Assembly (NCBI RefSeq): GCF_003002815.1
Contig: NZ_PVTF01000002.1
Location: 620,001-684,000, forward strand
DNA: 64,000 bases
Direction: 5' to 3'
DNA from: Umezawaea tangerina
GTDB taxonomy: Bacteria > Actinomycetota > Actinomycetes > Mycobacteriales > Pseudonocardiaceae
Shown: piece by piece, positions 1 through 64,000 of the stretch
Numbering within the stretch: position 1 is the first letter of the stretch
Layout: every line of letters begins with the position of its first letter
Made by a program: the position numbers and the translations under genes
The notes under the pieces: model-generated
Seen by the model: only the letters and a program-made list of their open reading frames with translations
Told to the model about the DNA's origin: nothing
Database searches by the model: none

Positions 1-134
1 TCGGCGCCATTCTGGTCGTCAGCGACGGCGCGGTCCACAAGCACATCGGCAACATCTTCACCAAGCTCGGACTGCCCACCACGGACGCCGGCCACCGCCG
101 AGTCCTCGCGGTCCTCGCCTACTTGAAGGCGTAG
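1..134 (+). CDS. LuxR-family response regulator, C-terminal fragment
   Basis: Only the last 43 or so codons are inside the window; the gene begins upstream. The frame reads ...[19 protein letters not shown]... and ends in AVLAYLKA followed by TAG. This is the second half of a LuxR/FixJ (GerE) helix-turn-helix: the recognition helix (VS-x-GAV-x-KHI), the NIFTKLGL segment and the usual RVLAVLAYL ending. Proteins with this tail are normally NarL-type response regulators with an N-terminal receiver domain, but the receiver cannot be seen here, so the partner kinase and target are unknown. Confidence 0.85.
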
Positions 135-296
135 TCGCCCCCGAGGGCGTAGTCGACCGGTGGAACAGGACCGGTGTCCTCCTTTCGTTCGACCACCGCC
201 CCAGAGGGCGTTCGTCGGCTCCGGATTTGCTCTGGGTCGTGCCGGCGGTAAATGCTTGTCAGGCAAGAACCGGAGGGACAGTCAGAGGTGCGGGCG

Positions 297-1274
297 ATGC
301 GAACGGCTCAGATCGTGCTACCGGACGCCGACGGCCTGGACGCGGCCGTCGCGCTGCTGAAGGCCGACCAGGTGTGCGCGTTCCCCACGGAGACCGTCTA
401 CGGCCTCGGCGCGAACGCCTTGTCCGAGACAGCGATCTCGGAGGTGTACCGGCTGAAGGGCCGCCCCTCCTGGAACCCGCTGATCGTGCACGTCGCCGAC
501 GCCGACATGGCCCGCACCCTCGCCGCGACCTGGCCCGACACCGCCGCCGAACTCGCCCGCCGCTTCTGGCCGGGCCCGCTCACGCTGGTCGTGGACCGCG
601 CCGACCACGTACCGGGGTTCGTCAGCGCCGGGTCGCCCACGGTCGCGATCCGCGTACCCGCGCATCCCGTCGCACTGGCACTGCTCGAAGCATCCGGCCT
701 GCCCTTGGCCGCGCCCAGCGCCAACCGCTCCGAAGGCCTCTCCCCGACCAGCGCCGACCACGTCGTCCGCAGCCTCCCCGACGTCCCCATGGTCCTCGAC
801 GGAGGCCGCTGCCAGTTCGGCCTAGAGTCCACCGTGGTCGACGTCAGCCACGGCACCCCCCGCCTCCTCCGCCCCGGCGCCCTGTCCGTGGCGGACATCC
901 GCGCCGCTGTGGGCGACATCGACGTCCCCGAGGAAAGCACCCCCGCCCCAGGACCGGTCCTGTCCCCCGGCATGGGCAAACGCCACTACGCACCGCGCGC
1001 CCGCGTCGTCCTCGTGCCCACCCTCGACACCGCGGCACTGCGCCACCTGGGCCCTCAGCTCGGAATCCTCACCCACCTCCCCGTGAACGACACCATCAAC
1101 CAGGACACACGCGTCGAACTGCTCCCCGCCGACCCCAGCGGCTACGGCACCGAGCTCTACGCCGCCCTGCACCGCCTCGACGAAAGCGGCGTCCACACCA
1201 TCGCCGTCCTCACCCCACCAGACGACGAAGACTGGCTGGCCGTCCGCGACCGCCTAGGCCGAGCAGTAGCCTGA
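297..1274 (+). CDS. sua5: L-threonylcarbamoyladenylate synthase (Sua5/YrdC family)
   Basis: The 325-residue protein matches the long Sua5 form of the enzyme that makes threonylcarbamoyl-AMP from threonine, bicarbonate and ATP for the t6A modification of ANN-decoding tRNAs. The YrdC core covers about residues 1-205, with the family landmarks FPTETVYGLG (29-38), KGRPSWNPL (54-62) and APSANRS. A linker SPGMGKRHYAP leads to the C-terminal Sua5 domain (about 225-325). I chose the ATG at 297 because AGAGG lies 8 bases upstream and MRTAQIVL aligns with family starts; an in-frame GTG at 288, preceded by GGAGGG, is the alternative. In many actinobacteria this gene sits near prmC and the atp genes, but here it stands alone next to an IS remnant. 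Confidence 0.93.
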   Translation: MRTAQIVLPDADGLDAAVALLKADQVCAFPTETVYGLGANALSETAISEVYRLKGRPSWNPLIVHVADADMARTLAATWPDTAAELARRFWPGPLTLVVDRADHVPGFVSAGSPTVAIRVPAHPVALALLEASGLPLAAPSANRSEGLSPTSADHVVRSLPDVPMVLDGGRCQFGLESTVVDVSHGTPRLLRPGALSVADIRAAVGDIDVPEESTPAPGPVLSPGMGKRHYAPRARVVLVPTLDTAALRHLGPQLGILTHLPVNDTINQDTRVELLPADPSGYGTELYAALHRLDESGVHTIAVLTPPDDEDWLAVRDRLGRAVA

Positions 1275-1338
1275 CCCGCCTGACCTAATGGGGTGATCGG
1301 CAGACGAACTCCTTGAGCGGGGACGTCACCCCTCCGAT

Positions 1339-1962
1339 GTGGCGGAGGTGCCGAAGCCGTGGCTGGTCGATGACGAGTTATGGGACCTGGTCGAACCACT
1401 GATCCCGGTGCCACCACGCCAGACCCGCAACCCCGGCCGGAAGCGATTACCGGATCGTCTGTGCCTGCAAGGCATCCTGTTCCTCCTGCACACCCCACCC
1501 CCTGGGAGCACCTACCCCAGGGGGTGGGGTTCGGATCGGACATGACCTGCTGGCGGCGACTGCGGGACTGGAGCGAGGCCGGAGTCTGGCAACGCCTGCA
1601 CGAGGTCATGCTCACCGAACTCCGCGAGGCCGACCGGATCGACTGGTCCCGCGCGGTCGTGGACTCCTCCCACGTGAGGGCGCTAAAAAGAAGCCGTGTA
1701 TCGGCCCGAGCCCGGTCGACCGCGGACGTGCCGGCTCCAAGCACCACCTGATCACCGACGGTGAAGGCATCCCGCTGGCGGTGATCCTCACCGCTGGCAA
1801 CAGGCACGACATCACGCAACTACTACCCCTGGTCGACGCGATCCCGCCGGTACGCGGCAAGCACGGCTACGCATCCGCTGGGAACGCCGTGCCGACATCC
1901 ACCAAGCGTTCCCTGAGCTGGCCTGCGTGCTGATCTGCTACCGGCGCCTCCACGCATTTTGA
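1339..1962 (+). pseudogene. Decayed IS5-type (IS427-like) transposase
   Basis: Three frames together spell an IS5-family transposase. The N-terminal part from a GTG at 1339 reads PWLVDDELWDLVEPLIP and NPGRKRLPDR. A second frame gives GFGSDMTCWRRLRDW and VVDSSHVRALK, which holds the first catalytic Asp. After an A-rich slip site (CTAAAAAG near 1682) a third frame gives GPSPVDRGRAGSKHHLITD. Near 1865 the sequence jumps straight to RWERRADIHQAF and a stop at 1960. The segment with the second Asp and the catalytic Glu (the YADRGYD and VVERTFAW region of intact relatives, about 60 residues) is missing, so the gene is dead. The slip at AAAAAG may be the natural programmed -1 frameshift of this group, while the first frame break near 1500 coincides with a perfect hairpin. 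No terminal inverted repeats were recognised. Confidence 0.85.
1492..1530. repeat. Perfect 15-bp inverted repeat inside the IS remnant
   Basis: The left arm at 1492-1506 (ACCCCACCCCCTGGG) is the exact reverse complement of 1516-1530, with a 9-base loop. It sits at the first frame break of the transposase, where intact relatives encode a GLPWE(F/L)LPQELGFGSG-like stretch. The natural right arm is that coding sequence, so the left arm looks like a local templated (hairpin-copied) mutation that destroyed the frame. Confidence 0.7.
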
Positions 1963-2033
1963 TAGGAGGCCTAAAGGTCCTTGCACTCGGCCGCTCATTC
2001 AGCGCTGGTCACCCGCTCCTCACTCCGCAGCTG

Positions 2034-2816
2034 TCACCCCTCCACCACCTGCAGGTCGACGTCGTGCTCCTGGCACCACCGCGTCACGTCGTCGGTAGCT
2101 CGCTCGGTGACGATCATGTCCACCCGGTCCAGTGAGCACACCGTCACGAAGTCGCTCGTGCCGAACTTGCTGCTGTCCATCGGAACCACCACCCGCCGAG
2201 CCCGGTCGATGACGGTCCGCTTGATCTGCGCCTCGGACACGTCGGCGACGCTGATGCCGTCCTCGGTAAGCCCACTCGCCCCGACGAACGCGATGTCGAC
2301 CGTGAAGCGGGTCAGGTTGTCCAACGCGACCGGACCCACCAGCGAACCCCCGAGCGGCCTGATCTGACCACCGATCAGGGTGTGCCGGACACCCGGCCGG
2401 TCCGCCACCAGGTTCGCCACGCCGAGCGCGTTGGTGAGGACGTTGACGTCGAGGTGGTCGAGCCCGCTCGCGATCCCCTCCACCGTCGTCCCGGAGTCGA
2501 GGAACACCGACTCGCCGGGCACGATCTCGTCCCGGCACGCCTGCGCGATCAGCTCCTTGGCATCCCGGTGGCGCTGCCCCCGGTCGTGCACGTTCACCTC
2601 GATCCGCCCGTGGTACGCGATCGCGCCACCGTGCGTACGCCGGAGCAGCTGCCGACGCTGCAACTCGTCGAGGTCCTTGCGGATGGTCGGTTCCGTCACG
2701 CCGAGCGACTCGACGAGCTCGGCCAACCGCACCCGGCCTTGGGCCGCGACGACATCGGCGATCCGCTGCCGCCGCTCCTCGGCGAAGACGGGCTGCTCCT
2801 TGGGCATGGTCGACAC
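2034..2816 (-). CDS. DeoR/GlpR-family sugar-responsive transcriptional regulator
   Basis: This 260-residue protein has a DeoR winged helix at residues 15-70 (ERRQRI, LAELVESLGVTEPTIRKDLDEL, THGGA) followed by the DeoR sensor domain, which binds phosphosugars in characterised members. Landmarks are LDSGTTVEGIA, the VLTN motif, LIGGQIRPLGGSLVG and the DIAFVGASGL stretch. It is the last gene of a minus-strand run after hydrolase, isomerase and Gfo/Idh genes and probably controls them and the ROK gene through the repeats near 5554-5621. The GTG at 2816 has GGAGGG 8 bases upstream, inside the end of the previous gene. An ATG three codons later (2807) and one at 2852 are alternatives. Confidence 0.88.
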   Translation of the reverse strand: MSTMPKEQPVFAEERRQRIADVVAAQGRVRLAELVESLGVTEPTIRKDLDELQRRQLLRRTHGGAIAYHGRIEVNVHDRGQRHRDAKELIAQACRDEIVPGESVFLDSGTTVEGIASGLDHLDVNVLTNALGVANLVADRPGVRHTLIGGQIRPLGGSLVGPVALDNLTRFTVDIAFVGASGLTEDGISVADVSEAQIKRTVIDRARRVVVPMDSSKFGTSDFVTVCSLDRVDMIVTERATDDVTRWCQEHDVDLQVVEG

Positions 2817-2821
2817 TGTAG

Positions 2822-3622
2822 TTACCCTCCTCCCCTTGTCCGGCCACGACACAACGCCGCGGCAACCTCCCGCTGGACGGCCGACTGGTGTTCCGCGGGA
2901 TCCGGCATCTTGCGCGGAACGCCCACCAACCGAGCGCCGGGAATCCAGTCGGCCAGCGTCCTGGCCGCCGACTCCGGGTGCACCGGGTCATCGGGGGCGG
3001 CGATCACGACGGTGTCCACCCCTAGACCCGCATAGGCGTCCCGTTCGGCCAACGGCAAGTCGTTCGGCAGGGCATCGAGTACCCCAGCCCGCCCAACCGC
3101 GTCCGGACGACCGAACTGTCCGACCAGCGACATGGCCATCGCCGGTGCCGCGGCTTCCACCGCCCGGTACTCGGGCGTGCGCACGAACGCCTCCCGCCCC
3201 GCCTCGGCACCATGGGTCTCCAGCAGCCGCGCGATCTGCCGGAACGGAGCGAGGTTCGGCGCCGGACGCACGTCGAGCCACGCCGGTCGCACCAGCACCA
3301 ACCGCTCGACCAGATCCGGCCGGGCCACCGCCAGCGCCACAGCGATCCCCGCCCCCATCGAAACCCCGACCACCGCCAGCTTCCCCCGAGGCCGCAAGGC
3401 ATCCAGGAGATCCGCCACCAAGCCGGCGAACCCGGCGAACGTGACCGGCTCACCCGCGACCAGGTCGGTGTCGCCGTGACCGGGCAGGTCCGGCGCGATC
3501 CGGGTCGCCTCAAAGCCGTCCGGCAGCAACCCCAGCGCCTGCCGCCTATCCCCGCCGAGACCGTGGAGAAGCAGCACCGGCGGACCGGCCCCGGTGACCT
3601 CGTACGCGATCGACGGCTTCAT
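2822..3622 (-). CDS. Alpha/beta-fold hydrolase
   Basis: The 266-residue protein has the compact alpha/beta-hydrolase layout: an oxyanion-hole HGLGG at 20-24, PDLPGHG at 44-50 and a nucleophile elbow GVSMG with Ser88. A likely acid is in the APDDPVHP segment and a likely histidine lies near the C-terminus (AEHQS). It resembles the esterase/lactonase/dienelactone-hydrolase group, and substrate cannot be told from sequence. Its ATG overlaps the stop of the upstream isomerase gene by four bases (ATGA), and its end holds the Shine-Dalgarno sequence of the DeoR gene, so the three are translationally coupled. In a sugar operon a lactone or acylated-sugar hydrolase is a fair guess. Confidence 0.85.
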   Translation of the reverse strand: MKPSIAYEVTGAGPPVLLLHGLGGDRRQALGLLPDGFEATRIAPDLPGHGDTDLVAGEPVTFAGFAGLVADLLDALRPRGKLAVVGVSMGAGIAVALAVARPDLVERLVLVRPAWLDVRPAPNLAPFRQIARLLETHGAEAGREAFVRTPEYRAVEAAAPAMAMSLVGQFGRPDAVGRAGVLDALPNDLPLAERDAYAGLGVDTVVIAAPDDPVHPESAARTLADWIPGARLVGVPRKMPDPAEHQSAVQREVAAALCRGRTRGGG

Positions 3623-4473
3623 CGGACACCCGCCTCAGAGTGCCAGCGGAGCAGGTCGGCGTGCACGCGGGCCGCATCGGCTTCGGACGCGTCCTGGACG
3701 ATCACCGGAACCGGGGCGACCGCGGCCAACTGGGCGAACAGCGCCGGGTAATCCATCAGCCCCGCACCCGCCGCGGAGTAGCCGGACTCGACGACGTCCT
3801 TGGCCTGCACGCCGATCACGCGCCCACCGAACAAATCGATCGCCTCGCCGATGACCTCGTCCTGTCTCCCCACCGTCAACGGGGTGAGCAGGTTCGCCGG
3901 GTCGAGCACGATGCCGACCGGCGCGTCGACACCCAGCTCCTCCAGCAACCGTGCGGCCGCCGGGCCGTCCCGGATCACGTTGCCGCGCTCCGGCTCCACC
4001 CCGAGCCGGACGCCCGCGCTGCGAGCGGCCTCCAGCAACGGGTCAAGTGTGCGTCGCAGATGGGCCCAGGCTTCCGGAGCGGCGTTGTCGGGGTGGGCTC
4101 GCCACATGTTGTCCGGATCGCGGGTACCGGTGCACAACGTGACGACGTCCGCGCCCAGCTCACCGACCAGACCGATCAGCCGAACCGCCTGCCTGGTCTG
4201 CCGCTCACGCAGGTCGGTGTCGGGGTGAATCGCGTTGAAGGTCGCCGACACGCTGGGGATGGCCAGTCCTTCCGCGTCGAAGGCGGCCCGCACCTCGGGG
4301 AACCGGACGTCCTCGACATCGGCGGCCAGTGTGGACAGTCCGACAGCGGCGAAGTTCCAATGCGCCAAGGCATAACCGGCTCCGGCTACGGCGGCCGCGA
4401 CCTCCGCCGGGGTCTCACGACGGAACGTGCGGGCGAAGATCCCCAGCCGAGGAGCGAGGTCGGTGGCGCTCAC
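3619..4473 (-). CDS. Sugar phosphate isomerase/epimerase-type TIM-barrel protein
   Basis: This 284-residue protein belongs to the AP-endonuclease-2-like TIM-barrel family that includes IolE/IolI and hydroxypyruvate isomerases. The barrel is visible through ALAHWNFAA, SVSATFNAIHPD, VVTLCTGTRDP, LGVEPERGNV (a metal-binding Glu strand), GIVLDPANLL and VIGVQAKDVV. It probably isomerises or dehydrates a keto-sugar. The GTG start at 4473 overlaps the stop of the Gfo/Idh gene (GTGA), a strong sign of one operon. The pairing with a Gfo/Idh oxidoreductase is the common arrangement in inositol, aminosugar and glycoside-oxidation operons. Confidence 0.85.
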   Translation of the reverse strand: MSATDLAPRLGIFARTFRRETPAEVAAAVAGAGYALAHWNFAAVGLSTLAADVEDVRFPEVRAAFDAEGLAIPSVSATFNAIHPDTDLRERQTRQAVRLIGLVGELGADVVTLCTGTRDPDNMWRAHPDNAAPEAWAHLRRTLDPLLEAARSAGVRLGVEPERGNVIRDGPAAARLLEELGVDAPVGIVLDPANLLTPLTVGRQDEVIGEAIDLFGGRVIGVQAKDVVESGYSAAGAGLMDYPALFAQLAAVAPVPVIVQDASEADAARVHADLLRWHSEAGVR

Positions 4474-5504
4474 AGCTTCACCTCCGCGCCGGACTCGACG
4501 GCCGCCGCCGTGGCCTCGATGAGCCGGATCGCACGGACTCCGTCGTGCACGTCCGGGACCGGCGAGCCGCCGTCCCGGATCGTGCGGGCGAACGCCTCGA
4601 GCTGCCGTTCGTAGGCGTCTCCGTCGGTGAGCTCCGGGACCGTCGTGAGGCCGTCGGCATAGGCGTGCACGGTGGAGGCGCGACGGTAGAACGGGAAGTG
4701 GGTGTCGACCCGGACCGTGCCCGCGGAGCCGAACACCTCGATGCCCTCGGTCGGCACGCCGGGCACGTCGACGGTGATGCTGATGGTGCCGACCGCCCCT
4801 GCCGCCGTGGTCAGCAGGGCCTGCCAGGTCTGGTCCTTGCCGTCCTCGCGGTGCCGGGCGACCACGCTGGAGACGTCGCCGAGCAGGTAGCGGACCGTGT
4901 CGAAGACGTGCGCGCCATGGGTGGCAAGCAGGTAGCGGCGGCGGTCCGCCTTGAACCCCGCCTCCACCTGGCGGGCCGCCAAGTCCGCGTGGACGTGCGG
5001 GAACAACGTCGCCTCGATGCCTGGACGCAGGTCGCCGATGCGGTACCAAGCGTTGAACGAGCGCACCTCGCCGAGGCGTTCGGCCACGAACCGCCCGGCG
5101 AACCGCACACCCTGGTCGTGCCTCTTCATGGCGCCGACCTGGAGCACCAGTCCTGTCCGGTCGACGAGGTCGGCCAAGGCCTCCGCCTCCGCGACCGTCG
5201 AGGCGAGCGGTTTCTCCACCAGGACATGCTTTCCGGCCGCCAGCGCCTCAGCGGCGATCGAGTGGTGGAACCGGTCGGGCGCGGCGACGATCACCGCGTC
5301 GACCGATGGATCGGTGAACACCTCCCGCTGGTCGGTGTGCGCCGACGGCACGCCGTAGCGCCGAGCCACCGCGCGGGCCACGCCCCCGCTCGGGTCGCAG
5401 ACCGCGACGAGGTCGATGCCGTCCGCCTTCTCGAGGGCGGGCAGGTGCGCCACCTGGGCGATCCGACCGCAGCCGATCAGGGCCACCCGAACGGTGTCCG
5501 CCAT
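4470..5504 (-). CDS. Gfo/Idh/MocA-family oxidoreductase
   Basis: This is an NAD(P)-dependent sugar or inositol dehydrogenase-like protein of 344 residues, the usual family length. The Rossmann motif ALIGCGRIA starts at residue 8, and the hallmark EKP (97-99, in VLVEKPL) marks the substrate/cofactor junction. The C-terminal half has the family sheet, with the conserved GAHVFDTVRYLLGD segment. ATG 5504 is preceded by GGAGGG at good spacing. It is the first gene of a four-gene minus-strand operon (this gene, isomerase, hydrolase, DeoR) that diverges from a ROK kinase. The substrate is unknown; inositols, glucosides and aminosugars are all used in this family. Confidence 0.92.
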   Translation of the reverse strand: MADTVRVALIGCGRIAQVAHLPALEKADGIDLVAVCDPSGGVARAVARRYGVPSAHTDQREVFTDPSVDAVIVAAPDRFHHSIAAEALAAGKHVLVEKPLASTVAEAEALADLVDRTGLVLQVGAMKRHDQGVRFAGRFVAERLGEVRSFNAWYRIGDLRPGIEATLFPHVHADLAARQVEAGFKADRRRYLLATHGAHVFDTVRYLLGDVSSVVARHREDGKDQTWQALLTTAAGAVGTISITVDVPGVPTEGIEVFGSAGTVRVDTHFPFYRRASTVHAYADGLTTVPELTDGDAYERQLEAFARTIRDGGSPVPDVHDGVRAIRLIEATAAAVESGAEVKL

Positions 5505-5538
5505 GTCCCCTCCTTCCGGTGTCATCCGAACATCCCCC

Positions 5539-5621
5539 TTGACAGCTTCGCTTGTTTCCTGTTTCGTGCCACTAGTCAACCAAATCGAAAGCATCCGTGT
5601 CAACACGAACGAAACCGAAAA
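5539..5621. promoter_or_regulatory. Divergent promoter with repeated GTTTC/CGAAA boxes, probable DeoR operator
   Basis: Between the divergent Gfo/Idh and ROK genes are GTTTC at 5554-5558 and 5561-5565, TCGAAA at 5585-5590, CGAAAC at 5610-5615 and CGAAAA at 5616-5621. The first pair are inverted copies of the last pair. DeoR-type repressors typically bind such AT-richer repeats across a loop. A TTGACA hexamer at 5539-5544 could be a -35 element for the ROK gene. Confidence 0.5.
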
Positions 5622-5637
5622 CCGGAAGGTGGCCATC

Positions 5638-6537
5638 ATGAGCGCACTGGGACTCGACGTGGGCGGCACCAAGATCGCGGCCGGGCTGGTCGGCCTCGAC
5701 GGCAGCGCGGCCGAGGTCACCACCACCCCTACCGCGGGATCGGGCCAGGCGGTCGTCGACCAGATCACCGGGATCATCGACGAGTACCGGACCGCGCATC
5801 CGGTGACGTCCGTGGGTCTCGTCGTGCCAGGTGGGGTCGACCCGCGGACCGGGGTCGTCGCGGCGGCGTCGAACCTGGGCTGGCGCGACCTGGACCTGCT
5901 CGGCGCTCTCCGCCCTCGACTACCTCCGTCGGTCGCCCTGCACGTCGACAACGACGCGAGCGCCGCCGCATGGGCCGAGCACCGCTTCGGCGGCCACGGG
6001 CAAGGGGACTCGCTCGTGCTCGTCACCGTCGGGACCGGGATCGGTGGCGGCGTGGTCGTCGACGGCCGGGTGGTGCGCGGGGTCTCCGGCGCGGGAGGCG
6101 AGGTCGGCCACCTCCCCCTGCACCCCGGCGGCCGGGCGTGCGAGTGCGGGTCGAGCGGCTGCTGGGAGCAGTACGCCAGCGGACGGGCACTGCACCGCGC
6201 CGCGCAGGTGGCGGGCTGGTACACCGAGACCGCCGGACGCGACGTCCTCCGGGCAGCGAGCGCGGGTGACGTGGTGGCGGCCGCCGCGGTCGCCGAGGTG
6301 GCGACCCATCTGGTCCACGGCATCGTGGTGCTGACGGCGGTCCTCGATTCCGCCTTGGTGCTGCTCGGCGGCGGACTGGGGAGCGATCCGCTGTTCCAGC
6401 CTTTCGTGCACGCCGCCGCCTCCGCGGCAACGGTGACCCCACCCCGAAGACGGATCCCGATCCGGCCAGCGTCCCTCGGTGTGCTCGCGGGCGTCATCGG
6501 CGCGGCCGACCTCTCCCGCACGACGACGAGGAGGTGA
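5638..6537 (+). CDS. ROK-family sugar kinase
   Basis: This 299-residue protein has every ROK landmark: phosphate-1 loop LDVGGTK (6-12), catalytic Asp106 in HVDNDAS, GTGIGGGV (132-139), EVGHLPL with zinc-ligand His158, and the zinc cluster CECGSSGCWE (Cys168, 170, 175). It lacks an N-terminal helix-turn-helix, so it is a kinase (glucokinase, N-acetylmannosamine kinase and similar) and not a NagC-type repressor. The ATG at 5638 is preceded by GGAAGG. It is divergent from the Gfo/Idh operon and shares its regulatory region, so it probably phosphorylates the sugar that operon produces, giving the ligand sensed by the DeoR protein. Confidence 0.92.
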   Translation: MSALGLDVGGTKIAAGLVGLDGSAAEVTTTPTAGSGQAVVDQITGIIDEYRTAHPVTSVGLVVPGGVDPRTGVVAAASNLGWRDLDLLGALRPRLPPSVALHVDNDASAAAWAEHRFGGHGQGDSLVLVTVGTGIGGGVVVDGRVVRGVSGAGGEVGHLPLHPGGRACECGSSGCWEQYASGRALHRAAQVAGWYTETAGRDVLRAASAGDVVAAAAVAEVATHLVHGIVVLTAVLDSALVLLGGGLGSDPLFQPFVHAAASAATVTPPRRRIPIRPASLGVLAGVIGAADLSRTTTRR

Positions 6538-6968
6538 CATCAACGGGATCAGCGATGAGCGGCGTCGTAACCATCGCCGGATCCGGGCAGCGACGGGAAA
6601 GACCCGGTCGGGAGCGCCGTCACGTCATCGGTGCGATCCGGTGGCGGGTAGGAACTGAATGGTTGGGTCGTCGGTCTGATCGGATGGAGGCGGCGCAGCC
6701 GGACGCTGTGCCTAGCGTGGATCGCGGGATGGGCGCCCACCCGCGTTCAACCGCCGAACCTCCGGACAACGCCACGCGGTCGAGTGCGGCCTCGGCGGAC
6801 ACCATGTCGTTGCAACCCTCGTACGACGGGCTGACTGTCCGCTGTCCGACCACGGTTCGGGTCGGTGTGATCGATACGAGTGGTCGTGGTGACTACTTGG
6901 CAGGCCCAAGGCACGCGGACGCCCGACCGCGTCGGGGGCCGCGGCCGGGCTTGGTGGGTGGCGCTCTG
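6538..6968. other. Non-coding gap between convergent genes
   Basis: These 430 bases separate the convergent ROK gene and the 97-residue protein gene. I find no frame with recognisable content and no RNA gene. The only structure noted is the terminator-like hairpin at 6921-6950. Confidence 0.6.
6921..6950. terminator. Terminator-like hairpin
   Basis: Arms 6921-6931 and 6940-6950 form an 11-bp GC-rich stem with one A/C mismatch and an 8-base loop. It lies 18 bases past the end of the minus-strand gene and within the convergent gap. There is no T-run, as is common in actinomycetes. Confidence 0.4.
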
Positions 6969-7262
6969 CTACTTGACCAGGGCCACCCGGATCGCGACCC
7001 CGTTCTGCCTGCCGGCGTCGAGGTTGTAGTCGACCGAGACGGTCCAGTTGTTGTTGAACGCGTCGCGCAGCAGGTCGAGCATGCCCTGCCGGACGGGCCG
7101 GTTGCCGTCGTTGCGGAGCTGGAACCCCATCGCCCGGTTGGGCTCCGTGTTGAGCTTGAGGATCGCCTCGGTGTCGAGGAAGTCGGTCGGCGGGCCGAAG
7201 CCGCCGCCGACGTCGTGCACACGAAGGAAAGTGAGCTTCCCAGTGGTCTGCAGCAGTGCCAT
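6969..7262 (-). CDS. Small protein equal to the C-terminal domain of the neighbouring M64 peptidase
   Basis: The 97-residue protein aligns end to end with residues ~295-387 of the M64-type peptidase encoded just upstream. Shared pieces are TTG(K/R)L(T/S)FLRVHD, GFGPP(T/S)DFLD, (N/D)TEP-R-(A)MGFQLR/AFGFQLR, DGN, GMLD-LR-AF and the ending IRVA. About half the positions agree. It lacks the catalytic part, so it is a duplicated, free-standing accessory domain, probably beta-rich and ligand-binding. The ATG at 7262 has AAGGAG 6-8 bases upstream, and the start lies 19 bases after the peptidase stop, so the two are co-transcribed. No signal peptide is visible. Function unknown. Confidence 0.75.
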   Translation of the reverse strand: MALLQTTGKLTFLRVHDVGGGFGPPTDFLDTEAILKLNTEPNRAMGFQLRNDGNRPVRQGMLDLLRDAFNNNWTVSVDYNLDAGRQNGVAIRVALVK

Positions 7263-7281
7263 GTCCATCTCCTTCAACACT

Positions 7282-8445
7282 TCAGGGGAGGTCGGCGACC
7301 CTGATGAGGACGCCGTTGTCGATGCCGGTGCGCCGGTAGTCCAGCCGGACCGGGTGGTTGCGCGCGAAGGCGGTGCGCAGGGTGTCGAGCATGCCCTTGC
7401 GCGCGCCCTCGTTGCCGTCGTCGCGCAACTGGAACCCGAAGGCCCGGCCGGGCTCGGTGTCGAGCCGGACGACGACCTCGACGTCGAGGAAGTCCGACGG
7501 CGGGCCGAACCCGGTGCCCCGGTCGTGCACGCGCAGGAACGACAGCCTGCCGGTGGTCTCCGCCACCAAGGGGAGGAACGGGTTGAGCACCTGGCGGATC
7601 CGCCGGGTGCAGACCGCGCAGTACGGCTTGTCCAGCTCGCGCATCCGACAGGTGAACTGCGGGCGGAAGGCGCCGCAGTGGAAGTGGTCCGCGCCTTCGA
7701 ACGCGCCCACCGCGTTGGCCGGCAACCCGGTGGGCGGGCTCGTCCTCGGGTCGCACTTCGAGCAGTCGGGGTTCGACGTCGTCGGCAGCGGGGTCGACGA
7801 CGCGACGAGGTCCCGCCACTTGAGGGCCGCCCGGTCGATCGTGGTGGTCACGTTCGCCTGCGCGGGCTCCCCCGCCGGGTGCTGGTTGTGGTCGGTCTCC
7901 TTGCCGCAACCCAGGAGGTACTCGTACTCGTCGGCGAGCCCGAACGCGGTGTGCCCCATCTCGTGCAGGGCGATCTCCTCCGCGTCGGTCGCCAGCGAGT
8001 ACACCGCCACTCCCCCGCCGGACCCGCCGTACTTCGTCGAGTTCACCACCACGATGATCATGTGCCATTGCGGCACCTGGGCGCGGGCGACCTCGAACGC
8101 GGTGTTGTTGTTCACCACCAGCAGCCGGTCGATCTTGTCCGAGCAGAACGTCGAGTCGAAGTACGTGGCGGGTGTCGCCCCCGTGCCACCGCACAGCGTC
8201 GGGTCGTCGGCGCCGCTGTCGGTCGACGCGACGTCGACCCGGAACACGTTGATCGCCTGCCTCAGCGTGGAGAACGGAGCGGAGGTCAGGAGCTTGTCCG
8301 TGAACGACTTCACGTCCGCGGCGTACTGGGTGAGCTCCGCCTCCCGGTACCCGTCGCCCATCACCACCAGGTTCCACCGCGTCGCCGGGTCGCCCGCGTC
8401 CACAACCTTGGTGGTCCCGACGACCCTGCCGTCCTTGGTCGTCAC
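7282..8445 (-). CDS. M64 (IgA-peptidase-like) zinc metallopeptidase
   Basis: The 387-residue protein carries a metzincin-like zinc site HEMGHTAFGLADEY beginning at His161 (ligands His161 and His165, catalytic Glu162), in the form typical of family M64. The N-terminal part holds the conserved VVMGDGYRE stretch (28-34), and several paired cysteines (CSKC near 228, PYCAVC near 275) follow the active site. Residues ~295-387 form a separate domain that is duplicated as the next gene. The GTG start at 8445 overlaps the upstream stop (GTGA). No export signal is obvious, which is odd because characterised M64 members act outside the cell. The substrate is unknown. Confidence 0.85.
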   Translation of the reverse strand: MTTKDGRVVGTTKVVDAGDPATRWNLVVMGDGYREAELTQYAADVKSFTDKLLTSAPFSTLRQAINVFRVDVASTDSGADDPTLCGGTGATPATYFDSTFCSDKIDRLLVVNNNTAFEVARAQVPQWHMIIVVVNSTKYGGSGGGVAVYSLATDAEEIALHEMGHTAFGLADEYEYLLGCGKETDHNQHPAGEPAQANVTTTIDRAALKWRDLVASSTPLPTTSNPDCSKCDPRTSPPTGLPANAVGAFEGADHFHCGAFRPQFTCRMRELDKPYCAVCTRRIRQVLNPFLPLVAETTGRLSFLRVHDRGTGFGPPSDFLDVEVVVRLDTEPGRAFGFQLRDDGNEGARKGMLDTLRTAFARNHPVRLDYRRTGIDNGVLIRVADLP

Positions 8446-8876
8446 GACGCACCCCCGCGTCCCAGCGGGAACCGGGCCAGCTCGGTCGCCGTCGCGCCCT
8501 CTGCCCGCACCGCGGCGGCACCGAGCCCGCTCATGAACGACAGGTGGTCCGCCTGCTCCAGATCCGGCACCAGCACGGCGAAGCTCCCCCTCGCCCTGCT
8601 CACCGGCGCCCGCCGCAACGACGGCCCCGACGCGTCGCCGAACACCTCCACCGTCTCCCCCAGGTCCGACGGCAGCACCCGCCGGTGCAGTGCGCGACCG
8701 TCCACATCGCACACCTCCACCCACACCCCCAGGTGGTCCTCGTACCCGTCCAGCCGGTCCGTCGGCGGCACCAGCACGTCCACCGGCTCGTTCGACAACA
8801 TCCGCAGCCCCCGCTCCGCGAACTCGAAGATCAACCGCACCGCACCCCGCCCCCGCGGCTCTACCCCCTCATCCAC
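8442..8876 (-). CDS. Unknown protein, partner of the M64 peptidase
   Basis: This 144-residue protein is unlike anything I can name. It looks like a small beta-rich protein with segments such as VRLIFEFAERG, LGVWVEVCDVDG, RVLPSDLGETVEVFG and GSFAVLVPDL. There is no signal peptide, membrane span or metal motif. Translation couples directly into the peptidase gene (GTGA overlap), so it probably works with it, for example as an inhibitor, chaperone or targeting factor; that is inference. A GTG a few codons downstream could be the true start. Confidence 0.6.
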   Translation of the reverse strand: MDEGVEPRGRGAVRLIFEFAERGLRMLSNEPVDVLVPPTDRLDGYEDHLGVWVEVCDVDGRALHRRVLPSDLGETVEVFGDASGPSLRRAPVSRARGSFAVLVPDLEQADHLSFMSGLGAAAVRAEGATATELARFPLGRGGAS

Positions 8877-9510
8877 GCCGATCCCTCCCCCACAACGCTC
8901 TCGCGCCCACCAACGACCCCATGCCCACTCCCCTCCTGCAGTGCCTCACCTCTAAGGCGTTCCAGTCCTGTTCCACCCCGTTCCACGGGGTGTTCGGGGC
9001 GGGATGGACGAACCAGGCTTGGTGGCGCAAGTCGGGCGGGTGAGGCAGACGGGCGGGCGGTGAGGCAGGCGGAACTGGGCTGAACAGTTCGAAGTCGGGC
9101 AGCGAGAGCGGGGAGAACCGGGAAGGGCAGGACGAACCTGGGCAGTAGGGGGAAACAAGGCCAGGCGTCACGAAGCCGGGCAGCCGAGTGGCCTAGCTGA
9201 GCGGGCGGCACCAGGCCGCTGGCGAGGCGGGAGACATGAGGCTAGACAGCCTGGGGCGGACGGGGGGGGTGAGGGGCATGCGTCGGGCCGGGCAGGCGAG
9301 ATCGGGGTGGCGAGGTGGATCGATCGGGGTGGGCAACCCGGCGTCGGGCTGCCAGGGCGGACGCCTAGGTAGGCGACACAAGGCCAGGCAGCCACGGCGA
9401 AAGGTGGGGGGAACGGCATGACATCAGGCCGGACACGCATGGCAGGGGACACGAGGCCAGGCAGCCAGGCGAACGGGGGTGAACGGCGCGACCTCAGCCG
9501 GGTACGCATG

Positions 9511-9566
9511 GCCGGGCAGGTGAGGCCGGGCAGGTGAGGCCGGGTAAGTGAGGCCGGGCAGGTGAG
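9511..9566. repeat. Four tandem 14-bp repeats
   Basis: The unit GCCGGGCAGGTGAG occurs at 9511, 9525, 9539 (with two changes, GGTAAG in place of GCAGG-type bases) and 9553. It is part of the G-rich island. Confidence 0.9.
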
Positions 9567-9774
9567 GTGGAGATCGGGGCGGGCGGCACGGTGTCGGGCT
9601 GCGAAGGCAGACGAGCGAGGTGGGTGACAAGAGGCTGGTATGCGAAGCGGGCAGGTCGGGGGCGGGAGATGCGGAGTGGGGTCGGAGGGAGAGGTGGGAC
9701 TGGGTGAGGCGCGGTTAGGCAGGCGGGGTGGGCGAGTGGCGGGTGGGCGGGTGACGGGCGAGTGGTGGTGTGGG

Positions 9775-9919
9775 GTGAGGTGATCGACAGGAGGGGTTGA
9801 GGGGTGAGGTGATTGGCGGGAGGGGGTGGGGCGTGAGGTGATCGGCGGGAACGGGTGCGGGGTGAGGTGATTGGCGGGAACGGGTGCGGGGTGAGGTGAT
9901 CGGCGGGAACGGGTGAGGG
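9775..9919. repeat. Five tandem 29-bp repeats
   Basis: Units start at 9775, 9804, 9833, 9862 and 9891, each opening with GTGAGGTGAT and continuing with (C/T)GGCGGGAACGGGTGCGGG in the best copies. Copies 3-5 differ at only one or two positions, while copies 1-2 are more diverged, so the array has been growing from one side. Confidence 0.92.
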
Positions 9920-9946
9920 GCGCGGTGAGGAGTGGGGGCGGGGCGG

Positions 9947-9980
9947 GGTGAGCGGTCGGGCGCGGTGAGCGGTCGGGCGC
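9947..9980. repeat. Two perfect 17-bp tandem repeats
   Basis: GGTGAGCGGTCGGGCGC occurs at 9947-9963 and 9964-9980, followed by decayed copies to about 10010. Confidence 0.9.
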
Positions 9981-10184
9981 GGTGAGGAGCGGGGTGAGGC
10001 GAGGGGTCGGGCGCGGTGGGAAGGGTGGCTGTGGAAGGAAAATCGGTTGCTGTGGTTGTTTGATCGGCGGACTATCGGGGGACCGAGTCAGTGCCCCAGC
10101 CCGCAGCACGATGGCCCACCCGACCAGGTCTCGGCCCGCGCGCGACGGGGCTTCCGCACGGAGCCGGTTGGCCCGTGCACCGCG

Positions 10185-10210
10185 CCCCGCCGGGCTCTCC
10201 CCCGGCGGGG
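10185..10210. terminator. Hairpin downstream of the IclR gene
   Basis: CCCCGCCGGG at 10185-10194 pairs perfectly with 10201-10210 across a 6-base loop. It lies about 65 bases past the stop of the minus-strand IclR gene and may end its transcript. No T-run is present. Confidence 0.45.
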
Positions 10211-10275
10211 TCGCTGTCTTGTAGTACTGGTGCATGGTGCTGTTCGTGGCATCGGTGCGTTCAGGCTGTGCGGGC

Positions 10276-11115
10276 TTAAGCCTGCGAGTCGGACGAGCGT
10301 CGTGCGCCTAGTTCTCGCGAGATGCTTCGTGCGGCGGTCTGCACCGCCAGGCCCAACCGTCGTGGCTGCGCGACTCGCTTGGGTACCAACACACCCAGCA
10401 CTCCGACCACCTCGTCGTCCTTCCCGAACACCGGGGCGGCCACCGACACGATGGTCTCCGCTTCCTCCACCCGGCGGAAGATGGCCAGTCGTTCCCGTCG
10501 TACCTCGGCCAGCGTTCGGCGGAGGAAGTCGGGGGTGATGAGGTGGTTGTCGGGTTCGCTGTAGACGGGTTTGGCGAGCAAATCCTCTTGTACTTCGCGT
10601 GGGGCGAAGGCGAGTAGGGCGAGGCCGACGCCGGTGGAGTGGAGGGGCAGTCGGCCGCCGATGCGGTAGTCGACGGGGGCGGCTTGGGGGGCGGAGAGGC
10701 GTTCTACGAGCATGGCCTGCATGCCGTCGCGGACGGCGAGCTGGACGTGTTGGCGGGTGACCTCGGCGAGGTCGTGCATGAACGGCAGGGCGACCTGGCG
10801 GAGGCCGTGGCCGCGTGGGGCGAGGGTGGCGACCTCCAACAGGCGCAGGCCGACGCAGTAGCGGCCCGCGGGGTCGCGTTCCAGGGCGCCCCAGCCCACC
10901 AGCCTGGTGGCCAACCGCAGGGCGGAGCTGGGGGGCATGTCGGCGCGGCGGCTCAGTTCGCCCAAGGTGAGCGTGCGGTGGTCGGCGTCGAACGCGGCCA
11001 ACAACGACAGCGCCCGGTCGACGACCGGTTCGCCGTGTGCCGGGCGGCGGCCGCGGACGCGGACAGGAGGTGGTTGGTCGGCCTCCTGGGGCGGGGATTT
11101 TCCATTGGTTGGCAT
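10276..11115 (-). CDS. IclR-family transcriptional regulator
   Basis: The 279-residue regulator has an N-terminal winged helix at about 30-90 (VVDRALSLLAAF, LGELSRRADMPPSSALRLATRL) and an IclR effector-binding domain (about 105-279) with the familiar RLPLHSTGVGLALLAFA and SVAAPVFGKDDEVVGVLGV stretches. It is divergent from the MFS transporter gene at 11218 and probably controls the catabolic cluster to its right. The ATG at 11115 overlaps a 15-base motif (11100-11114) that recurs in the central divergent promoter of the cluster at 18938, suggesting autorepression plus pathway control. Confidence 0.92.
   Translation of the reverse strand: MPTNGKSPPQEADQPPPVRVRGRRPAHGEPVVDRALSLLAAFDADHRTLTLGELSRRADMPPSSALRLATRLVGWGALERDPAGRYCVGLRLLEVATLAPRGHGLRQVALPFMHDLAEVTRQHVQLAVRDGMQAMLVERLSAPQAAPVDYRIGGRLPLHSTGVGLALLAFAPREVQEDLLAKPVYSEPDNHLITPDFLRRTLAEVRRERLAIFRRVEEAETIVSVAAPVFGKDDEVVGVLGVLVPKRVAQPRRLGLAVQTAARSISRELGARRSSDSQA
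11100..11114. promoter_or_regulatory. Candidate IclR operator, copy 1
   Basis: TTCCATTGGTTGGCA covers the start codon of the IclR gene. The identical 15-mer is present at 18938-18952 between the two divergent transcripts of the same cluster. Confidence 0.55.
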
Positions 11116-11217
11116 CACCGCTGACCGTACCCCGCCTCGCCGCCCATCCTTCCCGCAAGTCAGGCGACGAACCACGGCACGTCCGGTCGCCGACCGCGAT
11201 GCGAAAGGTGCCCAACG

Positions 11218-12561
11218 ATGAGTACTTTCCTCTCCGGCGCGGACCACCCCGACCACACCGACCCGACCGACTCCACAACGACCGCCTCCACGACTGCCGC
11301 CTCCACGACGACCGCCGATGACACGGCCTGGCCGCAGCCCCAGGTGGGGTTCCTGTTCTTCCTGGGTTTCGCGGCGATCGGTGCCGCGATGGCGAACCTG
11401 GTGCCGCTCGTCCTGACCCTGTCGATCAAGGCGACCGCTATCGACCCCGAGGGCGCGACGACGATCGTGTCCATCGTGGCCGGTGTGGGCGCGTTGTTCT
11501 CGCTCGTCGCGTTCCCGGTGCTGGGCCGGATCAGCGACCGCACGACCTCGCGGCTGGGCAGGCGGAGGCCGTTCCTGCTGCTGGGCGCGGTGCTCGTCGC
11601 GGTCGGGTCGGTAGGGCAACTGCTGGCCGCGGGCACGTTCGGGTTGACGGCCGCGGGGGTCGTGACGGCGGTGGGGTTCAGCTCGGCGATCGTCGCCGTG
11701 ACGGCGGTGATCCCGGACCAGCTGGCGCCGCACCGGCGGGGACCGGCGTCGGCGATCGTGGGGCTGAGCCTGCCGGTCGGCGCGGTGGTCGGGCTGTTCA
11801 TCGCGCAGCTGGTCTCGCCGAACCTGCCCGCGATGATCCTGCTGCCCGCCGCCGTCGGCGTCGTCGGCTGCGTGCTGCTCGCCGCGGTGCTGCCCGACCG
11901 CAGGCTGGCCGCGGCCGAGCGGCCGCCGTTCGGCGCGCGGGAGCTGTTGGGCACGTTCTGGGTGAACCCGTTGCGCGACAGGGACTTCGCCTGGGCGTGG
12001 CTGAGCCGTCTGCTGATCTTCCTCGGGGTCGCGGCGATCCAGGCGTACCAGGCCTTCTACCTGATCATCGTGCTGCACTTCGCTCCGGCGGAGGTCGCGG
12101 GAGCGGTCTTCCTGTCCACGCTGGTGCTCACGGCCGCCGCGCTGCTGTTCGCCCCGGCCGCCGGGAAGGTGTCCGACCGGGTCGGGCGGCGCAAGCCGTT
12201 CGTGGTCACGGCGGCGCTGATCTTCGCCGCGGGTCTGCTGCTGGCGGCGTTCGCGGGCTCGTTCCCGGTGTTCCTGGTGGCGATGGGCGTGGTCGGGCTC
12301 GGTCAGGGCGTGTACTTCGCGGTCGACATCGCGCTGGTGACGCAGATCCTCCCGGACCCGGCCAACCCGGCGAAGGACCTCGGCCTGATGAACATCGCGA
12401 ACACCCTGCCCGCCTCGATCGTTCCCGCGCTGGCGCCCGCGATCCTGTCGGTCAGCGCCACCGCCGAGGCACCGCAGAACTTCGCGGCGCTGTTCACGTT
12501 CGGCGCGGTCGCGGGTCTGCTCGGAGCGGTGCTGATCCTGCCGATCCGCAAGGCGAAGTGA
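11218..12561 (+). CDS. MFS sugar/glycoside transporter
   Basis: The 447-residue transporter has a Thr/Asp/Ser-rich cytoplasmic tail (1-35) followed by about 12 membrane spans. The loop 2-3 signature SDRTTSRLGRRRPF ends near residue 119 and is echoed by SDRVGRRKPF in the second half. The LGRRRPF form is typical of the glycoside/sucrose-type MFS branch (GPH and SLC45-like proteins). It is the first gene of a plus-strand operon with GH3 and esterase genes; its stop overlaps the GH3 start by one base (TGATG). It most likely imports the intact glycoside that the next gene cleaves inside the cell. Regulation by the divergent IclR protein is inferred. Confidence 0.88.
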   Translation: MSTFLSGADHPDHTDPTDSTTTASTTAASTTTADDTAWPQPQVGFLFFLGFAAIGAAMANLVPLVLTLSIKATAIDPEGATTIVSIVAGVGALFSLVAFPVLGRISDRTTSRLGRRRPFLLLGAVLVAVGSVGQLLAAGTFGLTAAGVVTAVGFSSAIVAVTAVIPDQLAPHRRGPASAIVGLSLPVGAVVGLFIAQLVSPNLPAMILLPAAVGVVGCVLLAAVLPDRRLAAAERPPFGARELLGTFWVNPLRDRDFAWAWLSRLLIFLGVAAIQAYQAFYLIIVLHFAPAEVAGAVFLSTLVLTAAALLFAPAAGKVSDRVGRRKPFVVTAALIFAAGLLLAAFAGSFPVFLVAMGVVGLGQGVYFAVDIALVTQILPDPANPAKDLGLMNIANTLPASIVPALAPAILSVSATAEAPQNFAALFTFGAVAGLLGAVLILPIRKAK

Positions 12562-14351
12562 TGCTCCCCTACCACGACGCCGCCCTGCCCGTCGCGGACC
12601 GCGTCACGGACCTCCTCGGCCGGATGACACCGGCCGAGAAGGCCGGGCTGCTGTGCCACGCGCCGGTCGCGGTGGCACCGGACGGCGGCCTCGTCGACGA
12701 GCCGAGGACGTTGCTGCCGACCGCGCCGACGACGCACGCCGTGCGCGACCTGCACCTGCGCTGCCTCACCCTGATGGCACCGGTCGCGGCCGGACCGTTG
12801 GCCCGCTGGCACAACGAGGTGCAGGCGCTGGCCGCGCGGAGCATGCTCGGCATCCCGGTGCTGGTGTCGTCGGACCCGCGGCACTCGGCCAACGAGAACC
12901 CCCTGACGTCCGTGCCCTCCGGCGGTTGCTCGCGGTGGCCGGAGCCGCTGGGGTTCGGCGCTCTCGGCGACGCGGACCTGGTGCGCGACTTCGCTCGGGT
13001 GATCCGCGCCGAGTACACCGCGGTCGGCATCCGGATGGCGCTGCACCCGATGGCCGACCTGGCCAGCGAACCGCGCTGGTGCCGCACCGCGGGCACGTTC
13101 GGCGCCGACCCGGACGTGGTCGGCGCGCTGGCGGGCGCGTACGTGGCGGGCCTGCAGGGCGACGACCTCGGCCCGGACGCCGTCGCGAGCATGGTCAAGC
13201 ACTGGCCGGGCGCGGGGCCGCAGGCGGGTGGCGAGGACGCGCACTTCGCGTCCGGCAAGGACCAGGTGTACCCGGCTGGGCGGTTCGACCTGCACCTGTC
13301 GCGGTTCCGGCCGTCGCTGCACGCCGGGGTCGCCGCCGTGATGCCCTACTACGGGCGACCGGTCGGGGTGGACGGCCTCGCCGGGGTCGGGTTCGCGTTC
13401 GACCCGAAGGTGGTCGCCGGGCTGCTGCGCCGCGACGAGGGCTACGACGGCCTGGTGTGCACGGACTTCGGCGTGCTCACCGACGCGACCCTGGCCGACG
13501 GCACGGTGTGGCCCGCGCGGGCGTGGGGCGTGGAGCACCTGGATCGGGTCGACCGGGCGGCGTTGCTGCTCGACGCGGGAGTCGACCAGTTCGGCGGTGA
13601 GTGGTGCCCCGAGGTGGTCACCGACCTGGTCGCGGCCGGGAGGGTCGCGCAAGGGCGGGTCGACGAGTCGGTGCGGCGGGTGCTGACCCTGCTGTTCCGG
13701 TTGGGGCTGTTCGAGAACCCGTACGTGGACGAGGGGAACGCGGTCGCGACGGTGGGGCGCGCGGACTTCGTCGCGGCGGGCGAGGCGGCGCAGCGCCGGT
13801 CGATGGTGCTGCTCGCCAACGACGGAGTGCTGCCGCTCGCGGAGGGGATCAGGCTCTACGTCGAGGGGGTCGACCGGGCGACCGCCGAGCGGTACACAAC
13901 AGTGGTCGACCACCCGGAGGACGCCGATGTCGCCCTGGTCCGCCTCGACGCACCCTACGAGCCGCGGCAACGGCTGCCCGAGGCGTTCTTCCACCAGGGG
14001 AGGCTCGACCTGCCGGACGACCGGCGTGAGCACCTGTGCGCGCTCGCCGCCACCGTGCCGACGGTCGTCGACCTGTTCCTGGACCGCCCCGCCGTCATCC
14101 CCGAGCTCGCCGGGCACGCGGCCGCGCTGCTCGCCGACTTCGGCGCGGCGGACGAGGCCGTGCTCGACGTGGTGTTCGGGCGGGCACGGCCGGAGGGGCG
14201 GCTGCCGTTCGAGCTGCCCCGGTCCATGGCCGCCGTCGAGGCCCATCCCGAGGACCTGCCGGGCGGTACCCGCGACCCGGTCTTCCCGCTCGGCCACTCC
14301 GTCGAAGCGCTCGACTGGCGCCCGCGGACGAGCGAACCCCAGAAAGGCTGA
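12561..14351 (+). CDS. Glycoside hydrolase family 3 protein (beta-glucosidase/xylosidase type)
   Basis: The 596-residue protein is a GH3 enzyme with the (beta/alpha)8 domain and the alpha/beta sandwich. Visible landmarks are MTPAEKAGLL (22-31), KHWPGAG (213-219) in a PQAGGEDAHF context, and the nucleophile strand GLVCTDFGVL with Asp302. The second domain begins around residue 400 (RRSMVLLANDGVLPL) and ends with GRLPFELP and PLGHS. No signal peptide is present, so it acts in the cytoplasm on imported glycosides. The start is coupled to the MFS stop. An esterase follows six bases after the stop, consistent with stepwise removal of sugar and acyl groups. Confidence 0.92.
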   Translation: MLPYHDAALPVADRVTDLLGRMTPAEKAGLLCHAPVAVAPDGGLVDEPRTLLPTAPTTHAVRDLHLRCLTLMAPVAAGPLARWHNEVQALAARSMLGIPVLVSSDPRHSANENPLTSVPSGGCSRWPEPLGFGALGDADLVRDFARVIRAEYTAVGIRMALHPMADLASEPRWCRTAGTFGADPDVVGALAGAYVAGLQGDDLGPDAVASMVKHWPGAGPQAGGEDAHFASGKDQVYPAGRFDLHLSRFRPSLHAGVAAVMPYYGRPVGVDGLAGVGFAFDPKVVAGLLRRDEGYDGLVCTDFGVLTDATLADGTVWPARAWGVEHLDRVDRAALLLDAGVDQFGGEWCPEVVTDLVAAGRVAQGRVDESVRRVLTLLFRLGLFENPYVDEGNAVATVGRADFVAAGEAAQRRSMVLLANDGVLPLAEGIRLYVEGVDRATAERYTTVVDHPEDADVALVRLDAPYEPRQRLPEAFFHQGRLDLPDDRREHLCALAATVPTVVDLFLDRPAVIPELAGHAAALLADFGAADEAVLDVVFGRARPEGRLPFELPRSMAAVEAHPEDLPGGTRDPVFPLGHSVEALDWRPRTSEPQKG

Positions 14352-14355
14352 CCCG

Positions 14356-15297
14356 ATGCCGATCCACCCCGCCGTGGCGGGCAAGTTCCCGCTCCTCGAG
14401 GGCGCGTCCTCATTCGAGCAGCTGCTGGTCGACCCCGCCTACCGGGACCGGTTCGCCGAGTTCAACCGGCCGGCCGTGGGCGGTCCGCCTCCGGTCGTGC
14501 CCACCCGCGCCGACTCGGTGCCCGGCCCGCACGGTCCCGTGCCGGTCCGGATCTACTCGCCCGAGAACGCCGAGGGCGACCGGCCGTGCGTGGTGTGGCT
14601 GCACGGCGGCGCGTTCCGGATGGGCGACCTGGACATGCCGGAGGCCGACTGGGTGGCCCGCGAGCTGGTGACCAGGGCGGGCGCGGTCGTGGTGGGCGTG
14701 GACTACCGGCTGGCGAACGGCGGCGTCTCCTACCCCGTGCCGCTCGACGACGTCGTGGCCGCGGTGCGCTGGGTCCGCGACCACGCGTCCGACCTCGGCG
14801 TGGATCGCGTGCACGTCGGCGGGGCCAGCGCGGGCGGGAACCTGGCCACGGGTGCGGCACTGCGGGTGCGCGACGAGGACGACTGGACGCCCGCGAGCCT
14901 GGTGCTGGTCTACCCCGTGCTGCACCCCGAGCTCCCGCACCCGGCGCCGTCGCTGACCGCGCGGATGGCCGAGGTCCCGCCGATCCTGCACTTCCCGCCG
15001 CACGAGGTCCGCGCGATCACGGCGAACTACCTCGGCGGCCCCGTCAGCGGCGCCGACGGCTACGCGATGCCGGGCCTGGCCTCGTTGGAGGGCCTGTGCC
15101 CGACGCTGCTGCTCACCGCCGAGTACGACGACCTGCGCGGCTCCGGCGAGGTGTTCGTCGGGCAGCTGGCGAAGGCGGGCGTGGACGTCCGGTACGTGCG
15201 GGTCCGGTCGATGCTGCACGGCTTCCTGAACCTGCCGTCCGCGATCGGACCGGTGGGGCGGGCCCTTGACCTGATGGCGGAAGCGGTCACCGGGTGA
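14356..15297 (+). CDS. Alpha/beta-hydrolase esterase, HSL (family IV) type
   Basis: The 313-residue esterase has the HSL oxyanion motif HGGAF at 83-87 (preceded by VVWLHGG), the DYRLA strand at 116-120, and the nucleophile elbow GASAG with Ser158. The likely acid lies in AEYDDLR and the likely histidine in SMLHGF near the C-terminus. It has no signal peptide and is the third gene of the MFS-GH3-esterase operon. It likely removes an acyl or methyl ester from the imported glycoside or aglycone. The gene ends head-to-head with a second, minus-strand esterase gene, with an 11-base overlap of the two 3' ends. Confidence 0.9.
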   Translation: MPIHPAVAGKFPLLEGASSFEQLLVDPAYRDRFAEFNRPAVGGPPPVVPTRADSVPGPHGPVPVRIYSPENAEGDRPCVVWLHGGAFRMGDLDMPEADWVARELVTRAGAVVVGVDYRLANGGVSYPVPLDDVVAAVRWVRDHASDLGVDRVHVGGASAGGNLATGAALRVRDEDDWTPASLVLVYPVLHPELPHPAPSLTARMAEVPPILHFPPHEVRAITANYLGGPVSGADGYAMPGLASLEGLCPTLLLTAEYDDLRGSGEVFVGQLAKAGVDVRYVRVRSMLHGFLNLPSAIGPVGRALDLMAEAVTG

Positions 15298-16048
15298 CGG
15301 CGCCGCGCAGGAAGTCGACCGACCGGCGCACGATCGCGGGCACGTCCGCCGCTCCCCTCCACACGTGCTTCGCACCGGGAACGAGGTCCAGCTCCACCGG
15401 GGCGCCGACCGCGCGCAGGGCGTCCGCCAGCCGGACGCTCTGCGCCGGGGGCACCGTGGTGTCGGCGTCACCGTGCTGGAGCAGGATCGGCGGCGCGTCC
15501 GGGCGGACGAACGTCAACGGGGCGGCGGCGTGCGCCAGGTCCGGTACGTCGTGCGCGGGCGCACCGAGCAGCAGCGCCTCCCGCGAGTCCGGGCCGCTCT
15601 GGTCGTCCACGCCCAACGCCGCGCGGTCGGCGGGCAGCCCGAGCAGGTCGGTCACCGGGTACCAGGCCACCACGCCGTCCACGGAGCCGCCGTCGAGCGC
15701 CGCCAGCAGGGCCAGGTGCCCACCCGCGGACTCGCCCCACAGGTGGACCGGGCCCGCGAGCCGCCCGCGGACCCACTCGACGGCCGCGCGCACGTCGTCC
15801 AGCTGCGCCGGGAAGCACGCCTCGGCGCTGAGCCGGTAGTCCGCCGCGGCGACCGCGAACCCGTTGTCCGCCAAGCCCTCGTAGAACTCCCCGAGCACCG
15901 GCGGGGGCTGACGGCGCGAGCCGCGCCGCCAGCCCCCGCCGTGCAGGTACACGATCGTGGCCACCGGTTCGCCGACCGGCAGGTGCAGGTCCAGCGCCAG
16001 GGGGCGGAAGCCGGTCGGCTCGCGATAGACGACGTCGCGGTCGGTCAC
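15287..16048 (-). CDS. Alpha/beta-hydrolase, BD-FAE (feruloyl-esterase-like) type
   Basis: This 253-residue protein has a short compact hydrolase fold with HGGGW (36-40), a DYRLS strand (70-74), GESAGG with nucleophile Ser107, a late LLQHGDADTTVP acid loop and AKHVW holding the likely His. The HGGGW...GESAGG pattern is that of BD-FAE, kynurenine-formamidase and carboxylesterase-type enzymes. The GTG start at 16048 overlaps the stop of the amidohydrolase gene (GTGA). Cytoplasmic; the substrate is unknown but is likely an ester of the same catabolic cluster. Confidence 0.87.
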   Translation of the reverse strand: MTDRDVVYREPTGFRPLALDLHLPVGEPVATIVYLHGGGWRRGSRRQPPPVLGEFYEGLADNGFAVAAADYRLSAEACFPAQLDDVRAAVEWVRGRLAGPVHLWGESAGGHLALLAALDGGSVDGVVAWYPVTDLLGLPADRAALGVDDQSGPDSREALLLGAPAHDVPDLAHAAAPLTFVRPDAPPILLQHGDADTTVPPAQSVRLADALRAVGAPVELDLVPGAKHVWRGAADVPAIVRRSVDFLRGAVTR

Positions 16049-17313
16049 GCGGCCTGCTTGTGGAACCGGCCGCCCTGCATGATCGCCAACAGGTTGTCCT
16101 TGTCCTGCACCAGGGTCACGTCCTCCGTCGGGTCGCCGCGCACCACCAGCACGTCGGCGAGGTAGTCGGGTGCCAGCAGGCCCACCGGCAGGTCCATCAC
16201 CTGACCACCGTAGAACGTGGTGGCGCGCAACGCCTCCGCGGGCGAGTAGCCGAACAGCTCCACGAACAGCTCCAGGTCGCGGGCGTTGCGGCCGATCGGG
16301 TTGTTGGGGAACCCGTAGTCGCCGCCGGGCAGCACGCGCAGGCCTCGCTTGCGCAGCTCCGGGTACAGCTCCCGCATCGCGGCGAGCGAGGCCACCGACC
16401 CCATCCTCTCCGCCATCGCCGCGTCGATGCCGAACTCGGCTCCCTCGTGGACGTTCGCCCACATGATGCCGACCGCGGGCGAGAGGAAGACCGAGTCCTT
16501 GCGCTCCTCCAGCAGGTCGATGGCCTCGGCGTCGGCGTAGGAGCAGTGGTAGATGGACCGGAAGCCGTTGCGGGCGGCCAGCTTGACGGACTCCGGCGAC
16601 TGGGCGTGGCAGTTGAGCCACACGCCGGACTCGCGGGCCTGCTCCCCCGCCGCGGCGGCCTCCTCGGGACTGTACTGGGTGACCATCGAGCCGCCCTCGA
16701 AGAACACGTCGTCGTTGCTCATCAGCAGCTTGACGCTGTCGAACCCGAGCGCGGCCTGCTCGCGGACGAACTCCCGCACCGCGTCCGGCCCGGTCCGCTG
16801 CGGCTTCGGGCCGTCCGGCCCCATCCGCACCGGGTTGTTGTCCCGCTCGAACGACGCCGCCCGCATCCGCGGACCGGGCGTGGCACCGGACGCGATGCGG
16901 TCGCGCAGCACGATCTCGGTGGGCACGGGCGTCAGCGAGCCCGCGGAGTACGCGCTGGTGAAGCCCTGGTCCAGCAGGATGGCCGCGTTGCGCTCGGCGA
17001 TGGCCAGGTGCTCGTCGGGCGTCGGCATGCGGTGGAAGAAGCTGACGTCCAGCGGCGGGTTGAACGACGGGTCGAGATGCCCGACGGCCGACGGGAACGT
17101 CAGGTGCGAGTGCGACTCCACCATCCCCGGCATGACCGTCGCACCGCGGCAGTCGACCACCCGGTCGCCCGGCTCGGGTTCGGTGCCGCCGCCGGGGCGC
17201 ACGCTCTCGACCCGGTCGCCGCGCACCACCACGTCCGCGGGCACGGCGGGCGAGCCCGTGCCGTCGAACACGCGACCACCCGTGAACAGCACCCGCCCGT
17301 TGTCCTGGCTCAT
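16045..17313 (-). CDS. Amidohydrolase-superfamily metal-dependent hydrolase
   Basis: The 422-residue protein belongs to the imidazolonepropionase/prolidase-like branch of the amidohydrolases. The N-terminal small sheet domain ends in ATVMPGMVESHSH, whose HSH supplies the first two metal ligands. Further ligands appear as LNCHAQ, IYHCSY and GGDYGFP with the final Asp. The C-terminal part returns to the sheet domain (LADVLVVRGDPTEDV). I chose the ATG at 17313; an upstream GTG (17331) is possible. It hydrolyses a cyclic amide, lactone or similar bond. It lies between an SDR gene and an esterase gene that are all coupled, so it is part of the same degradation route. Confidence 0.87.
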   Translation of the reverse strand: MSQDNGRVLFTGGRVFDGTGSPAVPADVVVRGDRVESVRPGGGTEPEPGDRVVDCRGATVMPGMVESHSHLTFPSAVGHLDPSFNPPLDVSFFHRMPTPDEHLAIAERNAAILLDQGFTSAYSAGSLTPVPTEIVLRDRIASGATPGPRMRAASFERDNNPVRMGPDGPKPQRTGPDAVREFVREQAALGFDSVKLLMSNDDVFFEGGSMVTQYSPEEAAAAGEQARESGVWLNCHAQSPESVKLAARNGFRSIYHCSYADAEAIDLLEERKDSVFLSPAVGIMWANVHEGAEFGIDAAMAERMGSVASLAAMRELYPELRKRGLRVLPGGDYGFPNNPIGRNARDLELFVELFGYSPAEALRATTFYGGQVMDLPVGLLAPDYLADVLVVRGDPTEDVTLVQDKDNLLAIMQGGRFHKQAA

Positions 17314-17355
17314 GGTTCCCCGTTCCACCACGTCGTCGTGATCATGCCCGGCAGG

Positions 17356-18132
17356 TCACGCGCCGACCATGTTGTAGCCGCCGTCGGCCACCAGGAAGCT
17401 CCCGGTGACGTGGTCGGCGTCCTCGGTGGCCAGGAACAGCGCAGCCCCGGCCAGCTGCTCGGGCCGCGGGACGCGGCCGAGCGGGGTGCTGTTCCGCAGC
17501 TGCTCGCCGCGGCCGGACCGCCAGTCCTGCCTGCCGAGCGTCGCCTCGGTCTCGATGAAGCCGGGCGCGAAGACGTTGACCCGCACGGTCGGGGCGAGGG
17601 CGTGCGCGTACGACTTGGTGAGGCCGATGATCCCGTACTTGGCGGCGGCGTACTGCGGCGCGCGGGCGCTGCCGCGCACGACCACCGTGGACCCGATGTT
17701 GACGATCGAGCCGCCGCCCGCCTCGACCATCCTGGAGCCGAGCTCGTGCGTGCACAGCATCGTGCCCTTGATGTCCACGGCCAGGACGTGGTCGATCGAC
17801 TCCTCGGTGACATCGCGCCAGGACATCTGCTCGCGGGCGACGTCGCCGACGTTGTTGACCAGCACGTCGACCCGGCCGAAGTGGCTCCACACCTCGTCGG
17901 CCATCCTTTTGACCTGCGCCCAGTCGGCGATGTCGGCCTGCACCAGGAACGCCTTGCGGCCCTCGTTCTCCACGCGCTCGGCGGTCCGCTCCGCGCCCGC
18001 TTTCGACCCGCGGTAGTGGACCGCGACGTCGGCGCCCTCTTGGGCGGCGCGCACGGCGATCTCCGCGCCGAACCCGGTGCCCGCGCCGGTGACCAGGACG
18101 GTCTTGCCCGCGAAGCGGCTGGGGATGGTCAC
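17356..18132 (-). CDS. Short-chain dehydrogenase/reductase (3-oxoacyl-ACP-reductase-like)
   Basis: The 258-residue classical SDR has the nucleotide motif TGAGTGFG (15-22), NNVG (93-96) in place of NNAG, and the catalytic Ser148, Tyr161 and Lys165 (YAAAK). It ends in the usual FLVADGGYNM tail. His39 and Arg41 after the second strand suggest NADP preference, but this is a weak clue. It sits nine bases downstream of a second SDR gene and upstream of the amidohydrolase. Two SDRs in one cluster suggest two successive alcohol or sugar oxidations. Confidence 0.92.
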   Translation of the reverse strand: MTIPSRFAGKTVLVTGAGTGFGAEIAVRAAQEGADVAVHYRGSKAGAERTAERVENEGRKAFLVQADIADWAQVKRMADEVWSHFGRVDVLVNNVGDVAREQMSWRDVTEESIDHVLAVDIKGTMLCTHELGSRMVEAGGGSIVNIGSTVVVRGSARAPQYAAAKYGIIGLTKSYAHALAPTVRVNVFAPGFIETEATLGRQDWRSGRGEQLRNSTPLGRVPRPEQLAGAALFLATEDADHVTGSFLVADGGYNMVGA

Positions 18133-18141
18133 ACGGACTCC

Positions 18142-18873
18142 TTAGACGAGGGTGCGGCCGCCGTCGGCGTACAGGACGTGTCCCGTGACGAACGACGACC
18201 AGGCCGAGCAGAGGAACAGGATCGGGCCGACGAGGTCGTCGACGGTGCCCAGGCGGCCCGCGGGGACCAGGGAGGTCAGCTCCTCGCGCACGCCGGGGAG
18301 GTCGAGGTGGTGGCGGGTCAGGTCGGTCTCGGTGTAGCCGGGCGCGACCGCGTTGACCGTGACCCCGGAGGGGGCCCACTCGCGGGCCATGACCCGGAGC
18401 AGCTGGTTCACGCCGCCCTTGCTGGCGGCGTAGGGAGCGTGGTTCGCGTGGGCGAGCTGCCCGGACACCGACGAGAGGTACACGACGCGGCCGTAGCCCG
18501 CCCGCACCATCAGCTCCCCGGCGGCCCGGCCGGTCCAGAACGCGCTGCCCAGGTTGAGCGCGACGATCCGCTCCCACACGTCGTCCGGGGTGTCCAGGAC
18601 GGGACGCCGGTCGTTGGTGCCGACGGCGTGCACGAACACGTCCAGCCCGCCCAGGATCGCGGCCGCCTTCCCGACGCACTCGCGGCTGCCGTCGGCGGTG
18701 GTCAGGTCGGCGTGCAGCGGGACGACCCCCGCCAGCGCGGCGAGCCGCTGTTCGTCGACGTCGGCGACCACCACGGACGCCCCCGCCTCGGCGAGCGCGG
18801 TCGCGGCGGCGGCACCGATGCCACCGGCCCCCGCGACCAGCGCGGTCCGTCCCCGCAACCCGAACCGGTCCAC
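18142..18873 (-). CDS. Short-chain dehydrogenase/reductase
   Basis: The 243-residue SDR has AGAGGIG (14-20), VVVADVD with Asp38 (suggesting NAD use), a modified VHAVG in place of NNAG, and catalytic Tyr148 and Lys152 (YAASK). It ends with LYADGGRTLV. The GTG at 18873 is preceded by AAGGGGAG at 8 bases. It is the first gene of the minus-strand arm of the cluster and faces the CMD gene across a 111-base promoter that contains the candidate IclR site. Confidence 0.9.
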   Translation of the reverse strand: MDRFGLRGRTALVAGAGGIGAAAATALAEAGASVVVADVDEQRLAALAGVVPLHADLTTADGSRECVGKAAAILGGLDVFVHAVGTNDRRPVLDTPDDVWERIVALNLGSAFWTGRAAGELMVRAGYGRVVYLSSVSGQLAHANHAPYAASKGGVNQLLRVMAREWAPSGVTVNAVAPGYTETDLTRHHLDLPGVREELTSLVPAGRLGTVDDLVGPILFLCSAWSSFVTGHVLYADGGRTLV

Positions 18874-18937
18874 CTGGCACTCCCCTTCCACCTGGGCCCC
18901 GACGGTAGGTCCGGCCACGTCCGGGGCGCACCGGCCG

Positions 18938-18952
18938 TTCCATTGGTTGGCA
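18938..18952. promoter_or_regulatory. Candidate IclR operator, copy 2
   Basis: TTCCATTGGTTGGCA is identical to the site at 11100-11114. It lies 32 bases upstream of the CMD start and 65 bases upstream of the divergent SDR start. A weaker match on the other strand (CAACCATTGG, 19460-19469) lies inside the CMD gene. Confidence 0.6.
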
Positions 18953-18984
18953 GAGGTGAGCGGTTCCGGTCGGGTCCTGCTGGG

Positions 18985-19578
18985 ATGGCCCGCATGACCA
19001 GGCTCCCCCGCCCCGTGCCCGCCGACCTCGACGCGGACCAGCGCGCCCTCTACGACACCATCACCGGCGGCCCCCGTGCGCGGGGCCCGCAGCGGTTCCG
19101 GCTGACCGACGACGACGGGCGGTTGAACGGCCCGTTCAACGCCATGCTCGTCGCGCCACCGCTCGGCCACGCCCTCCAGGGCCTCGGCGCGGCCATCCGG
19201 TACGAGACGACGCTGGACGTCCGGGTGCGCGAGCTCGCGATCCTGGCCGTGGCGGGCAAGTGGGACTCGGCGTTCGAGCGGCACGGCCACGAGCCGATCG
19301 CGCGGGACGCGGGCGTGTCCGAGGACCAGCTCGCCGCGCTGCGCGCGTTCACCATGCCGTCCGACCTCGCCGACGACGCCGAGCGGTGCGCCCTGGACGT
19401 GGTGTTCGCGCTGCTGCGGGAGGAGGACCTGGACGACGCGGCCTACGCCGAGGCCGTTTCAACCATTGGCAACCGGATGGTCTTCGAGCTGACCGCTCTG
19501 GTGGGCTACTACGCGACGCTCGCACTCCAGTTGCGGGTCTTCCGGGTCAGCCCCCCAGCCGAGAGTGGACACCCATGA
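18985..19578 (+). CDS. Carboxymuconolactone-decarboxylase-family protein
   Basis: The 197-residue all-helical protein fits the CMD/AhpD-like family. It has the ELAILAVAGKWDSAFERHGHEPIA stretch (split here around GKWDSAFE and RHGHE) that in true decarboxylases carries the substrate-binding His. The CxxC of the peroxidase-type members is absent, which argues for the decarboxylase-like branch. In an aromatic or glycoside catabolic cluster it may act on a lactone intermediate or have a detoxifying role. An ATG three codons later (18994) is an alternative start. The stop overlaps the following FAH gene (ATGA). Confidence 0.85.
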   Translation: MARMTRLPRPVPADLDADQRALYDTITGGPRARGPQRFRLTDDDGRLNGPFNAMLVAPPLGHALQGLGAAIRYETTLDVRVRELAILAVAGKWDSAFERHGHEPIARDAGVSEDQLAALRAFTMPSDLADDAERCALDVVFALLREEDLDDAAYAEAVSTIGNRMVFELTALVGYYATLALQLRVFRVSPPAESGHP

Positions 19579-20447
19579 AGCTTGTGACCTTCGACGACGA
19601 CCTGGTCGGCCGGATCGTGGACGACCAGGTCGTCGAGCTCGACACCGCGTCGACGCGCGAGTTCTTCGAACGCGGGCAGGACGTGCCGGAGACCGGTCGG
19701 CGGTTCGCGCTGGCCGACGTGCGGCTGCGGGCCCCGATCGTGCCGAAGAAGTTCTTCCACACGGCAGGGAACTTCCGCGAGCACCACGAGGACCTGGTCC
19801 GGGTGAACTGGTCGCACCCGGTGAACAAGGGGATCGTGTTCTTCCAGAACGTGGACGCGATCATCGGTCCCGACGAGCCGGTCGTGTACCCGTCGCACCT
19901 GACCGGGGAGCTCGACTACGAGCTGGAGCTGGCGGTGGTGATCGGCAGGCCCGGCAAGTTCTTCTCCGCCGAGCAGGCGGTCGAGCACATCGCGGGGTAC
20001 CTGGTGTTCAACGACATCACCGCCCGCGACATCCAGCGCCGCGAGATGGAGTCCGGCGTGTTCTCCTTCTCCAAGGCCATCGACACGTTCTGCCCGATCG
20101 GCCCGTACATCCTCACCGCCGACGAGGTCGACGACCCGCACGACCTCGACATGGAGCTGCGCGTCAACGGGCAGGTGCGGCAGAAGTCCGACACCGGTCG
20201 CATGTCCGTGTCGATCCCGCAGCTCGTGGCCTACCACTCGCCGCAGGTGTACAGCGCGGGCGACATCGTCACCACCGGCACCGTGGCCGGGGTCGCGGCG
20301 AGCACGGAGGACCCGTTCGCCAACTACCTCAAGCCCGGTGACGTGGTGGAGGCCGAGATCGAGGGGCTGGGTGTGCTGCGCAACCCGGTCGTCTCGTGGC
20401 AGGACGCCTACGGCACCGAGCCGCCGACCGCCGACCAGTGGGTCTGA
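19575..20447 (+). CDS. Fumarylacetoacetate-hydrolase-family protein
   Basis: The 290-residue protein is an FAH-fold hydrolase/decarboxylase. The metal site appears as GELDYELELAVVIG and VFNDITARD; KKFFHTAGNF, MESGVFSFSKAIDTFCPIGP and SAGDIVTTGT complete the family pattern. FAH-family enzymes cleave C-C bonds of 2,4-diketo acids, for example in homoprotocatechuate and in the diketo-hydrolase route of L-rhamnose. It is coupled to CMD upstream, and a second FAH-family gene follows after 4 bases. With a rhamnosidase next door, a 2,4-diketo-3-deoxyrhamnonate-hydrolase-like role is one possibility; meta-cleavage product hydrolysis is another. Confidence 0.88.
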   Translation: MKLVTFDDDLVGRIVDDQVVELDTASTREFFERGQDVPETGRRFALADVRLRAPIVPKKFFHTAGNFREHHEDLVRVNWSHPVNKGIVFFQNVDAIIGPDEPVVYPSHLTGELDYELELAVVIGRPGKFFSAEQAVEHIAGYLVFNDITARDIQRREMESGVFSFSKAIDTFCPIGPYILTADEVDDPHDLDMELRVNGQVRQKSDTGRMSVSIPQLVAYHSPQVYSAGDIVTTGTVAGVAASTEDPFANYLKPGDVVEAEIEGLGVLRNPVVSWQDAYGTEPPTADQWV

Positions 20448-20451
20448 GCGC

Positions 20452-21276
20452 GTGCGCCTCGCCACGCTGGCCGGCCGCGCCGTGCTCCTGGTGGAAGGCG
20501 GTGCCGTCGACATCGCCACCGCGGGCCCGTTCGGCCCGGACCCGATGGACGTCCTCGCGGAGTGGACGGCGTTCCGCGAGTGGGCGGCCTCCGCGGACCT
20601 GGACCCGACCCCGTTCGACGCCCGCGACCTCGACGCGCCCGTCCCGCGTCCGCGCCAGGTGTTCGCCGTGGCGCTGAACTACCCGCCGCACGCCGCCGAG
20701 GCCGGCTACCGCCCGCCCGCAGACCCGTTGGTGTTCACCAAGTTCCCCACCTGCGTCACGGGGCCGGACGCGGTGGTCGAGCTGCCCGGCGACCGGGTCG
20801 ACTGGGAGGTGGAGCTGGTGGTGGTCGTCGGGGTCGCGGGCCACCGGATCGCCGCCGCGGACGCGTGGGACCACGTCGCCGGGCTCACCGTCGGCCAGGA
20901 CCTGTCCGAGCGCCGGGTGCAGCTGCTCGGCACTCCCCCGCAGTTCTCGCTGGGCAAGTCGTTCCCCGGTTTCGGCCCCACCGGTCCGGCGCTGGTGACC
21001 CCGGACGAGCTGGGCGACCCCGACGACCTGGAGATCACCTGCCTGCTCAACGACGGAGTGGTGCAGCGGGCGCGCACCAAGGACATGATCTTCACCGTGG
21101 CCGAGCTGGTCGCACGACTCTCGGCGGTGTGCCCGCTGCTGCCCGGTGACCTGGTCTTCACCGGCACCCCGGCGGGCGTCGGCAACCGGATGACCCCGCC
21201 GCGCTACCTGACCGCCGACGACGTGCTGGTCAGCCGCGTGGAGGGGATCGGCGAGCTGCGCACCCGGTTCCGCTGA
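20452..21276 (+). CDS. Second fumarylacetoacetate-hydrolase-family protein
   Basis: The 274-residue FAH-fold protein is diverged from its upstream neighbour. It shows VFAVALNYPPHAAEAG, VDWEVELVVVVG, LTVGQDLSERR, GKSFPGFGPTGP and DLVFTGTPAGVG, which follow the FAH order. The Glu-x-Glu metal site is present as EVE. Starting at GTG 20452, it is shorter at the N-terminus than FAH1. Two different FAH enzymes back to back suggest consecutive steps, such as hydratase/decarboxylase then hydrolase. It ends four bases before the convergent rhamnosidase gene, leaving no room for a terminator. Confidence 0.86.
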   Translation: MRLATLAGRAVLLVEGGAVDIATAGPFGPDPMDVLAEWTAFREWAASADLDPTPFDARDLDAPVPRPRQVFAVALNYPPHAAEAGYRPPADPLVFTKFPTCVTGPDAVVELPGDRVDWEVELVVVVGVAGHRIAAADAWDHVAGLTVGQDLSERRVQLLGTPPQFSLGKSFPGFGPTGPALVTPDELGDPDDLEITCLLNDGVVQRARTKDMIFTVAELVARLSAVCPLLPGDLVFTGTPAGVGNRMTPPRYLTADDVLVSRVEGIGELRTRFR

Positions 21277-21279
21277 CCA

Positions 21280-23862
21280 CTACCGGGCCACGCGGGAGCT
21301 CTCGACGACGTGGTGACCCGCCCGGACCTCGTCGACCCGGCCGTTGGGCAGCCGGATCTCGGCGCGGGTACCGGGCGGCACGTCCACGGCGAGCCGGAAG
21401 CCGTCGGCGCCGATCCGCCAGGCGCTGCGGATCGGGCCGTACGGACTGTGGTGCTCGGCCTCGGCCGCGCGCAGACCGCCGCCCGGCTGGGGTGCGACCA
21501 CGAACCGCCGGTAGCCCGCCTCGTCGGGTCCGGGGTCCTCCGGGAGGCGGATGCCCGCGATGTGGGTGTGCAGGAACGAGATCACCGCGCCCTTGCTGCA
21601 GTGGTTGAGCGAGCCGCGCGCGCCCGCGGCGTCCACGCCGTCCCACCGCTCCCAGATCGTGGTGGCCCCTTGGGCGATCATGCCCAGCCACGACGGGACG
21701 CCGGTGGACATCAGCACGCGGTAGGCCACGTCGAGGTGTCCGTTGTCCGCCAACGCGGGCAGCAGGAGCCCCGTCGACAGGAAGCCCGTGCCCAGGCCCT
21801 GGCACGCGGAGTCGGCCAGCCGCTTCGCCACGGTCGCGCGCAGGTCGTCGGGCACGAGGTCGAACGCCAGGGCCCGCACGTGGTTGGCCTGGCTGGGAAC
21901 CGCGATCGTGCCGTCGGGTCCGAGGTACTCCCGCCGCCAGGCGTCCCGGACGGCGGCCGCCAGCTCGCGGTAGCGGTCCGGCGACCGTCCCACCAGGACG
22001 GACATGCGGCCGAGCAGCTCCGCCGAGCGGGCCAGGTAGGCGGTGGCCACGATGCCGTGGTCCACCCGCGGGTCGGGGTTCGGGGTCTCGCCGGGTTCCA
22101 GCCACTCGCCGAAGTGGCCGCCGGTGTCCCACAGGTACCGCTCGTGCGGTGCCGGTGCGCCGACCCGGTCGGGGTCGCGACCGTCGTGCGCGGCCGTCGC
22201 GGCGTAGTCGACCCAGCGGACCATGGAGTCGTACTGCCGGTCGACCAGGGTCGCGTCGCCGTAGGCGCGCCACAGCTCCCACGGCACGAGCACCGCCGCG
22301 TCACCCCAGCCCGCCGATCCCTCCATGGCGTCCTGGAACGCCCTGCCGGACGGTCCGGCGCCCGCCGGGTTCGGTGTCACGGTGGTGACCCGCCCGTCGG
22401 GCCACTGGTCGGCCGCGAGGTCGCGCAGCCACTTGTCGGAGAACCCGGCCACGTCGTGGGTGAGGGCCGCGGTGGCGACGTGGACCTGCCAGTCGCCGGT
22501 GAACCCGGACCGCTCGCGCTGCGGGCAGTCGGTGGGGATGTCGCAGGCGTTGTCCCGCAGGCTCCACACCGCCGCGTCGTGCAGGGCGTTGAGCCGGTCG
22601 TCGTCGCAGCCGAACCACCCGGTCTCGGCCAGGTCGGTGTGCACGACCACCGCGGTCACGTCCGTCGCGCCGAGCGGGCCGGGGTGTCCGTCGACCTGCA
22701 CGTACCGGAAGCCGTGGGTGGTGTGCCGGGGCTCGAACACCTCGCCGGGGCGCCCGGCGGAGACGACCTCGTCGACCTGGCCCGCGGGCAGGAGCCGCCC
22801 GGTGGCGAAGTCGAACGCGCGCAGGTGGTCGGTGGTGACCCGGCCGTCGACGTCGACGTGCTCGCCGTGCGTGAGGGTGAGCGTCGTGCCCGCCGGGCCG
22901 AGGTCGGTCAGCCGGACCCAGCCGTTGACGTTCTGGCCGAAGTCGACCACGACGCCGCCGCCCGCCACCAGGGTGAGGGCGGTCGGGGTGAGCTCCTCGA
23001 TCCGCCGGACCGGCGGCGCGATCGAGAGCACGAGCCGGTCGCGGTCGGCGTAGAGACCGCCGTCGACCGGCCGTGCGGGCTGCCAGTCGGCCTCGGGCGC
23101 GCTGAGGTCGACGCGCTGGCCGTCCATCAGGTCCGCGGCGGTGATCCGGCTGGGTCGCGACCGCCAGCCCGGCCCGGTGGTGACCGCGGTGGTGCCGCCG
23201 TCGTGCACGACCTCCAGCGCCAGCAGCGCGGCGACCCGGTCGCCGAAGCCGTTCGCGGTCCGCTCGAACCCGTGCCTGCCGCGGAACCAGCCGTCGGACA
23301 GCAGCAGCTCCACGGCGTTGGTACCGACGTGCAGGAGGTCGGCGACGTCGTGCGGCTGGACCTGCAACCGGCTCCGGTAGGCGGTGAAGCCGGGGGTCAG
23401 CTCCAGGTCGCCGACGCGCGTCCCGTTGACGAACAGCTCGTAGATCCCGTGCGCGGTGACCCACGCCGTCGCCGCCGTGACCGGCCGGTCCAGGGTGAAC
23501 TCGTGGCGCAGCCGGTAGGCGGGCCGTTCGCCGGGCGCGGGGACGACGGGCTCGTGCGGCTCGATCCAGGTCGCCGTGCCGAGCACGGCGGGCAGCGCGT
23601 CGACCGGCCACGGGGCGGGCTCCGACCAGGCGCTCTCCCCCAGGTCGGTCCACACCTTCACCTGCCACGAACAGCCGCGCCGCTCGACACCCAGGTCGAC
23701 CAGCACCGACCCGGCGCCCTCGCGGCGGCCGGACGTCCAGACGACCTCGTCGGCGTCGAGCAGCCGCACCTCGTACGCGCGCTGGACCACCGTCCCGGCG
23801 GGCAGCCACCAGGAGCCGCGCGCCGGGTGGTCGAGCCTCAACCGGGTGGGCGGGTCGGTCAT
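21280..23862 (-). CDS. Glycoside hydrolase family 78 alpha-L-rhamnosidase
   Basis: This 860-residue enzyme has the GH78 architecture: N-terminal beta domains with the FDLDxPV-like HEFTLDRPVTAATAWVTAHGIYELFVNG region, an RYVQVDG sheet, then an (alpha/alpha)6 barrel. The catalytic signature DCPQRERSGFTGD starts at Asp445. The ending holds the conserved LNHCSKGAV (general base region) and AGIR-like stretches. No signal peptide is visible, so it works inside the cell. The ATG at 23862 has GAGGAG 7 bases upstream. It is divergent from a TetR gene and shares with it a perfect inverted repeat (23888-23911), so it may be under TetR control rather than IclR control. Confidence 0.93.
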   Translation of the reverse strand: MTDPPTRLRLDHPARGSWWLPAGTVVQRAYEVRLLDADEVVWTSGRREGAGSVLVDLGVERRGCSWQVKVWTDLGESAWSEPAPWPVDALPAVLGTATWIEPHEPVVPAPGERPAYRLRHEFTLDRPVTAATAWVTAHGIYELFVNGTRVGDLELTPGFTAYRSRLQVQPHDVADLLHVGTNAVELLLSDGWFRGRHGFERTANGFGDRVAALLALEVVHDGGTTAVTTGPGWRSRPSRITAADLMDGQRVDLSAPEADWQPARPVDGGLYADRDRLVLSIAPPVRRIEELTPTALTLVAGGGVVVDFGQNVNGWVRLTDLGPAGTTLTLTHGEHVDVDGRVTTDHLRAFDFATGRLLPAGQVDEVVSAGRPGEVFEPRHTTHGFRYVQVDGHPGPLGATDVTAVVVHTDLAETGWFGCDDDRLNALHDAAVWSLRDNACDIPTDCPQRERSGFTGDWQVHVATAALTHDVAGFSDKWLRDLAADQWPDGRVTTVTPNPAGAGPSGRAFQDAMEGSAGWGDAAVLVPWELWRAYGDATLVDRQYDSMVRWVDYAATAAHDGRDPDRVGAPAPHERYLWDTGGHFGEWLEPGETPNPDPRVDHGIVATAYLARSAELLGRMSVLVGRSPDRYRELAAAVRDAWRREYLGPDGTIAVPSQANHVRALAFDLVPDDLRATVAKRLADSACQGLGTGFLSTGLLLPALADNGHLDVAYRVLMSTGVPSWLGMIAQGATTIWERWDGVDAAGARGSLNHCSKGAVISFLHTHIAGIRLPEDPGPDEAGYRRFVVAPQPGGGLRAAEAEHHSPYGPIRSAWRIGADGFRLAVDVPPGTRAEIRLPNGRVDEVRAGHHVVESSRVAR

Positions 23863-23887
23863 GGGGACTCCTCGGAGCCGCGAACCT

Positions 23888-23911
23888 GAAAACCGAGGGT
23901 ACAAGGTTTTC
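23888..23911. promoter_or_regulatory. Inverted repeat GAAAACC-N10-GGTTTTC, probable TetR operator
   Basis: Seven-base perfect arms at 23888-23894 and 23905-23911 lie between the divergent rhamnosidase and TetR genes, 15 bases from the TetR start and 25 from the rhamnosidase start. This is where a TetR-family repressor would control both. Confidence 0.6.
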
Positions 23912-23926
23912 GGATAGGGTCGGCGT

Positions 23927-24520
23927 GTGCCACGCAGGACGGGGAGCTACGCCGCGGGCAGGCAGCGCCGCGACCGCATCGTCGAGGTGGCGGCCGCGCG
24001 GTTCGCCGAGGACGGGTACCACCGCACGTCGCTCGCCCGGATCGCCGCCGACGCGGATCTGACCGAGGGCGGCCTGCTGCACCACTTCCCGTCCAAGAAG
24101 CACCTGCTGCTGGCCGTGGCCGAACACCGCATCGCCACCACGGCGCAGTGGTGGGCTGAGTTGGACGAGGACGCGTCGGTGGAGGCCGTGTTCGACCGGA
24201 TGGCGGGCACGGCCGAGCGCTTCCTGCGGCAGCCGGGCCTGATCGAGCTGTTCGTGCTCGCCTCCGCCGAGGCCGCCGACCCGTCCAGCCCCGCGCACGC
24301 CGTGTTCGCCGAGCGGTACCGCACCGCCGTCGACAGCCTCGCCGCCGTCTTCACCCGGTGCGTCCGGCGCGGTGAGCTGGCGGCCGGCACCGACTGCGAC
24401 GCGCTCGCCCGCGAGTGCGTCGCGGTCAGCGACGGCCTCCAGCTCCAGTGGGTGCTCTCCGACGGCCGGGTGGACCTGGTCGCTGGCGTGCGCGAGCACG
24501 CTCGCCGCGTCCTGCGGTGA
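23927..24520 (+). CDS. TetR-family transcriptional regulator
   Basis: The 197-residue regulator has the TetR helix-turn-helix at about residues 14-60 (RDRIVEVAAARFAEDGYHRTSLARIAADADLTEGGLLHHFPSKKHLL, with the TxGxLxHHF core). An all-helical ligand domain follows. The GTG start at 23927 is close to the inverted repeat and the transcript may be nearly leaderless. It is divergent from the alpha-L-rhamnosidase gene and convergent with the patatin gene. It probably represses the rhamnosidase and itself until a rhamnoside-derived ligand appears. Confidence 0.9.
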   Translation: MPRRTGSYAAGRQRRDRIVEVAAARFAEDGYHRTSLARIAADADLTEGGLLHHFPSKKHLLLAVAEHRIATTAQWWAELDEDASVEAVFDRMAGTAERFLRQPGLIELFVLASAEAADPSSPAHAVFAERYRTAVDSLAAVFTRCVRRGELAAGTDCDALARECVAVSDGLQLQWVLSDGRVDLVAGVREHARRVLR

Positions 24521-24521
24521 G

Positions 24522-25406
24522 TCAGGCCGAGGCCCACTGCTCCGCGATGTCCGACGCGCGGGCCGCGCCGAGCGCCTGGCCGAGCTCGTAGGCGGCGCCC
24601 ACCCGCGAGGTGTCGAGCAGGTGCAGGCCCCAGCCGCTGAGCTCGAGGAACGCCTGGTCGGGCTGCAGGACGACGACCTCGGCCCCGGTGCCGCGCAACG
24701 CCTCGATCTCGGCCAGCTGACGCGAGGTGGAGGCGTCGAGAGCGGCCGCCAGGTCACCGCCGACGAGGGTCAGGGTCATGCACGACACGACCAGCACCCT
24801 GGCGTGACCAGCGGCGACGTGGACGTTGAGCGGCGAGGCCATGCCGCCGTCGACGTACCGGGTGCCGCCGACCGTCACCGGCGGGAACAGGGTCGGCACG
24901 GCGCAGCTCGCGGCCACGGCGCGGTCCAGGTCCGCCTTGTCGGCGGCCGTCCACACGCGGGGCTCGCCCGTGGTGGCGTCGATGCCGGTGCACGCGAACG
25001 CGGGCGGCCAGGCCACGCCGTGGTAGCGGACGAACGGCTCGTGGCCGACGAAGTCGTCCTCGGGGACCGTGTCGGCATCGAGGGCGAGCTTCCCGATCGC
25101 CGCCAGCGGGGCGTCGGGGGACGAGGTCGTCGCGTCGAGGAAGGCCGCCTGCATGGCGGCCAGGTCGAACGGGCGGTCGCGGGGCAGCGGGAGTGCGGCA
25201 GCCATGGCGGTGACGATGGCGCCGAGGTCGAGACCGGCGGTCACGGCGGCTCCGGTGGCGGCACCCGCGGAGGTGCCGATCACCGCGTCCGCCTCGCGCA
25301 GGGCGACGTCGTGGGCGGCCAGGCCGGTGGCCAGACCCAGCTGCCAGGCGATTCCTACCGGACCGCCGCCGCCGAAGACGACCGCGCGGGTGTGGGGTGC
25401 GCTCAT
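24522..25406 (-). CDS. Patatin-like phospholipase/acyl hydrolase
   Basis: The 294-residue protein has the patatin fold. The glycine-rich oxyanion loop GGGGPVG is at 12-18, the nucleophile elbow GTSAG has Ser46, and the dyad Asp lies in YVDGGMASPL. No signal or membrane segment is seen. Such cytosolic bacterial patatins hydrolyse acyl lipids, but the substrate here is unknown. I chose the ATG at 25406; the ATG at 25418 is an alternative. It is separate from the sugar cluster and ends against the TetR gene. Confidence 0.9.
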   Translation of the reverse strand: MSAPHTRAVVFGGGGPVGIAWQLGLATGLAAHDVALREADAVIGTSAGAATGAAVTAGLDLGAIVTAMAAALPLPRDRPFDLAAMQAAFLDATTSSPDAPLAAIGKLALDADTVPEDDFVGHEPFVRYHGVAWPPAFACTGIDATTGEPRVWTAADKADLDRAVAASCAVPTLFPPVTVGGTRYVDGGMASPLNVHVAAGHARVLVVSCMTLTLVGGDLAAALDASTSRQLAEIEALRGTGAEVVVLQPDQAFLELSGWGLHLLDTSRVGAAYELGQALGAARASDIAEQWASA

Positions 25407-25445
25407 GCGACCCAACATATGGGAGAGCCCGTGCCGGTGTCGGGC

Positions 25446-25736
25446 TCAGCCGTTCTGGGAGAGCTCCATCGGCACGAAGCCCGCCGCCGCGGCGGCCGCG
25501 GGGGTGCCGAAGATCGTGGCGAGGTCGGTGTAGACGCCCCGGCGGGCGGGCCAGTACATCGCGCCCTCCAGCGGGCCGACGACCTTGCCGTCGCCCACGT
25601 CCACACCGCGCCAGAACGCGGCACCGGGGACGGCCGACACGACGTGGACGACCCAGCCGATCGCTCCGGGCACGTAGGGGAAACCGTGGCCGGTACCGGT
25701 GGGCGAGGTCTCGATCGGTCTGTTCACCTCGACCAC
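25446..25736 (-). CDS. Small hypothetical protein
   Basis: From a GTG at 25736 (or 25727) the frame gives about 96 residues with sensible composition (ETSPTGTGHGFPYVPGAIGW, VVGPLEGAMYWPARRGVY, FVPMELSQNG). The codons upstream read as Arg-rich non-protein text, which is why I shortened it. No domain is recognised. It ends 40 bases before the patatin gene on the same strand and may be co-transcribed with it. Confidence 0.45.
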   Translation of the reverse strand: MVEVNRPIETSPTGTGHGFPYVPGAIGWVVHVVSAVPGAAFWRGVDVGDGKVVGPLEGAMYWPARRGVYTDLATIFGTPAAAAAAGFVPMELSQNG

Positions 25737-26011
25737 CGCTCGGGCCGGACACCGGGCACGACGACCGGACGGGCCGCCGTGCAACGCTCGGACTGCTGGA
25801 GGTCGCCGCTCACCGCGACATGATCGCACCACCAGGCCCGATGAGCGCATTCCACCGTCGGGAATCACACGGCCGCCCCGGTGGACACAGGTGCACCGCT
25901 CGGTGCGTACCTCCACAGTGGACCCGCGTTTCGCCGGGAATCCGGGTGATCGACCGGTGATCGGCGTGCGAGGATCGCGCCGGAGGCCGGTTTCGACCGT
26001 GGAGGGTGCGA

Positions 26012-26557
26012 ATGTTCACCATGTCCCTTGGCGACGACGGCGCGGTGCTGCGTCCGCTGGAACCGTGGCGGGCCGAGGAGTTCCTGGCGCACATGGACCG
26101 CGGGCGGGAGTTCATCGGACGGCACATCACGCTCGCCGACCGCGTCACCGACCTCGCGTCCAGCCGCGCGTACCTCCAGTCCTACGCCGACAAGGCCGCC
26201 GCCGACACCGGCCGGATCTACGGCATCTGGACGGACGGCACCCTGGTCGGCGGAGTCCTGTTCCGGACGATGGACGTCGCGCTCGGCAACGCCGAGGTCG
26301 GCGTCTGGCTCGAACCCTCGGCGGTGGGCCGCGGCCTGGTCACCAGGGCGGCCCGGCTGATCATCGACTGGGCCGTCGGGGAACGCGGCGTCCACCGCGT
26401 CGAGTGGCAGGTGGTGTCGACGAACAGCGCCAGCATCGCCGTGGCCGAGCGGCTGGGGATGACGAAGGAGGGCGTGCTGCGGGAGAGCTACCCGTACCGG
26501 GGCGAGCGGCACGACGTGGAGATCTGGTCGGTGCTCGCCCCGGAGTGGAGGGCCTGA
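26012..26557 (+). CDS. GNAT-family N-acetyltransferase (RimJ/RimL type)
   Basis: The 181-residue protein has the GNAT fold of the ribosomal-protein-serine acetyltransferase branch. It opens with LRPLEPWRAEEFLAHM, has GGVLFRTMD and AEVGVWLEPSAVGRGLVTRAAR (acetyl-CoA loop), and ends with the branch hallmark NSASIAVAERLGMTKEGVLRESY. The ATG at 26012 has GGAGG six bases upstream; other in-frame starts lie at 26006 (GTG) and 26021. The gene stands alone. The target could be a protein N-terminus or a small amine. Confidence 0.88.
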   Translation: MFTMSLGDDGAVLRPLEPWRAEEFLAHMDRGREFIGRHITLADRVTDLASSRAYLQSYADKAAADTGRIYGIWTDGTLVGGVLFRTMDVALGNAEVGVWLEPSAVGRGLVTRAARLIIDWAVGERGVHRVEWQVVSTNSASIAVAERLGMTKEGVLRESYPYRGERHDVEIWSVLAPEWRA

Positions 26558-26746
26558 GGGCGGGTCCTCAGTGGACCCGCTACCCGAACGCCGCTGTGGG
26601 CCCGCCGGACCCCGACCCGCTTGTCGTCGTCCGCCCCGGCGACTCCCCCTGCTACGGGCCGCGCGTCGAGGAAGCGGGCTCAACCCAGCCGCGGCGGCGC
26701 GAGGGTGATCAGCACCGGTACCAGGGCGGCTATCATCGAGGACAGG

Positions 26747-26758
26747 ATTGTCGACGAT
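26747..26758. promoter_or_regulatory. Possible GntR operator ATTGTCGACGAT
   Basis: This imperfect palindrome lies 21 bases upstream of the GntR start, where an FCD-type regulator would bind its own promoter. A related perfect-arm site, ATTGTCAACAAT, is at 49632-49643. Confidence 0.35.
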
Positions 26759-26779
26759 CTCGGGTGGGGGTGTGGGCAG

Positions 26780-27466
26780 GTGACGGCAGCGGGTCCGGAC
26801 GAGACCGGGCGGGGTCGGTCGCCACGGGTCGTCGACGCTATCCGCGACGCCGTCACCGGCGGCGAGTTCGCGCCCAACCAGCGGATGGTCGAGGCGGAGC
26901 TGTCCGAGCGGTACGGCGTCAACCGCGCGAGCGTCCGCGACGCTCTGCTGGAGCTGGCGAGCGAGGGCCTGGTCGAACGGATCCCCAACCGCGGCGCCCG
27001 CGTCCGCGAGGTGTCGCTCGCCGAGGCCGTCGAGATCACCGAGGTCAGGATGGCGCTCGAGGGCCTGTGCGCGGCCAAGGCCGCCGAACGCGCCACCGAG
27101 GAGGACCGGGTCGCGCTGCGCGGGATCGCCGCGTCGATGCGGGACGCGGTGGCCGCGGGTGACATGTTCGGCTACTCCGACCTCAACAAGCGGCTGCACG
27201 AGCTGGTCATGACCATCAGCGGCCAGGCGACCGCGCGCACGGTGCTCGCCCGGCTGCGCGGCCAGAACGTCCGCCGCCAGTTCCGGCTCGCCATGCACCC
27301 CGGCAGGCCCGCCGTGTCGCTGCCCGAGCACCTGGCGATCGTCGACGCGGTGTGCGCCGCGGACCCGGTGGCCGCCGAGGCGGCCATGCGCGCGCACCTG
27401 CGCAGCGTGGTCGACGCGTTGCCCGAGGTCGAGAAGTCGCACCCCCGCAGGTTCGACGCGCTCTGA
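26780..27466 (+). CDS. GntR-family regulator, FadR/FCD subfamily
   Basis: The 228-residue regulator has a GntR winged helix at about 15-80 (VVDAIRDAVTGGEFAPNQRMVEAELSERYGVNRASVRDALLELASEGLVERIPNRGARV). An FCD all-helical sensor domain follows, with the metal-site histidines in NKRLHELV, PEHLAIVDAV and MRAHL. FCD regulators sense carboxylic acids or sugar acids. The GTG at 26780 is preferred because upstream codons look non-coding. No obvious target gene adjoins; the large beta-galactosidase gene follows after about 330 bases. Confidence 0.9.
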   Translation: MTAAGPDETGRGRSPRVVDAIRDAVTGGEFAPNQRMVEAELSERYGVNRASVRDALLELASEGLVERIPNRGARVREVSLAEAVEITEVRMALEGLCAAKAAERATEEDRVALRGIAASMRDAVAAGDMFGYSDLNKRLHELVMTISGQATARTVLARLRGQNVRRQFRLAMHPGRPAVSLPEHLAIVDAVCAADPVAAEAAMRAHLRSVVDALPEVEKSHPRRFDAL

Positions 27467-27794
27467 CCGGACACCGGTCGGGATCTTGTCCTGTCCGCGG
27501 CGCATCCTGTCCGCATCCGCCCGTTGACGCGAGCGGCCGGCCCTCATAACGTCGGTCGGGCGCTACCCCGCGTCACCGACACCTGACCCACGGTGGAGGT
27601 GACCGGAGCCCGACACCGCCACGTCGTGCCGCACCGCCGATGCCGCGTGGGAGGAACCTGACCGTGCCGCTCAACCGAGGTCGTCTCCCGGTCGTGGACG
27701 CCGACCACGCGCAGGGGCGCCGGGGCCCTCCGCGGACACGTCCTTCCGCGCCCGTGAGGTGTACGTCGGCAGGACACGGGGCCCGTCCGGTCCC
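27467..27794. other. Intergenic region before the beta-galactosidase gene
   Basis: The 330-base gap begins with a small 6-bp hairpin overlapping the GntR stop (GACCGG-ACA-CCGGTC, 27465-27479). A direct repeat of TGTCCGC with short flanks lies near 27489-27512. No gene or clear promoter was recognised. Confidence 0.5.
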
Positions 27795-30700
27795 GTGAGT
27801 CCACTGTGGAGGTTCGGGTTGTCGCGCCTTGGCGTTCTACTGCTGGTGCTGGTGTTGTCGACGGGGTCGCTCGGCGGGGTGGGATCGGCGGCCGCGGTCG
27901 CCGAGTCACCGGGCGACGTCTACTCCTACCTTGAGGACCCGACGCGGGTCTCCGAGGGCCAGGAGCCGCCGCACGCGTCCCTGCTCCCCTACGCCGACGT
28001 CGGCTCGGCCGCGCGGAGCGAGGAGCGGACGCCGTACGCGCTGCCGCTGGACGGGCAGTGGAAGATCGCGATGGCCAAGACGCCGGAGGAGGTGCCCGCC
28101 GGGTTCTACGCCGACAGCTACGACACCTCTGCGTGGCGGACCGTGTCGGTGCCGCACACGTGGCAGACCGACGGCCTGGACCACCCGGTCTTCCGCAACA
28201 TCGCCACCGAGATCCAGCCGGACGACCCGCCGCACGTGCCCCGCGACATCAACCCGACCGGCGCCTACACCAGGGACTTCGACCTCCCGGCGGGCTGGAC
28301 GCAGCGGACGTCCGTGCTCCGCTTCGAGGGTGTCACGTCCGGCTACTTCGTCTGGGTCAACGGCCGGTACATCGGCTACGACCAGGGCGGCTACACGCCC
28401 GCCGAGTTCGACATCTCGCGGGCGCTGCGGCCCGGCCACAACCGGGTCGCCGTGCAGGTGCACCGGTGGGGCGCGGGCTCGTACCTGGAGGACTACGACC
28501 AGTGGCGGTACGCGGGCATCTTCCGCTCGGTCTCGCTGCGCTCCACCCCGGCGACCTACGTCGAGGACGTGACGCTGCGGACCGACCTGGACGCCGCGTA
28601 CACCGACGCGACGCTGTCCGCGGCCGTCGAGCTCGGCCACAAGCCCGGTGGCGCGACCGGCGTGCACCGCGTCACCGCGAGCCTGCGCGACGCGCGGGGC
28701 CACGAGATCGCCTCGGCCAGCGGGACGGCGGACGTGACCGGTCCCAGGACCGACGTCCAGCTCACCATGCCCGTGCGCAACCCGGCCAAGTGGACCGACG
28801 AGACGCCGAACCTGCACACCGTCGTGCTCACCCTCACCGGCCCCGACGGGCGGACCACGCACATCACCAGTGAGACGGTCGGTTTCCGCGAGATCGAGAT
28901 CCGCGACAAGCAGCTGCTGGTCAACGGCGAGCGGGTGCTGTTCAAGGGCGTGAACCGGGCCGAGACCGACCCCGACCACGGCAGGCACGTGCCGAAGCCC
29001 GCGCAGGAGCGCGACGTCGCGCTGATGAAGCAGCTCAACGTCAACGCGGTGCGCACCTCGCACTACCCGTCGGACCCGTACTTCTACGACCTGGCCGACC
29101 GGAACGGGATCTGGGTCGACGACGAGGTCGACATCGAGACCCACGACCACGAGAACTGCGCGAGCTGGTGCGAGGCGAACCAGCCGGAGTGGCGCGACGC
29201 GTTCCTCGACCGGTTCGTCGGCATGGTCGAACGGGACAAGAACCACCCGAGCGTCTTCATGTGGGACACCGGCAACGAGGCCGGACTGGGCGCGCACCAC
29301 TTCTCGATGGCCGAGTGGCTGGAGGCCAACGAGCCGACGCGACCGGTGTACCACCAGTCCAACAACCCCGACGGCGACGCGCCGTACGCCGACGTGTGGG
29401 GGCCGCGCTACCCGTCGCCGGAGCGGTTCGCCGAGCAGGCCAAGTCGACCACCAAGCCGCTGATCTTCGGCGAGTACGCGCACGCGATGGGCAACAGCCT
29501 CGGCAACTTCCGGGAGTTCTGGGACATCATCCGCGCGAACCCGGCCACGCAGGGCGGGTTCATCTGGGACTGGGCCGAGCAGAGCATCCGGCAGCCGGTG
29601 CGGATCACGCCGGACACGTCCGGCAACGACATCTCCGCGCACCTGACCGGCGCGCCCGAGTTCGTCGAGGGCCATCGCGGCAAGGCGATCTCGTTGTCCG
29701 GGCTGGACGACTTCGTCGAGGTGTACCGCGACCGCAGGCTGGACCTCACCGGCAAGGCGCTCACCCTGGACGCCTGGGTGAAGCCCGCCAAGTGGACCGG
29801 TGACTTCCGGATCATCAGCAAGGGCGACCACCAGTACACGTTGAAGATGAAGACGGAGAACACCCTGGAGTTCTTCGTCCACAGTGGAACGTGGCGCGTG
29901 GTGCAGGCCCAGGTGCCCGCCGACTTCTACGACAACTGGCACCGGGTCAGCGGCACCTACGACGGGGCCGCGCTGCGGATGTACATCGACGGCCGCGAGG
30001 TCGGCAGCACGGCGTTCAGCGGGACCATCGACGCCTCCTCGGCCGACGTGAACATCGGCCGCGACTTCGAGACGTCGTGGAACGACCCGAGCAACGTCGG
30101 GCGGATGTCGCACGGGGTGGTCGACGACGTCCGGATCTACGACCGCCCGCTCACGCCCGCCGAGCTGAACGCTCCCGAGCCGGTCGGCGGTGCGCTGCTC
30201 GCACTGGACCTCGACGGGGCGGAGACCGTCGGCACGCACCTGTCCTACGGATCCGGCATGTCCGGTCTGGACGGTCTGGTCGGCGCCGACCGCTTCGCGC
30301 AGCCCGAGACCGCGCAGCTGGCGTGGGTGCAGCAGCCGTTGCGGTTCGGCTACGCCGACGGCGTGGTGTCGGTGCGCAACGAGCGGCAGTTCACCGGCAC
30401 CGACGACCTGCTCCTGCGGTGGAAGGTCACCGAGGGGTCGCGGGTGGTGGCGCGTGGCCAGGAGCCGCTGCGGGTCGCGGCCGACTCGACCGGCACCACC
30501 ACGCCGCGGATCCCGGTCAACGCCGGTGACCGCGAGCGGTTCCTCACCGTCGAGGCGGTGACCAGGAGGGCCGCGTCGATGGTGCCCGCCGGGCACGTGC
30601 TGGCGCACGACCAGTTCGCGCTGGGCGGGACCAAGGTGCCCGGTCTGGACTCGGAGCGCCCGTCGAACGACGTCGTCACCGACGACGGCGAGGCGTCCGT

Positions 30701-31574
30701 GACCGCGTCGGTGGGCGACGTCGTGTACACGGTGGACAAGGCGGGCGGCTCGCTGTCGTCGATCAAGGTGCGTGGCGAGGAGCTGCTCGCGGGCGGGCCG
30801 AAGCTCGACGCGTGGCGACCCCCGATCAGCAACGAGACGTGGGCGTGGGGCCGCGCCGAGGGCGAGGACTGGCGGCGGGCCGGGCTCGACCGGCTCGCGG
30901 CCACCGTCACCGGAGTCCGCGTCGAACCCGACGGCGCCGCGGGTGTCCGGGTGGTCGTGGACAGCCGCGTCGCCGCGCCCGACGTGACCGGGGCCTGGTT
31001 CGACCAGACCATGACCTACGCGGTCGACCGGTCCGGCACCCTCAGCCTGGGGCACAAGGTGTCACCGCAGGGCTCCGTGCGCACGCTGCCCTACCTGCCG
31101 CGCATCGGCGTCTCGCTGGCCGTGCCGGACCAGTACGACCGGTTCTCCTGGTACGGCCGCGAGGCGGAGAGCTACGTCGACCGCAAGGACGGCACGCCGA
31201 TCGGCGTGCACTCCAGCACGGTGGACGAGCAGTACGTGGACTACTACCGGCCGCAGGACTACGGCAACCACACCGACAGCCGGTGGGCCCTGCTCACCGA
31301 CGGCCGCACCGGCGGCCTGCTCGTCGGCGGCGCCGCGGACGTGAGCGTCACCCCGTACGACGACCTCGACCGCGCCGCCTACCCGTTCCAGCTCCAGCGC
31401 AACAACGGCTGGTCCACCCTGCACGCCAGCCACGCCGTCACCGGCGTCGGCGACACGCCCAACCCGGTGCGGGAACGCAGCCAGGTGCAGCAGGACGTCG
31501 ACTACGAGTACACGCTGACCATCCGACCGCTGAGCGCTCAGGAGGCACGATCGGGCAAGCCCGCGGGGGCTTGA
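27795..31574 (+). CDS. Secreted GH2 beta-galactosidase with an inserted LamG domain
   Basis: The 1259-residue protein starts with a signal peptide (GVLLLVLVLSTG, cleavage near AAAVA|ES). It then has the GH2 sugar-binding and immunoglobulin-like domains (PHTWQTDG, VWVNGRYIGYDQGGYTP) and the TIM barrel with acid/base Glu495 in TGNEAGLG and nucleophile Glu560 in FGEYAHAMGN. Between the barrel and the C-terminal galactosidase domains lies a LamG/concanavalin-like insert at about 625-790 (LTLDAWVKPAKWTG, WHRVSGTYDGAALRMYIDG, VDDVRIYDRPLTPAEL). The C-terminal small-chain domain runs to the end (WSTLHASHAVTG). It likely trims galactosides of plant polysaccharides outside the cell, with LamG aiding binding. 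The GTG at 27795 is chosen for the signal peptide; GTG 27759 is possible. Confidence 0.92.
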   Translation: MSPLWRFGLSRLGVLLLVLVLSTGSLGGVGSAAAVAESPGDVYSYLEDPTRVSEGQEPPHASLLPYADVGSAARSEERTPYALPLDGQWKIAMAKTPEEVPAGFYADSYDTSAWRTVSVPHTWQTDGLDHPVFRNIATEIQPDDPPHVPRDINPTGAYTRDFDLPAGWTQRTSVLRFEGVTSGYFVWVNGRYIGYDQGGYTPAEFDISRALRPGHNRVAVQVHRWGAGSYLEDYDQWRYAGIFRSVSLRSTPATYVEDVTLRTDLDAAYTDATLSAAVELGHKPGGATGVHRVTASLRDARGHEIASASGTADVTGPRTDVQLTMPVRNPAKWTDETPNLHTVVLTLTGPDGRTTHITSETVGFREIEIRDKQLLVNGERVLFKGVNRAETDPDHGRHVPKPAQERDVALMKQLNVNAVRTSHYPSDPYFYDLADRNGIWVDDEVDIETHDHENCASWCEANQPEWRDAFLDRFVGMVERDKNHPSVFMWDTGNEAGLGAHHFSMAEWLEANEPTRPVYHQSNNPDGDAPYADVWGPRYPSPERFAEQAKSTTKPLIFGEYAHAMGNSLGNFREFWDIIRANPATQGGFIWDWAEQSIRQPVRITPDTSGNDISAHLTGAPEFVEGHRGKAISLSGLDDFVEVYRDRRLDLTGKALTLDAWVKPAKWTGDFRIISKGDHQYTLKMKTENTLEFFVHSGTWRVVQAQVPADFYDNWHRVSGTYDGAALRMYIDGREVGSTAFSGTIDASSADVNIGRDFETSWNDPSNVGRMSHGVVDDVRIYDRPLTPAELNAPEPVGGALLALDLDGAETVGTHLSYGSGMSGLDGLVGADRFAQPETAQLAWVQQPLRFGYADGVVSVRNERQFTGTDDLLLRWKVTEGSRVVARGQEPLRVAADSTGTTTPRIPVNAGDRERFLTVEAVTRRAASMVPAGHVLAHDQFALGGTKVPGLDSERPSNDVVTDDGEASVTASVGDVVYTVDKAGGSLSSIKVRGEELLAGGPKLDAWRPPISNETWAWGRAEGEDWRRAGLDRLAATVTGVRVEPDGAAGVRVVVDSRVAAPDVTGAWFDQTMTYAVDRSGTLSLGHKVSPQGSVRTLPYLPRIGVSLAVPDQYDRFSWYGREAESYVDRKDGTPIGVHSSTVDEQYVDYYRPQDYGNHTDSRWALLTDGRTGGLLVGGAADVSVTPYDDLDRAAYPFQLQRNNGWSTLHASHAVTGVGDTPNPVRERSQVQQDVDYEYTLTIRPLSAQEARSGKPAGA

Positions 31575-31586
31575 CCGGCGCCGCTG

Positions 31587-31637
31587 ATGCTGGGCTACGA
31601 GGGTGAAGTAGCCCAGCATTGCGGTGCCGACCACCGC
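31587..31637. terminator. Two adjacent hairpins after the beta-galactosidase gene
   Basis: ATGCTGGGCTA at 31587-31597 pairs perfectly with 31609-31619 (11-base loop). GCGGTG at 31621-31626 pairs with CACCGC at 31632-31637. The first hairpin can end the galactosidase transcript. Both also lie in the leader of the NB-ARC gene, so an attenuator is possible. Confidence 0.5.
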
Positions 31638-31658
31638 AAAAACCACAAAACTGGGACT

Positions 31659-33788
31659 GTGGCCGACACACCGGGAGTGGCTAACGAATTCGACGGCGTC
31701 GCAGGCGGACCAGTGGTGCAGGCGGGAGTGATCCACCAAGTAACGCTGGCGCCGGTCCACCAGCGGGAACGCCCGCCACGGCAGTTGCCGCTCGCGGTCC
31801 GCGACTTCATCGGCCGCGGGGAACACCTTGCGGCCTTGTCAGCTCTACTTCCCAACGGCGCTGGCAACAGTGGTGCCGCCTCAGTGGTGATATCCGCTGT
31901 CGACGGGACCGCGGGGATCGGGAAGACCGCACTCGCCTTGCACTGGGGGCATGCGGTGGAACACCACTTCCCCGACGGCACCCTCTACGCGAATCTACGT
32001 GGCTACGGACCTGGTGAACCGGCGACATCGGACGAAGTGCTCGAGAGCTTTCTCCGCGCATTGGGTACTCAGGCGGAACGGATGCCCGTCGGAGTCGAGG
32101 CCAAGGCCAGTGCATTCCGGTCGTTGCTGGCAGGTCGGCGGCTCCTCCTCGTTCTGGACAACGCGCGCAGTGCCGACCAAGTACGCCCACTGCTTCCCGG
32201 CGTCGCAGGGTGCGTGGTCGTGGTGACCAGTCGGGACAGCCTGACCGGTCTGGTGGTCACCGAGTCGGCTCACCGACTTACCCTCGATGTCTTGAGCGAG
32301 CACGAGGCCCGCAGACTGGTGGAAAGTATCGCAGGAGAGCCACGCACGAAGGCAGAACCGAAAGCTGTCACTGACCTCGTCCGGCTATGTGCACGGCTGC
32401 CACTGGCACTGCGGATCGCCGCTGGGCGGGTGACCGTCCACGAGCACTACACCTTCGCAGACGTCGTGAGCGAGTTGGAGGACGACCACCAACGTCTCGG
32501 AGTACTGAGTCGTGGCAACGATGAACGAGCGGCGTTGCGCGCGGTATTCGATCGGTCGTACGAGAAGCTACGACCCGATCAAGCACGAATGTTCCGACGA
32601 TTGGGTCTCCACGTCGGACCGGAGATCAGTGTGCACGCGGCCGCAGCGGTAGCCGAACTAGATCTGCCCACGGCACACCTCCTCTTGGAGGACCTCACAA
32701 ACGTCCACCTGATTGAACAATGCGCCCTGAACAGATACAAATTCCACGATCTGTTGCGCGCCTACGCAGCAGATCTGGCTCATCGCTACGACATCACTAT
32801 CGAGCGCGAGCTCGCAGTGAAATCATTACTCAACTGGTACACCCACACCGCCTGGGTATACGACGCAGCGGTCTTCCCTGCTCACACCAGATTGCCTCTT
32901 CGCATACCCGTCCCGCAGAACCCGATGCCAGCACCTGATAGCGTGCAGGCACTGCGATGGTTGAACATAGAGGAGCCCGCACTTCTCTCGGCATTACGCA
33001 AAGCCGCCAAGTGCAGAATGCACAAATTGTCCGCGCATTTAGCCGAAGGCGCGCGCTTTCTCGTCGCAAAGGGCGCCTGGAAGGAACAACATGAAGCTCT
33101 AGCGGTGGGGTTGTCGGCTGCACGTCAGACCGGGGACCAAGTTGCCGAAACCTGCTTTTGCATCATGCTCGGCGAGACGTTCATCAATATGCGACGGTGG
33201 TCCGAGGCATTCGCTATCCTTAATCATGGCCTGCTGCTCGCTCGCGACCTTGACGATAACCACTATCCTGCGATGACGCTGAACGAGCTCGGCTACTTGT
33301 GCATCGAACAGGAGAGGTTTGAAGATGCACTGGAGTACCTGACCGAAGCTCTACCTCTTAGCCGAGGGGTCGACACAGGCAGAACCGAAGCAGTGGTCGA
33401 ATGTAATCTTGCCGCCGCACATAACAGCCTGCACCTCTATGAAGATGCACTCGTCCACGGGGACCGCAGTCTTGTTCTGCGCCATCGCTCAGGTGACCTG
33501 ATCGGTAAGGGACCCGCACTGCACCAATTCGCCCGCGCCTGGAACGGCTTGGGGCGATTCCGCCTGGCGGCCGACCTGTGCAGCGAAGCGATCTCTGCCG
33601 GAGACACGTACGGCAACTTGGCGGAAATCATGGCCGGACCGCTGGAAACGCTCGCTGTGTCGCTGGAGAACCTTGGCCACCGAGACGAGTCGAACCGATG
33701 CCTGCAGGACGCCGCCAGGCTGTACGACGACTACGGATACCCGTGGCGGGCCCGTCGTGTTCGGGACGCCCTTGCGCGCTCCTCGTAG
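31659..33788 (+). CDS. NB-ARC/TPR STAND ATPase (AfsR-like without the DNA-binding domain)
   Basis: The 709-residue protein begins with a short tag (VANEFDGVAGGPVVQAGVIHQV) found at the front of many actinomycete signalling NTPases. A linker follows, then an NB-ARC domain with Walker A GTAGIGKTA (Lys89), Walker B LLLVLDNA, the VVTSRD sensor and LPLALRIAAGR (the GLPL motif). A winged region (YEKLRPDQARMFRRLGLHVG) leads to about seven TPR-like helical pairs to the C-terminus. The N-terminal SARP DNA-binding domain of true AfsR is absent. Codons are visibly more AT-rich than in the neighbours, suggesting lateral acquisition. GTG 31659 is my start; GTG 31677 is possible. It may be a regulator or a conflict-type sensor. 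Confidence 0.87.
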   Translation: MADTPGVANEFDGVAGGPVVQAGVIHQVTLAPVHQRERPPRQLPLAVRDFIGRGEHLAALSALLPNGAGNSGAASVVISAVDGTAGIGKTALALHWGHAVEHHFPDGTLYANLRGYGPGEPATSDEVLESFLRALGTQAERMPVGVEAKASAFRSLLAGRRLLLVLDNARSADQVRPLLPGVAGCVVVVTSRDSLTGLVVTESAHRLTLDVLSEHEARRLVESIAGEPRTKAEPKAVTDLVRLCARLPLALRIAAGRVTVHEHYTFADVVSELEDDHQRLGVLSRGNDERAALRAVFDRSYEKLRPDQARMFRRLGLHVGPEISVHAAAAVAELDLPTAHLLLEDLTNVHLIEQCALNRYKFHDLLRAYAADLAHRYDITIERELAVKSLLNWYTHTAWVYDAAVFPAHTRLPLRIPVPQNPMPAPDSVQALRWLNIEEPALLSALRKAAKCRMHKLSAHLAEGARFLVAKGAWKEQHEALAVGLSAARQTGDQVAETCFCIMLGETFINMRRWSEAFAILNHGLLLARDLDDNHYPAMTLNELGYLCIEQERFEDALEYLTEALPLSRGVDTGRTEAVVECNLAAAHNSLHLYEDALVHGDRSLVLRHRSGDLIGKGPALHQFARAWNGLGRFRLAADLCSEAISAGDTYGNLAEIMAGPLETLAVSLENLGHRDESNRCLQDAARLYDDYGYPWRARRVRDALARSS

Positions 33789-33840
33789 TTGACCACGTGG
33801 AAACCGGCGCCGTCGGCCCGGTTCGGGGCACGATGGGGTG

Positions 33841-34632
33841 ATGCGGGGTTGGTGGTCGGCGCTCAGTGCGCCTCGGCGCAGGCTCATGGTCGGGCTCGGT
33901 GTGCTGGTGCTGGTGGGCGCCGTCGGGATCGGGGTGGTGCTCACCCGTGGGGGTGCGATTCCGACGGCGGCGCAGGATCGGCCGGGGCCGGTGTTGTTGG
34001 TGCCGGGGTACGGCGGGAACCGGGACTCGTTGGCCGGGTTGGCCGAGCGGGTGCGGGCGGCCGGGCGCAGTGCGGTCGTGGTGGCGTTGCCCGGTGACGG
34101 GACCGGGGACCTGCGGGCGCAGGCCGCGGTGCTGGACGACGCGGTCCGGGCGGCCGTCGACGACGGCGCGCCGTCGGTGGACCTGGTCGGGTACTCGGCG
34201 GGCGGGGTCGTGGTGCGGCTGTGGCTGGCCGAGCACGACACCGCCCGTGCCGCGCGGCGGGTGGTGACGCTCGGTTCGCCGCTGCACGGCACCGCGCTGG
34301 CCGGTGAGGGCGGGCTCCTGGTGCCGGGGGCGTGTCCGGTGGCGTGCACGCAGCTCACGCCGGGCAGCACGCTGTTGACGGAGGTCGACCGGCGGCCGAT
34401 CCCTGATGCCCTGCCGTGGCTGTCGATCTGGACCGACGACGACACGACGGTGCGTCCGCCGGACTCCGCGCGGCTGACCGGGGCGGTGAACGTCGCGCTC
34501 CAGCAGCTGTGCCCGGGCGCGGTCGTCGCGCACTCGCAGCTGCCGACGGACCCGGCCGTCACCGGGCTCGTGGTGCGCGCCCTCACCGACGCCGAGCCCG
34601 TGGACCGGACGCCGACCGGGTGCGCGCGTTAG
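33841..34632 (+). CDS. Membrane-anchored or secreted lipase/esterase (class 2 type)
   Basis: The 263-residue protein has an N-terminal membrane segment (LMVGLGVLVLVGAVGIGVVL, 15-34), then VLLVPGYGGNRDSL, a nucleophile elbow GYSAGG with Ser119, TLGSPLHGT, and a late Asp-rich SIWTDDDTTV with a following HSQL histidine. Two cysteines (VPGACPVACTQ) may form a disulfide, fitting an extracytoplasmic site. It looks like the EstA/LipA-like lipases of actinomycetes. The ATG at 33841 follows a GTG at 33838. Its stop overlaps the stop of the convergent permease gene. Confidence 0.87.
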   Translation: MRGWWSALSAPRRRLMVGLGVLVLVGAVGIGVVLTRGGAIPTAAQDRPGPVLLVPGYGGNRDSLAGLAERVRAAGRSAVVVALPGDGTGDLRAQAAVLDDAVRAAVDDGAPSVDLVGYSAGGVVVRLWLAEHDTARAARRVVTLGSPLHGTALAGEGGLLVPGACPVACTQLTPGSTLLTEVDRRPIPDALPWLSIWTDDDTTVRPPDSARLTGAVNVALQQLCPGAVVAHSQLPTDPAVTGLVVRALTDAEPVDRTPTGCAR

Positions 34633-35456
34633 CTGGTGATGTCCTTGGAGGCGAAGTTGGCCCAGGCCGCGCCGAAGAACAGCACGATGTAGCCCGCCTG
34701 GAGCAGCAGGCCCTTGTCGATGTTGTCCCAGAACACGGGGTCGCGGAAGAAGTCGATCCAGGACAGCCAGTAGTTCGTCGGCAGGTACGGCTTGATCGCG
34801 GCGGCGGCCTGGAGGGTCTCCATGATCGAGCTGGCGATCAGCACCGCGAGCGCCGCCAGCGCCGCGCCGATCGCCGAGTCGGACAGCGTGGAGAAGAACA
34901 GCGCGATGCTGCCGAACCCCACCATCGACACCACGATGTAGCCGATCGCGGCCGCCATCCGCACGGCCAGCTCACCCGGTGACAGGTCGATGCCCGACAA
35001 CGACGTGGCGGCGCTCGCCTGCCCCACCGCCTCGGCACCGGTGCCGAACAGCACGAGCCCCACGACCAGCGACGTGACCGCGACGACCAGCACCGCCAGC
35101 ACGGTGAACACGGCCAGCGCCACCAGCTTCGCCACCAGCACGCGCGGCCGGGCGACCGGCCGGACCAGCAGGTACCGCAACGTCCCCGTGGCGGCCTCGC
35201 CCGCGATCGCGTCCCCCGCGAACACCGCCACCGCCAGCGGCAGGAACACCGGCAGCACCATCGCCAACGCCGCGGCCGGGTACAGCGCCCCGTTGCGCAG
35301 CACCGCGGACAGGAACGCCCCGCCCTGCCCCGGCGGCGGCGCCAGGTCGGACACCGACAGCAGCACCGCGACCAGCGCGGGCAGCAGGCACAGCAGCCCG
35401 ATGCTCAACCATACCCGCGGCCGCAGCGCCAGCTTCCGCAGCTCGACCCCGATCAC
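34629..35456 (-). CDS. ABC-2-type permease
   Basis: The 275-residue protein has six predicted membrane spans, with the ABC-2 permease features LRKLALRPRVWLSIGLL at the start, AGDAIAGEAATGTLRYLLVRPVARPRVLVAKL after span 2 (the conserved E...GT..LLL..P motif) and long hydrophobic stretches after it. It pairs with the ATPase 53 bases upstream and the LolA-like protein in one operon. The exported molecule is unknown. Confidence 0.9.
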   Translation of the reverse strand: MIGVELRKLALRPRVWLSIGLLCLLPALVAVLLSVSDLAPPPGQGGAFLSAVLRNGALYPAAALAMVLPVFLPLAVAVFAGDAIAGEAATGTLRYLLVRPVARPRVLVAKLVALAVFTVLAVLVVAVTSLVVGLVLFGTGAEAVGQASAATSLSGIDLSPGELAVRMAAAIGYIVVSMVGFGSIALFFSTLSDSAIGAALAALAVLIASSIMETLQAAAAIKPYLPTNYWLSWIDFFRDPVFWDNIDKGLLLQAGYIVLFFGAAWANFASKDITS

Positions 35457-35508
35457 CCGTCACCGCCTCGGGAGATCCGGTCACCGCAGTCGACCGTGGA
35501 CATCGCGA

Positions 35509-36435
35509 TCACCGGTCCTCACCACCCGTCGGGCCGTCGATCCGGTCACCGCTGGCACCCGTCGAGTCCAGCACGACCTGCTCCAGGGTCCGCCGTTCGG
35601 CCTCGATGCCCGACACCCGCAGCCCCCGCCCGACCAGGTCGGCGTTCAGCCCGGCCACGTCGGCGTGCCGCACCACGAGCCGGTCGCCGTCGCGCGCGAC
35701 CACCTGCCCGTCCAGCAGCGCCACGACCTGCGCGGCGTCGGGGCTGCGCACCAGGACGTGGCCGGTCGGCGCGAGCAGCGCGGCCAGCGAGTCCTGGAGC
35801 ACCATCCGGCCGCGGTCCACGACGGCCACGCGGGTGCACAGCTGCTCGACCTCGGCGAGCAGGTGGCTGGACAGGAACACGGTGGTGCCCGCCTCGTTCA
35901 GCGCGACCAGCAGGTCCCGGATCTCGCGGATGCCCTTGGGGTCCAGGCCGTTCGTGGGCTCGTCGAGGATCAGCAGCCGGGGCGCGCGCAGCAGGGCGGC
36001 GGCCAGACCGAGCCGTTGCCGCATGCCCAACGAGTAGGCCGACACCGGACGGCGGTCCACACCGGACAGGCCGACCTGCGCCAGCGCGGACTCGACCCGG
36101 TCGGCACGCCCGCGGCGACCACCACCGGGGCCCGCCGCGTCGAACATCGCCAGGTTGCGCCGTCCCGACAGGTGCGGGTACGCGCCCGGCCCTTCGACCA
36201 TGGCACCGACCTGCGGCAGCACCTTCGCCGCGTTGCGGGGCATCGACTTGCCGAGCACCTCGATCTCGCCCGCCGTCGCGTGCACGAGCCCGAGCAGCAT
36301 CCGCACGAGCGTGGTCTTGCCCGAGCCGTTGGGGCCGAGGAAGCCGAACCGGTCGCCCTCGGCCACGTCGAGGTCGACCGAGTCCACGGCGACGATCCGG
36401 CCGAACCGCTTGGTCAGCCCTCGGGTCCTGATCAC
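35509..36435 (-). CDS. ABC transporter ATP-binding protein
   Basis: The 308-residue ATPase has Walker A GPNGSGKTT (Lys40), Q-loop VGAMVE, signature YSLGMRQRLG, Walker B LLILDEPTNGLD, and switch His in LSSHLL. The C-terminal extension (about 215-308) matches drug/bacitracin-type exporters. The GTG at 36435 overlaps the stop of the LolA-like gene (GTGA), so the three form one operon. Function is most likely export or membrane-stress defence. Confidence 0.93.
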   Translation of the reverse strand: MIRTRGLTKRFGRIVAVDSVDLDVAEGDRFGFLGPNGSGKTTLVRMLLGLVHATAGEIEVLGKSMPRNAAKVLPQVGAMVEGPGAYPHLSGRRNLAMFDAAGPGGGRRGRADRVESALAQVGLSGVDRRPVSAYSLGMRQRLGLAAALLRAPRLLILDEPTNGLDPKGIREIRDLLVALNEAGTTVFLSSHLLAEVEQLCTRVAVVDRGRMVLQDSLAALLAPTGHVLVRSPDAAQVVALLDGQVVARDGDRLVVRHADVAGLNADLVGRGLRVSGIEAERRTLEQVVLDSTGASGDRIDGPTGGEDR

Positions 36436-37568
36436 CGGCCGCGCCGGGGCAGTGCGATGAGCTCGGTCGCGGCGGTCCGCAGCACGCTCGTGTCCACCAT
36501 GCCGACCAGCAGGTACCAGCGGCGGGCGACCGCGGACCTGGCGATGACGACCGACAGCGGCGACACCGACAGCGACACGATCCGGCCGTTCGGCACCGTC
36601 ACGTCACCGCCGCCGGCCTTGGCCCCGGCATCCGCGGCCTGCGCGCCCACGTCGCGCGGCACCGGCAACGCGACGAACGACGACAGCCCCGTGCCGTACA
36701 CACCGACCCCGCGCACCCCGGCCCCGTCGGCCTCGCGCAGCGGCCTGCCCGCCAGGCTCGTCTGCGGCGGGTCACCGCCGAGGAAGCCGAGCGCGCCCGC
36801 GATGTCCGGCGCCTCGACCACGGCGTACCCGGAGCTCCGGCCGACGTCGGGGACCAGCACGCCGTCGTCGGGCGGTCCGGGCGTGAAGCGGTCGAACGCG
36901 GTCACCAGGATCGGTCGCGCGGCGCCGCGGGGCGTGACCTCGACCCGGAGGGGCACCCCGGTCCCGCTGTCGGCCCACACGTCGACCTGGCCGATCGTGG
37001 TGGCCGGGTCCGCGGGCACGAGCCGCAGCCCGTCAGCGCGCCGACCGGCGACCGACCGGGCGTCCAGCGCCGTCACGACGTCACCCGACGCGGTCGCCAG
37101 CAGCCTGCGGGCCAGGTCCGGCGGGAGGAGGTCACCGGCGCGCGGCAGCCGCACCGGCGCCGTCCCGACCAGCCGGGTGACCTGGTCGGCGCCGTAGTCC
37201 CAGACGAACTCGCCGTCGGGGGTCCGGTAGGTGTCGCGCTCCCCCGCCGTGGACACCACGTCGAACCGCCACCGGTCCGGTGAGCGGTACCAGCTGCGCA
37301 CCGTCGTCACCCCGGTGAGCAGCCTGGACACGTCCTCCAGCTTCGGCAGCTCAGGCAGCGGCAGCGCCCCCTGGACCACCGAGACGCCCTGGTAGGGCAC
37401 GTCGGCGGACCGGACGACCCGCTCGCGCAGCCCGGTCGCCTCCACGGTCCCGGTCGGCTCCGTCACGGCCGTCACGACCACCGGCACACCAAGCACGAGG
37501 ACGGCCGCCGAGACGACGACCGCCCACCGCCAGAGCCCGCGAGACCGGACACCCGCCACGACCACCAC
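36432..37568 (-). CDS. Exported LolA/RseB-like lipoprotein-carrier-fold protein
   Basis: The 378-residue protein has an N-terminal signal/anchor (WAVVVSAAVLVLGVPVVV). The following domain has the LolA/RseB pattern: PYQGVSVVQG, RSWYRSPDRWRFDVVS, EFVWDYGADQVTRL and VDVWADSGTGVPLRVEVTPRG. In actinomycetes such proteins are often encoded next to ABC-2 exporters and may sense envelope stress or escort a lipid. The C-terminal half (VPNGRIVSLSVSPLSVVIARSAVARRWYLLVG) resembles a sigma-factor-regulatory region. It is the first gene of the operon with the ATPase and permease. Confidence 0.8.
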   Translation of the reverse strand: MVVVAGVRSRGLWRWAVVVSAAVLVLGVPVVVTAVTEPTGTVEATGLRERVVRSADVPYQGVSVVQGALPLPELPKLEDVSRLLTGVTTVRSWYRSPDRWRFDVVSTAGERDTYRTPDGEFVWDYGADQVTRLVGTAPVRLPRAGDLLPPDLARRLLATASGDVVTALDARSVAGRRADGLRLVPADPATTIGQVDVWADSGTGVPLRVEVTPRGAARPILVTAFDRFTPGPPDDGVLVPDVGRSSGYAVVEAPDIAGALGFLGGDPPQTSLAGRPLREADGAGVRGVGVYGTGLSSFVALPVPRDVGAQAADAGAKAGGGDVTVPNGRIVSLSVSPLSVVIARSAVARRWYLLVGMVDTSVLRTAATELIALPRRGR

Positions 37569-37654
37569 CGATCAAGTCGACTAACGGCGACGATACGGCG
37601 CACGGGAAGAGGACGCCCGCGGCCGACAGCCGATCGACAGGTCCGCGCGGGGGA

Positions 37655-37684
37655 TTGCCGCCTCGGGCCGGCGTTGCCTAGGTT
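37655..37684 (+). promoter_or_regulatory. Probable sigma-70-type promoter
   Basis: TTGCCG (37655-37660) and TAGGTT (37679-37684) are 18 bases apart, 31 bases upstream of the FAD-oxidase ATG. Confidence 0.45.
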
Positions 37685-37715
37685 GCGAGCAGCGACGGAA
37701 AGGTGACGATTCCTC

Positions 37716-38831
37716 ATGGCCGAACACGTGGTCGTCATCGGAGCCGGTCTCTACGGCGCGTCGGTCACGGCCTCGCTCACCCGGCGGGGCGCCCGCGTCA
37801 CCGTCGTGGACGCCGCGGCGCCCGCGAGCGGCACGTCCGGTGCGACGTTCTCGTGGACCAACTCCTGCGGAAAGCAGCCCCGGACCTACCACGACCTGTG
37901 CGTCGCGGGCATGGACGCGCACCGCGCGCTCGCCGCCGGCGTGCCGGGCGCCGACTGGTACCACGAGGGCGGCAACCTGGAGTGGGCCGACGACGACGGC
38001 GAGCGGGAGGCGCTGCGCCGCAAGGTCGAGGGCGTCCTGGACTACGGGTACGAGGCGCGCTGGCTCGACCGCGCGGAGGTCCTGCGCCTGGAGCCCGACA
38101 TGGACCCGGCCGAGCTGCCCGACGACGGCATCGCCCACTTCCCCCGCGAAGGGTGGATCGAGCCGACCCGGCTGATCGCCCACCTGCTCGCCACGGTGGC
38201 CACCGGCGGCGCCGAGCTGGTCCGCGACGACGCCGTCACCGCACTGGACACCGCCGGGGGCGAGGTCCGCGCCGTGCGGCTCGCCTCCGGGAGGGAGCTG
38301 CGCGCGGACGCCGTCGTGAACTGCGCCGGTCCCCAGGCGGGCCGGATCGCCGAGCTGGCCGGGCTGGACCTGCCCATGCGCAACGTCAACGGCGCGCTGA
38401 TCTACACCTCACCCGCCCCGGTGTGGGTGTCGCGGGTGGTCCACGCCCCGCGCGTGCACCTCCGCCCCGACGGTGCCGGTCGACTGTTGTTGCACACGCA
38501 CGAGAGCGACGACGCCGTGCGCGTGGCCGACACCGGCGAGACCACTGTGGAGCGGTCGGCCGTCGAGGAGGTGCTGGCCGCGGGTCGCGCCCTCTACCCC
38601 GGACTGGCCGCCGTCACCGTGGAGTCGGTCCGGGTCGGCGAACGCCCCATCCCCTCCGACGGCCTCCCCGTGCTGGGCCGCGCGCCCGACCTGCCCAACT
38701 TCCACTTCGCCGTCTCGCACAGCGGTGCCACCCTGAGCGTGCACGCGGGCGACCTGGTCGCCGCCGAGGTGCTCGGCGAACCCCACGACGACGTCCTGGC
38801 GCCGTTCCGGTTCGAACGCCTGGCGCGGTGA
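37716..38831 (+). CDS. FAD-dependent oxidoreductase (DAO family)
   Basis: The 371-residue enzyme has the GAGLYG dinucleotide motif at 9-14, VVDAAAPASGTSGATFSWTNS after the second strand, NCAGPQAG (FAD contact) and the C-terminal GERPIPSDGLPVLGRA plus SHSGATLS loop. This is the glycine/D-amino-acid/sarcosine-oxidase-like fold. It is single, with its own promoter, and convergent with the isoquinoline-oxidoreductase genes. The amine or amino-acid substrate is not deducible. Confidence 0.9.
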   Translation: MAEHVVVIGAGLYGASVTASLTRRGARVTVVDAAAPASGTSGATFSWTNSCGKQPRTYHDLCVAGMDAHRALAAGVPGADWYHEGGNLEWADDDGEREALRRKVEGVLDYGYEARWLDRAEVLRLEPDMDPAELPDDGIAHFPREGWIEPTRLIAHLLATVATGGAELVRDDAVTALDTAGGEVRAVRLASGRELRADAVVNCAGPQAGRIAELAGLDLPMRNVNGALIYTSPAPVWVSRVVHAPRVHLRPDGAGRLLLHTHESDDAVRVADTGETTVERSAVEEVLAAGRALYPGLAAVTVESVRVGERPIPSDGLPVLGRAPDLPNFHFAVSHSGATLSVHAGDLVAAEVLGEPHDDVLAPFRFERLAR

Positions 38832-38850
38832 CCCGGCGCGGCCGGGTCAC
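38828..38850. terminator. Bidirectional terminator hairpin
   Basis: GTGACCCGGC (38828-38837) pairs perfectly with 38841-38850 over a 3-base loop. It overlaps the stop codons of both convergent genes. Confidence 0.6.
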
Positions 38851-39323
38851 ATCCGGGCGGCCCCCTTCTTGATCGCCGTGCGGATGCGCGAGTACGTGCC
38901 GCAGCGGCAGATGTTGCGCAGACCGTCCAGGTCCGCGTCGGTGATCTGGCGACCCTCCGCCTTGGCCTTGCGCACCAGCGCCACCGCGGCCATGATCTGG
39001 CCTGGCTGGCAGTAGCCGCACTGCGAGACGTCCTCCTCCAGCCACGCCTCCTGCATCGGGTGCAGGTCGCGGCCGACGGTGGCGGGCAGGCCCTCGATCG
39101 TGGTGATCTCGTCGGTCTCCTTGATCTTCGACACCGGGACCGAGCACGGGTTGAAGGCCTTGCCGTTGATGTGGGACGTGCAGGACTTGCAGACGTTCAG
39201 GCCGCACCCGTACTTCGGGCCGGTGACGCCGAGGATGTCGCGCAGCACCCAGAGGAGCCGCACGTCGTCCGCGACCTCCACGGTCACGCGCGCGCCGTTG
39301 AGGACGAAGGTGTGCTGTGCCAA
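38847..39323 (-). CDS. iorA: [2Fe-2S] subunit of an isoquinoline 1-oxidoreductase-type molybdoenzyme
   Basis: The 158-residue protein is the small iron-sulfur subunit of a xanthine-dehydrogenase-family hydroxylase. A plant-type cluster uses Cys40, 45, 48 and 60 (YGCGLNVCKSC...C). A second four-helix cluster uses Cys102, 105, 139 and 141 (QCGYCQPGQ, CRCGTY). The TTG start at 39323 is supported by GAGGAG six bases upstream and by the conserved HTFVLNG beginning. The gene follows the large subunit by 10 bases. The lack of a separate FAD subunit fits the IorAB type, which passes electrons to a membrane cytochrome. Confidence 0.9.
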   Translation of the reverse strand: MAQHTFVLNGARVTVEVADDVRLLWVLRDILGVTGPKYGCGLNVCKSCTSHINGKAFNPCSVPVSKIKETDEITTIEGLPATVGRDLHPMQEAWLEEDVSQCGYCQPGQIMAAVALVRKAKAEGRQITDADLDGLRNICRCGTYSRIRTAIKKGAARM

Positions 39324-39333
39324 GGGAAGCTCC

Positions 39334-41655
39334 TCAGAACGCGGTGTCGAGGCCGTCGGTCGGCGAGGCCGGGGTGGAGGGCTGCAGGGGGAACGGCTCG
39401 AACGACAGCGTCGAGTGGTTGATCGGGAAGCTGGTCGGCATCGTGCCGGTGGCCCTGCCGTAGGCGGTCGCGACGGCGGCGAAGGCCGCGGCGACCGCGA
39501 TCTCCCCGGCACCGCTGGGGTTCCCGGTCGTCGGAGGCATGACGACCACCCGCACGTCCGGCGGCGTGTTCCACTGCCGGGTGTAGAAGTAGTTGTCCCA
39601 GCTGCCTTCCAGCGGGATGCCGTCCTTGATGTGCAGGCTCGACGTCAGCGCGAGCGCGATGCCGTCGTTCAGGCCGCCGATCATCTGCGCGTCCAGCCCG
39701 CGCGGGTTGAGCGGCAGACCGGCGTCGACCACGACGGTCGCCCTGGTCACCCTCGGTCCGGTGACGCCGTCCCGGATCGGCCGGTTCACCGTCTCCGGTC
39801 GGCAGTCGACCTCCACGAGCACCGCCACCGCGCCGCGGTACTCGGTGTGCAGACCGATTCCCTGCGCCACGCCCTTCGGCAGCGCCCTCCCCCACTGGCC
39901 GACGGCGACCGCCTCGTCCAGCACGGCGCGCAGCCGGTCGTCCTTGAGGAACTCGCGGCGGAACGCGATCGGGTCCTTGCCGAGCTTCGCGGCCAGCCGG
40001 TCAACGACCAGCTCCCGCGCGCAGACCACGTTGGGCGAGTAGATGTTGCGCATGCTGCCGGTGTTGAACCTCAGCGGCACCTCGTTGAGCAGCTGCGTGG
40101 TGACGCCGAAGTCGTAGGGCACGGACTGGGTGAGCAGGAAGATCGTCTGGGCGAACGAGTAGTTGCCCGCGATCGGCAGCGAGGCCGCGGTGGACGTGAT
40201 CATCTCGCCGAGGCCGTGGCTGAAGCTGGTCTCCGAGCTGACGTGCCGCTGCTCGTAGGTCAGCACGTTGCCGAGCAGGTGCGTGGCCCGCACCCGCGAC
40301 ACGCACATCGGGTGCGTGCGGCCCTGCCGGAAGTCGTCGGTGCGCGTCCAGGACAGCTTGACCGGCTTGCCCATCTTCTGCGAGATCTCCGCGGCCTCGG
40401 CGGCGACGTCGTGGAACAGGTGCCTGCCGAACGAGCCGCCGCCGGGCACGACGTGGACGACCACCTTGTCCGCGGGCAGTCCCAGCTGGACGGCGATGTC
40501 CTGCTTGGCGTCGATCGGCACCTTCAGCGTCGACCAGATCTCGGCGCGGTCGGACCGCACGTCGGCGATCGCGTTGTCCGGTTCCAGCGGCGCGTTGCTG
40601 GCGAAGGCGAAGGTGAACTCGGCGTCCACGGACAGCGCGCCGAGCGCGGGGGCCACGAGCGGGAGCTGCGCCTGCTTCAGCTTCGCCAGCACGGTGGCGT
40701 CCGACTCGCCCGCGACCGTACCGGGGTTCCAGTCGACGTCGAGCGCGCGCAGGCCGTCGATGCACTGGCCGAACGTCTCGCCGCGCACCGCGACGCCGTA
40801 CTTGACCACGGCCACGTCGGTGATGCCGGGCATCGCCTTGACGGCGGCCGCGTTGCGCACGGTCCGCACGGTGCCGTTGATCGTCGGTGGCCTGCGCACC
40901 ATGCACGGCTTCGCGTCCGGCACCTGGAGGTCGAGGCCGAAGCGCTTGCGGCCGGTGACGATGTCGTGCGCGTCGATCCGGTTCTGCGGCTTGCCGAGGA
41001 CCTTGAAGTCGGTCACGGCCTTGAGCGTCACGGACACCTGGACGGTCCGGTCGCTGGCCGCGGCCTTCGCGAGCGACCCGTACGTCGCGGTCCGGCCGCT
41101 GCGGTGCGCGAGCACGCCGTCGTTCGTGGTCACCTCGCCCTCCGGCACGCCCCACTGGGCCGCGGCGGTGCGCCTGAGCTGCTGGCGGGCCAGGGCGGAG
41201 GCGGTGCGGACCGGGGTGAAGATGCTGCGGACCGAGTTCGAGCCGCCGGTGAGCTGGTTCATGAGCAGTTCGGGCCGCGCGTCGGCGAGGGTGATGTGCA
41301 CCTTGTCGATCGGCAGGTCGAGCTCTTCGGCGATCATCATGGCGACCGCGGTCGTGATGCCCTGGCCCACCTCCGTCCGGTGCAGGGCGAACGAGGCGGT
41401 GCCGTCCTCGTTGACCTGTACGCCGATCAGGCCGGACGTGGGCAGCGCGGCCAGGTTCTGCAGGTCGCCCAGGTCGAAGAGGTTCTCCGGCTGCGGCGGC
41501 GACGGGATGGCCGCCTCGGCCTCGTCGGCGCCGAAGACGGCATCCGCCCAGGTCACGCCTACGGCGAGGGTCGGGGCCGCGAGCAGGTAGCCGAGGAAGC
41601 GGCGGCGGGTCGGGTCCTCGGGTGGGGCTTGGGGCGAACGTCGTTGTTCTGCCAT
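39334..41655 (-). CDS. iorB: Molybdopterin subunit of an isoquinoline 1-oxidoreductase-type enzyme, Tat-exported
   Basis: The 773-residue protein is the large molybdenum subunit (IorB/aldehyde-oxidase type). A Tat signal is visible at the start (TRRRFLGYLLAAP, twin Arg at 17-19). Landmarks are ALHRTEVGQGITTAVAMMIAEEL, GGSNSVRSIF, VPGGGSFGRHLFHDVAAEAAE, FNTGSMRNIYSP and the final GEIAVAAAFAAVATA with the catalytic Glu region. The enzyme probably hydroxylates an N-heterocycle or aldehyde outside the cytoplasm. ATG 41655 has GAGGA six bases upstream. It lies downstream of a PucR regulator, with two palindromes between. Confidence 0.92.
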   Translation of the reverse strand: MAEQRRSPQAPPEDPTRRRFLGYLLAAPTLAVGVTWADAVFGADEAEAAIPSPPQPENLFDLGDLQNLAALPTSGLIGVQVNEDGTASFALHRTEVGQGITTAVAMMIAEELDLPIDKVHITLADARPELLMNQLTGGSNSVRSIFTPVRTASALARQQLRRTAAAQWGVPEGEVTTNDGVLAHRSGRTATYGSLAKAAASDRTVQVSVTLKAVTDFKVLGKPQNRIDAHDIVTGRKRFGLDLQVPDAKPCMVRRPPTINGTVRTVRNAAAVKAMPGITDVAVVKYGVAVRGETFGQCIDGLRALDVDWNPGTVAGESDATVLAKLKQAQLPLVAPALGALSVDAEFTFAFASNAPLEPDNAIADVRSDRAEIWSTLKVPIDAKQDIAVQLGLPADKVVVHVVPGGGSFGRHLFHDVAAEAAEISQKMGKPVKLSWTRTDDFRQGRTHPMCVSRVRATHLLGNVLTYEQRHVSSETSFSHGLGEMITSTAASLPIAGNYSFAQTIFLLTQSVPYDFGVTTQLLNEVPLRFNTGSMRNIYSPNVVCARELVVDRLAAKLGKDPIAFRREFLKDDRLRAVLDEAVAVGQWGRALPKGVAQGIGLHTEYRGAVAVLVEVDCRPETVNRPIRDGVTGPRVTRATVVVDAGLPLNPRGLDAQMIGGLNDGIALALTSSLHIKDGIPLEGSWDNYFYTRQWNTPPDVRVVVMPPTTGNPSGAGEIAVAAAFAAVATAYGRATGTMPTSFPINHSTLSFEPFPLQPSTPASPTDGLDTAF

Positions 41656-41720
41656 GGGTGTCCTCGCAGGCGGCACTCTGGGTGGTTGTCCGGTGGCGGT
41701 GCGGAGCTGTCGAGCCCGGA

Positions 41721-41799
41721 GTGTGTCACGTCACACCCGCCACGAGAAGGAACGCCATGCCTACGTTTGGCCTACTCGGACTGTGCGAAGTGCACAGTC
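41721..41799. promoter_or_regulatory. Two palindromes upstream of the iorBA genes
   Basis: GTGTG-N6-CACAC lies at 41721-41736 and GACTGTGC-N5-GCACAGTC (8-base perfect arms) at 41779-41799. Both are in the gap between the PucR gene and iorB, so they may be operator and terminator, or two operators. Confidence 0.45.
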
Positions 41800-41805
41800 A
41801 CCGGA

Positions 41806-43032
41806 TCAGGCGAGCGGGCCGGGAGGGAGCAGCCAGGACGCCTTGAGGGCCAGCGACAGCTCCAGGTGCGCGCTGGTGTCGGCCAGGTCGAGCCCGGTGC
41901 TGGACTCGACCCGGCGCAGCCGGTTGATCACCGTGTTGCGGTGGCAGTGCACGGCGGTCGCGGTCCGGTTGATCGAACCGCCGGTGGCCAGCCACGCGGC
42001 CAGCGTGTCCAGCAGCTGCCTGCGCTCGGCCACCGGGATCCTGAGCAGCGGGCCGAGGCGGCGGTCGATCAGCGCCCGCGCCAGGTCCGGCGAGCCGAGC
42101 AGCAGCGCCTCCGGCAGCCGCTCCGCGAGCGCCGCCGCCTCCACCCGGCCGGGCGGCACGGTGTCGCGGGCCAGCACCGCCTGCCGGTGGGCGACGTCCA
42201 CTTCGGCCAGTCCGGGGACGGCCATCGACAGCCCGGCGGGCGCGGTCGGGTTGTCCCGCAACAGGGCCAGGACGGCGTCCAGCGCGCTCCCGCCGACCGC
42301 GAGCAGCCCGACGAGGGTGTTCGCGCGGACCTGCCACACCGACGTGACGCCGAGGCCCGCCAACCGGCGTTCCAGCTCGTCACCGGCGGGCTGGTCGCCG
42401 CTGTCGAGGACCACGACCGCGTACGGCCCGTGGACCGGCACGCCGATGCCGTGCGCGACCTGGTGCGCGAACGCCAGGTCCTTCGCGCGACCGTGCAGCA
42501 GGCCCTCCCACAGCGCGGCCCGGCGCTGCTCGTCGACGCGCACCAGCTCGCGTTCCGCCGCGTGGTAGGCGATCGCGACCTGCGCGGACGTCTCGTCCAC
42601 CACCGCCCACACCCACGACGCGAGGTCGAGCAGGTCGTCGGGGTCGGTCCGCTCGTCGGTGCGCGCCTCGTCGATCAGCGCCTCCCAGACGAGCCTGCCG
42701 CCCAGCCGGAACGACCGCAGGACGTCGTCGAGCGGCATCCGCTGCCGCGCCCGCAGCCGCCCGGTCGCACGGGCGGCGTCGAACACCTCGCCGTCGGGGG
42801 TCCCGTCGTCGGGCCCCGCCGACCGCGAGACCAGCTGCAGCACCCTGACCAGGTTGTCGTGGCACGAGCGCCAGAGGTCGTGCCGGGGCACGACGTTCGC
42901 CCTACGGTAGCCGGGGTTCTGCTCCTGGATGGTCCGCACGAGGGCGTCGGTCAGCTCCGGTACGCGCGCCAGCACGTCCGCCACCAGGGACGTCGCGGTC
43001 CGGGTGCCGACCAGGTGGGGCGGCTCGGTCAT
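41806..43032 (-). CDS. PucR-family transcriptional regulator
   Basis: The 408-residue protein has the PucR layout: an N-terminal helical regulatory part (LTDALVRTIQEQNPGYR), a central GGDEF-like domain (about 170-290) and a C-terminal helix-turn-helix (NRTATAVHCHRNTVINRLRRVESSTGLDL, about residues 350-380). Such regulators often control purine, heterocycle or polyamine catabolism, which fits the neighbouring molybdenum hydroxylase. It lies directly upstream of iorB on the same strand. The ATG at 43032 could be preceded by an ATG at 43044. Confidence 0.9.
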   Translation of the reverse strand: MTEPPHLVGTRTATSLVADVLARVPELTDALVRTIQEQNPGYRRANVVPRHDLWRSCHDNLVRVLQLVSRSAGPDDGTPDGEVFDAARATGRLRARQRMPLDDVLRSFRLGGRLVWEALIDEARTDERTDPDDLLDLASWVWAVVDETSAQVAIAYHAAERELVRVDEQRRAALWEGLLHGRAKDLAFAHQVAHGIGVPVHGPYAVVVLDSGDQPAGDELERRLAGLGVTSVWQVRANTLVGLLAVGGSALDAVLALLRDNPTAPAGLSMAVPGLAEVDVAHRQAVLARDTVPPGRVEAAALAERLPEALLLGSPDLARALIDRRLGPLLRIPVAERRQLLDTLAAWLATGGSINRTATAVHCHRNTVINRLRRVESSTGLDLADTSAHLELSLALKASWLLPPGPLA

Positions 43033-43129
43033 CGCGCAGAGCATCGCACAGGGCCGCCGCCGGTCCCGGTCGGACGCGCGCCGTGTCCCCGCCGGGCAGG
43101 TCCACCCCCGGCCGCGGGTGGGTGGTCGT

Positions 43130-44029
43130 TCAGTACCGGGTGAACGGCGCCCAGGCCGCGATGGCGAACGCCGCGCCCCGGCGTTCGACGTGCAGCGCGC
43201 TGTGTCCACCGAAGTGCGCGGGCAGCACCAGCGCGTGGTGGTCCGCCGCCCAGCCGAGCAGCGCGCCCCTCGTGCGGCGCGCCCCTTCGGCGTCCTCGCA
43301 GAAGCAGCTGTTGTGGCCGGGTTCGAACACCTGCAACGGGGTGTGCACGAGGTCGCCCGCGAACAGGGCACGCTCCGAACCGGACGCCAGCTTGACCACG
43401 CTGGACCCCGGCGTGTGACCGGGAGCCGCCTCCAACCGGAGGTTCGCGTCGATCACGTGGCTGTCCTCCCACAGCAGCACCTGCCCGTTGGCGTGCACGG
43501 GCGCGACGCTGTCCTCGAACACGTTCTCGTTGACACCGCCCGCGATCGCGGAGTTGTTCGCCGGGTTCCAGAACTCGAAGTCCGCCTTCGGCACCAGGTA
43601 GGTGGCGTTCGGGAACGTCGGCTCCCAGACGCCGTCGCGCAGCCGGGTGTTCCAGCCGACGTGGTCGACGTGCAGGTGCGTGTTCACCACCAGGTCCACG
43701 TCCTCCGGCCGCACCCCGGACCGCTCCAGGTTCCCGAGGTAGTCCGTCCGCAGGTGGTCCCAGCCCTCGACCGCGGGCCGCGTCTTGTCGTTGCCCACCC
43801 CGGTGTCGACCAGGATGGTCCTGCCCTCGCTGCGCAGCAGCCACGTCTGCATCGCGACGCGCACGATGCCGTCGTCCGCGCCGAGGTGGTCCGGTACCAG
43901 CACCTCCCGGTGCTCGGCCCACGCGCGCTCCGGCGAACCGGGGAAGAACTGCTCCGGCGTCATGCCCACCGGCCCGTGCGTCTCCTCGACCCGCGTGACC
44001 GTGACATCACCGATCTTGATCTCGTCCAT
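43130..44029 (-). CDS. MBL-fold metallo-hydrolase (lactonase-like)
   Basis: The 299-residue protein has the metallo-beta-lactamase motif HLHVDH (His118, His120, Asp122, His123), then APGHTPGS with the next His, LFAGDL with the bridging Asp, and PAHFGGHS with the last His. The EETHGP and ILVDTGVGN parts resemble AttM/AHL-lactonase-type and phosphotriesterase-like lactonases. No signal peptide is visible. It is 53 bases downstream of a methyltransferase gene and probably in its operon. It could open a lactone or thioester. Confidence 0.88.
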   Translation of the reverse strand: MDEIKIGDVTVTRVEETHGPVGMTPEQFFPGSPERAWAEHREVLVPDHLGADDGIVRVAMQTWLLRSEGRTILVDTGVGNDKTRPAVEGWDHLRTDYLGNLERSGVRPEDVDLVVNTHLHVDHVGWNTRLRDGVWEPTFPNATYLVPKADFEFWNPANNSAIAGGVNENVFEDSVAPVHANGQVLLWEDSHVIDANLRLEAAPGHTPGSSVVKLASGSERALFAGDLVHTPLQVFEPGHNSCFCEDAEGARRTRGALLGWAADHHALVLPAHFGGHSALHVERRGAAFAIAAWAPFTRY

Positions 44030-44082
44030 GGACCGAGTATCAGTCGCGTCGAAGACCCCTATCCACACCCTGCCGGGGTCGG

Positions 44083-44883
44083 TCAGGCCGTGCGGCGCGC
44101 GGTGAGCAGCAGCATGCCCGCGGGGGTGCGGAGGTCGACGAGCTCCAGGCCCGCGGCGGTGAGCCAGGTGACCAGCTCGGTGGTGGCGAACGCGCGCACG
44201 TTGAAGGTCCGCTCGTGCCTGCGCTGGAAGTAGCGGTAGGCGGGGCGGTCGGCGCGGCGGAACGTGAAGGCGGTGAACAGGCCGCCCGGTCGCAGGCAAC
44301 GAGCCGCCTCGCGGAGGACGGAACGGGGGTCCGGCAGCAGTTGCAGGGCGTTGGAGCAGTTGACGGCGCCGAGCGAGCCGTCGGCGAACGGCAGCTGGAG
44401 CGCCGTCCCGCGCACGACGCACAGGTCCGGCAGCTCGGCGCGGATGACGTCGATCATGGCGATGCTGAGGTCCAGCCCGACGACGCGCGTGCCGCCGAGG
44501 TGCCGCATGAGGGTGCGGGTCCAGCGGCCGGAACCGCAGGCGAGGTCGAGCACGAGCCCGTCGGCGGGGCCGAGGTTCGCCCGCAGGTAGTCGTCCTCCA
44601 GCTCCGGGGTCAGGTCGCGGCCCCAGTTCTCGCCCATGACGTCGAGGAACGCGTCCCGCGTCGCGGGCTCGTACCTGGTGATGTGCAAGGGATCCTGCAT
44701 GTAGAACGGGCCGAGGCCCTGCTTCATCCTGATCTCCGGCGCGAAGTCGACGTACCCGGCGGCAGCCGTGTAGTCGCGCTGGCACACCGGGCAGCCGAGG
44801 CCGTCGGCCGCGGCGGTCAGCGGACCGTGGCAGGTCGGGCACGCGAAGGCGTCGTGGAACCTCGTGTCGAGCAGATCAAGCAC
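44083..44883 (-). CDS. SAM-dependent methyltransferase with N-terminal zinc ribbon
   Basis: The 266-residue protein starts with a Trm112-like zinc ribbon (CPTC 15-18 and CPVC 31-34). A class I methyltransferase domain follows, with VLDLACGSGRW (motif I, Gly at 116-120), VVGLDLS (motif II) and LQLPFADGSLGAVNCSNALQLLPDP (motif IV). It is of the UbiE/RlmA-like type. It probably methylates a small molecule or RNA; the target is not clear. Its GTG start overlaps the end of the cupin gene by 8 bases. Confidence 0.9.
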   Translation of the reverse strand: MLDLLDTRFHDAFACPTCHGPLTAAADGLGCPVCQRDYTAAAGYVDFAPEIRMKQGLGPFYMQDPLHITRYEPATRDAFLDVMGENWGRDLTPELEDDYLRANLGPADGLVLDLACGSGRWTRTLMRHLGGTRVVGLDLSIAMIDVIRAELPDLCVVRGTALQLPFADGSLGAVNCSNALQLLPDPRSVLREAARCLRPGGLFTAFTFRRADRPAYRYFQRRHERTFNVRAFATTELVTWLTAAGLELVDLRTPAGMLLLTARRTA

Positions 44884-45976
44884 GGTCGCTCCCCGTCACG
44901 GCGTTCTCGGCCTTGGCACCCATGTACGCCAGCAGCGCCGTCGTCTCGGACTCCCACAGCTCCGCGGCGTCCGACTCGTCCAGCCGCAGCGTCGCCCGCC
45001 ACGTCCGGTCGAGCTCGCGTTCGGCGTCGTCGAGCCGCCACACCGTCGGTGTCGGCCACACGCGGCCGATCCGCGTCGCGTCCGGCGCGTCCAGGCAGCG
45101 CAGCAGCCGCAACCAGTCGGATTCGTTCAGCCCCAGCGGTTCCAGGGCCTCGCGGACGGCCTGGCCGTGCTCCGGGAAGTGCGCCAGGAGGTAGGTGGAC
45201 GCGAGCGCGACCGCGGGCGGCGCTCCCGGTCGGACCAGCCGCACGAGCTCGGGGGCGGCGTCGTGCACCCGTTGGCGCGCCGGGTCTTCGCCTTCGGCGA
45301 GGATGCCGAGCAGGAGCAAAGCCCTGGCGTGCAACGGGTTCTGCGCCACCCGGCGGGCGGCCTGGAGCAGGAGGTCGGCGACGGTGTCCAGCGGTGCGGG
45401 CACGGGTCCGGCCACGGCGTTCTCGACGACGCGGTAGGCGCGGGCCAGCTCGACGGGGTCGGTCGAGGTCGTGACCGCCGTCGCCGCGGCGACCACGACG
45501 GCCTCGCTGCCCCGGAACACCGTCGTGCCCAGCACACCGGCGGCGGTGACCACCAGCGCGGGGTCGGTGTGCGGGTGGTCCTGTTCCCCCGGCGGCCTTT
45601 CCGCCAGCGCGGGCGGGCTGACCTGCTGGAAGAACTCCTCGAACCCGCCGGGCGTGATGATCACCAGGAAGTGCGCCTCGGCGGAGGCCACCCGGAAGTT
45701 GTGCGCCAGACCCCGTGGCAGGAACACCCCTTCGCCGGACGTGACGACGCCGGGCCTGCCGTCGACGACGTACTCCACCTCGCCCTCGATGACGTAGAGC
45801 GTCTCGTCCTCGCGGCCGTGCACGTGCGGCGGCGTCGCGTACCCGCGCAGGGCGCGCTCCTCGACCACCGAGATCGCCCCGTCGCTGTCGGCGGCGGCCA
45901 CCTTGATCGTGAGCAGGCCGCCCAGGTGCCAGCGCGCCCGTTCGGACAGGTCCCCGACCCCCGGCAGCAGTGACAT
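44876..45976 (-). CDS. Cupin-domain protein with a C-terminal helical extension
   Basis: The 366-residue protein has a cupin-2 domain at about 25-125 with metal ligands His51, His53, Glu57 and His92 (PPHVHGREDETLYVIEGE, FLPRGLAHNF). This is followed by ~230 residues of helical repeat-like sequence (TVADLLLQAARRVAQNPLHARALLLLGIL, PPAVALASTYLLAHFPEHGQAVREALEPLG). The combination is unusual: cupin sensors normally stand alone. The C-terminal helices look like an ARM/TPR-like adaptor and could bind a partner. The gene is coupled to the methyltransferase downstream. Confidence 0.72.
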   Translation of the reverse strand: MSLLPGVGDLSERARWHLGGLLTIKVAAADSDGAISVVEERALRGYATPPHVHGREDETLYVIEGEVEYVVDGRPGVVTSGEGVFLPRGLAHNFRVASAEAHFLVIITPGGFEEFFQQVSPPALAERPPGEQDHPHTDPALVVTAAGVLGTTVFRGSEAVVVAAATAVTTSTDPVELARAYRVVENAVAGPVPAPLDTVADLLLQAARRVAQNPLHARALLLLGILAEGEDPARQRVHDAAPELVRLVRPGAPPAVALASTYLLAHFPEHGQAVREALEPLGLNESDWLRLLRCLDAPDATRIGRVWPTPTVWRLDDAERELDRTWRATLRLDESDAAELWESETTALLAYMGAKAENAVTGSDRA

Positions 45977-45987
45977 GTGGACGCCCC

Positions 45988-46620
45988 TCAGGTCAGGACC
46001 GGGAACACGGCACCCGACGGGCGCCCGGTGGCCAGCGCGATGAACCCGGCGGGCGGCGTGAGGTCGGCCAGCACGTCGACCGCGCGCCGCAGCGCGGGCT
46101 CGGGCACCTCCACCGCACCGGGCACCACGGCGAGGAGGTCGAGCAGGTGCACCGTCGCCTCCAGCACCCGCGTGAGCGCGTAGTCGCTCATCCGCATCGC
46201 GCCCGCGATCGTCGTCACCACACCGGTCCCGGTCGCCCGCACGTCCGCCAGCACCTTGGCCGCGGGTCCGTCGAAGTCGCCCACCAGCGCGTCCGCGTCC
46301 CTTGCGGCGGCCCAGTCCCGCGCCGCCGCGGCGACCTGCTCCGCGCCCTTCGCCCCGAGCCCGCGCAACGCCCGGAAGTACGACGCCGCGTCCGCCAGCT
46401 CCGGCTCGGCCTCGCTCGCCACCAGACCCGCCGTCGTCGTCACGCCCCGCCCGACGTGGGCGTACAGCTCGCGCACGGTCCAGTCGCCGAGCCCCGACGC
46501 CGTGGCCCACTCGGCGTCCGCCAGCGCGAGTCCGACGGCATGCCAGTGCCCCCACAGGGTCTCGAGCAGATCCACGTCATCAGCGCGCCCGACCGAGCGT
46601 GCTCCCCAATCCGGTGACAC
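45988..46620 (-). CDS. Maleylpyruvate-isomerase-N/DinB-fold protein
   Basis: The 210-residue protein belongs to the mycothiol-dependent maleylpyruvate isomerase N-terminal (DinB-like) family of four-helix bundles. It shows DWTVRELYAHVGRG with a metal-ligand His in the conserved spot, MRMSDYALTRVLEATVHLLDL as the second ligand helix (H in TVHLLD), and a C-terminal half (LTPPAGFIALATGRPSG). In actinobacteria such proteins use mycothiol for isomerisation or detoxification. It starts an operon with cupin, methyltransferase and MBL genes. The gene at 46692 is a divergent relative. Confidence 0.83.
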   Translation of the reverse strand: MSPDWGARSVGRADDVDLLETLWGHWHAVGLALADAEWATASGLGDWTVRELYAHVGRGVTTTAGLVASEAEPELADAASYFRALRGLGAKGAEQVAAAARDWAAARDADALVGDFDGPAAKVLADVRATGTGVVTTIAGAMRMSDYALTRVLEATVHLLDLLAVVPGAVEVPEPALRRAVDVLADLTPPAGFIALATGRPSGAVFPVLT

Positions 46621-46691
46621 GGACCGAGGCTACCTTGATCTTCCCGCCGCATTCGGACTAATTGCCCACGCGCTCTTGCTAGCTTGCCCTC

Positions 46692-47348
46692 GTGGACCTC
46701 TTCTCCAGTTCTTGGAAGGCTTTGCTCGCCGCCGTCGCCGACCTCCCCGCCGACGCGTTCGCCCGACCGTCCGGCTGCACCGGCTGGCTCGTCCGCGACC
46801 TCGTGTGCCACCTGGTGATCGACGCCCAGGACGTCCTCATCACCCTCGCCACCCCGGCCGACAGCCCACCGACCCGCGACGCGCTCACCTACTGGGAGCT
46901 CAGCACCACCCCACCCACCGGCGACGACCCCCTCGACGCCCTCACCGTCCGGCTCGCAGCCGCCTACCAGGACCCCACCCTGCTCCAGTTCCACCTCGAC
47001 GACCTCGGCTCCGCCGCCACCCGCGCCGCCTCCCTCGCCGACCCCACCCTCCACGTGGGAACTCGCGGGCAGGTGCTCACGGCAGCCGACTACCTGTCGG
47101 CCTACGTCCTCGAGTCCACGCTGCACCACCTCGACCTGACCACCCACCTCCCCGACGTCGCCGGTCCGACCGTCGAGGGACTGGCTTGGTCGCGGCGGGC
47201 GTTGGAGGCGATCGCCGGGGAGGCGTTCCCGGCGTCTTGGGCCGATCGGGATGTGCTGCTGGTGGGGACGGGGCGGCGGGTGGCGAGTGGTGCGGAGGCG
47301 GCGGAGCTCGGCGCACTGGCCGCGAGGCTGCCGTTCGTGTTGGGGTGA
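46692..47348 (+). CDS. Second maleylpyruvate-isomerase-N/DinB-fold protein
   Basis: This 218-residue homologue has the same plan: GCTGWLVRDLVCHLVIDAQDV with the first ligand His, YLSAYVLESTLHHLDLTTHLP for the second ligand helix and a GRRVASGAEAAELG C-terminal part. The GTG start follows TAGCTT (46680-46685) by only six bases, so the transcript is probably leaderless. Together with the minus-strand copy it makes a divergent pair, which suggests an old duplication. Function is inferred as mycothiol-dependent transferase or isomerase. Confidence 0.82.
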   Translation: MDLFSSSWKALLAAVADLPADAFARPSGCTGWLVRDLVCHLVIDAQDVLITLATPADSPPTRDALTYWELSTTPPTGDDPLDALTVRLAAAYQDPTLLQFHLDDLGSAATRAASLADPTLHVGTRGQVLTAADYLSAYVLESTLHHLDLTTHLPDVAGPTVEGLAWSRRALEAIAGEAFPASWADRDVLLVGTGRRVASGAEAAELGALAARLPFVLG

Positions 47349-47389
47349 TCTTCCGGAGCGATCGCCCCTCGCCACCGCGAGCCAACCGG

Positions 47390-47395
47390 TAGCGT
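47390..47395 (+). promoter_or_regulatory. -10 element TAGCGT of a leaderless transcript
   Basis: TAGCGT ends 7 bases before the ATG of the NB-ARC remnant, fitting transcription start at the initiation codon. Confidence 0.4.
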
Positions 47396-47401
47396 TCGCC
47401 G

Positions 47402-48334
47402 ATGGCTCCAGGTGACCACTTACCGTCCTCGGACCAGGTCGACCGGCAGGTCGCCACCGCCGTCGGACACAGCGTCGTGCAGCAGGCGGGGCGCGACATC
47501 GTCAACGTCGCGGCACCCGTCGCGGACGACCGGCTCGGCCTGATCTCGACGGAACCGCCGACGGGCCGGACCAAGCAGGTCCACGGGCGTGGTGACCTCC
47601 TCGACGTGCTGGAACGGGAGCTCGCGAACCCGTCCGGTCACGCGCTCGTGCTGCACGGCGGCGGTGGTTTCGGCAAGACGACGCTCGCGCTCGAAGCCGC
47701 ACGCCTCGCCGCGCGGGACAACACGCTCGTCTGGTGGATCTCCGCCTCGGACGCCGCGCAGCTGAACGCCGGCATGTCCGAGGTCGCCCTCGCCCTCGGA
47801 GCCCGCCAAGGACATCTGCGGGCCCGGTCCCTGCTGCGGTTCCTCGCCTGCTTCTCCCAGGCCTCGATCCACTACGACCTGCTCGACGCGCGGGCGATGC
47901 GGTCGATCCCGGCGTTCGACGGTCTCACGCCGGAGGAACTGCTGGAACTGCTGCACATCCTGGCCGACTTCGGCCTGGTCGACAGCCACCACGACAAGTC
48001 GCTGAGGTCCCACGCCCTGGCCCTGCACCCGCTCGTCCGGGAGACCAACCTGCACCACCTGGACGCGACCGACGACGTCGAGCACTACACCTGGGCGCTG
48101 CTCCGGGTGCTGGAGGCGGCGCTGGACGGGTGCGATCCGCTGGACCACGCGAACAAGGCGCGGTGGCTCGCGACGGCCCTGCACGGCAGGGCACCGGCGG
48201 CGCTGGCCAGGAGGGTGCCCGCGGCGCGGGAACTGTTGACCCGGAGCACTTTCCTCGAGTACGTCACGCTGCTGTTCGTCGAGTACAACCAGTGCTGGAA
48301 CTACATCACGGTCCAGCGGCACGTCACCGGCTAG
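47402..48334 (+). CDS. NB-ARC-like NTPase remnant lacking its core
   Basis: The 310-residue protein starts with a tag (DRQVATAVGHSVVQQAGRDIVNV) close in pattern to that of the 31659 gene, then a P-loop GGGGFGKTT (Lys92) and WWISASDAAQLNAGMSEVALALG. Around residue 137 the sequence jumps to a region that normally follows the NB-ARC wing (LRFLACFSQASIHYDLLDARAMRSIPAFDGL, HILADFGLVD). The Walker B, sensor and GLPL parts, about 150 residues or more, are missing in frame. The C-terminal repeats are also cut short. It is either a decayed gene or an unusual truncated sensor; ATP hydrolysis looks unlikely. Confidence 0.7.
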   Translation: MAPGDHLPSSDQVDRQVATAVGHSVVQQAGRDIVNVAAPVADDRLGLISTEPPTGRTKQVHGRGDLLDVLERELANPSGHALVLHGGGGFGKTTLALEAARLAARDNTLVWWISASDAAQLNAGMSEVALALGARQGHLRARSLLRFLACFSQASIHYDLLDARAMRSIPAFDGLTPEELLELLHILADFGLVDSHHDKSLRSHALALHPLVRETNLHHLDATDDVEHYTWALLRVLEAALDGCDPLDHANKARWLATALHGRAPAALARRVPAARELLTRSTFLEYVTLLFVEYNQCWNYITVQRHVTG

Positions 48335-48413
48335 TTCGGACACCCGAGATCGCACAGCCGACCCACAGGGAGCGCACAGGGGGTGGCGAGGGTGGGGGTG
48401 CAGGGTTCGGGGC

Positions 48414-48833
48414 ATGGTCGTCATCGCGTCTGGAGTGGGAGTCGTGCCCGTCGCGCAGGTTCGGGCGTGGACGCGGGGGCTGGTGCGGTTCGCGGTTGTC
48501 GGGGTGGTGAACACGGGGTTGTTCCTGGTGCTCTACCTGGTGTTGCGGATGGCGTTGCCTGCCGTGGTGGCGAGCGTGGTGGCGACCGGGGTGACCACGG
48601 TGACGGGGACGGTGGTGAACGGGCGGGTGACGTTCGGGGTGGGGGCGGTCGGGGTGGTGGGGCATCTCAAGAGCCTGGTGGTGACCGGGCTCGGGGTGGG
48701 GGTGACGTCCGGCGCGGTGGGGCTGGTGGGTGGGGGTGCGGCGGACGAGGTCGTGGTGCTGGTGGTGGCGAGTGCGGTGGTGGGGCTCCTGCGGTTCGTG
48801 CTCATGGGGTGCTGGGTGTTCCGGGCGGTGTGA
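48414..48833 (+). CDS. GtrA-family membrane protein
   Basis: The 139-residue protein has four hydrophobic segments in the GtrA pattern, starting with LVRFAVVGVVNTGLFLVLYLVLR and including a TVVNGRVTFG loop. The family moves polyprenyl-linked sugars or acts in cell-wall glycosylation. ATG 48414 or GTG 48444 may be the start. Its end overlaps the convergent dehydrogenase gene by 32 bases. Valine and glycine are heavily used, even for a membrane protein. Confidence 0.75.
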   Translation: MVVIASGVGVVPVAQVRAWTRGLVRFAVVGVVNTGLFLVLYLVLRMALPAVVASVVATGVTTVTGTVVNGRVTFGVGAVGVVGHLKSLVVTGLGVGVTSGAVGLVGGGAADEVVVLVVASAVVGLLRFVLMGCWVFRAV

Positions 48834-49602
48834 CGGACAGGCGGGTGAGCAGGGTGTGGGTGGCGGTGGAGATGGTGGGGTCGATGCCGAGGTCGGTGAG
48901 CATTTCGGTGGCGGCGGCCATCTCGTGGGCGCGGCGGACGGCGTGCTGGTGGGTGCCGGTGACGAGCCGGTCGACCGTGGACGCGTCGGCGCGGGTCAGC
49001 TCGTCGACGATGTTGTCGCGCAGCCAGTTCTCGCAGCCGGCGGCGCGGCCGGCTGCGAGCGCTTCGACGACGGCCGCGGCGAGGCCCTTGAAGAAGACGC
49101 TGCGCAGCAGCTTGCGCTGGGCGGCGAGCCCGGCGGGGCCGTCGAGCACCTCGACCGACGCGCCCAACGCCGTCAGGATCCGCGCCACCTCGACAGCGCC
49201 GGGACCGCTAGCGCTCATCGGTGTGCGCAGCCCACGACCGGGCACCGGGGCCATGATCGCGACGTCGGCGAACGCGACACCACGCTCTCCGGCGATCTCG
49301 GCGAGCCGAACCTTCGTACCGGGTGAGGCGGTGTTCAGGTCGGCCCACAGACCCGCACCGACCGCCGCGACACCCGCACGCAGCGCGTCGACGGACGCCT
49401 GCGCGCTGTTCACGCTGAGCACGAGATCGGCACCGGTCACCGCGTCGGCCTCGTCCACCGCCGCGGTCGTGCCGTCCGGCGCGGACACGGCCGGGTCGTA
49501 GGCGCGGACCGCGGCACCAGCGGCCACGAGGTCACGGGCGATCGCACCGCCCGCCTCGCCGAGTCCGAGCACGGCCACCGTCACGGGCTTCGAGGTCGTC
49601 AC
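48802..49602 (-). CDS. 6-phosphogluconate/3-hydroxyisobutyrate-dehydrogenase-like protein (DUF1932 type)
   Basis: The 266-residue protein has the Rossmann motif VAVLGLGEAGGAIA (10-22) and the family's LVLSVNSA, LWADLNTASP and FADVAIMAPVPGRG. The C-terminal helical domain has KLLRSVFFKGLAAAVVEALAAG with the catalytic Lys region. This is the beta-hydroxyacid dehydrogenase superfamily with the DUF1932 C-terminus. The substrate is unknown. A palindrome ATTGTCAACAAT lies 30 bases upstream of its GTG start and is a likely operator of a GntR-type regulator. Confidence 0.87.
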   Translation of the reverse strand: MTTSKPVTVAVLGLGEAGGAIARDLVAAGAAVRAYDPAVSAPDGTTAAVDEADAVTGADLVLSVNSAQASVDALRAGVAAVGAGLWADLNTASPGTKVRLAEIAGERGVAFADVAIMAPVPGRGLRTPMSASGPGAVEVARILTALGASVEVLDGPAGLAAQRKLLRSVFFKGLAAAVVEALAAGRAAGCENWLRDNIVDELTRADASTVDRLVTGTHQHAVRRAHEMAAATEMLTDLGIDPTISTATHTLLTRLSVTPPGTPSTP

Positions 49603-49631
49603 CGACGAAATCTAGGCCATCACCCGACAAG

Positions 49632-49643
49632 ATTGTCAACAAT
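49632..49643. promoter_or_regulatory. Palindrome ATTGTCAACAAT, possible GntR-type operator
   Basis: Arms ATTGT and ACAAT are separated by CA, 30 bases upstream of the dehydrogenase start. TTGTxxACAA-type sites are common for FCD regulators. Confidence 0.45.
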
Positions 49644-49780
49644 TCCGACCTACCGAAGACGAACCAGCCCAGGCGTGCACCCGGTCGTCGGACGACCGGA
49701 TGTCGACGCGCGGCGTGCTCCGAATGGCGGTAAGGTCACCGCGGTTCGTTGTTGATCAACTCCCGGAAGAGGCTTACCAC

Positions 49781-50353
49781 GTGGACACCTTGCAGGCAGG
49801 GCAGAACCTCGCCGTCGGCCAGCAGCTCGACTCCGAGAACGGGTACGTGCTCGCTCTGCAGGACGACGGCAACCTGGTGCTGAAGGACGGCAGCGACGTC
49901 GTCTGGGCGACCGGCACCAACGGTTCCGGCGCGACCAGCGCCACCCTGCAGGACGACGGCAACTTCGTCCTCTACACCGCCTCCGGCAACGTCGCCTGGG
50001 CGAGCGACTCCAGCGGCAACCCCGGCTCCCGCCTCGTGCTGCAGTCCGACCGCAACCTGGTCGTCTACAACTCGAACGGCTCCAGCACCTGGGCGTCGGG
50101 CACCAACACCGACAACCCCCGCCCCACCCAGACCCAGGCCCCCGCCCCCACCGAGGCCCCCGCCCCCGCCGCCGAAGCCGCCCCCGCCGCCCCGGCCGAG
50201 CAGCACTGGACCGTCGACCCCGGCGACACCCTGTGGGCCATCGCCGAGAAGGTCTACGGCGACGGCAACCAGTACCAGCGCATCGCCGACGCCAACGGCA
50301 TCTCCAACCCCGACCTCATCAGCGTCGGCCAGGACCTCGTAATCCCCGCCTAA
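49781..50353 (+). CDS. B-lectin (mannose-binding type) plus LysM protein without signal peptide
   Basis: The 190-residue protein has a monocot-type mannose-binding B-lectin prism (1-110) with all three QxDxNxVxY sites: QDDGNLVLK (27-35, Tyr to Lys), QDDGNFVLY (57-65) and QSDRNLVVY (88-96). A Pro/Ala linker (about 112-140) leads to a LysM domain (143-189, WTVDPGDTLWAIAEKVYG). The GTG at 49781 has AGAGG 8 bases upstream. No signal peptide precedes the lectin, so export, if any, must be unusual. A perfect 14-bp hairpin follows the stop. Confidence 0.87.
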   Translation: MDTLQAGQNLAVGQQLDSENGYVLALQDDGNLVLKDGSDVVWATGTNGSGATSATLQDDGNFVLYTASGNVAWASDSSGNPGSRLVLQSDRNLVVYNSNGSSTWASGTNTDNPRPTQTQAPAPTEAPAPAAEAAPAAPAEQHWTVDPGDTLWAIAEKVYGDGNQYQRIADANGISNPDLISVGQDLVIPA

Positions 50354-50363
50354 CCAGGCCAGT

Positions 50364-50396
50364 TGGCTGTGGAGCCTCTCCAAGGCTCCACAGCCA
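50364..50396 (+). terminator. Terminator hairpin after the lectin gene
   Basis: Fourteen-base arms at 50364-50377 and 50383-50396 pair perfectly over a 5-base loop, starting 11 bases after the stop. Confidence 0.75.
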
Positions 50397-50835
50397 CAGC
50401 CACCCCCCAACCCGATGCGCAGCGAGCACGGACCGCCAATGGGCGAAGCCCGCCAGCGCGCATCCGGCGCGAAGCGCCTGGGGCCTTGTCCGACGCGCAG
50501 CGAGGATGCCTGAGTCAGGCGCAGCCTGATGCTGGCGAAGCCAGACTTCCCCTCCGCCCCCGATCCACAGCGCCCTCCTGCCTTGCCCTAGTTTGTCAAG
50601 ATGGCTTTATCATCTTGACAAACTAGGGCAAGGCATTGAGACAATCGCGCGCCGGGGGCTGGGCTTCGCGCCGGGAGGGACGGGGCTGAGCTTCGCGCGG
50701 TGGGAAGAACGGGGACTGGGCTTCCCCAAGGGCGGAAAGGAACAGGGGCCGGGCTTCCCAGGGACGAGAGGGCAGAAACTGGCCTGCACCAAGAGTGAGA
50801 GGGCAGGAACCGAACTCCACCAACTACCCACCCCC
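50397..50835. repeat. Non-coding stretch of triloop hairpins and imperfect repeats
   Basis: Four small hairpins with GAA or GCA triloops lie at 50441-50451, 50466-50478, 50515-50529 and 50532-50544. GCGCAGCGAG is repeated at 50417 and 50495. After the large inverted repeat at 50579-50635, imperfect units of about 27-35 bases containing GGGCTTCGCGC or GGGCTTCC run to about 50790. No coding frame looks real, although frames are open on both strands. Confidence 0.65.
50579..50635. repeat. Perfect inverted repeat, 25-bp arms, 7-base loop
   Basis: Arm 50579-50603 (beginning TGCCTTGCCCTAGTTTGTCA) is the exact reverse complement of 50611-50635; the loop is GCTTTAT. It is AT-richer than its surroundings. 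It could be a strong bidirectional terminator, an inserted mini-element or a protein-binding palindrome. Confidence 0.9.
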
Positions 50836-51789
50836 TCAAGGCACCAGCACAACCCTCCCCCGAACCACCCCCGCCTCCTGCCTCTCCCAAGCCCCCGTCA
50901 CCTCCCCCAGCTCCACCACCTCATGCGCCACCACCAGCTCCCCCCGCGCCACAGCCCCGGCCACCACCCCCACGGCCTCCCCTTGCTGCGCCCCCGTCAG
51001 CTCCTTGTTCGTATACCCCAACAACCTCAACGACCGCCCGTACAACACCGCCGCGTCCAACGGACACGTCCTCCCCGCGCTGGCCCCCAGGGTCACCATC
51101 CGCCCCCCAGCCCTCAACGTGTGAGCCGCAGCAGCGGCCGGCACCCCGAACAACGGATCCAAAACCAGATCCGCCGCCCCGTCACACGCCGCCAGGAACC
51201 GCCCCACCAGCTCCATGTGATCCGACGTGTCGAGCGCCACCACCGCATCCGCCCCAGCCGCCGCAGCCCGAGTCCGCGCCTCCGCCGACCGAGCAGCCGC
51301 CACCACCCTCCGCGCACCCGCGAGCCTCGCCAGCTGAACAGCCGCCTGCCCGACGACCCCTCCCGCGCCAAGCACCACGACCTGCTCCCCCGCCACCAGC
51401 TCCCCGCGCCACGTCATCGCCATGTGCGCGGCGACAGCGGACAACCCGGCGGCGGCCACCAGCACCGGGTCCACCCCGTCGGGCAGCTCCACGAGATCCG
51501 ACCGACGGGCCACCGCCGCGCCGGCCATGCTCCCGTCGCCCGGTTCCATCCCCGCCGAGGTCGGGAACCACACCAGGCGCCCGTCGACCGTGCCGACCCC
51601 TTGCACCCCTGGCACGTAGGGCGTCCGCGGCACCCCGAAGTACGACTTGCCGCCCGCGCACAGCACGTCCAACGGCGTCACCGGCGCGGCCACGACCTCG
51701 ACCACAACCTCGCCGTCCCCGGCGCGGGGGACCTCCCGGTCCACCACCACCGGCGCCACCCCCGGCAGCCTGATCTCCGCCGCCCGCAT
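50836..51789 (-). CDS. MDR-type quinone oxidoreductase (zinc-free alcohol-dehydrogenase family)
   Basis: The 317-residue protein has the MDR fold: an N-terminal GroES-like domain (TPLDVLCAGGKSYFGVPRTPYVPGVQGVG) and the NADPH-binding VVVLGAGGVVGQAAVQLARLAGA. Structural-zinc cysteines are absent, so it is a quinone-reductase/enoyl-reductase type. It is the distal gene of the LigAB operon, two bases after the LigA stop. It may reduce a quinone or an unsaturated ring-cleavage intermediate. Confidence 0.88.
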   Translation of the reverse strand: MRAAEIRLPGVAPVVVDREVPRAGDGEVVVEVVAAPVTPLDVLCAGGKSYFGVPRTPYVPGVQGVGTVDGRLVWFPTSAGMEPGDGSMAGAAVARRSDLVELPDGVDPVLVAAAGLSAVAAHMAMTWRGELVAGEQVVVLGAGGVVGQAAVQLARLAGARRVVAAARSAEARTRAAAAGADAVVALDTSDHMELVGRFLAACDGAADLVLDPLFGVPAAAAAHTLRAGGRMVTLGASAGRTCPLDAAVLYGRSLRLLGYTNKELTGAQQGEAVGVVAGAVARGELVVAHEVVELGEVTGAWERQEAGVVRGRVVLVP

Positions 51790-51791
51790 GC

Positions 51792-52151
51792 TCACGTGCT
51801 GATGTCCGGGTAGGGCATCTCCACGTGCGCCAGCCTCCGCGCGTACTCCAGCTGGAACCCGAGCCCCTCGTGGTCCCGTTCGAACATCGCGATGAACAGC
51901 GTCAGCGTCAGGAACGGGTGCGCCCCCATCGCGAACAGCGCCGGGTAGTCGTGCGTCCGCAGCGCCTCGCGCTCGGCCTCCTCGAAGGCGAGCCACGTGG
52001 ACCGCTCGTCGTCCACGCAGTTGAGGATCCGGTTCGCGTACTCCGCCTCCCACCACTCCACCGTGCCCACGGGGTCCTCGCGGTAGCGCTCCACGAGGTC
52101 CTGGTCCCGGTCCACGGTGTAGAGGAACTTGTCCAGCAGGTACTTGCTCAT
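51792..52151 (-). CDS. LigA-like small subunit of an extradiol dioxygenase
   Basis: The 119-residue all-helical protein fits the LigA family, the alpha subunit of protocatechuate 4,5-dioxygenase. LDKFLYTVDRDQDLVERYREDP and EREALRTHDYPALFAMGAHPFLTLTL follow the known pattern that lids the catalytic subunit. The ATG overlaps the stop of the LigB gene (ATGA). It makes no iron contact itself but shapes substrate specificity. Confidence 0.85.
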   Translation of the reverse strand: MSKYLLDKFLYTVDRDQDLVERYREDPVGTVEWWEAEYANRILNCVDDERSTWLAFEEAEREALRTHDYPALFAMGAHPFLTLTLFIAMFERDHEGLGFQLEYARRLAHVEMPYPDIST

Positions 52152-53011
52152 CGCGCACCGCCCTCGGGGTACCAGGTGAAGTAGGCCTCCATCGTGTGGA
52201 ACAGGTCGTAGGTGTCGACGTAGTCGGCCTTCCGGCCGTCGCCCGCCACGCCCATCATCAGCATGAAGTCCATGAACCCGTGGGTGGCGTTGCCCGGCAG
52301 GTGCAGGCTCTCCAGGCTGACCTCGGCCAGGCACTGCTCGATGTCACCGCCCGCGATCCACTCGACGGCCTTGCGGTCGAACTCCGGGTCCGGCCCGTGC
52401 GGACCGAACTGCCGCGGCCCGCCCAGCTCCAGCGACAGGTGCCCGGTGCCGATGACGGCGACCCGCTGGTCCGACGGCCAGGACTCGATCAGCTCGCGGA
52501 TGGTCCGCCCGAGCTGCACGAACCGCTTCGGCTGCGGCAGCGGCGGTGCGAAGATGTTGGTGTAGACGGGAACGATCGGCAGGTCGGCCTCGGGCCGCAG
52601 CGTGATGATCGGGCACGTGATCGAGTGGTCGATCCGCAGCTCGTTGGAGAACGCCAGGTCGAACCCGGCGTCCAGGCCCTCGCGCAGCACGTACGCCGAC
52701 AGGTCCTCCTGCCCCTTGAGGACCATCCTCGGCAGCCCGAACTCGCGTTCCTCGTTCGCCCAGTTCGCGTCGTAGAACGGCGCCTTGCCGACCAGGAACT
52801 GCGGCATGTTGTCCAGCCACAGCTGGTGGAAGTGGTCCGAGCCCACCATCACGAGCACGTCGGGCCGCGCCTTGGTGAGCGTCTCGCGGAACGCCTCGAC
52901 CTTGCGCACCCACTCATCGGCGAACGGCGGCCGGTCCTCCCCCGTCGACGTGCTGGCGCGGTAGTAGAACGGGTGGTGCGTGGACGCGATGACCGCGACC
53001 AGTTCAGCCAT
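52148..53011 (-). CDS. LigB-like catalytic subunit of an extradiol ring-cleavage dioxygenase
   Basis: The 287-residue protein is the class III extradiol dioxygenase catalytic subunit. Iron ligands are expected as His12 or His13 (ASTHHPF) and His60 (GSDHFHQ), with a late Glu near GDIEQCLAEVSLE. SNELRIDHSI and GTGHLSLELGG are further family landmarks, with a catalytic His in the latter. It splits a catechol-type ring (protocatechuate, gallate or a similar compound) beside its hydroxyls. ATG 53011 overlaps the citryl-CoA-lyase-like gene by 8 bases. Confidence 0.9.
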   Translation of the reverse strand: MAELVAVIASTHHPFYYRASTSTGEDRPPFADEWVRKVEAFRETLTKARPDVLVMVGSDHFHQLWLDNMPQFLVGKAPFYDANWANEEREFGLPRMVLKGQEDLSAYVLREGLDAGFDLAFSNELRIDHSITCPIITLRPEADLPIVPVYTNIFAPPLPQPKRFVQLGRTIRELIESWPSDQRVAVIGTGHLSLELGGPRQFGPHGPDPEFDRKAVEWIAGGDIEQCLAEVSLESLHLPGNATHGFMDFMLMMGVAGDGRKADYVDTYDLFHTMEAYFTWYPEGGAR

Positions 53012-53822
53012 GCCGACCTCCGGTGCTCGACTCGGGTGACTGGGGATCCGGTGGGACGGATGCGTTGTTGAGGTCGACCGACAGGAAGATGTCGTTGCCG
53101 ACGGGGTGGCGGATCTCCTCCGCGAGCTGCCCGATGAGCCCGGCCGTGCGGGCCAGCAGCGCGAACGCCCGCAGCAGCTCCAGCGGCAGCCCGAGGTCGG
53201 CCAGCGCCGCGCCGCAGGTGCCCGCGCCGTTGAGGGGCAACGTCTTGCCGAGCACCTGCGGGTGGACGCGGCCGATGGCGGCGAACAGCGCGAGGTGCGG
53301 ACCCCGCACACCTTCCTCGGCGGCGATCGCGAACAGCCGGGGTGTGCGCGGGTCGCCCTCCTTGTGCACGTGGTGGCCGAGTCCGGGGACGAACCTCCCC
53401 TTCTCCCGCTGGTCGCGCACGGCGGTCAGCGCGAGGGCGTCCCACCCCTCGTCGTCGGTCGGCAGGCCACCGTCCACTCCGGACAGCACGTCGTGCAGGA
53501 ACCGGCCGCAGTCCTCGGTCACGCCGAGGAAGCGCGAGCCGCCGCCGAGCAGACCCGCGGCGAGCGCGCCCTGCACGGAGTCCGGCGCGGACAGGTAGGT
53601 CAGCCGGGTCACGATCGCCGTGGGCGTGAACCCGTGGTCGGCCAGTGCGGCCAGCACGGCCTCGAACACCCTGGTCTCGCCGGGGGTCGGCCTGCGCTGG
53701 GTGGCCAGCCAGAAGGCCAGCTCGCCGAACCCGACGCTGCCCATGACGTCGTCGGCGAGGTCCTGGCCGAGCAGCGTGATCGTCTTCAGGCTGGAGGCGC
53801 CCAGCGCCGTCGGGTAGGTCAC
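53004..53822 (-). CDS. Citrate-synthase-fold lyase (citryl-CoA-lyase-like)
   Basis: The 272-residue protein is only the large-domain part of citrate synthase, the size of citryl-CoA lyase and of the lyase module of ATP-citrate lyase. It has H63 (LADHGFTPT), LAAGLLGGGSRFLG (the lyase-type version of the synthase SGPLHGG, with no His there), GLGHHVHKEGDPRT (His150, Asp157, the CoA/substrate loop) and IFLSVDLNNA. The missing His argues against synthase activity and for cleavage. It lies between a family III CoA-transferase and LigB, so it may cleave a CoA-activated ring-fission product. Confidence 0.83.
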   Translation of the reverse strand: MTYPTALGASSLKTITLLGQDLADDVMGSVGFGELAFWLATQRRPTPGETRVFEAVLAALADHGFTPTAIVTRLTYLSAPDSVQGALAAGLLGGGSRFLGVTEDCGRFLHDVLSGVDGGLPTDDEGWDALALTAVRDQREKGRFVPGLGHHVHKEGDPRTPRLFAIAAEEGVRGPHLALFAAIGRVHPQVLGKTLPLNGAGTCGAALADLGLPLELLRAFALLARTAGLIGQLAEEIRHPVGNDIFLSVDLNNASVPPDPQSPESSTGGRHG

Positions 53823-54994
53823 GCGTCCTCGCCCTTCGCCAGCCACGTCCGCAGCTCCTCGCCGTGCTCGTCGAGCAGCGGTGGCGGCAGCTCGTAGCCG
53901 ACCGGCGTCGCCGAGAACCGGATGGGGTGCCGGGTGGTCGGCACCGCGCGGTCGCCCTCGCCCACGACGACGACCGGGTCCAGCTCGAACCGCTCGGCCA
54001 TCGCGAAGCCGCCGTCGATGGTGTTGATCGGCCCGCACGGCACACCGGCCGCCACGAGCAGGTCGAACCACTCCAGCGCACCCCTGGTCCGGAGCCGTTC
54101 GACCAGCACGGGGCGCAGCTCGTCGCGGCGTTCGGTGCGGTCGGCGTTGCGGGCGTAGCGCGGGTCGTCGGCGACCTCGGGGATGCCGAGCACCTCGCAC
54201 AGCTTGCGGAACTGGCCGTCGTTGGCGGCGGTGACGATCAGGTCGTTGTCCGCGGTCGGCAGCGCCTCGTAGGGGAAGACGCTCGGGTGCGCGTTGCCCA
54301 TCCGGAACGGGACCACGCCCGCCGCGACGTAGGCGGAGCTGTGGTTGACCAGCCCGGTCAACGCCGACGAGAGCAGGTTGACCTCCACGTGCTGGCCCTC
54401 GCCAGTGGCGTCGCGGTGCCGCAGCGCGGCCAGCACGCCGATCGTGGCATGGTTGCCCGCCATCACGTCGAACACCGAGATCCCGGCCCGGAACGGCGGG
54501 CCGTCGGGGTCGCCGGTGAGGCTCATCAGCCCGGACATGGCCTGCACCATCAGGTCGTAGCCGGGCACGTCCTTGCCCGCGCCGGAGCCGAACCCGCTGA
54601 TGGAGGCGTAGACGACGCCGGGGTTGGTCGCGCGGACCGCCTCGAAGTCCAGCCCGTACTTGGCCATGCCGCCGGGCTTGAGGTTCTCGATCACCACGTC
54701 CGCGCGCCGGGCCAGCTCGCGGGCCACCTCGACGTCGGCCTCGTCGCGCAGGTCCAGTGCGATGGACCGCTTCCCGCGGTTGATCCCCAGGTAGTAGGTG
54801 GACACGCCGTCGCGGACCGGTGGCGTCCACGTTCGGGTGTCGTCGCCCTTCGGGCCCTCGACCTTGACCACCGAGGCGCCCATGTCGGCGAGCAGCATCG
54901 TGGCGTAGGGCCCGGCGAGGATCCGGGAGAAGTCGGCGACCAGGACCCCGGCCAGCGGTCCCGCGGACTTCCCCGGCAGTTCGGTCTCGACCAT
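53819..54994 (-). CDS. Family III CoA-transferase (CaiB/BaiF/Frc)
   Basis: The 391-residue protein has the family signature: VLVADFSRILAGPYATMLLADMGASVVKVE near the start, VIENLKPGGMAKYGLD, and the catalytic Asp147 in PGYDLMVQAMSGLM. Late PCGPINTI and GHxxF-like parts complete it. It moves CoA from a donor such as succinyl-CoA to a carboxylate. ATG 54994 is the likely start. The stop is coupled to the lyase gene (GTGA), so the two probably act in sequence: activation then C-C cleavage. Confidence 0.92.
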   Translation of the reverse strand: MVETELPGKSAGPLAGVLVADFSRILAGPYATMLLADMGASVVKVEGPKGDDTRTWTPPVRDGVSTYYLGINRGKRSIALDLRDEADVEVARELARRADVVIENLKPGGMAKYGLDFEAVRATNPGVVYASISGFGSGAGKDVPGYDLMVQAMSGLMSLTGDPDGPPFRAGISVFDVMAGNHATIGVLAALRHRDATGEGQHVEVNLLSSALTGLVNHSSAYVAAGVVPFRMGNAHPSVFPYEALPTADNDLIVTAANDGQFRKLCEVLGIPEVADDPRYARNADRTERRDELRPVLVERLRTRGALEWFDLLVAAGVPCGPINTIDGGFAMAERFELDPVVVVGEGDRAVPTTRHPIRFSATPVGYELPPPLLDEHGEELRTWLAKGEDA

Positions 54995-55075
54995 GCAGCC
55001 ATTCCCGCCGTCCTGCGGACACACGTCCGCTGGACGGATTGTGCGCACCGCCTCCCCGGTGCGTCAAGGCTCGGG

Positions 55076-55885
55076 TCAGGCCGAGGACACCGTCACGTGC
55101 GGGACGGTCTCCAGCCGCGCGAAGTCCGCGCTGATCTCCCCCGCGGCCTGGAGCAACAGCGGCAGGTGGTGCTCGACCAGGTACTCCACCGAGGTCTCGG
55201 CGGCGTGGCAGTTCACGTTCACGCCCGCGATGACGCGACCGGACCCGTCGCGGACCGGTGCGGCGACCGAGCGGATGCCCAGCGTGAGCTGCTCGTCGGT
55301 CAGCGCCCAGCCGCGTGCGCGCACCTCGCGCAGCGCGGCGTCGCGCTCGGCGCGGTCGGGCCGCCAGCGCGGGACCAGGCCGGAGCGGGTCGGCTCGGCG
55401 AGCACCCGTTCCAGCTCGTCGGGCGGCAGCGCGGCCAGCTGCACCTTGCCCAGCGACGTCGGCAGCGCCGGGAACCGGGTACCGATCTGCACCGCGAGCG
55501 ACACGATCTTGGGCACGGCGACCCTGGCCACGTAGACGATGTCCGAGCCGTCGAGCTGGGCGATCGAGCACGACTCGTCGGTCCGCTCGACCAGCCTCTC
55601 CAGGTGCGGCCTCGCCACGTCCCACAGGCCCATCGACCGCACGTAGGCCACGCCGAGCTCGAGCACCCGCGGGGTCAGCGAGTAGCCGCGGTCGGCCGCC
55701 CGCACGTAGCCCAGCTCCTCCAGCGTCAGCAGGATCCGGCGCGCGGTCGGCCGGGCGAGGCCCGCGGCGGAGGCCACCTCGGCGAGCGTCATCACCGGGC
55801 AGCCCGGCCGGAAGACCGCGATGACCTCCAGCCCGCGCGCGAGCGCCTCGATGAAGTCCGGACCCGTTCCCTCACGTGGCACCAC
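55076..55885 (-). CDS. IclR-family regulator (PcaR/PobR type)
   Basis: The 269-residue regulator has a winged helix (EALARGLEVIAVF, MTLAEVASAAGLARPTARRILLTLEELGYV) and an IclR sensor with PTSLGKVQLAALPPDEL, GWALTDEQLTLGIRSVAAPVRDGSG and VNVNCHAAETSVEYL, typical of regulators of protocatechuate catabolism. GTG 55885 (or 55882) follows GGAGG at good spacing. It lies upstream of the LigAB/CoA operon on the same strand and is divergent from the amidohydrolase. It probably controls both through the palindrome at 56042. Confidence 0.92.
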   Translation of the reverse strand: MVPREGTGPDFIEALARGLEVIAVFRPGCPVMTLAEVASAAGLARPTARRILLTLEELGYVRAADRGYSLTPRVLELGVAYVRSMGLWDVARPHLERLVERTDESCSIAQLDGSDIVYVARVAVPKIVSLAVQIGTRFPALPTSLGKVQLAALPPDELERVLAEPTRSGLVPRWRPDRAERDAALREVRARGWALTDEQLTLGIRSVAAPVRDGSGRVIAGVNVNCHAAETSVEYLVEHHLPLLLQAAGEISADFARLETVPHVTVSSA

Positions 55886-56041
55886 GCGCCTCCCCTCCTG
55901 CTGGTCCGGGTCAGCGTAACCCCCGCTGTCCGCGAGGCGGACGAGGTGAACCGCGAGCCGTTCACCACCGAGTCGGCGGCCGTCATTGACACTGGTCGGG
56001 CAGAGGTTCAGAGTGACCGGCACAACCCGTTGACCGTTGGT

Positions 56042-56055
56042 CGGACAGTTGTCCG
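56042..56055. promoter_or_regulatory. Palindrome CGGACA-GT-TGTCCG, probable IclR operator
   Basis: Perfect 6-base arms lie 22 bases upstream of the amidohydrolase start in the divergent promoter. Flanking GGTCGG and CCGGACAG repeats extend the motif. Confidence 0.5.
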
Positions 56056-56076
56056 GACAGTGAGGGAGCGACGACG

Positions 56077-57525
56077 ATGCCGCAGCCATCCGACGAGGTG
56101 TCGAGCCGACCGGTCGTGTTCCGGGGCGGCACGGTGCTCACCGTGAACGCCGCGCACGATGTGCTCACCGACCACGACGTGCTCGTGGTCGGGGACAGGA
56201 TCGCCGCCGTCGGCCCCGCGCTGTCGGTGCCCGAGGGGACCGTCGAGATCGACGCGTCCGGCGGCGTCGTGATGCCCGGCATGATCGACACCCACCGGCA
56301 CATGTGGCAGACGGCGATGCGCGGCTACGGCGCCGACTGGACGCTGACCCAGTACTTCGTCTGGTACTACCTGGAGTGGGGCAAGGTCTTCCGGCCGGAG
56401 GACATCCACGCGGGCAACCTGCTCGGCGCGGCCGAGGCGCTCGACGCGGGTGTCACGACGACCGTCGACTGGTCGCACGGCCTCCAGACCACCCAGCACG
56501 CCGAGGCCGCCGTCGAGGCCCTGCGGGCCGTGCCCGGCCGGTTCGTGCTGGCCTACGGCAACATCCAGGACGCCCCGGCGAACTGGACCGGCACGCCCGA
56601 GTTCCGCGACTTCGCCGCCCGGCACATGGGCGGCGACGGCCTGCTCGGCTTCCAGCTGGCCTTCGACGTCACCGGCGACCCGGCGTTCCCGGAGAAGCCC
56701 GCGTTCGAGGTGGCCCGCGAGCTGGGCGTCCCGGTCACCACCCACGCGGGTGTCTGGGGCGCCACCGGCGACGACAGCATCCGGCTCATGCACGACCACG
56801 GCTTCATGACCCCGGAGACCGTCTACGTCCACGGCGCGTCCCTGTCGGCCGACTCCTACCACCGCATCGCCGCGACCGGCGGCTCCGTCTCGGTGTCGAC
56901 CGAGAGCGAGCAGAGCGCGGGCCAGGGCTACCCGCCCACCTGGGCCCTGCGCGCGCACGGCATCCCCGTGTCGCTGTCGATGGACACCTCGGTGTGGTGG
57001 AGCGGCGACCTGTTCTCCGCCATGCGGTCCACGCTCGGCGCCGACCGCTCCCGCGAGCACCTGGAGGCGCAGGCGAAGGGCGACACCGTCACGCACTCGT
57101 CGCTGCGCGCCCAGCAGGTGGTGGAGTGGGCGACCCTCGGGGGTGCCCGCGCGCTGGGCCGCGAGTCGGAGCTCGGCAGCGTCGAGGTGGGCAAGAAGGC
57201 CGACCTCGTGCTCATCAAGAACGACCACTCCCCCGTGTCGTTCCCGCTGCTCAACCCCTACGGCCACATCGCGTTCCAGGCGCAGCGCGCCGACGTGCAC
57301 ACGGTCGTGGTGAACGGCCGCGTCGTGAAGTCCGACGGCAGGCTGGTCGGCGTCGACCTCGGCGCCGTGCGCGCGAAGGTGGAGGACACCGTCGACCACC
57401 TCAGGTCCACGCTGGGCGAGGAGGCCTGGGCGAAGGGGATGAACCCGGACATCCCGACCCGCGAGGTGCTGGACAACCCCTACACCTACACCGACTACCG
57501 CAGCGGCAGCACGCACAGCGGCTGA
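56077..57525 (+). CDS. Amidohydrolase (chlorohydrolase/deaminase type, subtype III)
   Basis: The 482-residue enzyme has the TRZ/ATZ-like amidohydrolase plan. The N-terminal sheet ends in VVMPGMIDTHRHMWQ (His73, His75 as metal ligands). TTHAGVWG and VYVHGASL supply the next histidines, and LSMDTSVWW supplies the final Asp. The C-terminal part returns with GKKADLVLIKN. Such enzymes deaminate or dechlorinate N-heterocycles, or open rings. It is divergent from the LigAB/CoA operon and shares its promoter, so it likely makes the aromatic substrate of the ring cleavage from an amine or ether. Confidence 0.9.
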   Translation: MPQPSDEVSSRPVVFRGGTVLTVNAAHDVLTDHDVLVVGDRIAAVGPALSVPEGTVEIDASGGVVMPGMIDTHRHMWQTAMRGYGADWTLTQYFVWYYLEWGKVFRPEDIHAGNLLGAAEALDAGVTTTVDWSHGLQTTQHAEAAVEALRAVPGRFVLAYGNIQDAPANWTGTPEFRDFAARHMGGDGLLGFQLAFDVTGDPAFPEKPAFEVARELGVPVTTHAGVWGATGDDSIRLMHDHGFMTPETVYVHGASLSADSYHRIAATGGSVSVSTESEQSAGQGYPPTWALRAHGIPVSLSMDTSVWWSGDLFSAMRSTLGADRSREHLEAQAKGDTVTHSSLRAQQVVEWATLGGARALGRESELGSVEVGKKADLVLIKNDHSPVSFPLLNPYGHIAFQAQRADVHTVVVNGRVVKSDGRLVGVDLGAVRAKVEDTVDHLRSTLGEEAWAKGMNPDIPTREVLDNPYTYTDYRSGSTHSG

Positions 57526-57528
57526 GCC

Positions 57529-58530
57529 TCACACCACCAGCACGGCGGCCCCGGTGACGCGGTCGGCAGCCAGGTCGGCGAGCGCGGTGTCGGCCTGGTC
57601 GAGCGGGTACGGCCGGGTGCTCACGCGCAGGTGGTGGTCCGCGGCGAAGGCGAGGAACCCGCGCGCGTCCTCGCGGGTGTTCGACGTGACGCTGCGGACC
57701 TGGCGCTCCTGGAACAGGTGCCGCTGGTAGTCCAGCGACGGGATGTCGCTGAGGTGGATGCCCGCGATGGCGAGGGTGCCGCCGCGGTCCAGCGCCGCCA
57801 GCGCGGGCGGCACGAGCGTGCCCACCGGTGCGAAGAGGATCGCCGCGTCGAGCGGTTCCGGCGGCGGGTCGCCCGCGCCGGTCACGGACGCGACCCCGAG
57901 GTCCAGCGCCAGCTCCCCGGCCTCGGGGCTGCGGGTCATCACGTGCACGACCGCGCCGCGGGCCATGGCGACCTGTGCGGCCAGGTGCGCGCTGCCGCCG
58001 AACCCGTAGACGCCCAGCCGCCCGCCGACGGGCAGCTCGGCGCGTTCCAGCGCCCGGTACCCGATGATCCCGGCGCACAGCAGCGGCGCCAGCTCGCCGT
58101 CGGTGTAGCCGCCGGGGAGGTGGTGGGCGTAGGCCGCGGGCACCACGGCGTACTCGGCGTAGCCGCCGTGCTCGTCCCAGCCGGTGTACCGCGAGTCCGG
58201 GCACAGGTTCTCCGCGCCGCGCAGGCAGTACCGGCACGTCCCGCAGGTCCGGCGCAGCCACGCGATGCCGACGCGGTCGCCGGCGGCGAAGTCCGCCGAC
58301 CCGCTCGTCACCACCTCGCCGACGACCTCGTGCCCCGGCGTGACCCCCGGCCGGTGCACCGGCAGGTCGCCTTCGGTGACGTGCAGGTCGGTCCGGCACA
58401 CCCCGCACACCAGCACCCGCACCAGCAGCTCGTCCGCCGACGGCTCCGGCACGGGGTCGCGGCGGGCGTGCAGCGGACGACCGGCCATCGGCCCCGGCCG
58501 GTCGACGTGCCACGCGAGCATCGTGTCCAT
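57529..58530 (-). CDS. Zinc-dependent alcohol dehydrogenase
   Basis: The 333-residue enzyme has the full zinc ADH set: catalytic Cys45 with [10 protein letters not shown], His67 and Glu68 in GHEVVG, and structural zinc cysteines 96, 99, 102 and 110 ([15 protein letters not shown]). The Rossmann motif [14 protein letters not shown] follows. The G-F-GG-x-A-H pattern is that of AdhP-like bacterial ADHs of the 340-residue class. ATG 58530 is the likely start. It follows the amidohydrolase convergently after three bases. Confidence 0.9.
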
Positions 58531-58675
58531 GTCCTCCAGGTTCCCACCGGAGGCCGGAGCCGACTGCCCCAGTGCGGTGACCACGATCCCCGGCGGGCAT
58601 TTCCGGGCCCAGCCGATCCCTCGACGACGGAACTCCCCGGCAAGGGGTCGTGGTCACCTCACTAGGCTCGCCGGC

Positions 58676-59677
58676 ATGCGCGTGTTGTTCGCCAGTCTCG
58701 CCTCGGTCGGTCACACCTACCCGCTGATCCCCCTGGCCCTCGCCGCGCTGGACGCCGGGCACGAGGTGCACTTCGCGGCCGGGGACGCGGTGCACGGGCC
58801 GCTCGCGACGCACGGCCTGAAGCCGTTCCGCCCCGCCGACTCCTTCTACGAGATCTACGCCGAGGACCTGGAGCCCGAGCTGGCCAGGCTGAAGCCCGAC
58901 CTGGTCGTCCACGAGTGGGGCCTGCCGGGTGCCGCCGTCGCCGCGCACCGGGCCGGGATCCCCGGGATCTGGCACGGTTTCGGCAGGCTGTTCCCCGCGG
59001 GCATCGGCCTGGAGCTGCCGACCGGGCACACCGGCGCGCCCGGCAAGGCGCACCTGGACATCTGCCCGCCGTCGTTGCAGGACAAGGACTTCATCGCCAC
59101 CGAGACCCGCGTCGAGCTGCGTCCGGTGCCGTACTCGCCGCCCGCGGTGTGGACACCGCCCTCGTCGCGGCCGCTGGTGTACCTCACCCTCGGCACCGCC
59201 TTCGGCACGGCGGACCTGCTCACCACCGCCATCGCGGGACTGGCCAAGCTGGACGCGCACGTCCTGGTCGCCCTCGGCCGGGTGCGCCCGGAAGAGCTCG
59301 GCGCCCTGCCGCACAACGTCACCGCGGAGCCCTGGGTCCCGCAGGCCGACCTGCTGCCGCACGTCGACGTGGTCGTGCACCACGGCGGGAGCGGCACCAC
59401 GCTCGGCGCGCTCGCCGTCGGCGCGCCGCAGCTGGTCCTGCCGCAGGGGGCCGACCAGTTCGCGAACGCCGACGCGCTGGTCGCCTCGGGGGCCGCGCTG
59501 CGGCTGCTCGCCGACAAGGTGAGCGCGGAGACCGTGGCCGACCACGTCGCGCGCCTGCTGCCGCGCGGGGAGCCCGACCACCGGGACGCGGCACGGGCCG
59601 TCGCTCGGGAGATCGCCCGGATGCCGTCGCCGGACGAGGTCGCCCACCACCTGCCGGAGTACGCCGAACGCGGCTGA
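58676..59677 (+). CDS. UGT/MGT-type glycosyltransferase (GT1), short
   Basis: The 333-residue protein has the GT1 fold: N-terminal VLFASLASVGHTYPLIPLALAA with His13, then the donor-site HHGGSGTT (235-242) and LPQGADQFANA (257-265). This is the macrolide/aminoglycoside type. It is shorter than the usual 380-420 residues because the N-terminal acceptor domain is reduced, so acceptor choice may be unusual. TAGGCT (58663-58668) lies 7 bases before the ATG, suggesting a leaderless transcript. It probably glycosylates a small molecule, perhaps as detoxification. Confidence 0.9.
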   Translation: MRVLFASLASVGHTYPLIPLALAALDAGHEVHFAAGDAVHGPLATHGLKPFRPADSFYEIYAEDLEPELARLKPDLVVHEWGLPGAAVAAHRAGIPGIWHGFGRLFPAGIGLELPTGHTGAPGKAHLDICPPSLQDKDFIATETRVELRPVPYSPPAVWTPPSSRPLVYLTLGTAFGTADLLTTAIAGLAKLDAHVLVALGRVRPEELGALPHNVTAEPWVPQADLLPHVDVVVHHGGSGTTLGALAVGAPQLVLPQGADQFANADALVASGAALRLLADKVSAETVADHVARLLPRGEPDHRDAARAVAREIARMPSPDEVAHHLPEYAERG

Positions 59678-59749
59678 GCGACCCGCCGCTCCTGGCGCCC
59701 GCCCGAACCGGAGTCCACATCGGACACCGGGGGGTGCCATGCCCTTGCA

Positions 59750-59770
59750 CGGCACGGAAAAGCCGTGCCG
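59750..59770. terminator. Hairpin downstream of the glycosyltransferase
   Basis: CGGCACGG (59750-59757) pairs with CCGTGCCG (59763-59770) over AAAAG, about 70 bases after the stop. Confidence 0.4.
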
Positions 59771-59939
59771 CCGTCCTGGCGCGACCGGTCGCCGGAGCAC
59801 ACCCTCCCCGCGTCGACCCGCCCGGGCCGGCGCGCTCCGCACCGAAGTGCGGGAAGGCGAGGATGTGCCATCGGGTTTACCGATGGCGACCGCGGGCTAC
59901 TCCAGGTCGGCAATTGATCATCACGGCCTGGAGGTACCC

Positions 59940-60155
59940 ATGCGCAGCGACACCCGGTGGCACGTCATCCCGAACACGGCCACCGCCTGCTGGATCAGCC
60001 TGGTCTTCGGTGTCCTCATCGTCGTCACCACCACCATGCAGATGGTGTCGGGCAACGGCGTGGCGATCTTCCCGATGATCGCCCTCGTGTGCGGCGTCGC
60101 GCTGGCGGCCCTCGCCGTCACCGGCCTGGTGGCGCCTCGGCTGCGCGGTCGGTGA
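59940..60155 (+). CDS. Small two-span membrane protein
   Basis: The 71-residue protein has two hydrophobic stretches (TACWISLVFGVLIVVTTT and FPMIALVCGVALAALAVTGLVA) and charged ends. GGAGG sits six bases before the ATG, which makes it a real small gene. No family recognised. The ~260 bases upstream hold only a hairpin. Confidence 0.6.
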   Translation: MRSDTRWHVIPNTATACWISLVFGVLIVVTTTMQMVSGNGVAIFPMIALVCGVALAALAVTGLVAPRLRGR

Positions 60156-60254
60156 CACCTCCTCGTGCTGACGGCCCCGACCCGCGGCGGGTCCGGGCCG
60201 TCGCGCGTGTCCGGGGCCCGGCGTCGGGAGTGGAGCGGCGCGGTGCGCGCTCTG

Positions 60255-60283
60255 TTGACCACGGAGCGCCACACCCCTAGCGT
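60255..60283 (+). promoter_or_regulatory. Promoter of the lactate permease gene
   Basis: TTGACC (60255-60260) and TAGCGT (60278-60283) are separated by 17 bases, 44 bases upstream of the GTG start. This is a good HrdB-type promoter. Confidence 0.6.
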
Positions 60284-60327
60284 CACGGGAAAGCGGTTCC
60301 CTGTGGTTCCTCAGCGAGGAGGAGCAC

Positions 60328-61977
60328 GTGTACCAGCCTGTCCTCGACGCCGTATCGGGTTCGCTAGGCCTGACCGCCCTGTTCGCCGCCCTGCCCCTCG
60401 TCGCCCTGTTCCTGCTGCTCGGCGTGGTCCGGATGAGAGCGTGGCTCGCCGCGCTGCTGTCCCTGCTGATCGCCGTCCTGGTCGCGGTGTTCGTCTACCC
60501 CATGCCCGTCGGCCAGGCGCTGCTGGCGGCCTCCGAGGGCGCGGCGTTCGGGTTCTTCCCGATCCTCTGGATCGTCATCAACGCGATCTGGATCTACAAC
60601 ATGACCGTCCGGACGGGGCACTTCGACGTGCTGCGGCGGTCCTTCGCGCGCGTCAGCGACGACCAGCGGATCCAGGGCGTCATCATCGCGTTCTGCTTCG
60701 GAGCGCTGCTGGAGGCGCTGGCCGGGTTCGGCACGCCGGTCGCGATCACCAGCGTCATGTTGATAGCACTGGGTTTCCGGCCGCTGAAGGCCGCGACCGT
60801 GGCGCTCGTGGCGAACACCGCGCCGGTCGCGTTCGGCGCGCTGGCCACGCCGATCACAACGCTGGCGACGGTGACCGGCCTGCCGATGCAGGACCTCTCC
60901 GCGATGGTCGGCAGGCAGACGCCGCTGCTCGGCGTGTTCGTGCCGATGGCGCTGGTGCTCATCATCGACGGCACGCGCGGGGTGCGGCAGACGGTGCCCG
61001 CCACCGCGGTCTGCGGGGTGACGTTCGCGCTGGCCCAGTTCGCGACGTCGAACTACTTCAGCGCGCCGCTGACCGACATCGTGGCAGCGCTGGTGAGCGC
61101 GGCGGCGACCGTGCTGCTGCTGCGGGTGTGGCACCCGGCGCACACCTACGTCGAGGCGGTGCCGGCGGGTGGCGCGGGTACGTCGGACACCCCGGCCACG
61201 TCGGACCCCGCGGAGTCCACCGAGGACAAGCGCGACTCGTCGCGTGAGGTGTTCCGGGCGTACGCGCCGTACGGCGTGATCATCGCGGTGTTCGCCCTCG
61301 CCCAGATCCCCGTGGTCAAGAGTGCGCTCGCGAGTGCCACCGGGACGTTCGCCTGGCCCGGTCTGCACCTGCTGACCGCGAGCGGCAAGCCGTCGACGCT
61401 GCCGCTGTTCAAGTTCGACTGGCTGGGCGCGGCGGGCTCGCTGCTGATCGTCGCCGGGCTGGTGACGATCCCGTTGATCGGGATCAGCGCGCGGCGGGCG
61501 TGGTCGGCCTACCTGGAGACCTACCGGCAGCTGGCGGCGGCGATCCTGACCGTGATGGCCGTGCTGGCGCTCGCGTACGTGATGAACGCCAGCGGCCAGA
61601 CCGCGACGCTGGGGACCTGGATGGCGGGCGCGGGCGCGTTCTTCGCCGTGCTGTCGCCGATCCTCGGGTGGATCGGGGTGGCGGTGACCGGGTCCGACAC
61701 GTCGTCCAACTCGCTGTTCGGCGCGCTCCAGGTGGCGGCCGCCCAGCAGGCGGGGCTGAGCCCGGTGCTGATGGCCGCGGCGAACTCGTCCGGCGGGGTG
61801 CTGGGCAAGATGGTCAGCCCGCAGAACCTGGCGATCGCGGCGGCCGCGGTGGGGATGTCCGGGAAGGAAGGGGACCTGTTCCGCAGGGTCCTGCTGTGGA
61901 GCGTGGTGTTCCTGGCGCTGATGTGCGTGCTGGTGTTCCTGCAGTCGGCGCCGGTGTTGTCGTGGATGGTGCCCTGA
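60328..61977 (+). CDS. lldP: L-lactate permease
   Basis: The 549-residue permease matches LldP/LctP in length and order. It has about 12-14 membrane spans, the FFPILWIVINAIWIYNMTVRTGHFDVLRRSF stretch, GALLEALAGFGTPVAIT, a cytosolic Ser/Asp/Thr-rich loop near 270-310, and the C-terminal GSDTSSNSLFGALQ and SSGGVLGKMVSPQN. It imports lactate or glycolate with protons. The GTG has GGAGGAG upstream. No lactate-oxidation genes are in the window. Confidence 0.94.
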   Translation: MYQPVLDAVSGSLGLTALFAALPLVALFLLLGVVRMRAWLAALLSLLIAVLVAVFVYPMPVGQALLAASEGAAFGFFPILWIVINAIWIYNMTVRTGHFDVLRRSFARVSDDQRIQGVIIAFCFGALLEALAGFGTPVAITSVMLIALGFRPLKAATVALVANTAPVAFGALATPITTLATVTGLPMQDLSAMVGRQTPLLGVFVPMALVLIIDGTRGVRQTVPATAVCGVTFALAQFATSNYFSAPLTDIVAALVSAAATVLLLRVWHPAHTYVEAVPAGGAGTSDTPATSDPAESTEDKRDSSREVFRAYAPYGVIIAVFALAQIPVVKSALASATGTFAWPGLHLLTASGKPSTLPLFKFDWLGAAGSLLIVAGLVTIPLIGISARRAWSAYLETYRQLAAAILTVMAVLALAYVMNASGQTATLGTWMAGAGAFFAVLSPILGWIGVAVTGSDTSSNSLFGALQVAAAQQAGLSPVLMAAANSSGGVLGKMVSPQNLAIAAAAVGMSGKEGDLFRRVLLWSVVFLALMCVLVFLQSAPVLSWMVP

Positions 61978-61989
61978 GCTCACCTGTCG

Positions 61990-62027
61990 GCGGGGCGGGG
62001 CCGGTCGCGGGACCGGCCCCGCCCCGC
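61990..62027. terminator. Bidirectional terminator, 17-bp perfect stem
   Basis: Arms 61990-62006 and 62011-62027 are perfectly complementary with a 4-base loop, between the convergent permease and ABC genes. Confidence 0.85.
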
Positions 62028-62031
62028 TCGC

Positions 62032-63897
62032 TCAGGTGGTGGTGGCGGCGAACTGGGCGGAGTAGAGGCGGTGGTAGGCACCGCCTGCCTCCAGCAGCTC
62101 CTCGTGCGTGCCCTGTTCCACGATCCGGCCCGACTCCATCACCAGGATGAGGTCGGCGTCGCGGATCGTGGACAGCCGGTGCGCGATGACGAAGCTGGTG
62201 CGCGAGGACCGCAGGGCGGCCATCGCGTGCTGCACCAACGACTCCGTGCGGGTGTCCACGGAGCTGGTGGCCTCGTCGAGGATGAGCAGCGACGGGCTGG
62301 CCAGGAACGCGCGGGCGATCGTCAGCAGCTGCTTCTCCCCCGCGCTGACGTTGGTGCCCTCCTCGTCGATGACCGTGTCGTAGCCGTCGGGCAGGGTGCG
62401 GACGAAGCGGTCCACGAAGGTGGCCTTGGCGGCGTCGAGGATCTGCTCCTCCGTCGCCTCCGGCCTGCCGTAGGCGATGTTGTCGCGGATGGTGCCGCCG
62501 AAGAGCCAGGTGTCCTGGAGGACCATGCCGATCTGGGACCGCAGGTCCTCCCGGCGGAGCCTGGTGATGTCCACGCCGTCGAGGGTGATGCGGCCCGCGT
62601 CGAGCTCGTAGAAGCGCATGACGAGGTTGACGAGGGTGGTCTTGCCCGCGCCGGTGGGCCCGACGATGGCGACGGTCTGGCCGGGTTCGGCGACCAGCGA
62701 CAGGTGTTCGATGAGCGGCTGCTCGGGGCGGTAGGAGAAGCTGACGTCCTCGAACTCGACGCGGCCGCGGCGTTGCGCGGGCAACGAGGCGTCGGCGGGG
62801 TCCGGGGACTGCTCCTCGGCGTCGAGGAGCTCGAAGATGCGTTCGGCCGAGGCGACACCGGACTGCATCAGGTTCGCCATCGAGGCGACCTGGGTGAGCG
62901 GCTGGGTGAACTGGCGCGAGTACTGCAGGAACGCCTGCACCTCGCCCAGGCTCATGGAGCCCGACGTGATCCGCAGGCCGCCGACGACCGCGACGACGAC
63001 GTAGCTGATGTTGGACAGGAACATCATCGCGGGCATGATCAGGCCGGAGATGAACTGGGCGCCCAGCGCCGCGCCGAACAGGGCGTCGTTGCGGCGGCGG
63101 AACTCCTCCTCGGACTCCTTCTGCCGTCCGAACACCTTCACGACCTGGTGGCCGGTGAAGGACTCCTCGATGTGCGCGTTGAGGACACCGGTCTGCTTCC
63201 ACTGCTCCATGAACAGCTTCTGCGACCGCTTGCCGATGCGGGCGGTGACGAACACCGACAGCGGGATCACCGCGAGCGCGATGAGCGCGAGCAGCGGGGA
63301 GATCGTCACCATCATGACCAGCACGCCGATCACGGTCAGCAGCGAGGTGAGCAGCTGGCTCAGGGTCTGCTGGACGGTGGTGGAGACGTTGTCGATGTCG
63401 TTGGTGGCCCTGGACAGCAGCTCACCGCGCGGCTGGCCGTCGAAGTAGCGCAGCGGCAGGCGGTGCAGCTTCGCCTCCACGTCCTCGCGCAGCTTGAACA
63501 CGACCCGCTGCACGACGCCGTTGAGGATGCGGCCCTGCGCCCAGCTGAACAGCGCGGACGTCAGGTACAGCCCCAACACCCACAGCAGGACGTCCGCGAG
63601 CGCGCCGAAGTCGATGCCCGCGCCGGGGACGCCGCGCGCCCGGCCGATGACGCCGTCGAAGATGATGTCGGTGGCGTGCCCGAGGATCTTCGGTCCGGCG
63701 ACGGCGAACGCGACGCTGGTGACGCCGAGCAGGACGACGACGGCGAACCAGAACCGCTCCGGGTGCATCCGGCCCGCCAGCCGCTTGGCCGACGGTCCGA
63801 AGGTCTTCGCCTTGCCGACGGGCATGCCCATGCCGGGCATGCCCCGGCCCATCGGGGACGGCTGCGGGCGTGGGCTGGTGGTCGTGGTGGCGCTCAT
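62032..63897 (-). CDS. ABC exporter half-transporter (membrane plus ATPase)
   Basis: The 621-residue protein fuses a six-span exporter domain (residues ~45-345, preceded by a Gly/Met/Pro-rich tail) to a nucleotide-binding domain with Walker A GPTGAGKTT (Lys419), Q-loop VLQDTWLF, Walker B LLILDEATS and H-loop IAHRLS. The signature is VSAGEKQLL in place of LSGGQ, a known variant in heterodimeric exporters. Its ATG is coupled to the stop of the partner (ATGA). It likely forms a heterodimer that exports lipids or drugs. Confidence 0.93.
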   Translation of the reverse strand: MSATTTTSPRPQPSPMGRGMPGMGMPVGKAKTFGPSAKRLAGRMHPERFWFAVVVLLGVTSVAFAVAGPKILGHATDIIFDGVIGRARGVPGAGIDFGALADVLLWVLGLYLTSALFSWAQGRILNGVVQRVVFKLREDVEAKLHRLPLRYFDGQPRGELLSRATNDIDNVSTTVQQTLSQLLTSLLTVIGVLVMMVTISPLLALIALAVIPLSVFVTARIGKRSQKLFMEQWKQTGVLNAHIEESFTGHQVVKVFGRQKESEEEFRRRNDALFGAALGAQFISGLIMPAMMFLSNISYVVVAVVGGLRITSGSMSLGEVQAFLQYSRQFTQPLTQVASMANLMQSGVASAERIFELLDAEEQSPDPADASLPAQRRGRVEFEDVSFSYRPEQPLIEHLSLVAEPGQTVAIVGPTGAGKTTLVNLVMRFYELDAGRITLDGVDITRLRREDLRSQIGMVLQDTWLFGGTIRDNIAYGRPEATEEQILDAAKATFVDRFVRTLPDGYDTVIDEEGTNVSAGEKQLLTIARAFLASPSLLILDEATSSVDTRTESLVQHAMAALRSSRTSFVIAHRLSTIRDADLILVMESGRIVEQGTHEELLEAGGAYHRLYSAQFAATTT

Positions 63898-64000
63898 GCC
63901 GCCTGCTCCGGGGTCAGCTGGGACTGCACGATCTCCTGGTAGGTCAGGCAGGACTCGAGCAGCTCGTGGTGGGTGCCCGCGCCGACGACCGAACCGGCGT
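63894..64000 (-). CDS. Partner ABC exporter, C-terminal fragment
   Basis: Only about 35 codons are inside the window. They read GTHHELLESC, YQEIVQSQLTPEQAA and a stop, which is the usual tail of an ABC exporter after the H-loop (G-T-H-x-E-L). The stop overlaps the start of the next exporter gene, so the two form a heterodimeric pair. The rest lies outside the window. Confidence 0.85.
   Translation of the reverse strand, partial: AGSVVGAGTHHELLESCLTYQEIVQSQLTPEQAA

Follow-up and report, generated by a model that had tools for sequence, protein, structure and literature searches.

How is an opened aromatic ring broken down further when the genes for a LigAB-like pair share an operon with those for a CoA-transferase and a citryl-CoA-lyase-like protein? 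This question is raised by a locus of Umezawaea tangerina, for which the window, i.e., the whole stretch of DNA analysed, covers 64,000 nt (GCF_003002815.1, NZ_PVTF01000002.1, positions 620,001 to 684,000, forward strand). A preliminary description had proposed that protocatechuate or gallate undergoes extradiol cleavage and that 4-carboxy-4-hydroxy-2-oxoadipate (CHA) then receives CoA and is cleaved by a lyase of the citryl-CoA type. The operon is present with all of its genes where that description had placed them (Table 1), and adjoining frames overlap by 4 bases (transferase/lyase and LigB/LigA) or by 8 bases (lyase/LigB), which supports the proposed translational coupling of CoA-transferase and lyase to LigB/LigA; the gap between LigA and the MDR gene is 2 bases.

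Table 1 Genes of the operon and the neighbouring amidohydrolase, with positions counted in the window.
Feature	Position	Strand	Remarks
AmdH, TRZ/ATZ-type amidohydrolase	56077..57525	+	divergent from operon; PF01979 114 bits
IclR regulator, PcaR/PcaU type	55076..56089	-	TIGR02431 267 bits, cut-off 285
Family III (CaiB/BaiF) CoA-transferase	53819..55048	-	PF02515 398 bits
Citryl-CoA-lyase-like protein, citrate-synthase fold, without catalytic Asp	53004..53822	-	NCBIfam PRK06224.1-5 267 bits, above cut-off 193
LigB-like large subunit, reworked metal site	52148..53011	-	PF02900 86 bits, cut-off 26.3
LigA-like small subunit	51792..52151	-	profile match to small subunits of LigB relatives
MDR-family quinone-oxidoreductase-like protein, accessory	50836..51789	-	TIGR02824 72 bits, cut-off 297

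The model of the LigB-like subunit (pLDDT 71) has the DesB gallate dioxygenase and LigAB as its top folds (TM 0.74-0.81, 24-26% identity in the fold alignments), DesB being the nearest. For the LigA-like subunit no match was obtained in Pfam or NCBIfam; its profile matched that of the small subunits of LigB relatives (hhalign 98.6%, E 5e-16), and comparison with one single LigA gave 43%, so that the earlier LigAB label stands for the LigB fold and the profile match but is weaker than stated for the small subunit. With LigAB protocatechuate 4,5-dioxygenase and DesB, both class III extradiol enzymes, the pair has in common the fold, the two His ligands and the D-H pair (H12, H60, D128 and H129 retained), a LigA-type small subunit and the gene pair as such, whereas the equivalents of Glu242 and His195 are replaced by Gly245 and Leu194, and a new histidine, His191, is present. 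We take the 2-His-1-Glu set to be the metal ligands of class III extradiol enzymes, with Glu242 as the ligand Glu, and His195 of LigB is presumably the acid/base residue in extradiol cleavage; with both gone, LigAB chemistry of the known kind could not be upheld. GNATHG, with Gly in the ligand-Glu column, occurs in 85/85 loci, and in a 59-row alignment His191 is found in all 31 Glu-less rows and in none of the 27 rows with the ligand Glu. Leu in the acid/base column is also seen in two Glu-bearing relatives.

The best NCBIfam match of the transferase is succinate--glutarate CoA-transferase (366 bits, below the cut-off of 750), and it stays below the cut-off for each of the seven NCBIfam families matched; its PDB matches are 4ed9, 10uh and 9br7. 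The motif GYDL(M/I)VQA, which we assume to carry the active-site Asp of family III CoA-transferases, is found in 78/86 loci, GYD with other followers in 4, and neither was found in the remaining 4. For the lyase-like protein, 6hxp is the best match both by sequence and by fold (moderate model, pLDDT 68). Fold and both catalytic His motifs are common to this citryl-CoA lyase, the ATP-citrate lyase core and the module protein, which passes the NCBIfam subfamily cut-off; unlike citryl-CoA lyase, however, it has Ala for the essential catalytic Asp (LNVDG to LNGAG), and the citryl-CoA-type cleavage of CHA suggested earlier is accordingly not borne out. The Asp is absent in 86/86 module loci (85 by motif, one by reading), and in a wider set of 18 lyases it occurs in 5, with Ala, Thr or Ser in 13. 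In the accessible part of a study on ATP-citrate lyase, ACLY-D1026A forms citryl-CoA and no acetyl-CoA, and an allosteric rather than catalytic role is ascribed to the domain (PMC10115795). Because the Glu and His of LigB and the Asp of the lyase are gone, both chemistries have to be deduced from context.

Catalytic Glu after the third His is a feature of TRZ/ATZ deaminases. The divergently encoded AmdH shares their metal ligands (H73, H75, H223, H252 and D303 in 96/98 relatives, the other two being uncovered at the first two positions) but not this Glu: TTHAGVWGA or a one-letter variant follows in 95/98 matches, and the three distant matches also lack Glu in the columns read, one being gapped there. 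AmdH was matched in 98/104 loci, with no match in 6; its best NCBIfam hit is PRK08204 (388 bits, just under the cut-off of 391), and the proteins of one Rhodococcus plasmid and two rhizobia are just 29-34% identical to that of the window. The true start of IclR probably lies downstream, since the tabulated frame from its first ATG overlaps AmdH. MDR is a possible quinone reductase.

Across 86 loci, composed of the best 80 of 518 LigB relatives and six from plasmid searches, the grouping of these genes is far above chance: lyase and transferase are present in 86, LigB, LigA and IclR in 85 each, the amidohydrolase in 80 and MDR in 63. This count omits two LigAB plasmid loci (L041 and L042) with neither lyase nor transferase nearby, and including both gives 86/88 with lyase and transferase. 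LigB-like is the most conserved member (median 91%, in loci themselves chosen by LigB). The module is also present in 7/8 loci L183-L190, where the genomes of L184-L190 were ranked only 'same phylum', and in 6/9 rhizobial/Aminobacter loci, two of these six having no AmdH match. The rhizobial plasmids L041, L042 and L195 and one actinobacterial contig (L187, locus near the contig end) carry LigAB but show no transferase, lyase or AmdH within the part read, and one genome (G048) carries a second LigB copy on a contig other than that of its lyase. No hydroxylase or transporter conserved with the module was found that would point to the source of the ring. Thus, a ring-cleavage operon ending in CoA transfer and a citrate-synthase-fold enzyme is kept across Actinomycetota and also in rhizobia; at the level of literature search results rather than full texts, no description of such an operon was recognised, in line with the preliminary description, which had called this ending undescribed.

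The main new result comes from sister loci, in which the LigAB place is taken by an unrelated enzyme of the hydroxyquinol 1,2-dioxygenase type. Of 41 genomes whose lyase is closely related (the own genome and 40 of 51 others at ≥81% lyase identity), 21 carry LigB-like, 19 the module-type hydroxyquinol-1,2-dioxygenase-like enzyme, none both and one neither (Fisher p 8e-11, computed without phylogeny correction). The distance to the lyase is 6-1105 bases for the exchanged dioxygenase (19/19 genomes) and -4 to 41 bases for LigB (20/20, own genome aside). Parsimony on the weakly supported lyase tree requires at least seven switches, three of them forced by starred branches, against 14 with shuffled labels, and within one genus (g54) three genomes have LigB and two the other dioxygenase. 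Identity to the window proteins is 62-87% for AmdH, IclR, transferase and lyase across the 11 exchanged loci that were read. Closest to the exchanged enzyme are PnpC (3n9t) and hydroxyquinol dioxygenase (1tmx) with 263 bits, the best catechol 1,2-dioxygenase reaching 122; in NCBIfam, chlorocatechol 1,2-dioxygenase ranks first at 149-168 bits, below the cut-off of 359. Because a hydroxyquinol-1,2-dioxygenase type fills its place, the LigAB-like pair is most likely a ring-cleaving oxygenase whose product fits the same downstream enzymes. Maleylacetate reductase had no match at 1e-40 in 14/19 exchanged genomes, so the lower pathway looks CoA-dependent; matches occur in 9/21 LigB genomes, own included, all away from the module. 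Unlike the hydroxyquinol 1,2-dioxygenase/maleylacetate reductase pathway, the module has amidohydrolase, CoA-transferase and lyase where the reductase would be.

Taken together, this gene set of soil bacteria probably opens a polyphenol ring and completes its breakdown via coenzyme A. The reading we prefer, to which we give not quite an even chance, is a self-contained catabolic module in which the LigAB-like pair cleaves a polyhydroxybenzene that we infer to be of the hydroxyquinol/pyrogallol class and hands its product to a lower pathway that depends on CoA. The CoA-transferase would put CoA, probably from succinyl-CoA, on the oxo-dicarboxylate product, and the lyase-like protein would cut the C-C bond beside the thioester CH2, giving acetyl-CoA and a C4 acid. 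AmdH may hydrolyse an intermediate, most likely a lactone (pyrone) of the ring-fission product, which is LigI's role in the lig pathway, and MDR, or an FMN reductase in rhizobia, may keep the quinone reduced.

A further step, which we consider rather unlikely, would be that a ring-cleaving LigB-fold dioxygenase, its metal site rebuilt and possibly made up of three histidines, has come by convergence to catalyse the hydroxyquinol-type intradiol reaction and supplies an undescribed CoA pathway, in which an Asp-less citrate-synthase-fold enzyme would hydrolyse an oxo-acyl-CoA in a retro-Claisen reaction, yielding acetyl-CoA and a C4 acid. Chains derived from polyphenols are known to undergo retro-Claisen reactions in the anaerobic phloroglucinol pathway (DPGC/TfD/TAL), in which, according to the accessible part of the report, DPGC belongs to a 'cyclase' family and no ring-cleaving oxygenase takes part (PMC10470551). 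Our best candidate for a specific substrate, though an improbable one, is 1,2,3,5-tetrahydroxybenzene, the smallest ring in which the substitution patterns of pyrogallol and hydroxyquinol are combined; its extradiol bond would also be its intradiol bond. The cleavage product would be 2,4-dihydroxymuconate (pyrone form 4-hydroxy-2-pyrone-6-carboxylate), leading to 2,4-dioxoadipate and 2,4-dioxoadipyl-CoA, which would be split into acetyl-CoA and oxaloacetate, the same product pair as that of citryl-CoA lyase.

A further hydroxyquinol-dioxygenase-like gene is present elsewhere in 17/21 LigB genomes versus 4/19 exchanged ones, as if the exchanged module handled hydroxyquinol there, and two front ends with different substrates are therefore possible. 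(One of these 17 matches, in G213, is weak at 36%.) Transferase and lyase might accordingly form a general CoA-activation/cleavage cassette, with LigAB and the intradiol enzyme as swappable front ends for different rings with converging products. Their distances show the strongest correlation (r 0.78), and by record annotation the pair occurs without either dioxygenase beside LeuCD (L034) and beside acyl-CoA dehydrogenase and hydratases (L035, L036 and L038). Still, exchange inside one genus and the conserved regulator, AmdH and transferase in exchanged loci favour a single substrate, and we regard a general cassette as fairly improbable.

Hydroxyquinol itself could also be the substrate, with a LigAB-like pair turned intradiol producing maleylacetate, then maleylacetyl-CoA, and by hydrolysis acetyl-CoA and maleate, bypassing maleylacetate reductase. 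The exchange, the paucity of reductase matches in exchanged genomes and the loss of acid/base His and ligand Glu together with the gain of His191 would fit, and a type I extradiol enzyme mutated at the equivalent His reportedly performs intradiol cleavage. This route, however, leaves no job for AmdH. The window holds no hydroxyquinol-type ring dioxygenase, but a gene for a fused reductase/hydroxyquinol-dioxygenase-like protein is present elsewhere in the own genome, and 17/21 LigB genomes have a hydroxyquinol-dioxygenase-like gene away from the module; moreover, the module dioxygenase of exchanged loci is only 46% identical to that domain of the own genome, which suggests a different substrate. 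We therefore consider hydroxyquinol doubtful. That the LigAB-like pair has no activity, or works as a different metal enzyme such as a hydrolase or lyase, is very unlikely: the loss of metal-site Glu and His would allow it, but in 41 genomes the pair never occurs together with the known type of dioxygenase that repeatedly takes its place, and it is the best conserved part of the module in loci chosen by LigB.

The lig pathway (LigC, LigI, LigJ, LigK) shares with the module the LigAB ring-cleaving fold and an amidohydrolase-superfamily member. As described earlier, the operon has no LigJ or LigK, none of the genome's 13 Amidohydro_2 and 4 LigK-profile places lying in the window; however, a CHA aldolase (LigK) over the cut-off stands with oxalomesaconate tautomerase, a LigJ-like gene and a type I extradiol dioxygenase at 371-375 kb of contig C2, ~300 kb away, so that the LigIJK set which, if complete and co-regulated, would speak against the earlier proposal does exist in part elsewhere, and a protocatechuate 3,4-dioxygenase over the cut-off is also present. 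Nor is the operon kept only where CHA aldolase is missing: this enzyme is over the cut-off in 22/40 other close-lyase genomes and not in 18/40, the module thus being independent of its absence. The CHA route, attractive for its folds, its gene order and the likeness of a tertiary-hydroxy acid to citrate, is therefore the least likely, since the catalytic residues of dioxygenase and lyase are missing, a hydroxyquinol-type enzyme replaces LigAB, the genome has CHA aldolase, tautomerase and LigJ-like genes elsewhere as well as the protocatechuate 3,4-dioxygenase, the module has no recognised aldehyde dehydrogenase or LigJ-type hydratase, and CoA-type cleavage of CHA would yield acetyl-CoA with 2,4-dioxoglutarate rather than pyruvate with oxaloacetate. 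What remains of the preliminary description is the ring-cleavage operon with CoA-transferase and citrate-synthase-fold enzyme, whereas CHA as substrate and known LigAB chemistry found no support.

If the preferred reading is true, probably hundreds of soil actinomycetes (518 LigB-like relatives in one scan) and some rhizobia would finish the breakdown of cleaved polyphenol rings in an undescribed way, and the current labels 'extradiol ring-cleavage dioxygenase' and 'citryl-CoA lyase' would be wrong for these genes. It also raises the question of how a LigB-fold enzyme can function with its Glu ligand missing and how C-C bond cleavage proceeds in a citrate-synthase fold that has lost its Asp. 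That two oxygenases of unrelated origin repeatedly replace each other in the same operon offers a direct route to the substrate.

The module centred on the LigAB-like genes of Umezawaea tangerina is best read as a catabolic unit in which a LigAB-like pair cleaves a ring of the hydroxyquinol/pyrogallol class and passes the product to a CoA-dependent lower pathway, a reading that we hold tentatively, at a little under even confidence. The operon itself stands as set out in the preliminary description, with the order IclR, family III CoA-transferase, citryl-CoA-lyase-like protein (lyase), LigB-like, LigA-like and MDR on the minus strand and the amidohydrolase AmdH divergent, and from the transferase onward adjacent genes overlap or are separated by a 2-base gap. 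A LigB-alignment scan of genome contigs returned at least 518 relatives, and in a set of 86 loci, made up of the best 80 and six from plasmids, transferase and lyase were always present (86/86), LigB, LigA and IclR each in 85/86, AmdH in 80/86 and MDR in 63/86. The module was also found in seven of the eight loci L183-L190, the exception being L187, near a contig end, with LigA/LigB only. Loci L041 and L042, kept outside the 86-locus count, carry LigAB without transferase and lyase, and the nine rhizobial/Aminobacter loci have transferase and lyase in six and LigAB alone in three. Altogether LigAB occurs without the remaining module genes in four loci, which counts against the preferred reading, as do a second LigB-like copy in genome G048, on a different contig from the lyase and the first copy, and the AmdH proteins of one Rhodococcus plasmid and two rhizobia, only 29-34% identical to that of the window. 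Distance correlations (r 0.47-0.78) lend weak support, because phylogeny is mixed in. Among open-licence papers, we found none that appears to describe the module.

Beyond the module genes, no gene family occurs in more than 13 of 87 stretches, save one spurious antisense frame (25), and a conserved transporter or hydroxylase as a clue to the substrate was rejected, none being common across these stretches; that no hydroxylase turned up among them also speaks against the preferred reading. The DUF1932 protein downstream of the operon accompanies it in 0/86 loci; directly downstream lies a small protein with, by eye, a repeated lectin-like stretch and a LysM-like C-terminal end. Near the rhizobial/Aminobacter modules (L039, L192, L194, L037, L193) lies an NADPH-dependent FMN-reductase-like gene, where actinomycetes have MDR. 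A methionine-synthase-like protein adjoins the module in L044, L049, L053, L104, L111, L115, L116, L123, L213 and L037, which are Pseudonocardia-type, other actinomycete and Aminobacter loci; it is accessory, possibly a demethylase for methoxylated rings, and its identity as UroD-like, considered for some Pseudonocardia loci and Aminobacter, was rejected in favour of methionine-synthase-like (PRK09121, 262 bits, cut-off 392).

The main evidence on the ring-cleaving step comes from an exchange of dioxygenases. In 298 genomes of the order, 51 held a lyase matched over nearly its whole length at 81% identity or more, of which 40 (omitting 11) and the U. tangerina genome formed a sample of 41. A LigB-like gene was detected at 1e-100 in 21 and a module-type intradiol enzyme at 1e-100 in 19, never with LigB, while G037 has neither. 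Among the 20 genomes without LigB, 12 were fetched, and the module contains an intradiol-type dioxygenase in 11 and none in L214. The exchanged dioxygenase lies 6-1105 bases from the lyase in 19/19, directly beside it in the place of LigB in five and about one gene further in 14; seven of these 14 were read, and in each of them it follows MDR. Among solved structures, PnpC and hydroxyquinol dioxygenase are its closest relatives, and in an NCBIfam scan chlorocatechol dioxygenase ranks first, under its cut-off. A similar gene appears once in the 86 LigB-module loci (L085, about 7.5 kb from LigB, 42% identical). In a quick tree of the lyase with 61 rows (44 LigAB, 16 exchanged, one unlabelled), where 29 of the 58 inner branches are open, the dioxygenase label requires seven changes, three of them forced by starred branches, compared with 14 on average for shuffled labels and 0/500 shuffles as few as seven; the label is thus clustered but was switched several times, and genus g54 holds both states. 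Since non-homologous enzymes are swapped for one another within loci that share the regulator, amidohydrolase, transferase and lyase, they most simply perform the same step.

The metal site of the LigB-like protein was compared with DesB and LigB and across a 59-row alignment that includes 10 second copies of loci. Wherever the ligand Glu is present (27 rows), position 191 is Gly or Ser; wherever it is absent (31 rows), His191 is found, and one DODA-type row is ambiguous. In these 31 the Glu column holds Gly, except for a single locus whose two copies have Gln, and the acid/base His position holds Leu or Asn, Leu being likewise found there in two Glu-bearing rows; the metal-ligand and acid-base roles are those we take these residues to have. 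The GNATHG motif is kept in 85/85 of the module LigB family. Two structure models of moderate quality (pLDDT 71 and 68) were used for the fold only. Other LigB-like clades without the Glu ligand but with His191 occur in different gene contexts (L043, L151, L191); in L191 no match to the lyase was found nearby, the neighbours being a CoA-transferase, an Amidohydro_2 protein and an MDR-type dehydrogenase.

The lyase of the window keeps both His motifs, and its catalytic Asp column holds A/T/S in 13 of 18 diverse relatives, including the window, and Asp in five. AmdH keeps the metal ligands and lacks the deaminase-type Glu, so a deaminase was rejected. The roles of these AmdH and lyase residues, D1026 excepted, are presumed. 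In PMC10115795, D1026 of human ACLY is termed essential, as the wild type forms acetyl-CoA and D1026A does not, D1026A still forms citryl-CoA, and an allosteric rather than essential catalytic role is concluded for the citrate-synthase-homology domain, because of which the Asp loss is a lead on a possibly altered chemistry, short of proof. Asp-keeping lyase-like relatives of 28-42% identity occur in L196, L198, L199, L200 and L203, with a family III CoA-transferase close by in four of the five, and lyase-transferase pairs are also present in quite different operons, a further point against the preferred reading. Dihydrophloroglucinol cyclohydrolase was rejected for AmdH, that enzyme being of another family according to PMC10470551.

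Features and their coordinates (L, stretches read; G000, the U. tangerina genome; CHA, 4-carboxy-4-hydroxy-2-oxoadipate)
Feature	Location	Strand	Assignment
DUF1932 protein	window 48802-49602		NAD-binding
Small protein	window 49700-50353
CHA branch	C2:371-375 kb = L147 (G000:C2:364000-382000) 7500-11278		LigJ-like, type I extradiol dioxygenase, oxalomesaconate tautomerase, CHA aldolase
CHA aldolase	C2:371-375 kb		PRK09262 311 bits, cut-off 179; TIGR02798 279-281, under 304.5
Oxalomesaconate tautomerase	C2:371-375 kb		NF033377 440, at cut-off
Type I extradiol dioxygenase	C2:371-375 kb		TIGR03211 287, under 320
LigJ-like amidohydrolase	C2:371-375 kb		assigned solely from position and PF04909 score; no NCBIfam match
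Fused gene, 640 residues	C6, L220 (G000:C6:433000-446000) 6728-8650	minus	iron-alcohol-dehydrogenase part and hydroxyquinol-dioxygenase-like part
Second LigB-like copy	G048:C9:7630-8481
LigB-like, no Glu ligand, His191	L043:8001-8876
LigB-like, no Glu ligand, His191	L151:8001-8870
LigB-like, no Glu ligand, His191	L191:9149-9988
FMN-reductase-like gene	L039:6348-6920

CHA as the substrate, with the CoA activation and citryl-CoA-type cleavage proposed at the outset, was rejected, as residues are missing from the LigB-like protein and a CHA route, in which a catechol-2,3-dioxygenase-like enzyme takes the place of a LigAB, is present elsewhere in the 10.68-Mb genome. CHA aldolase is over its cut-off in 22 of 40 module genomes, which ties the module to neither its absence nor its presence. 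The U. tangerina genome encodes three PF02900 proteins, the LigB-like protein of the window and two others that appear by eye to be MhpB-like and DODA-like, and has a protocatechuate 3,4-dioxygenase beta over its cut-off. The first part of the fused C6 gene is read from place and sequence as a putative maleylacetate reductase, no NCBIfam model of that name being among its matches; the gene recurs in G026 (64% over nearly full length).

More distant hydroxyquinol-dioxygenase-like genes occur elsewhere in 17 of 21 LigB genomes (G213 weakly) versus 4 of 19 exchanged genomes (G118, G127, G215, G237), and also in G037, so that the exclusion concerns the module-type gene and not the enzyme class. 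This asymmetry fits an exchanged module serving hydroxyquinol and a LigAB module serving another ring, and thereby raises the probability that the two enzymes are different front ends for different rings and lowers that of a shared step and, marginally, those of the hydroxyquinol and convergence readings given below; different front ends still seem rather unlikely to us. Hydroxyquinol itself as the ring substrate, with the LigAB-like enzyme become intradiol, we consider quite improbable. Maleylacetate reductase (1e-40, query part 1-350) matched in 5 of 19 exchanged and 9 of 21 LigB genomes, with not all first-look candidates scored for 8 of the 41 genomes; since no match was found in 14 of the 19 exchanged genomes, none of them among those incompletely scored, a lower route without this enzyme is likely there.

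Under our preferred reading of one shared step on a hydroxyquinol/pyrogallol-class ring, a LigB-fold and an intradiol enzyme would yield one product from a ring bearing three adjacent hydroxyls, or else the LigB-like enzyme would have turned intradiol, giving the same product. The hydroxyquinol-type relation and the pyrogallol pattern together point tentatively to 1,2,3,5-tetrahydroxybenzene. The CoA thioester of its cleavage product could be split hydrolytically into acetyl-CoA and oxaloacetate, a release that would suit the citrate-synthase fold of the lyase, and AmdH might serve as a pyrone hydrolase in this route, which would account for an amidohydrolase in the module. It is conceivable, if doubtful, that a LigB fold with a rebuilt metal site has here converged on the intradiol reaction, and that an undescribed CoA-dependent route proceeds via the Asp-less lyase.
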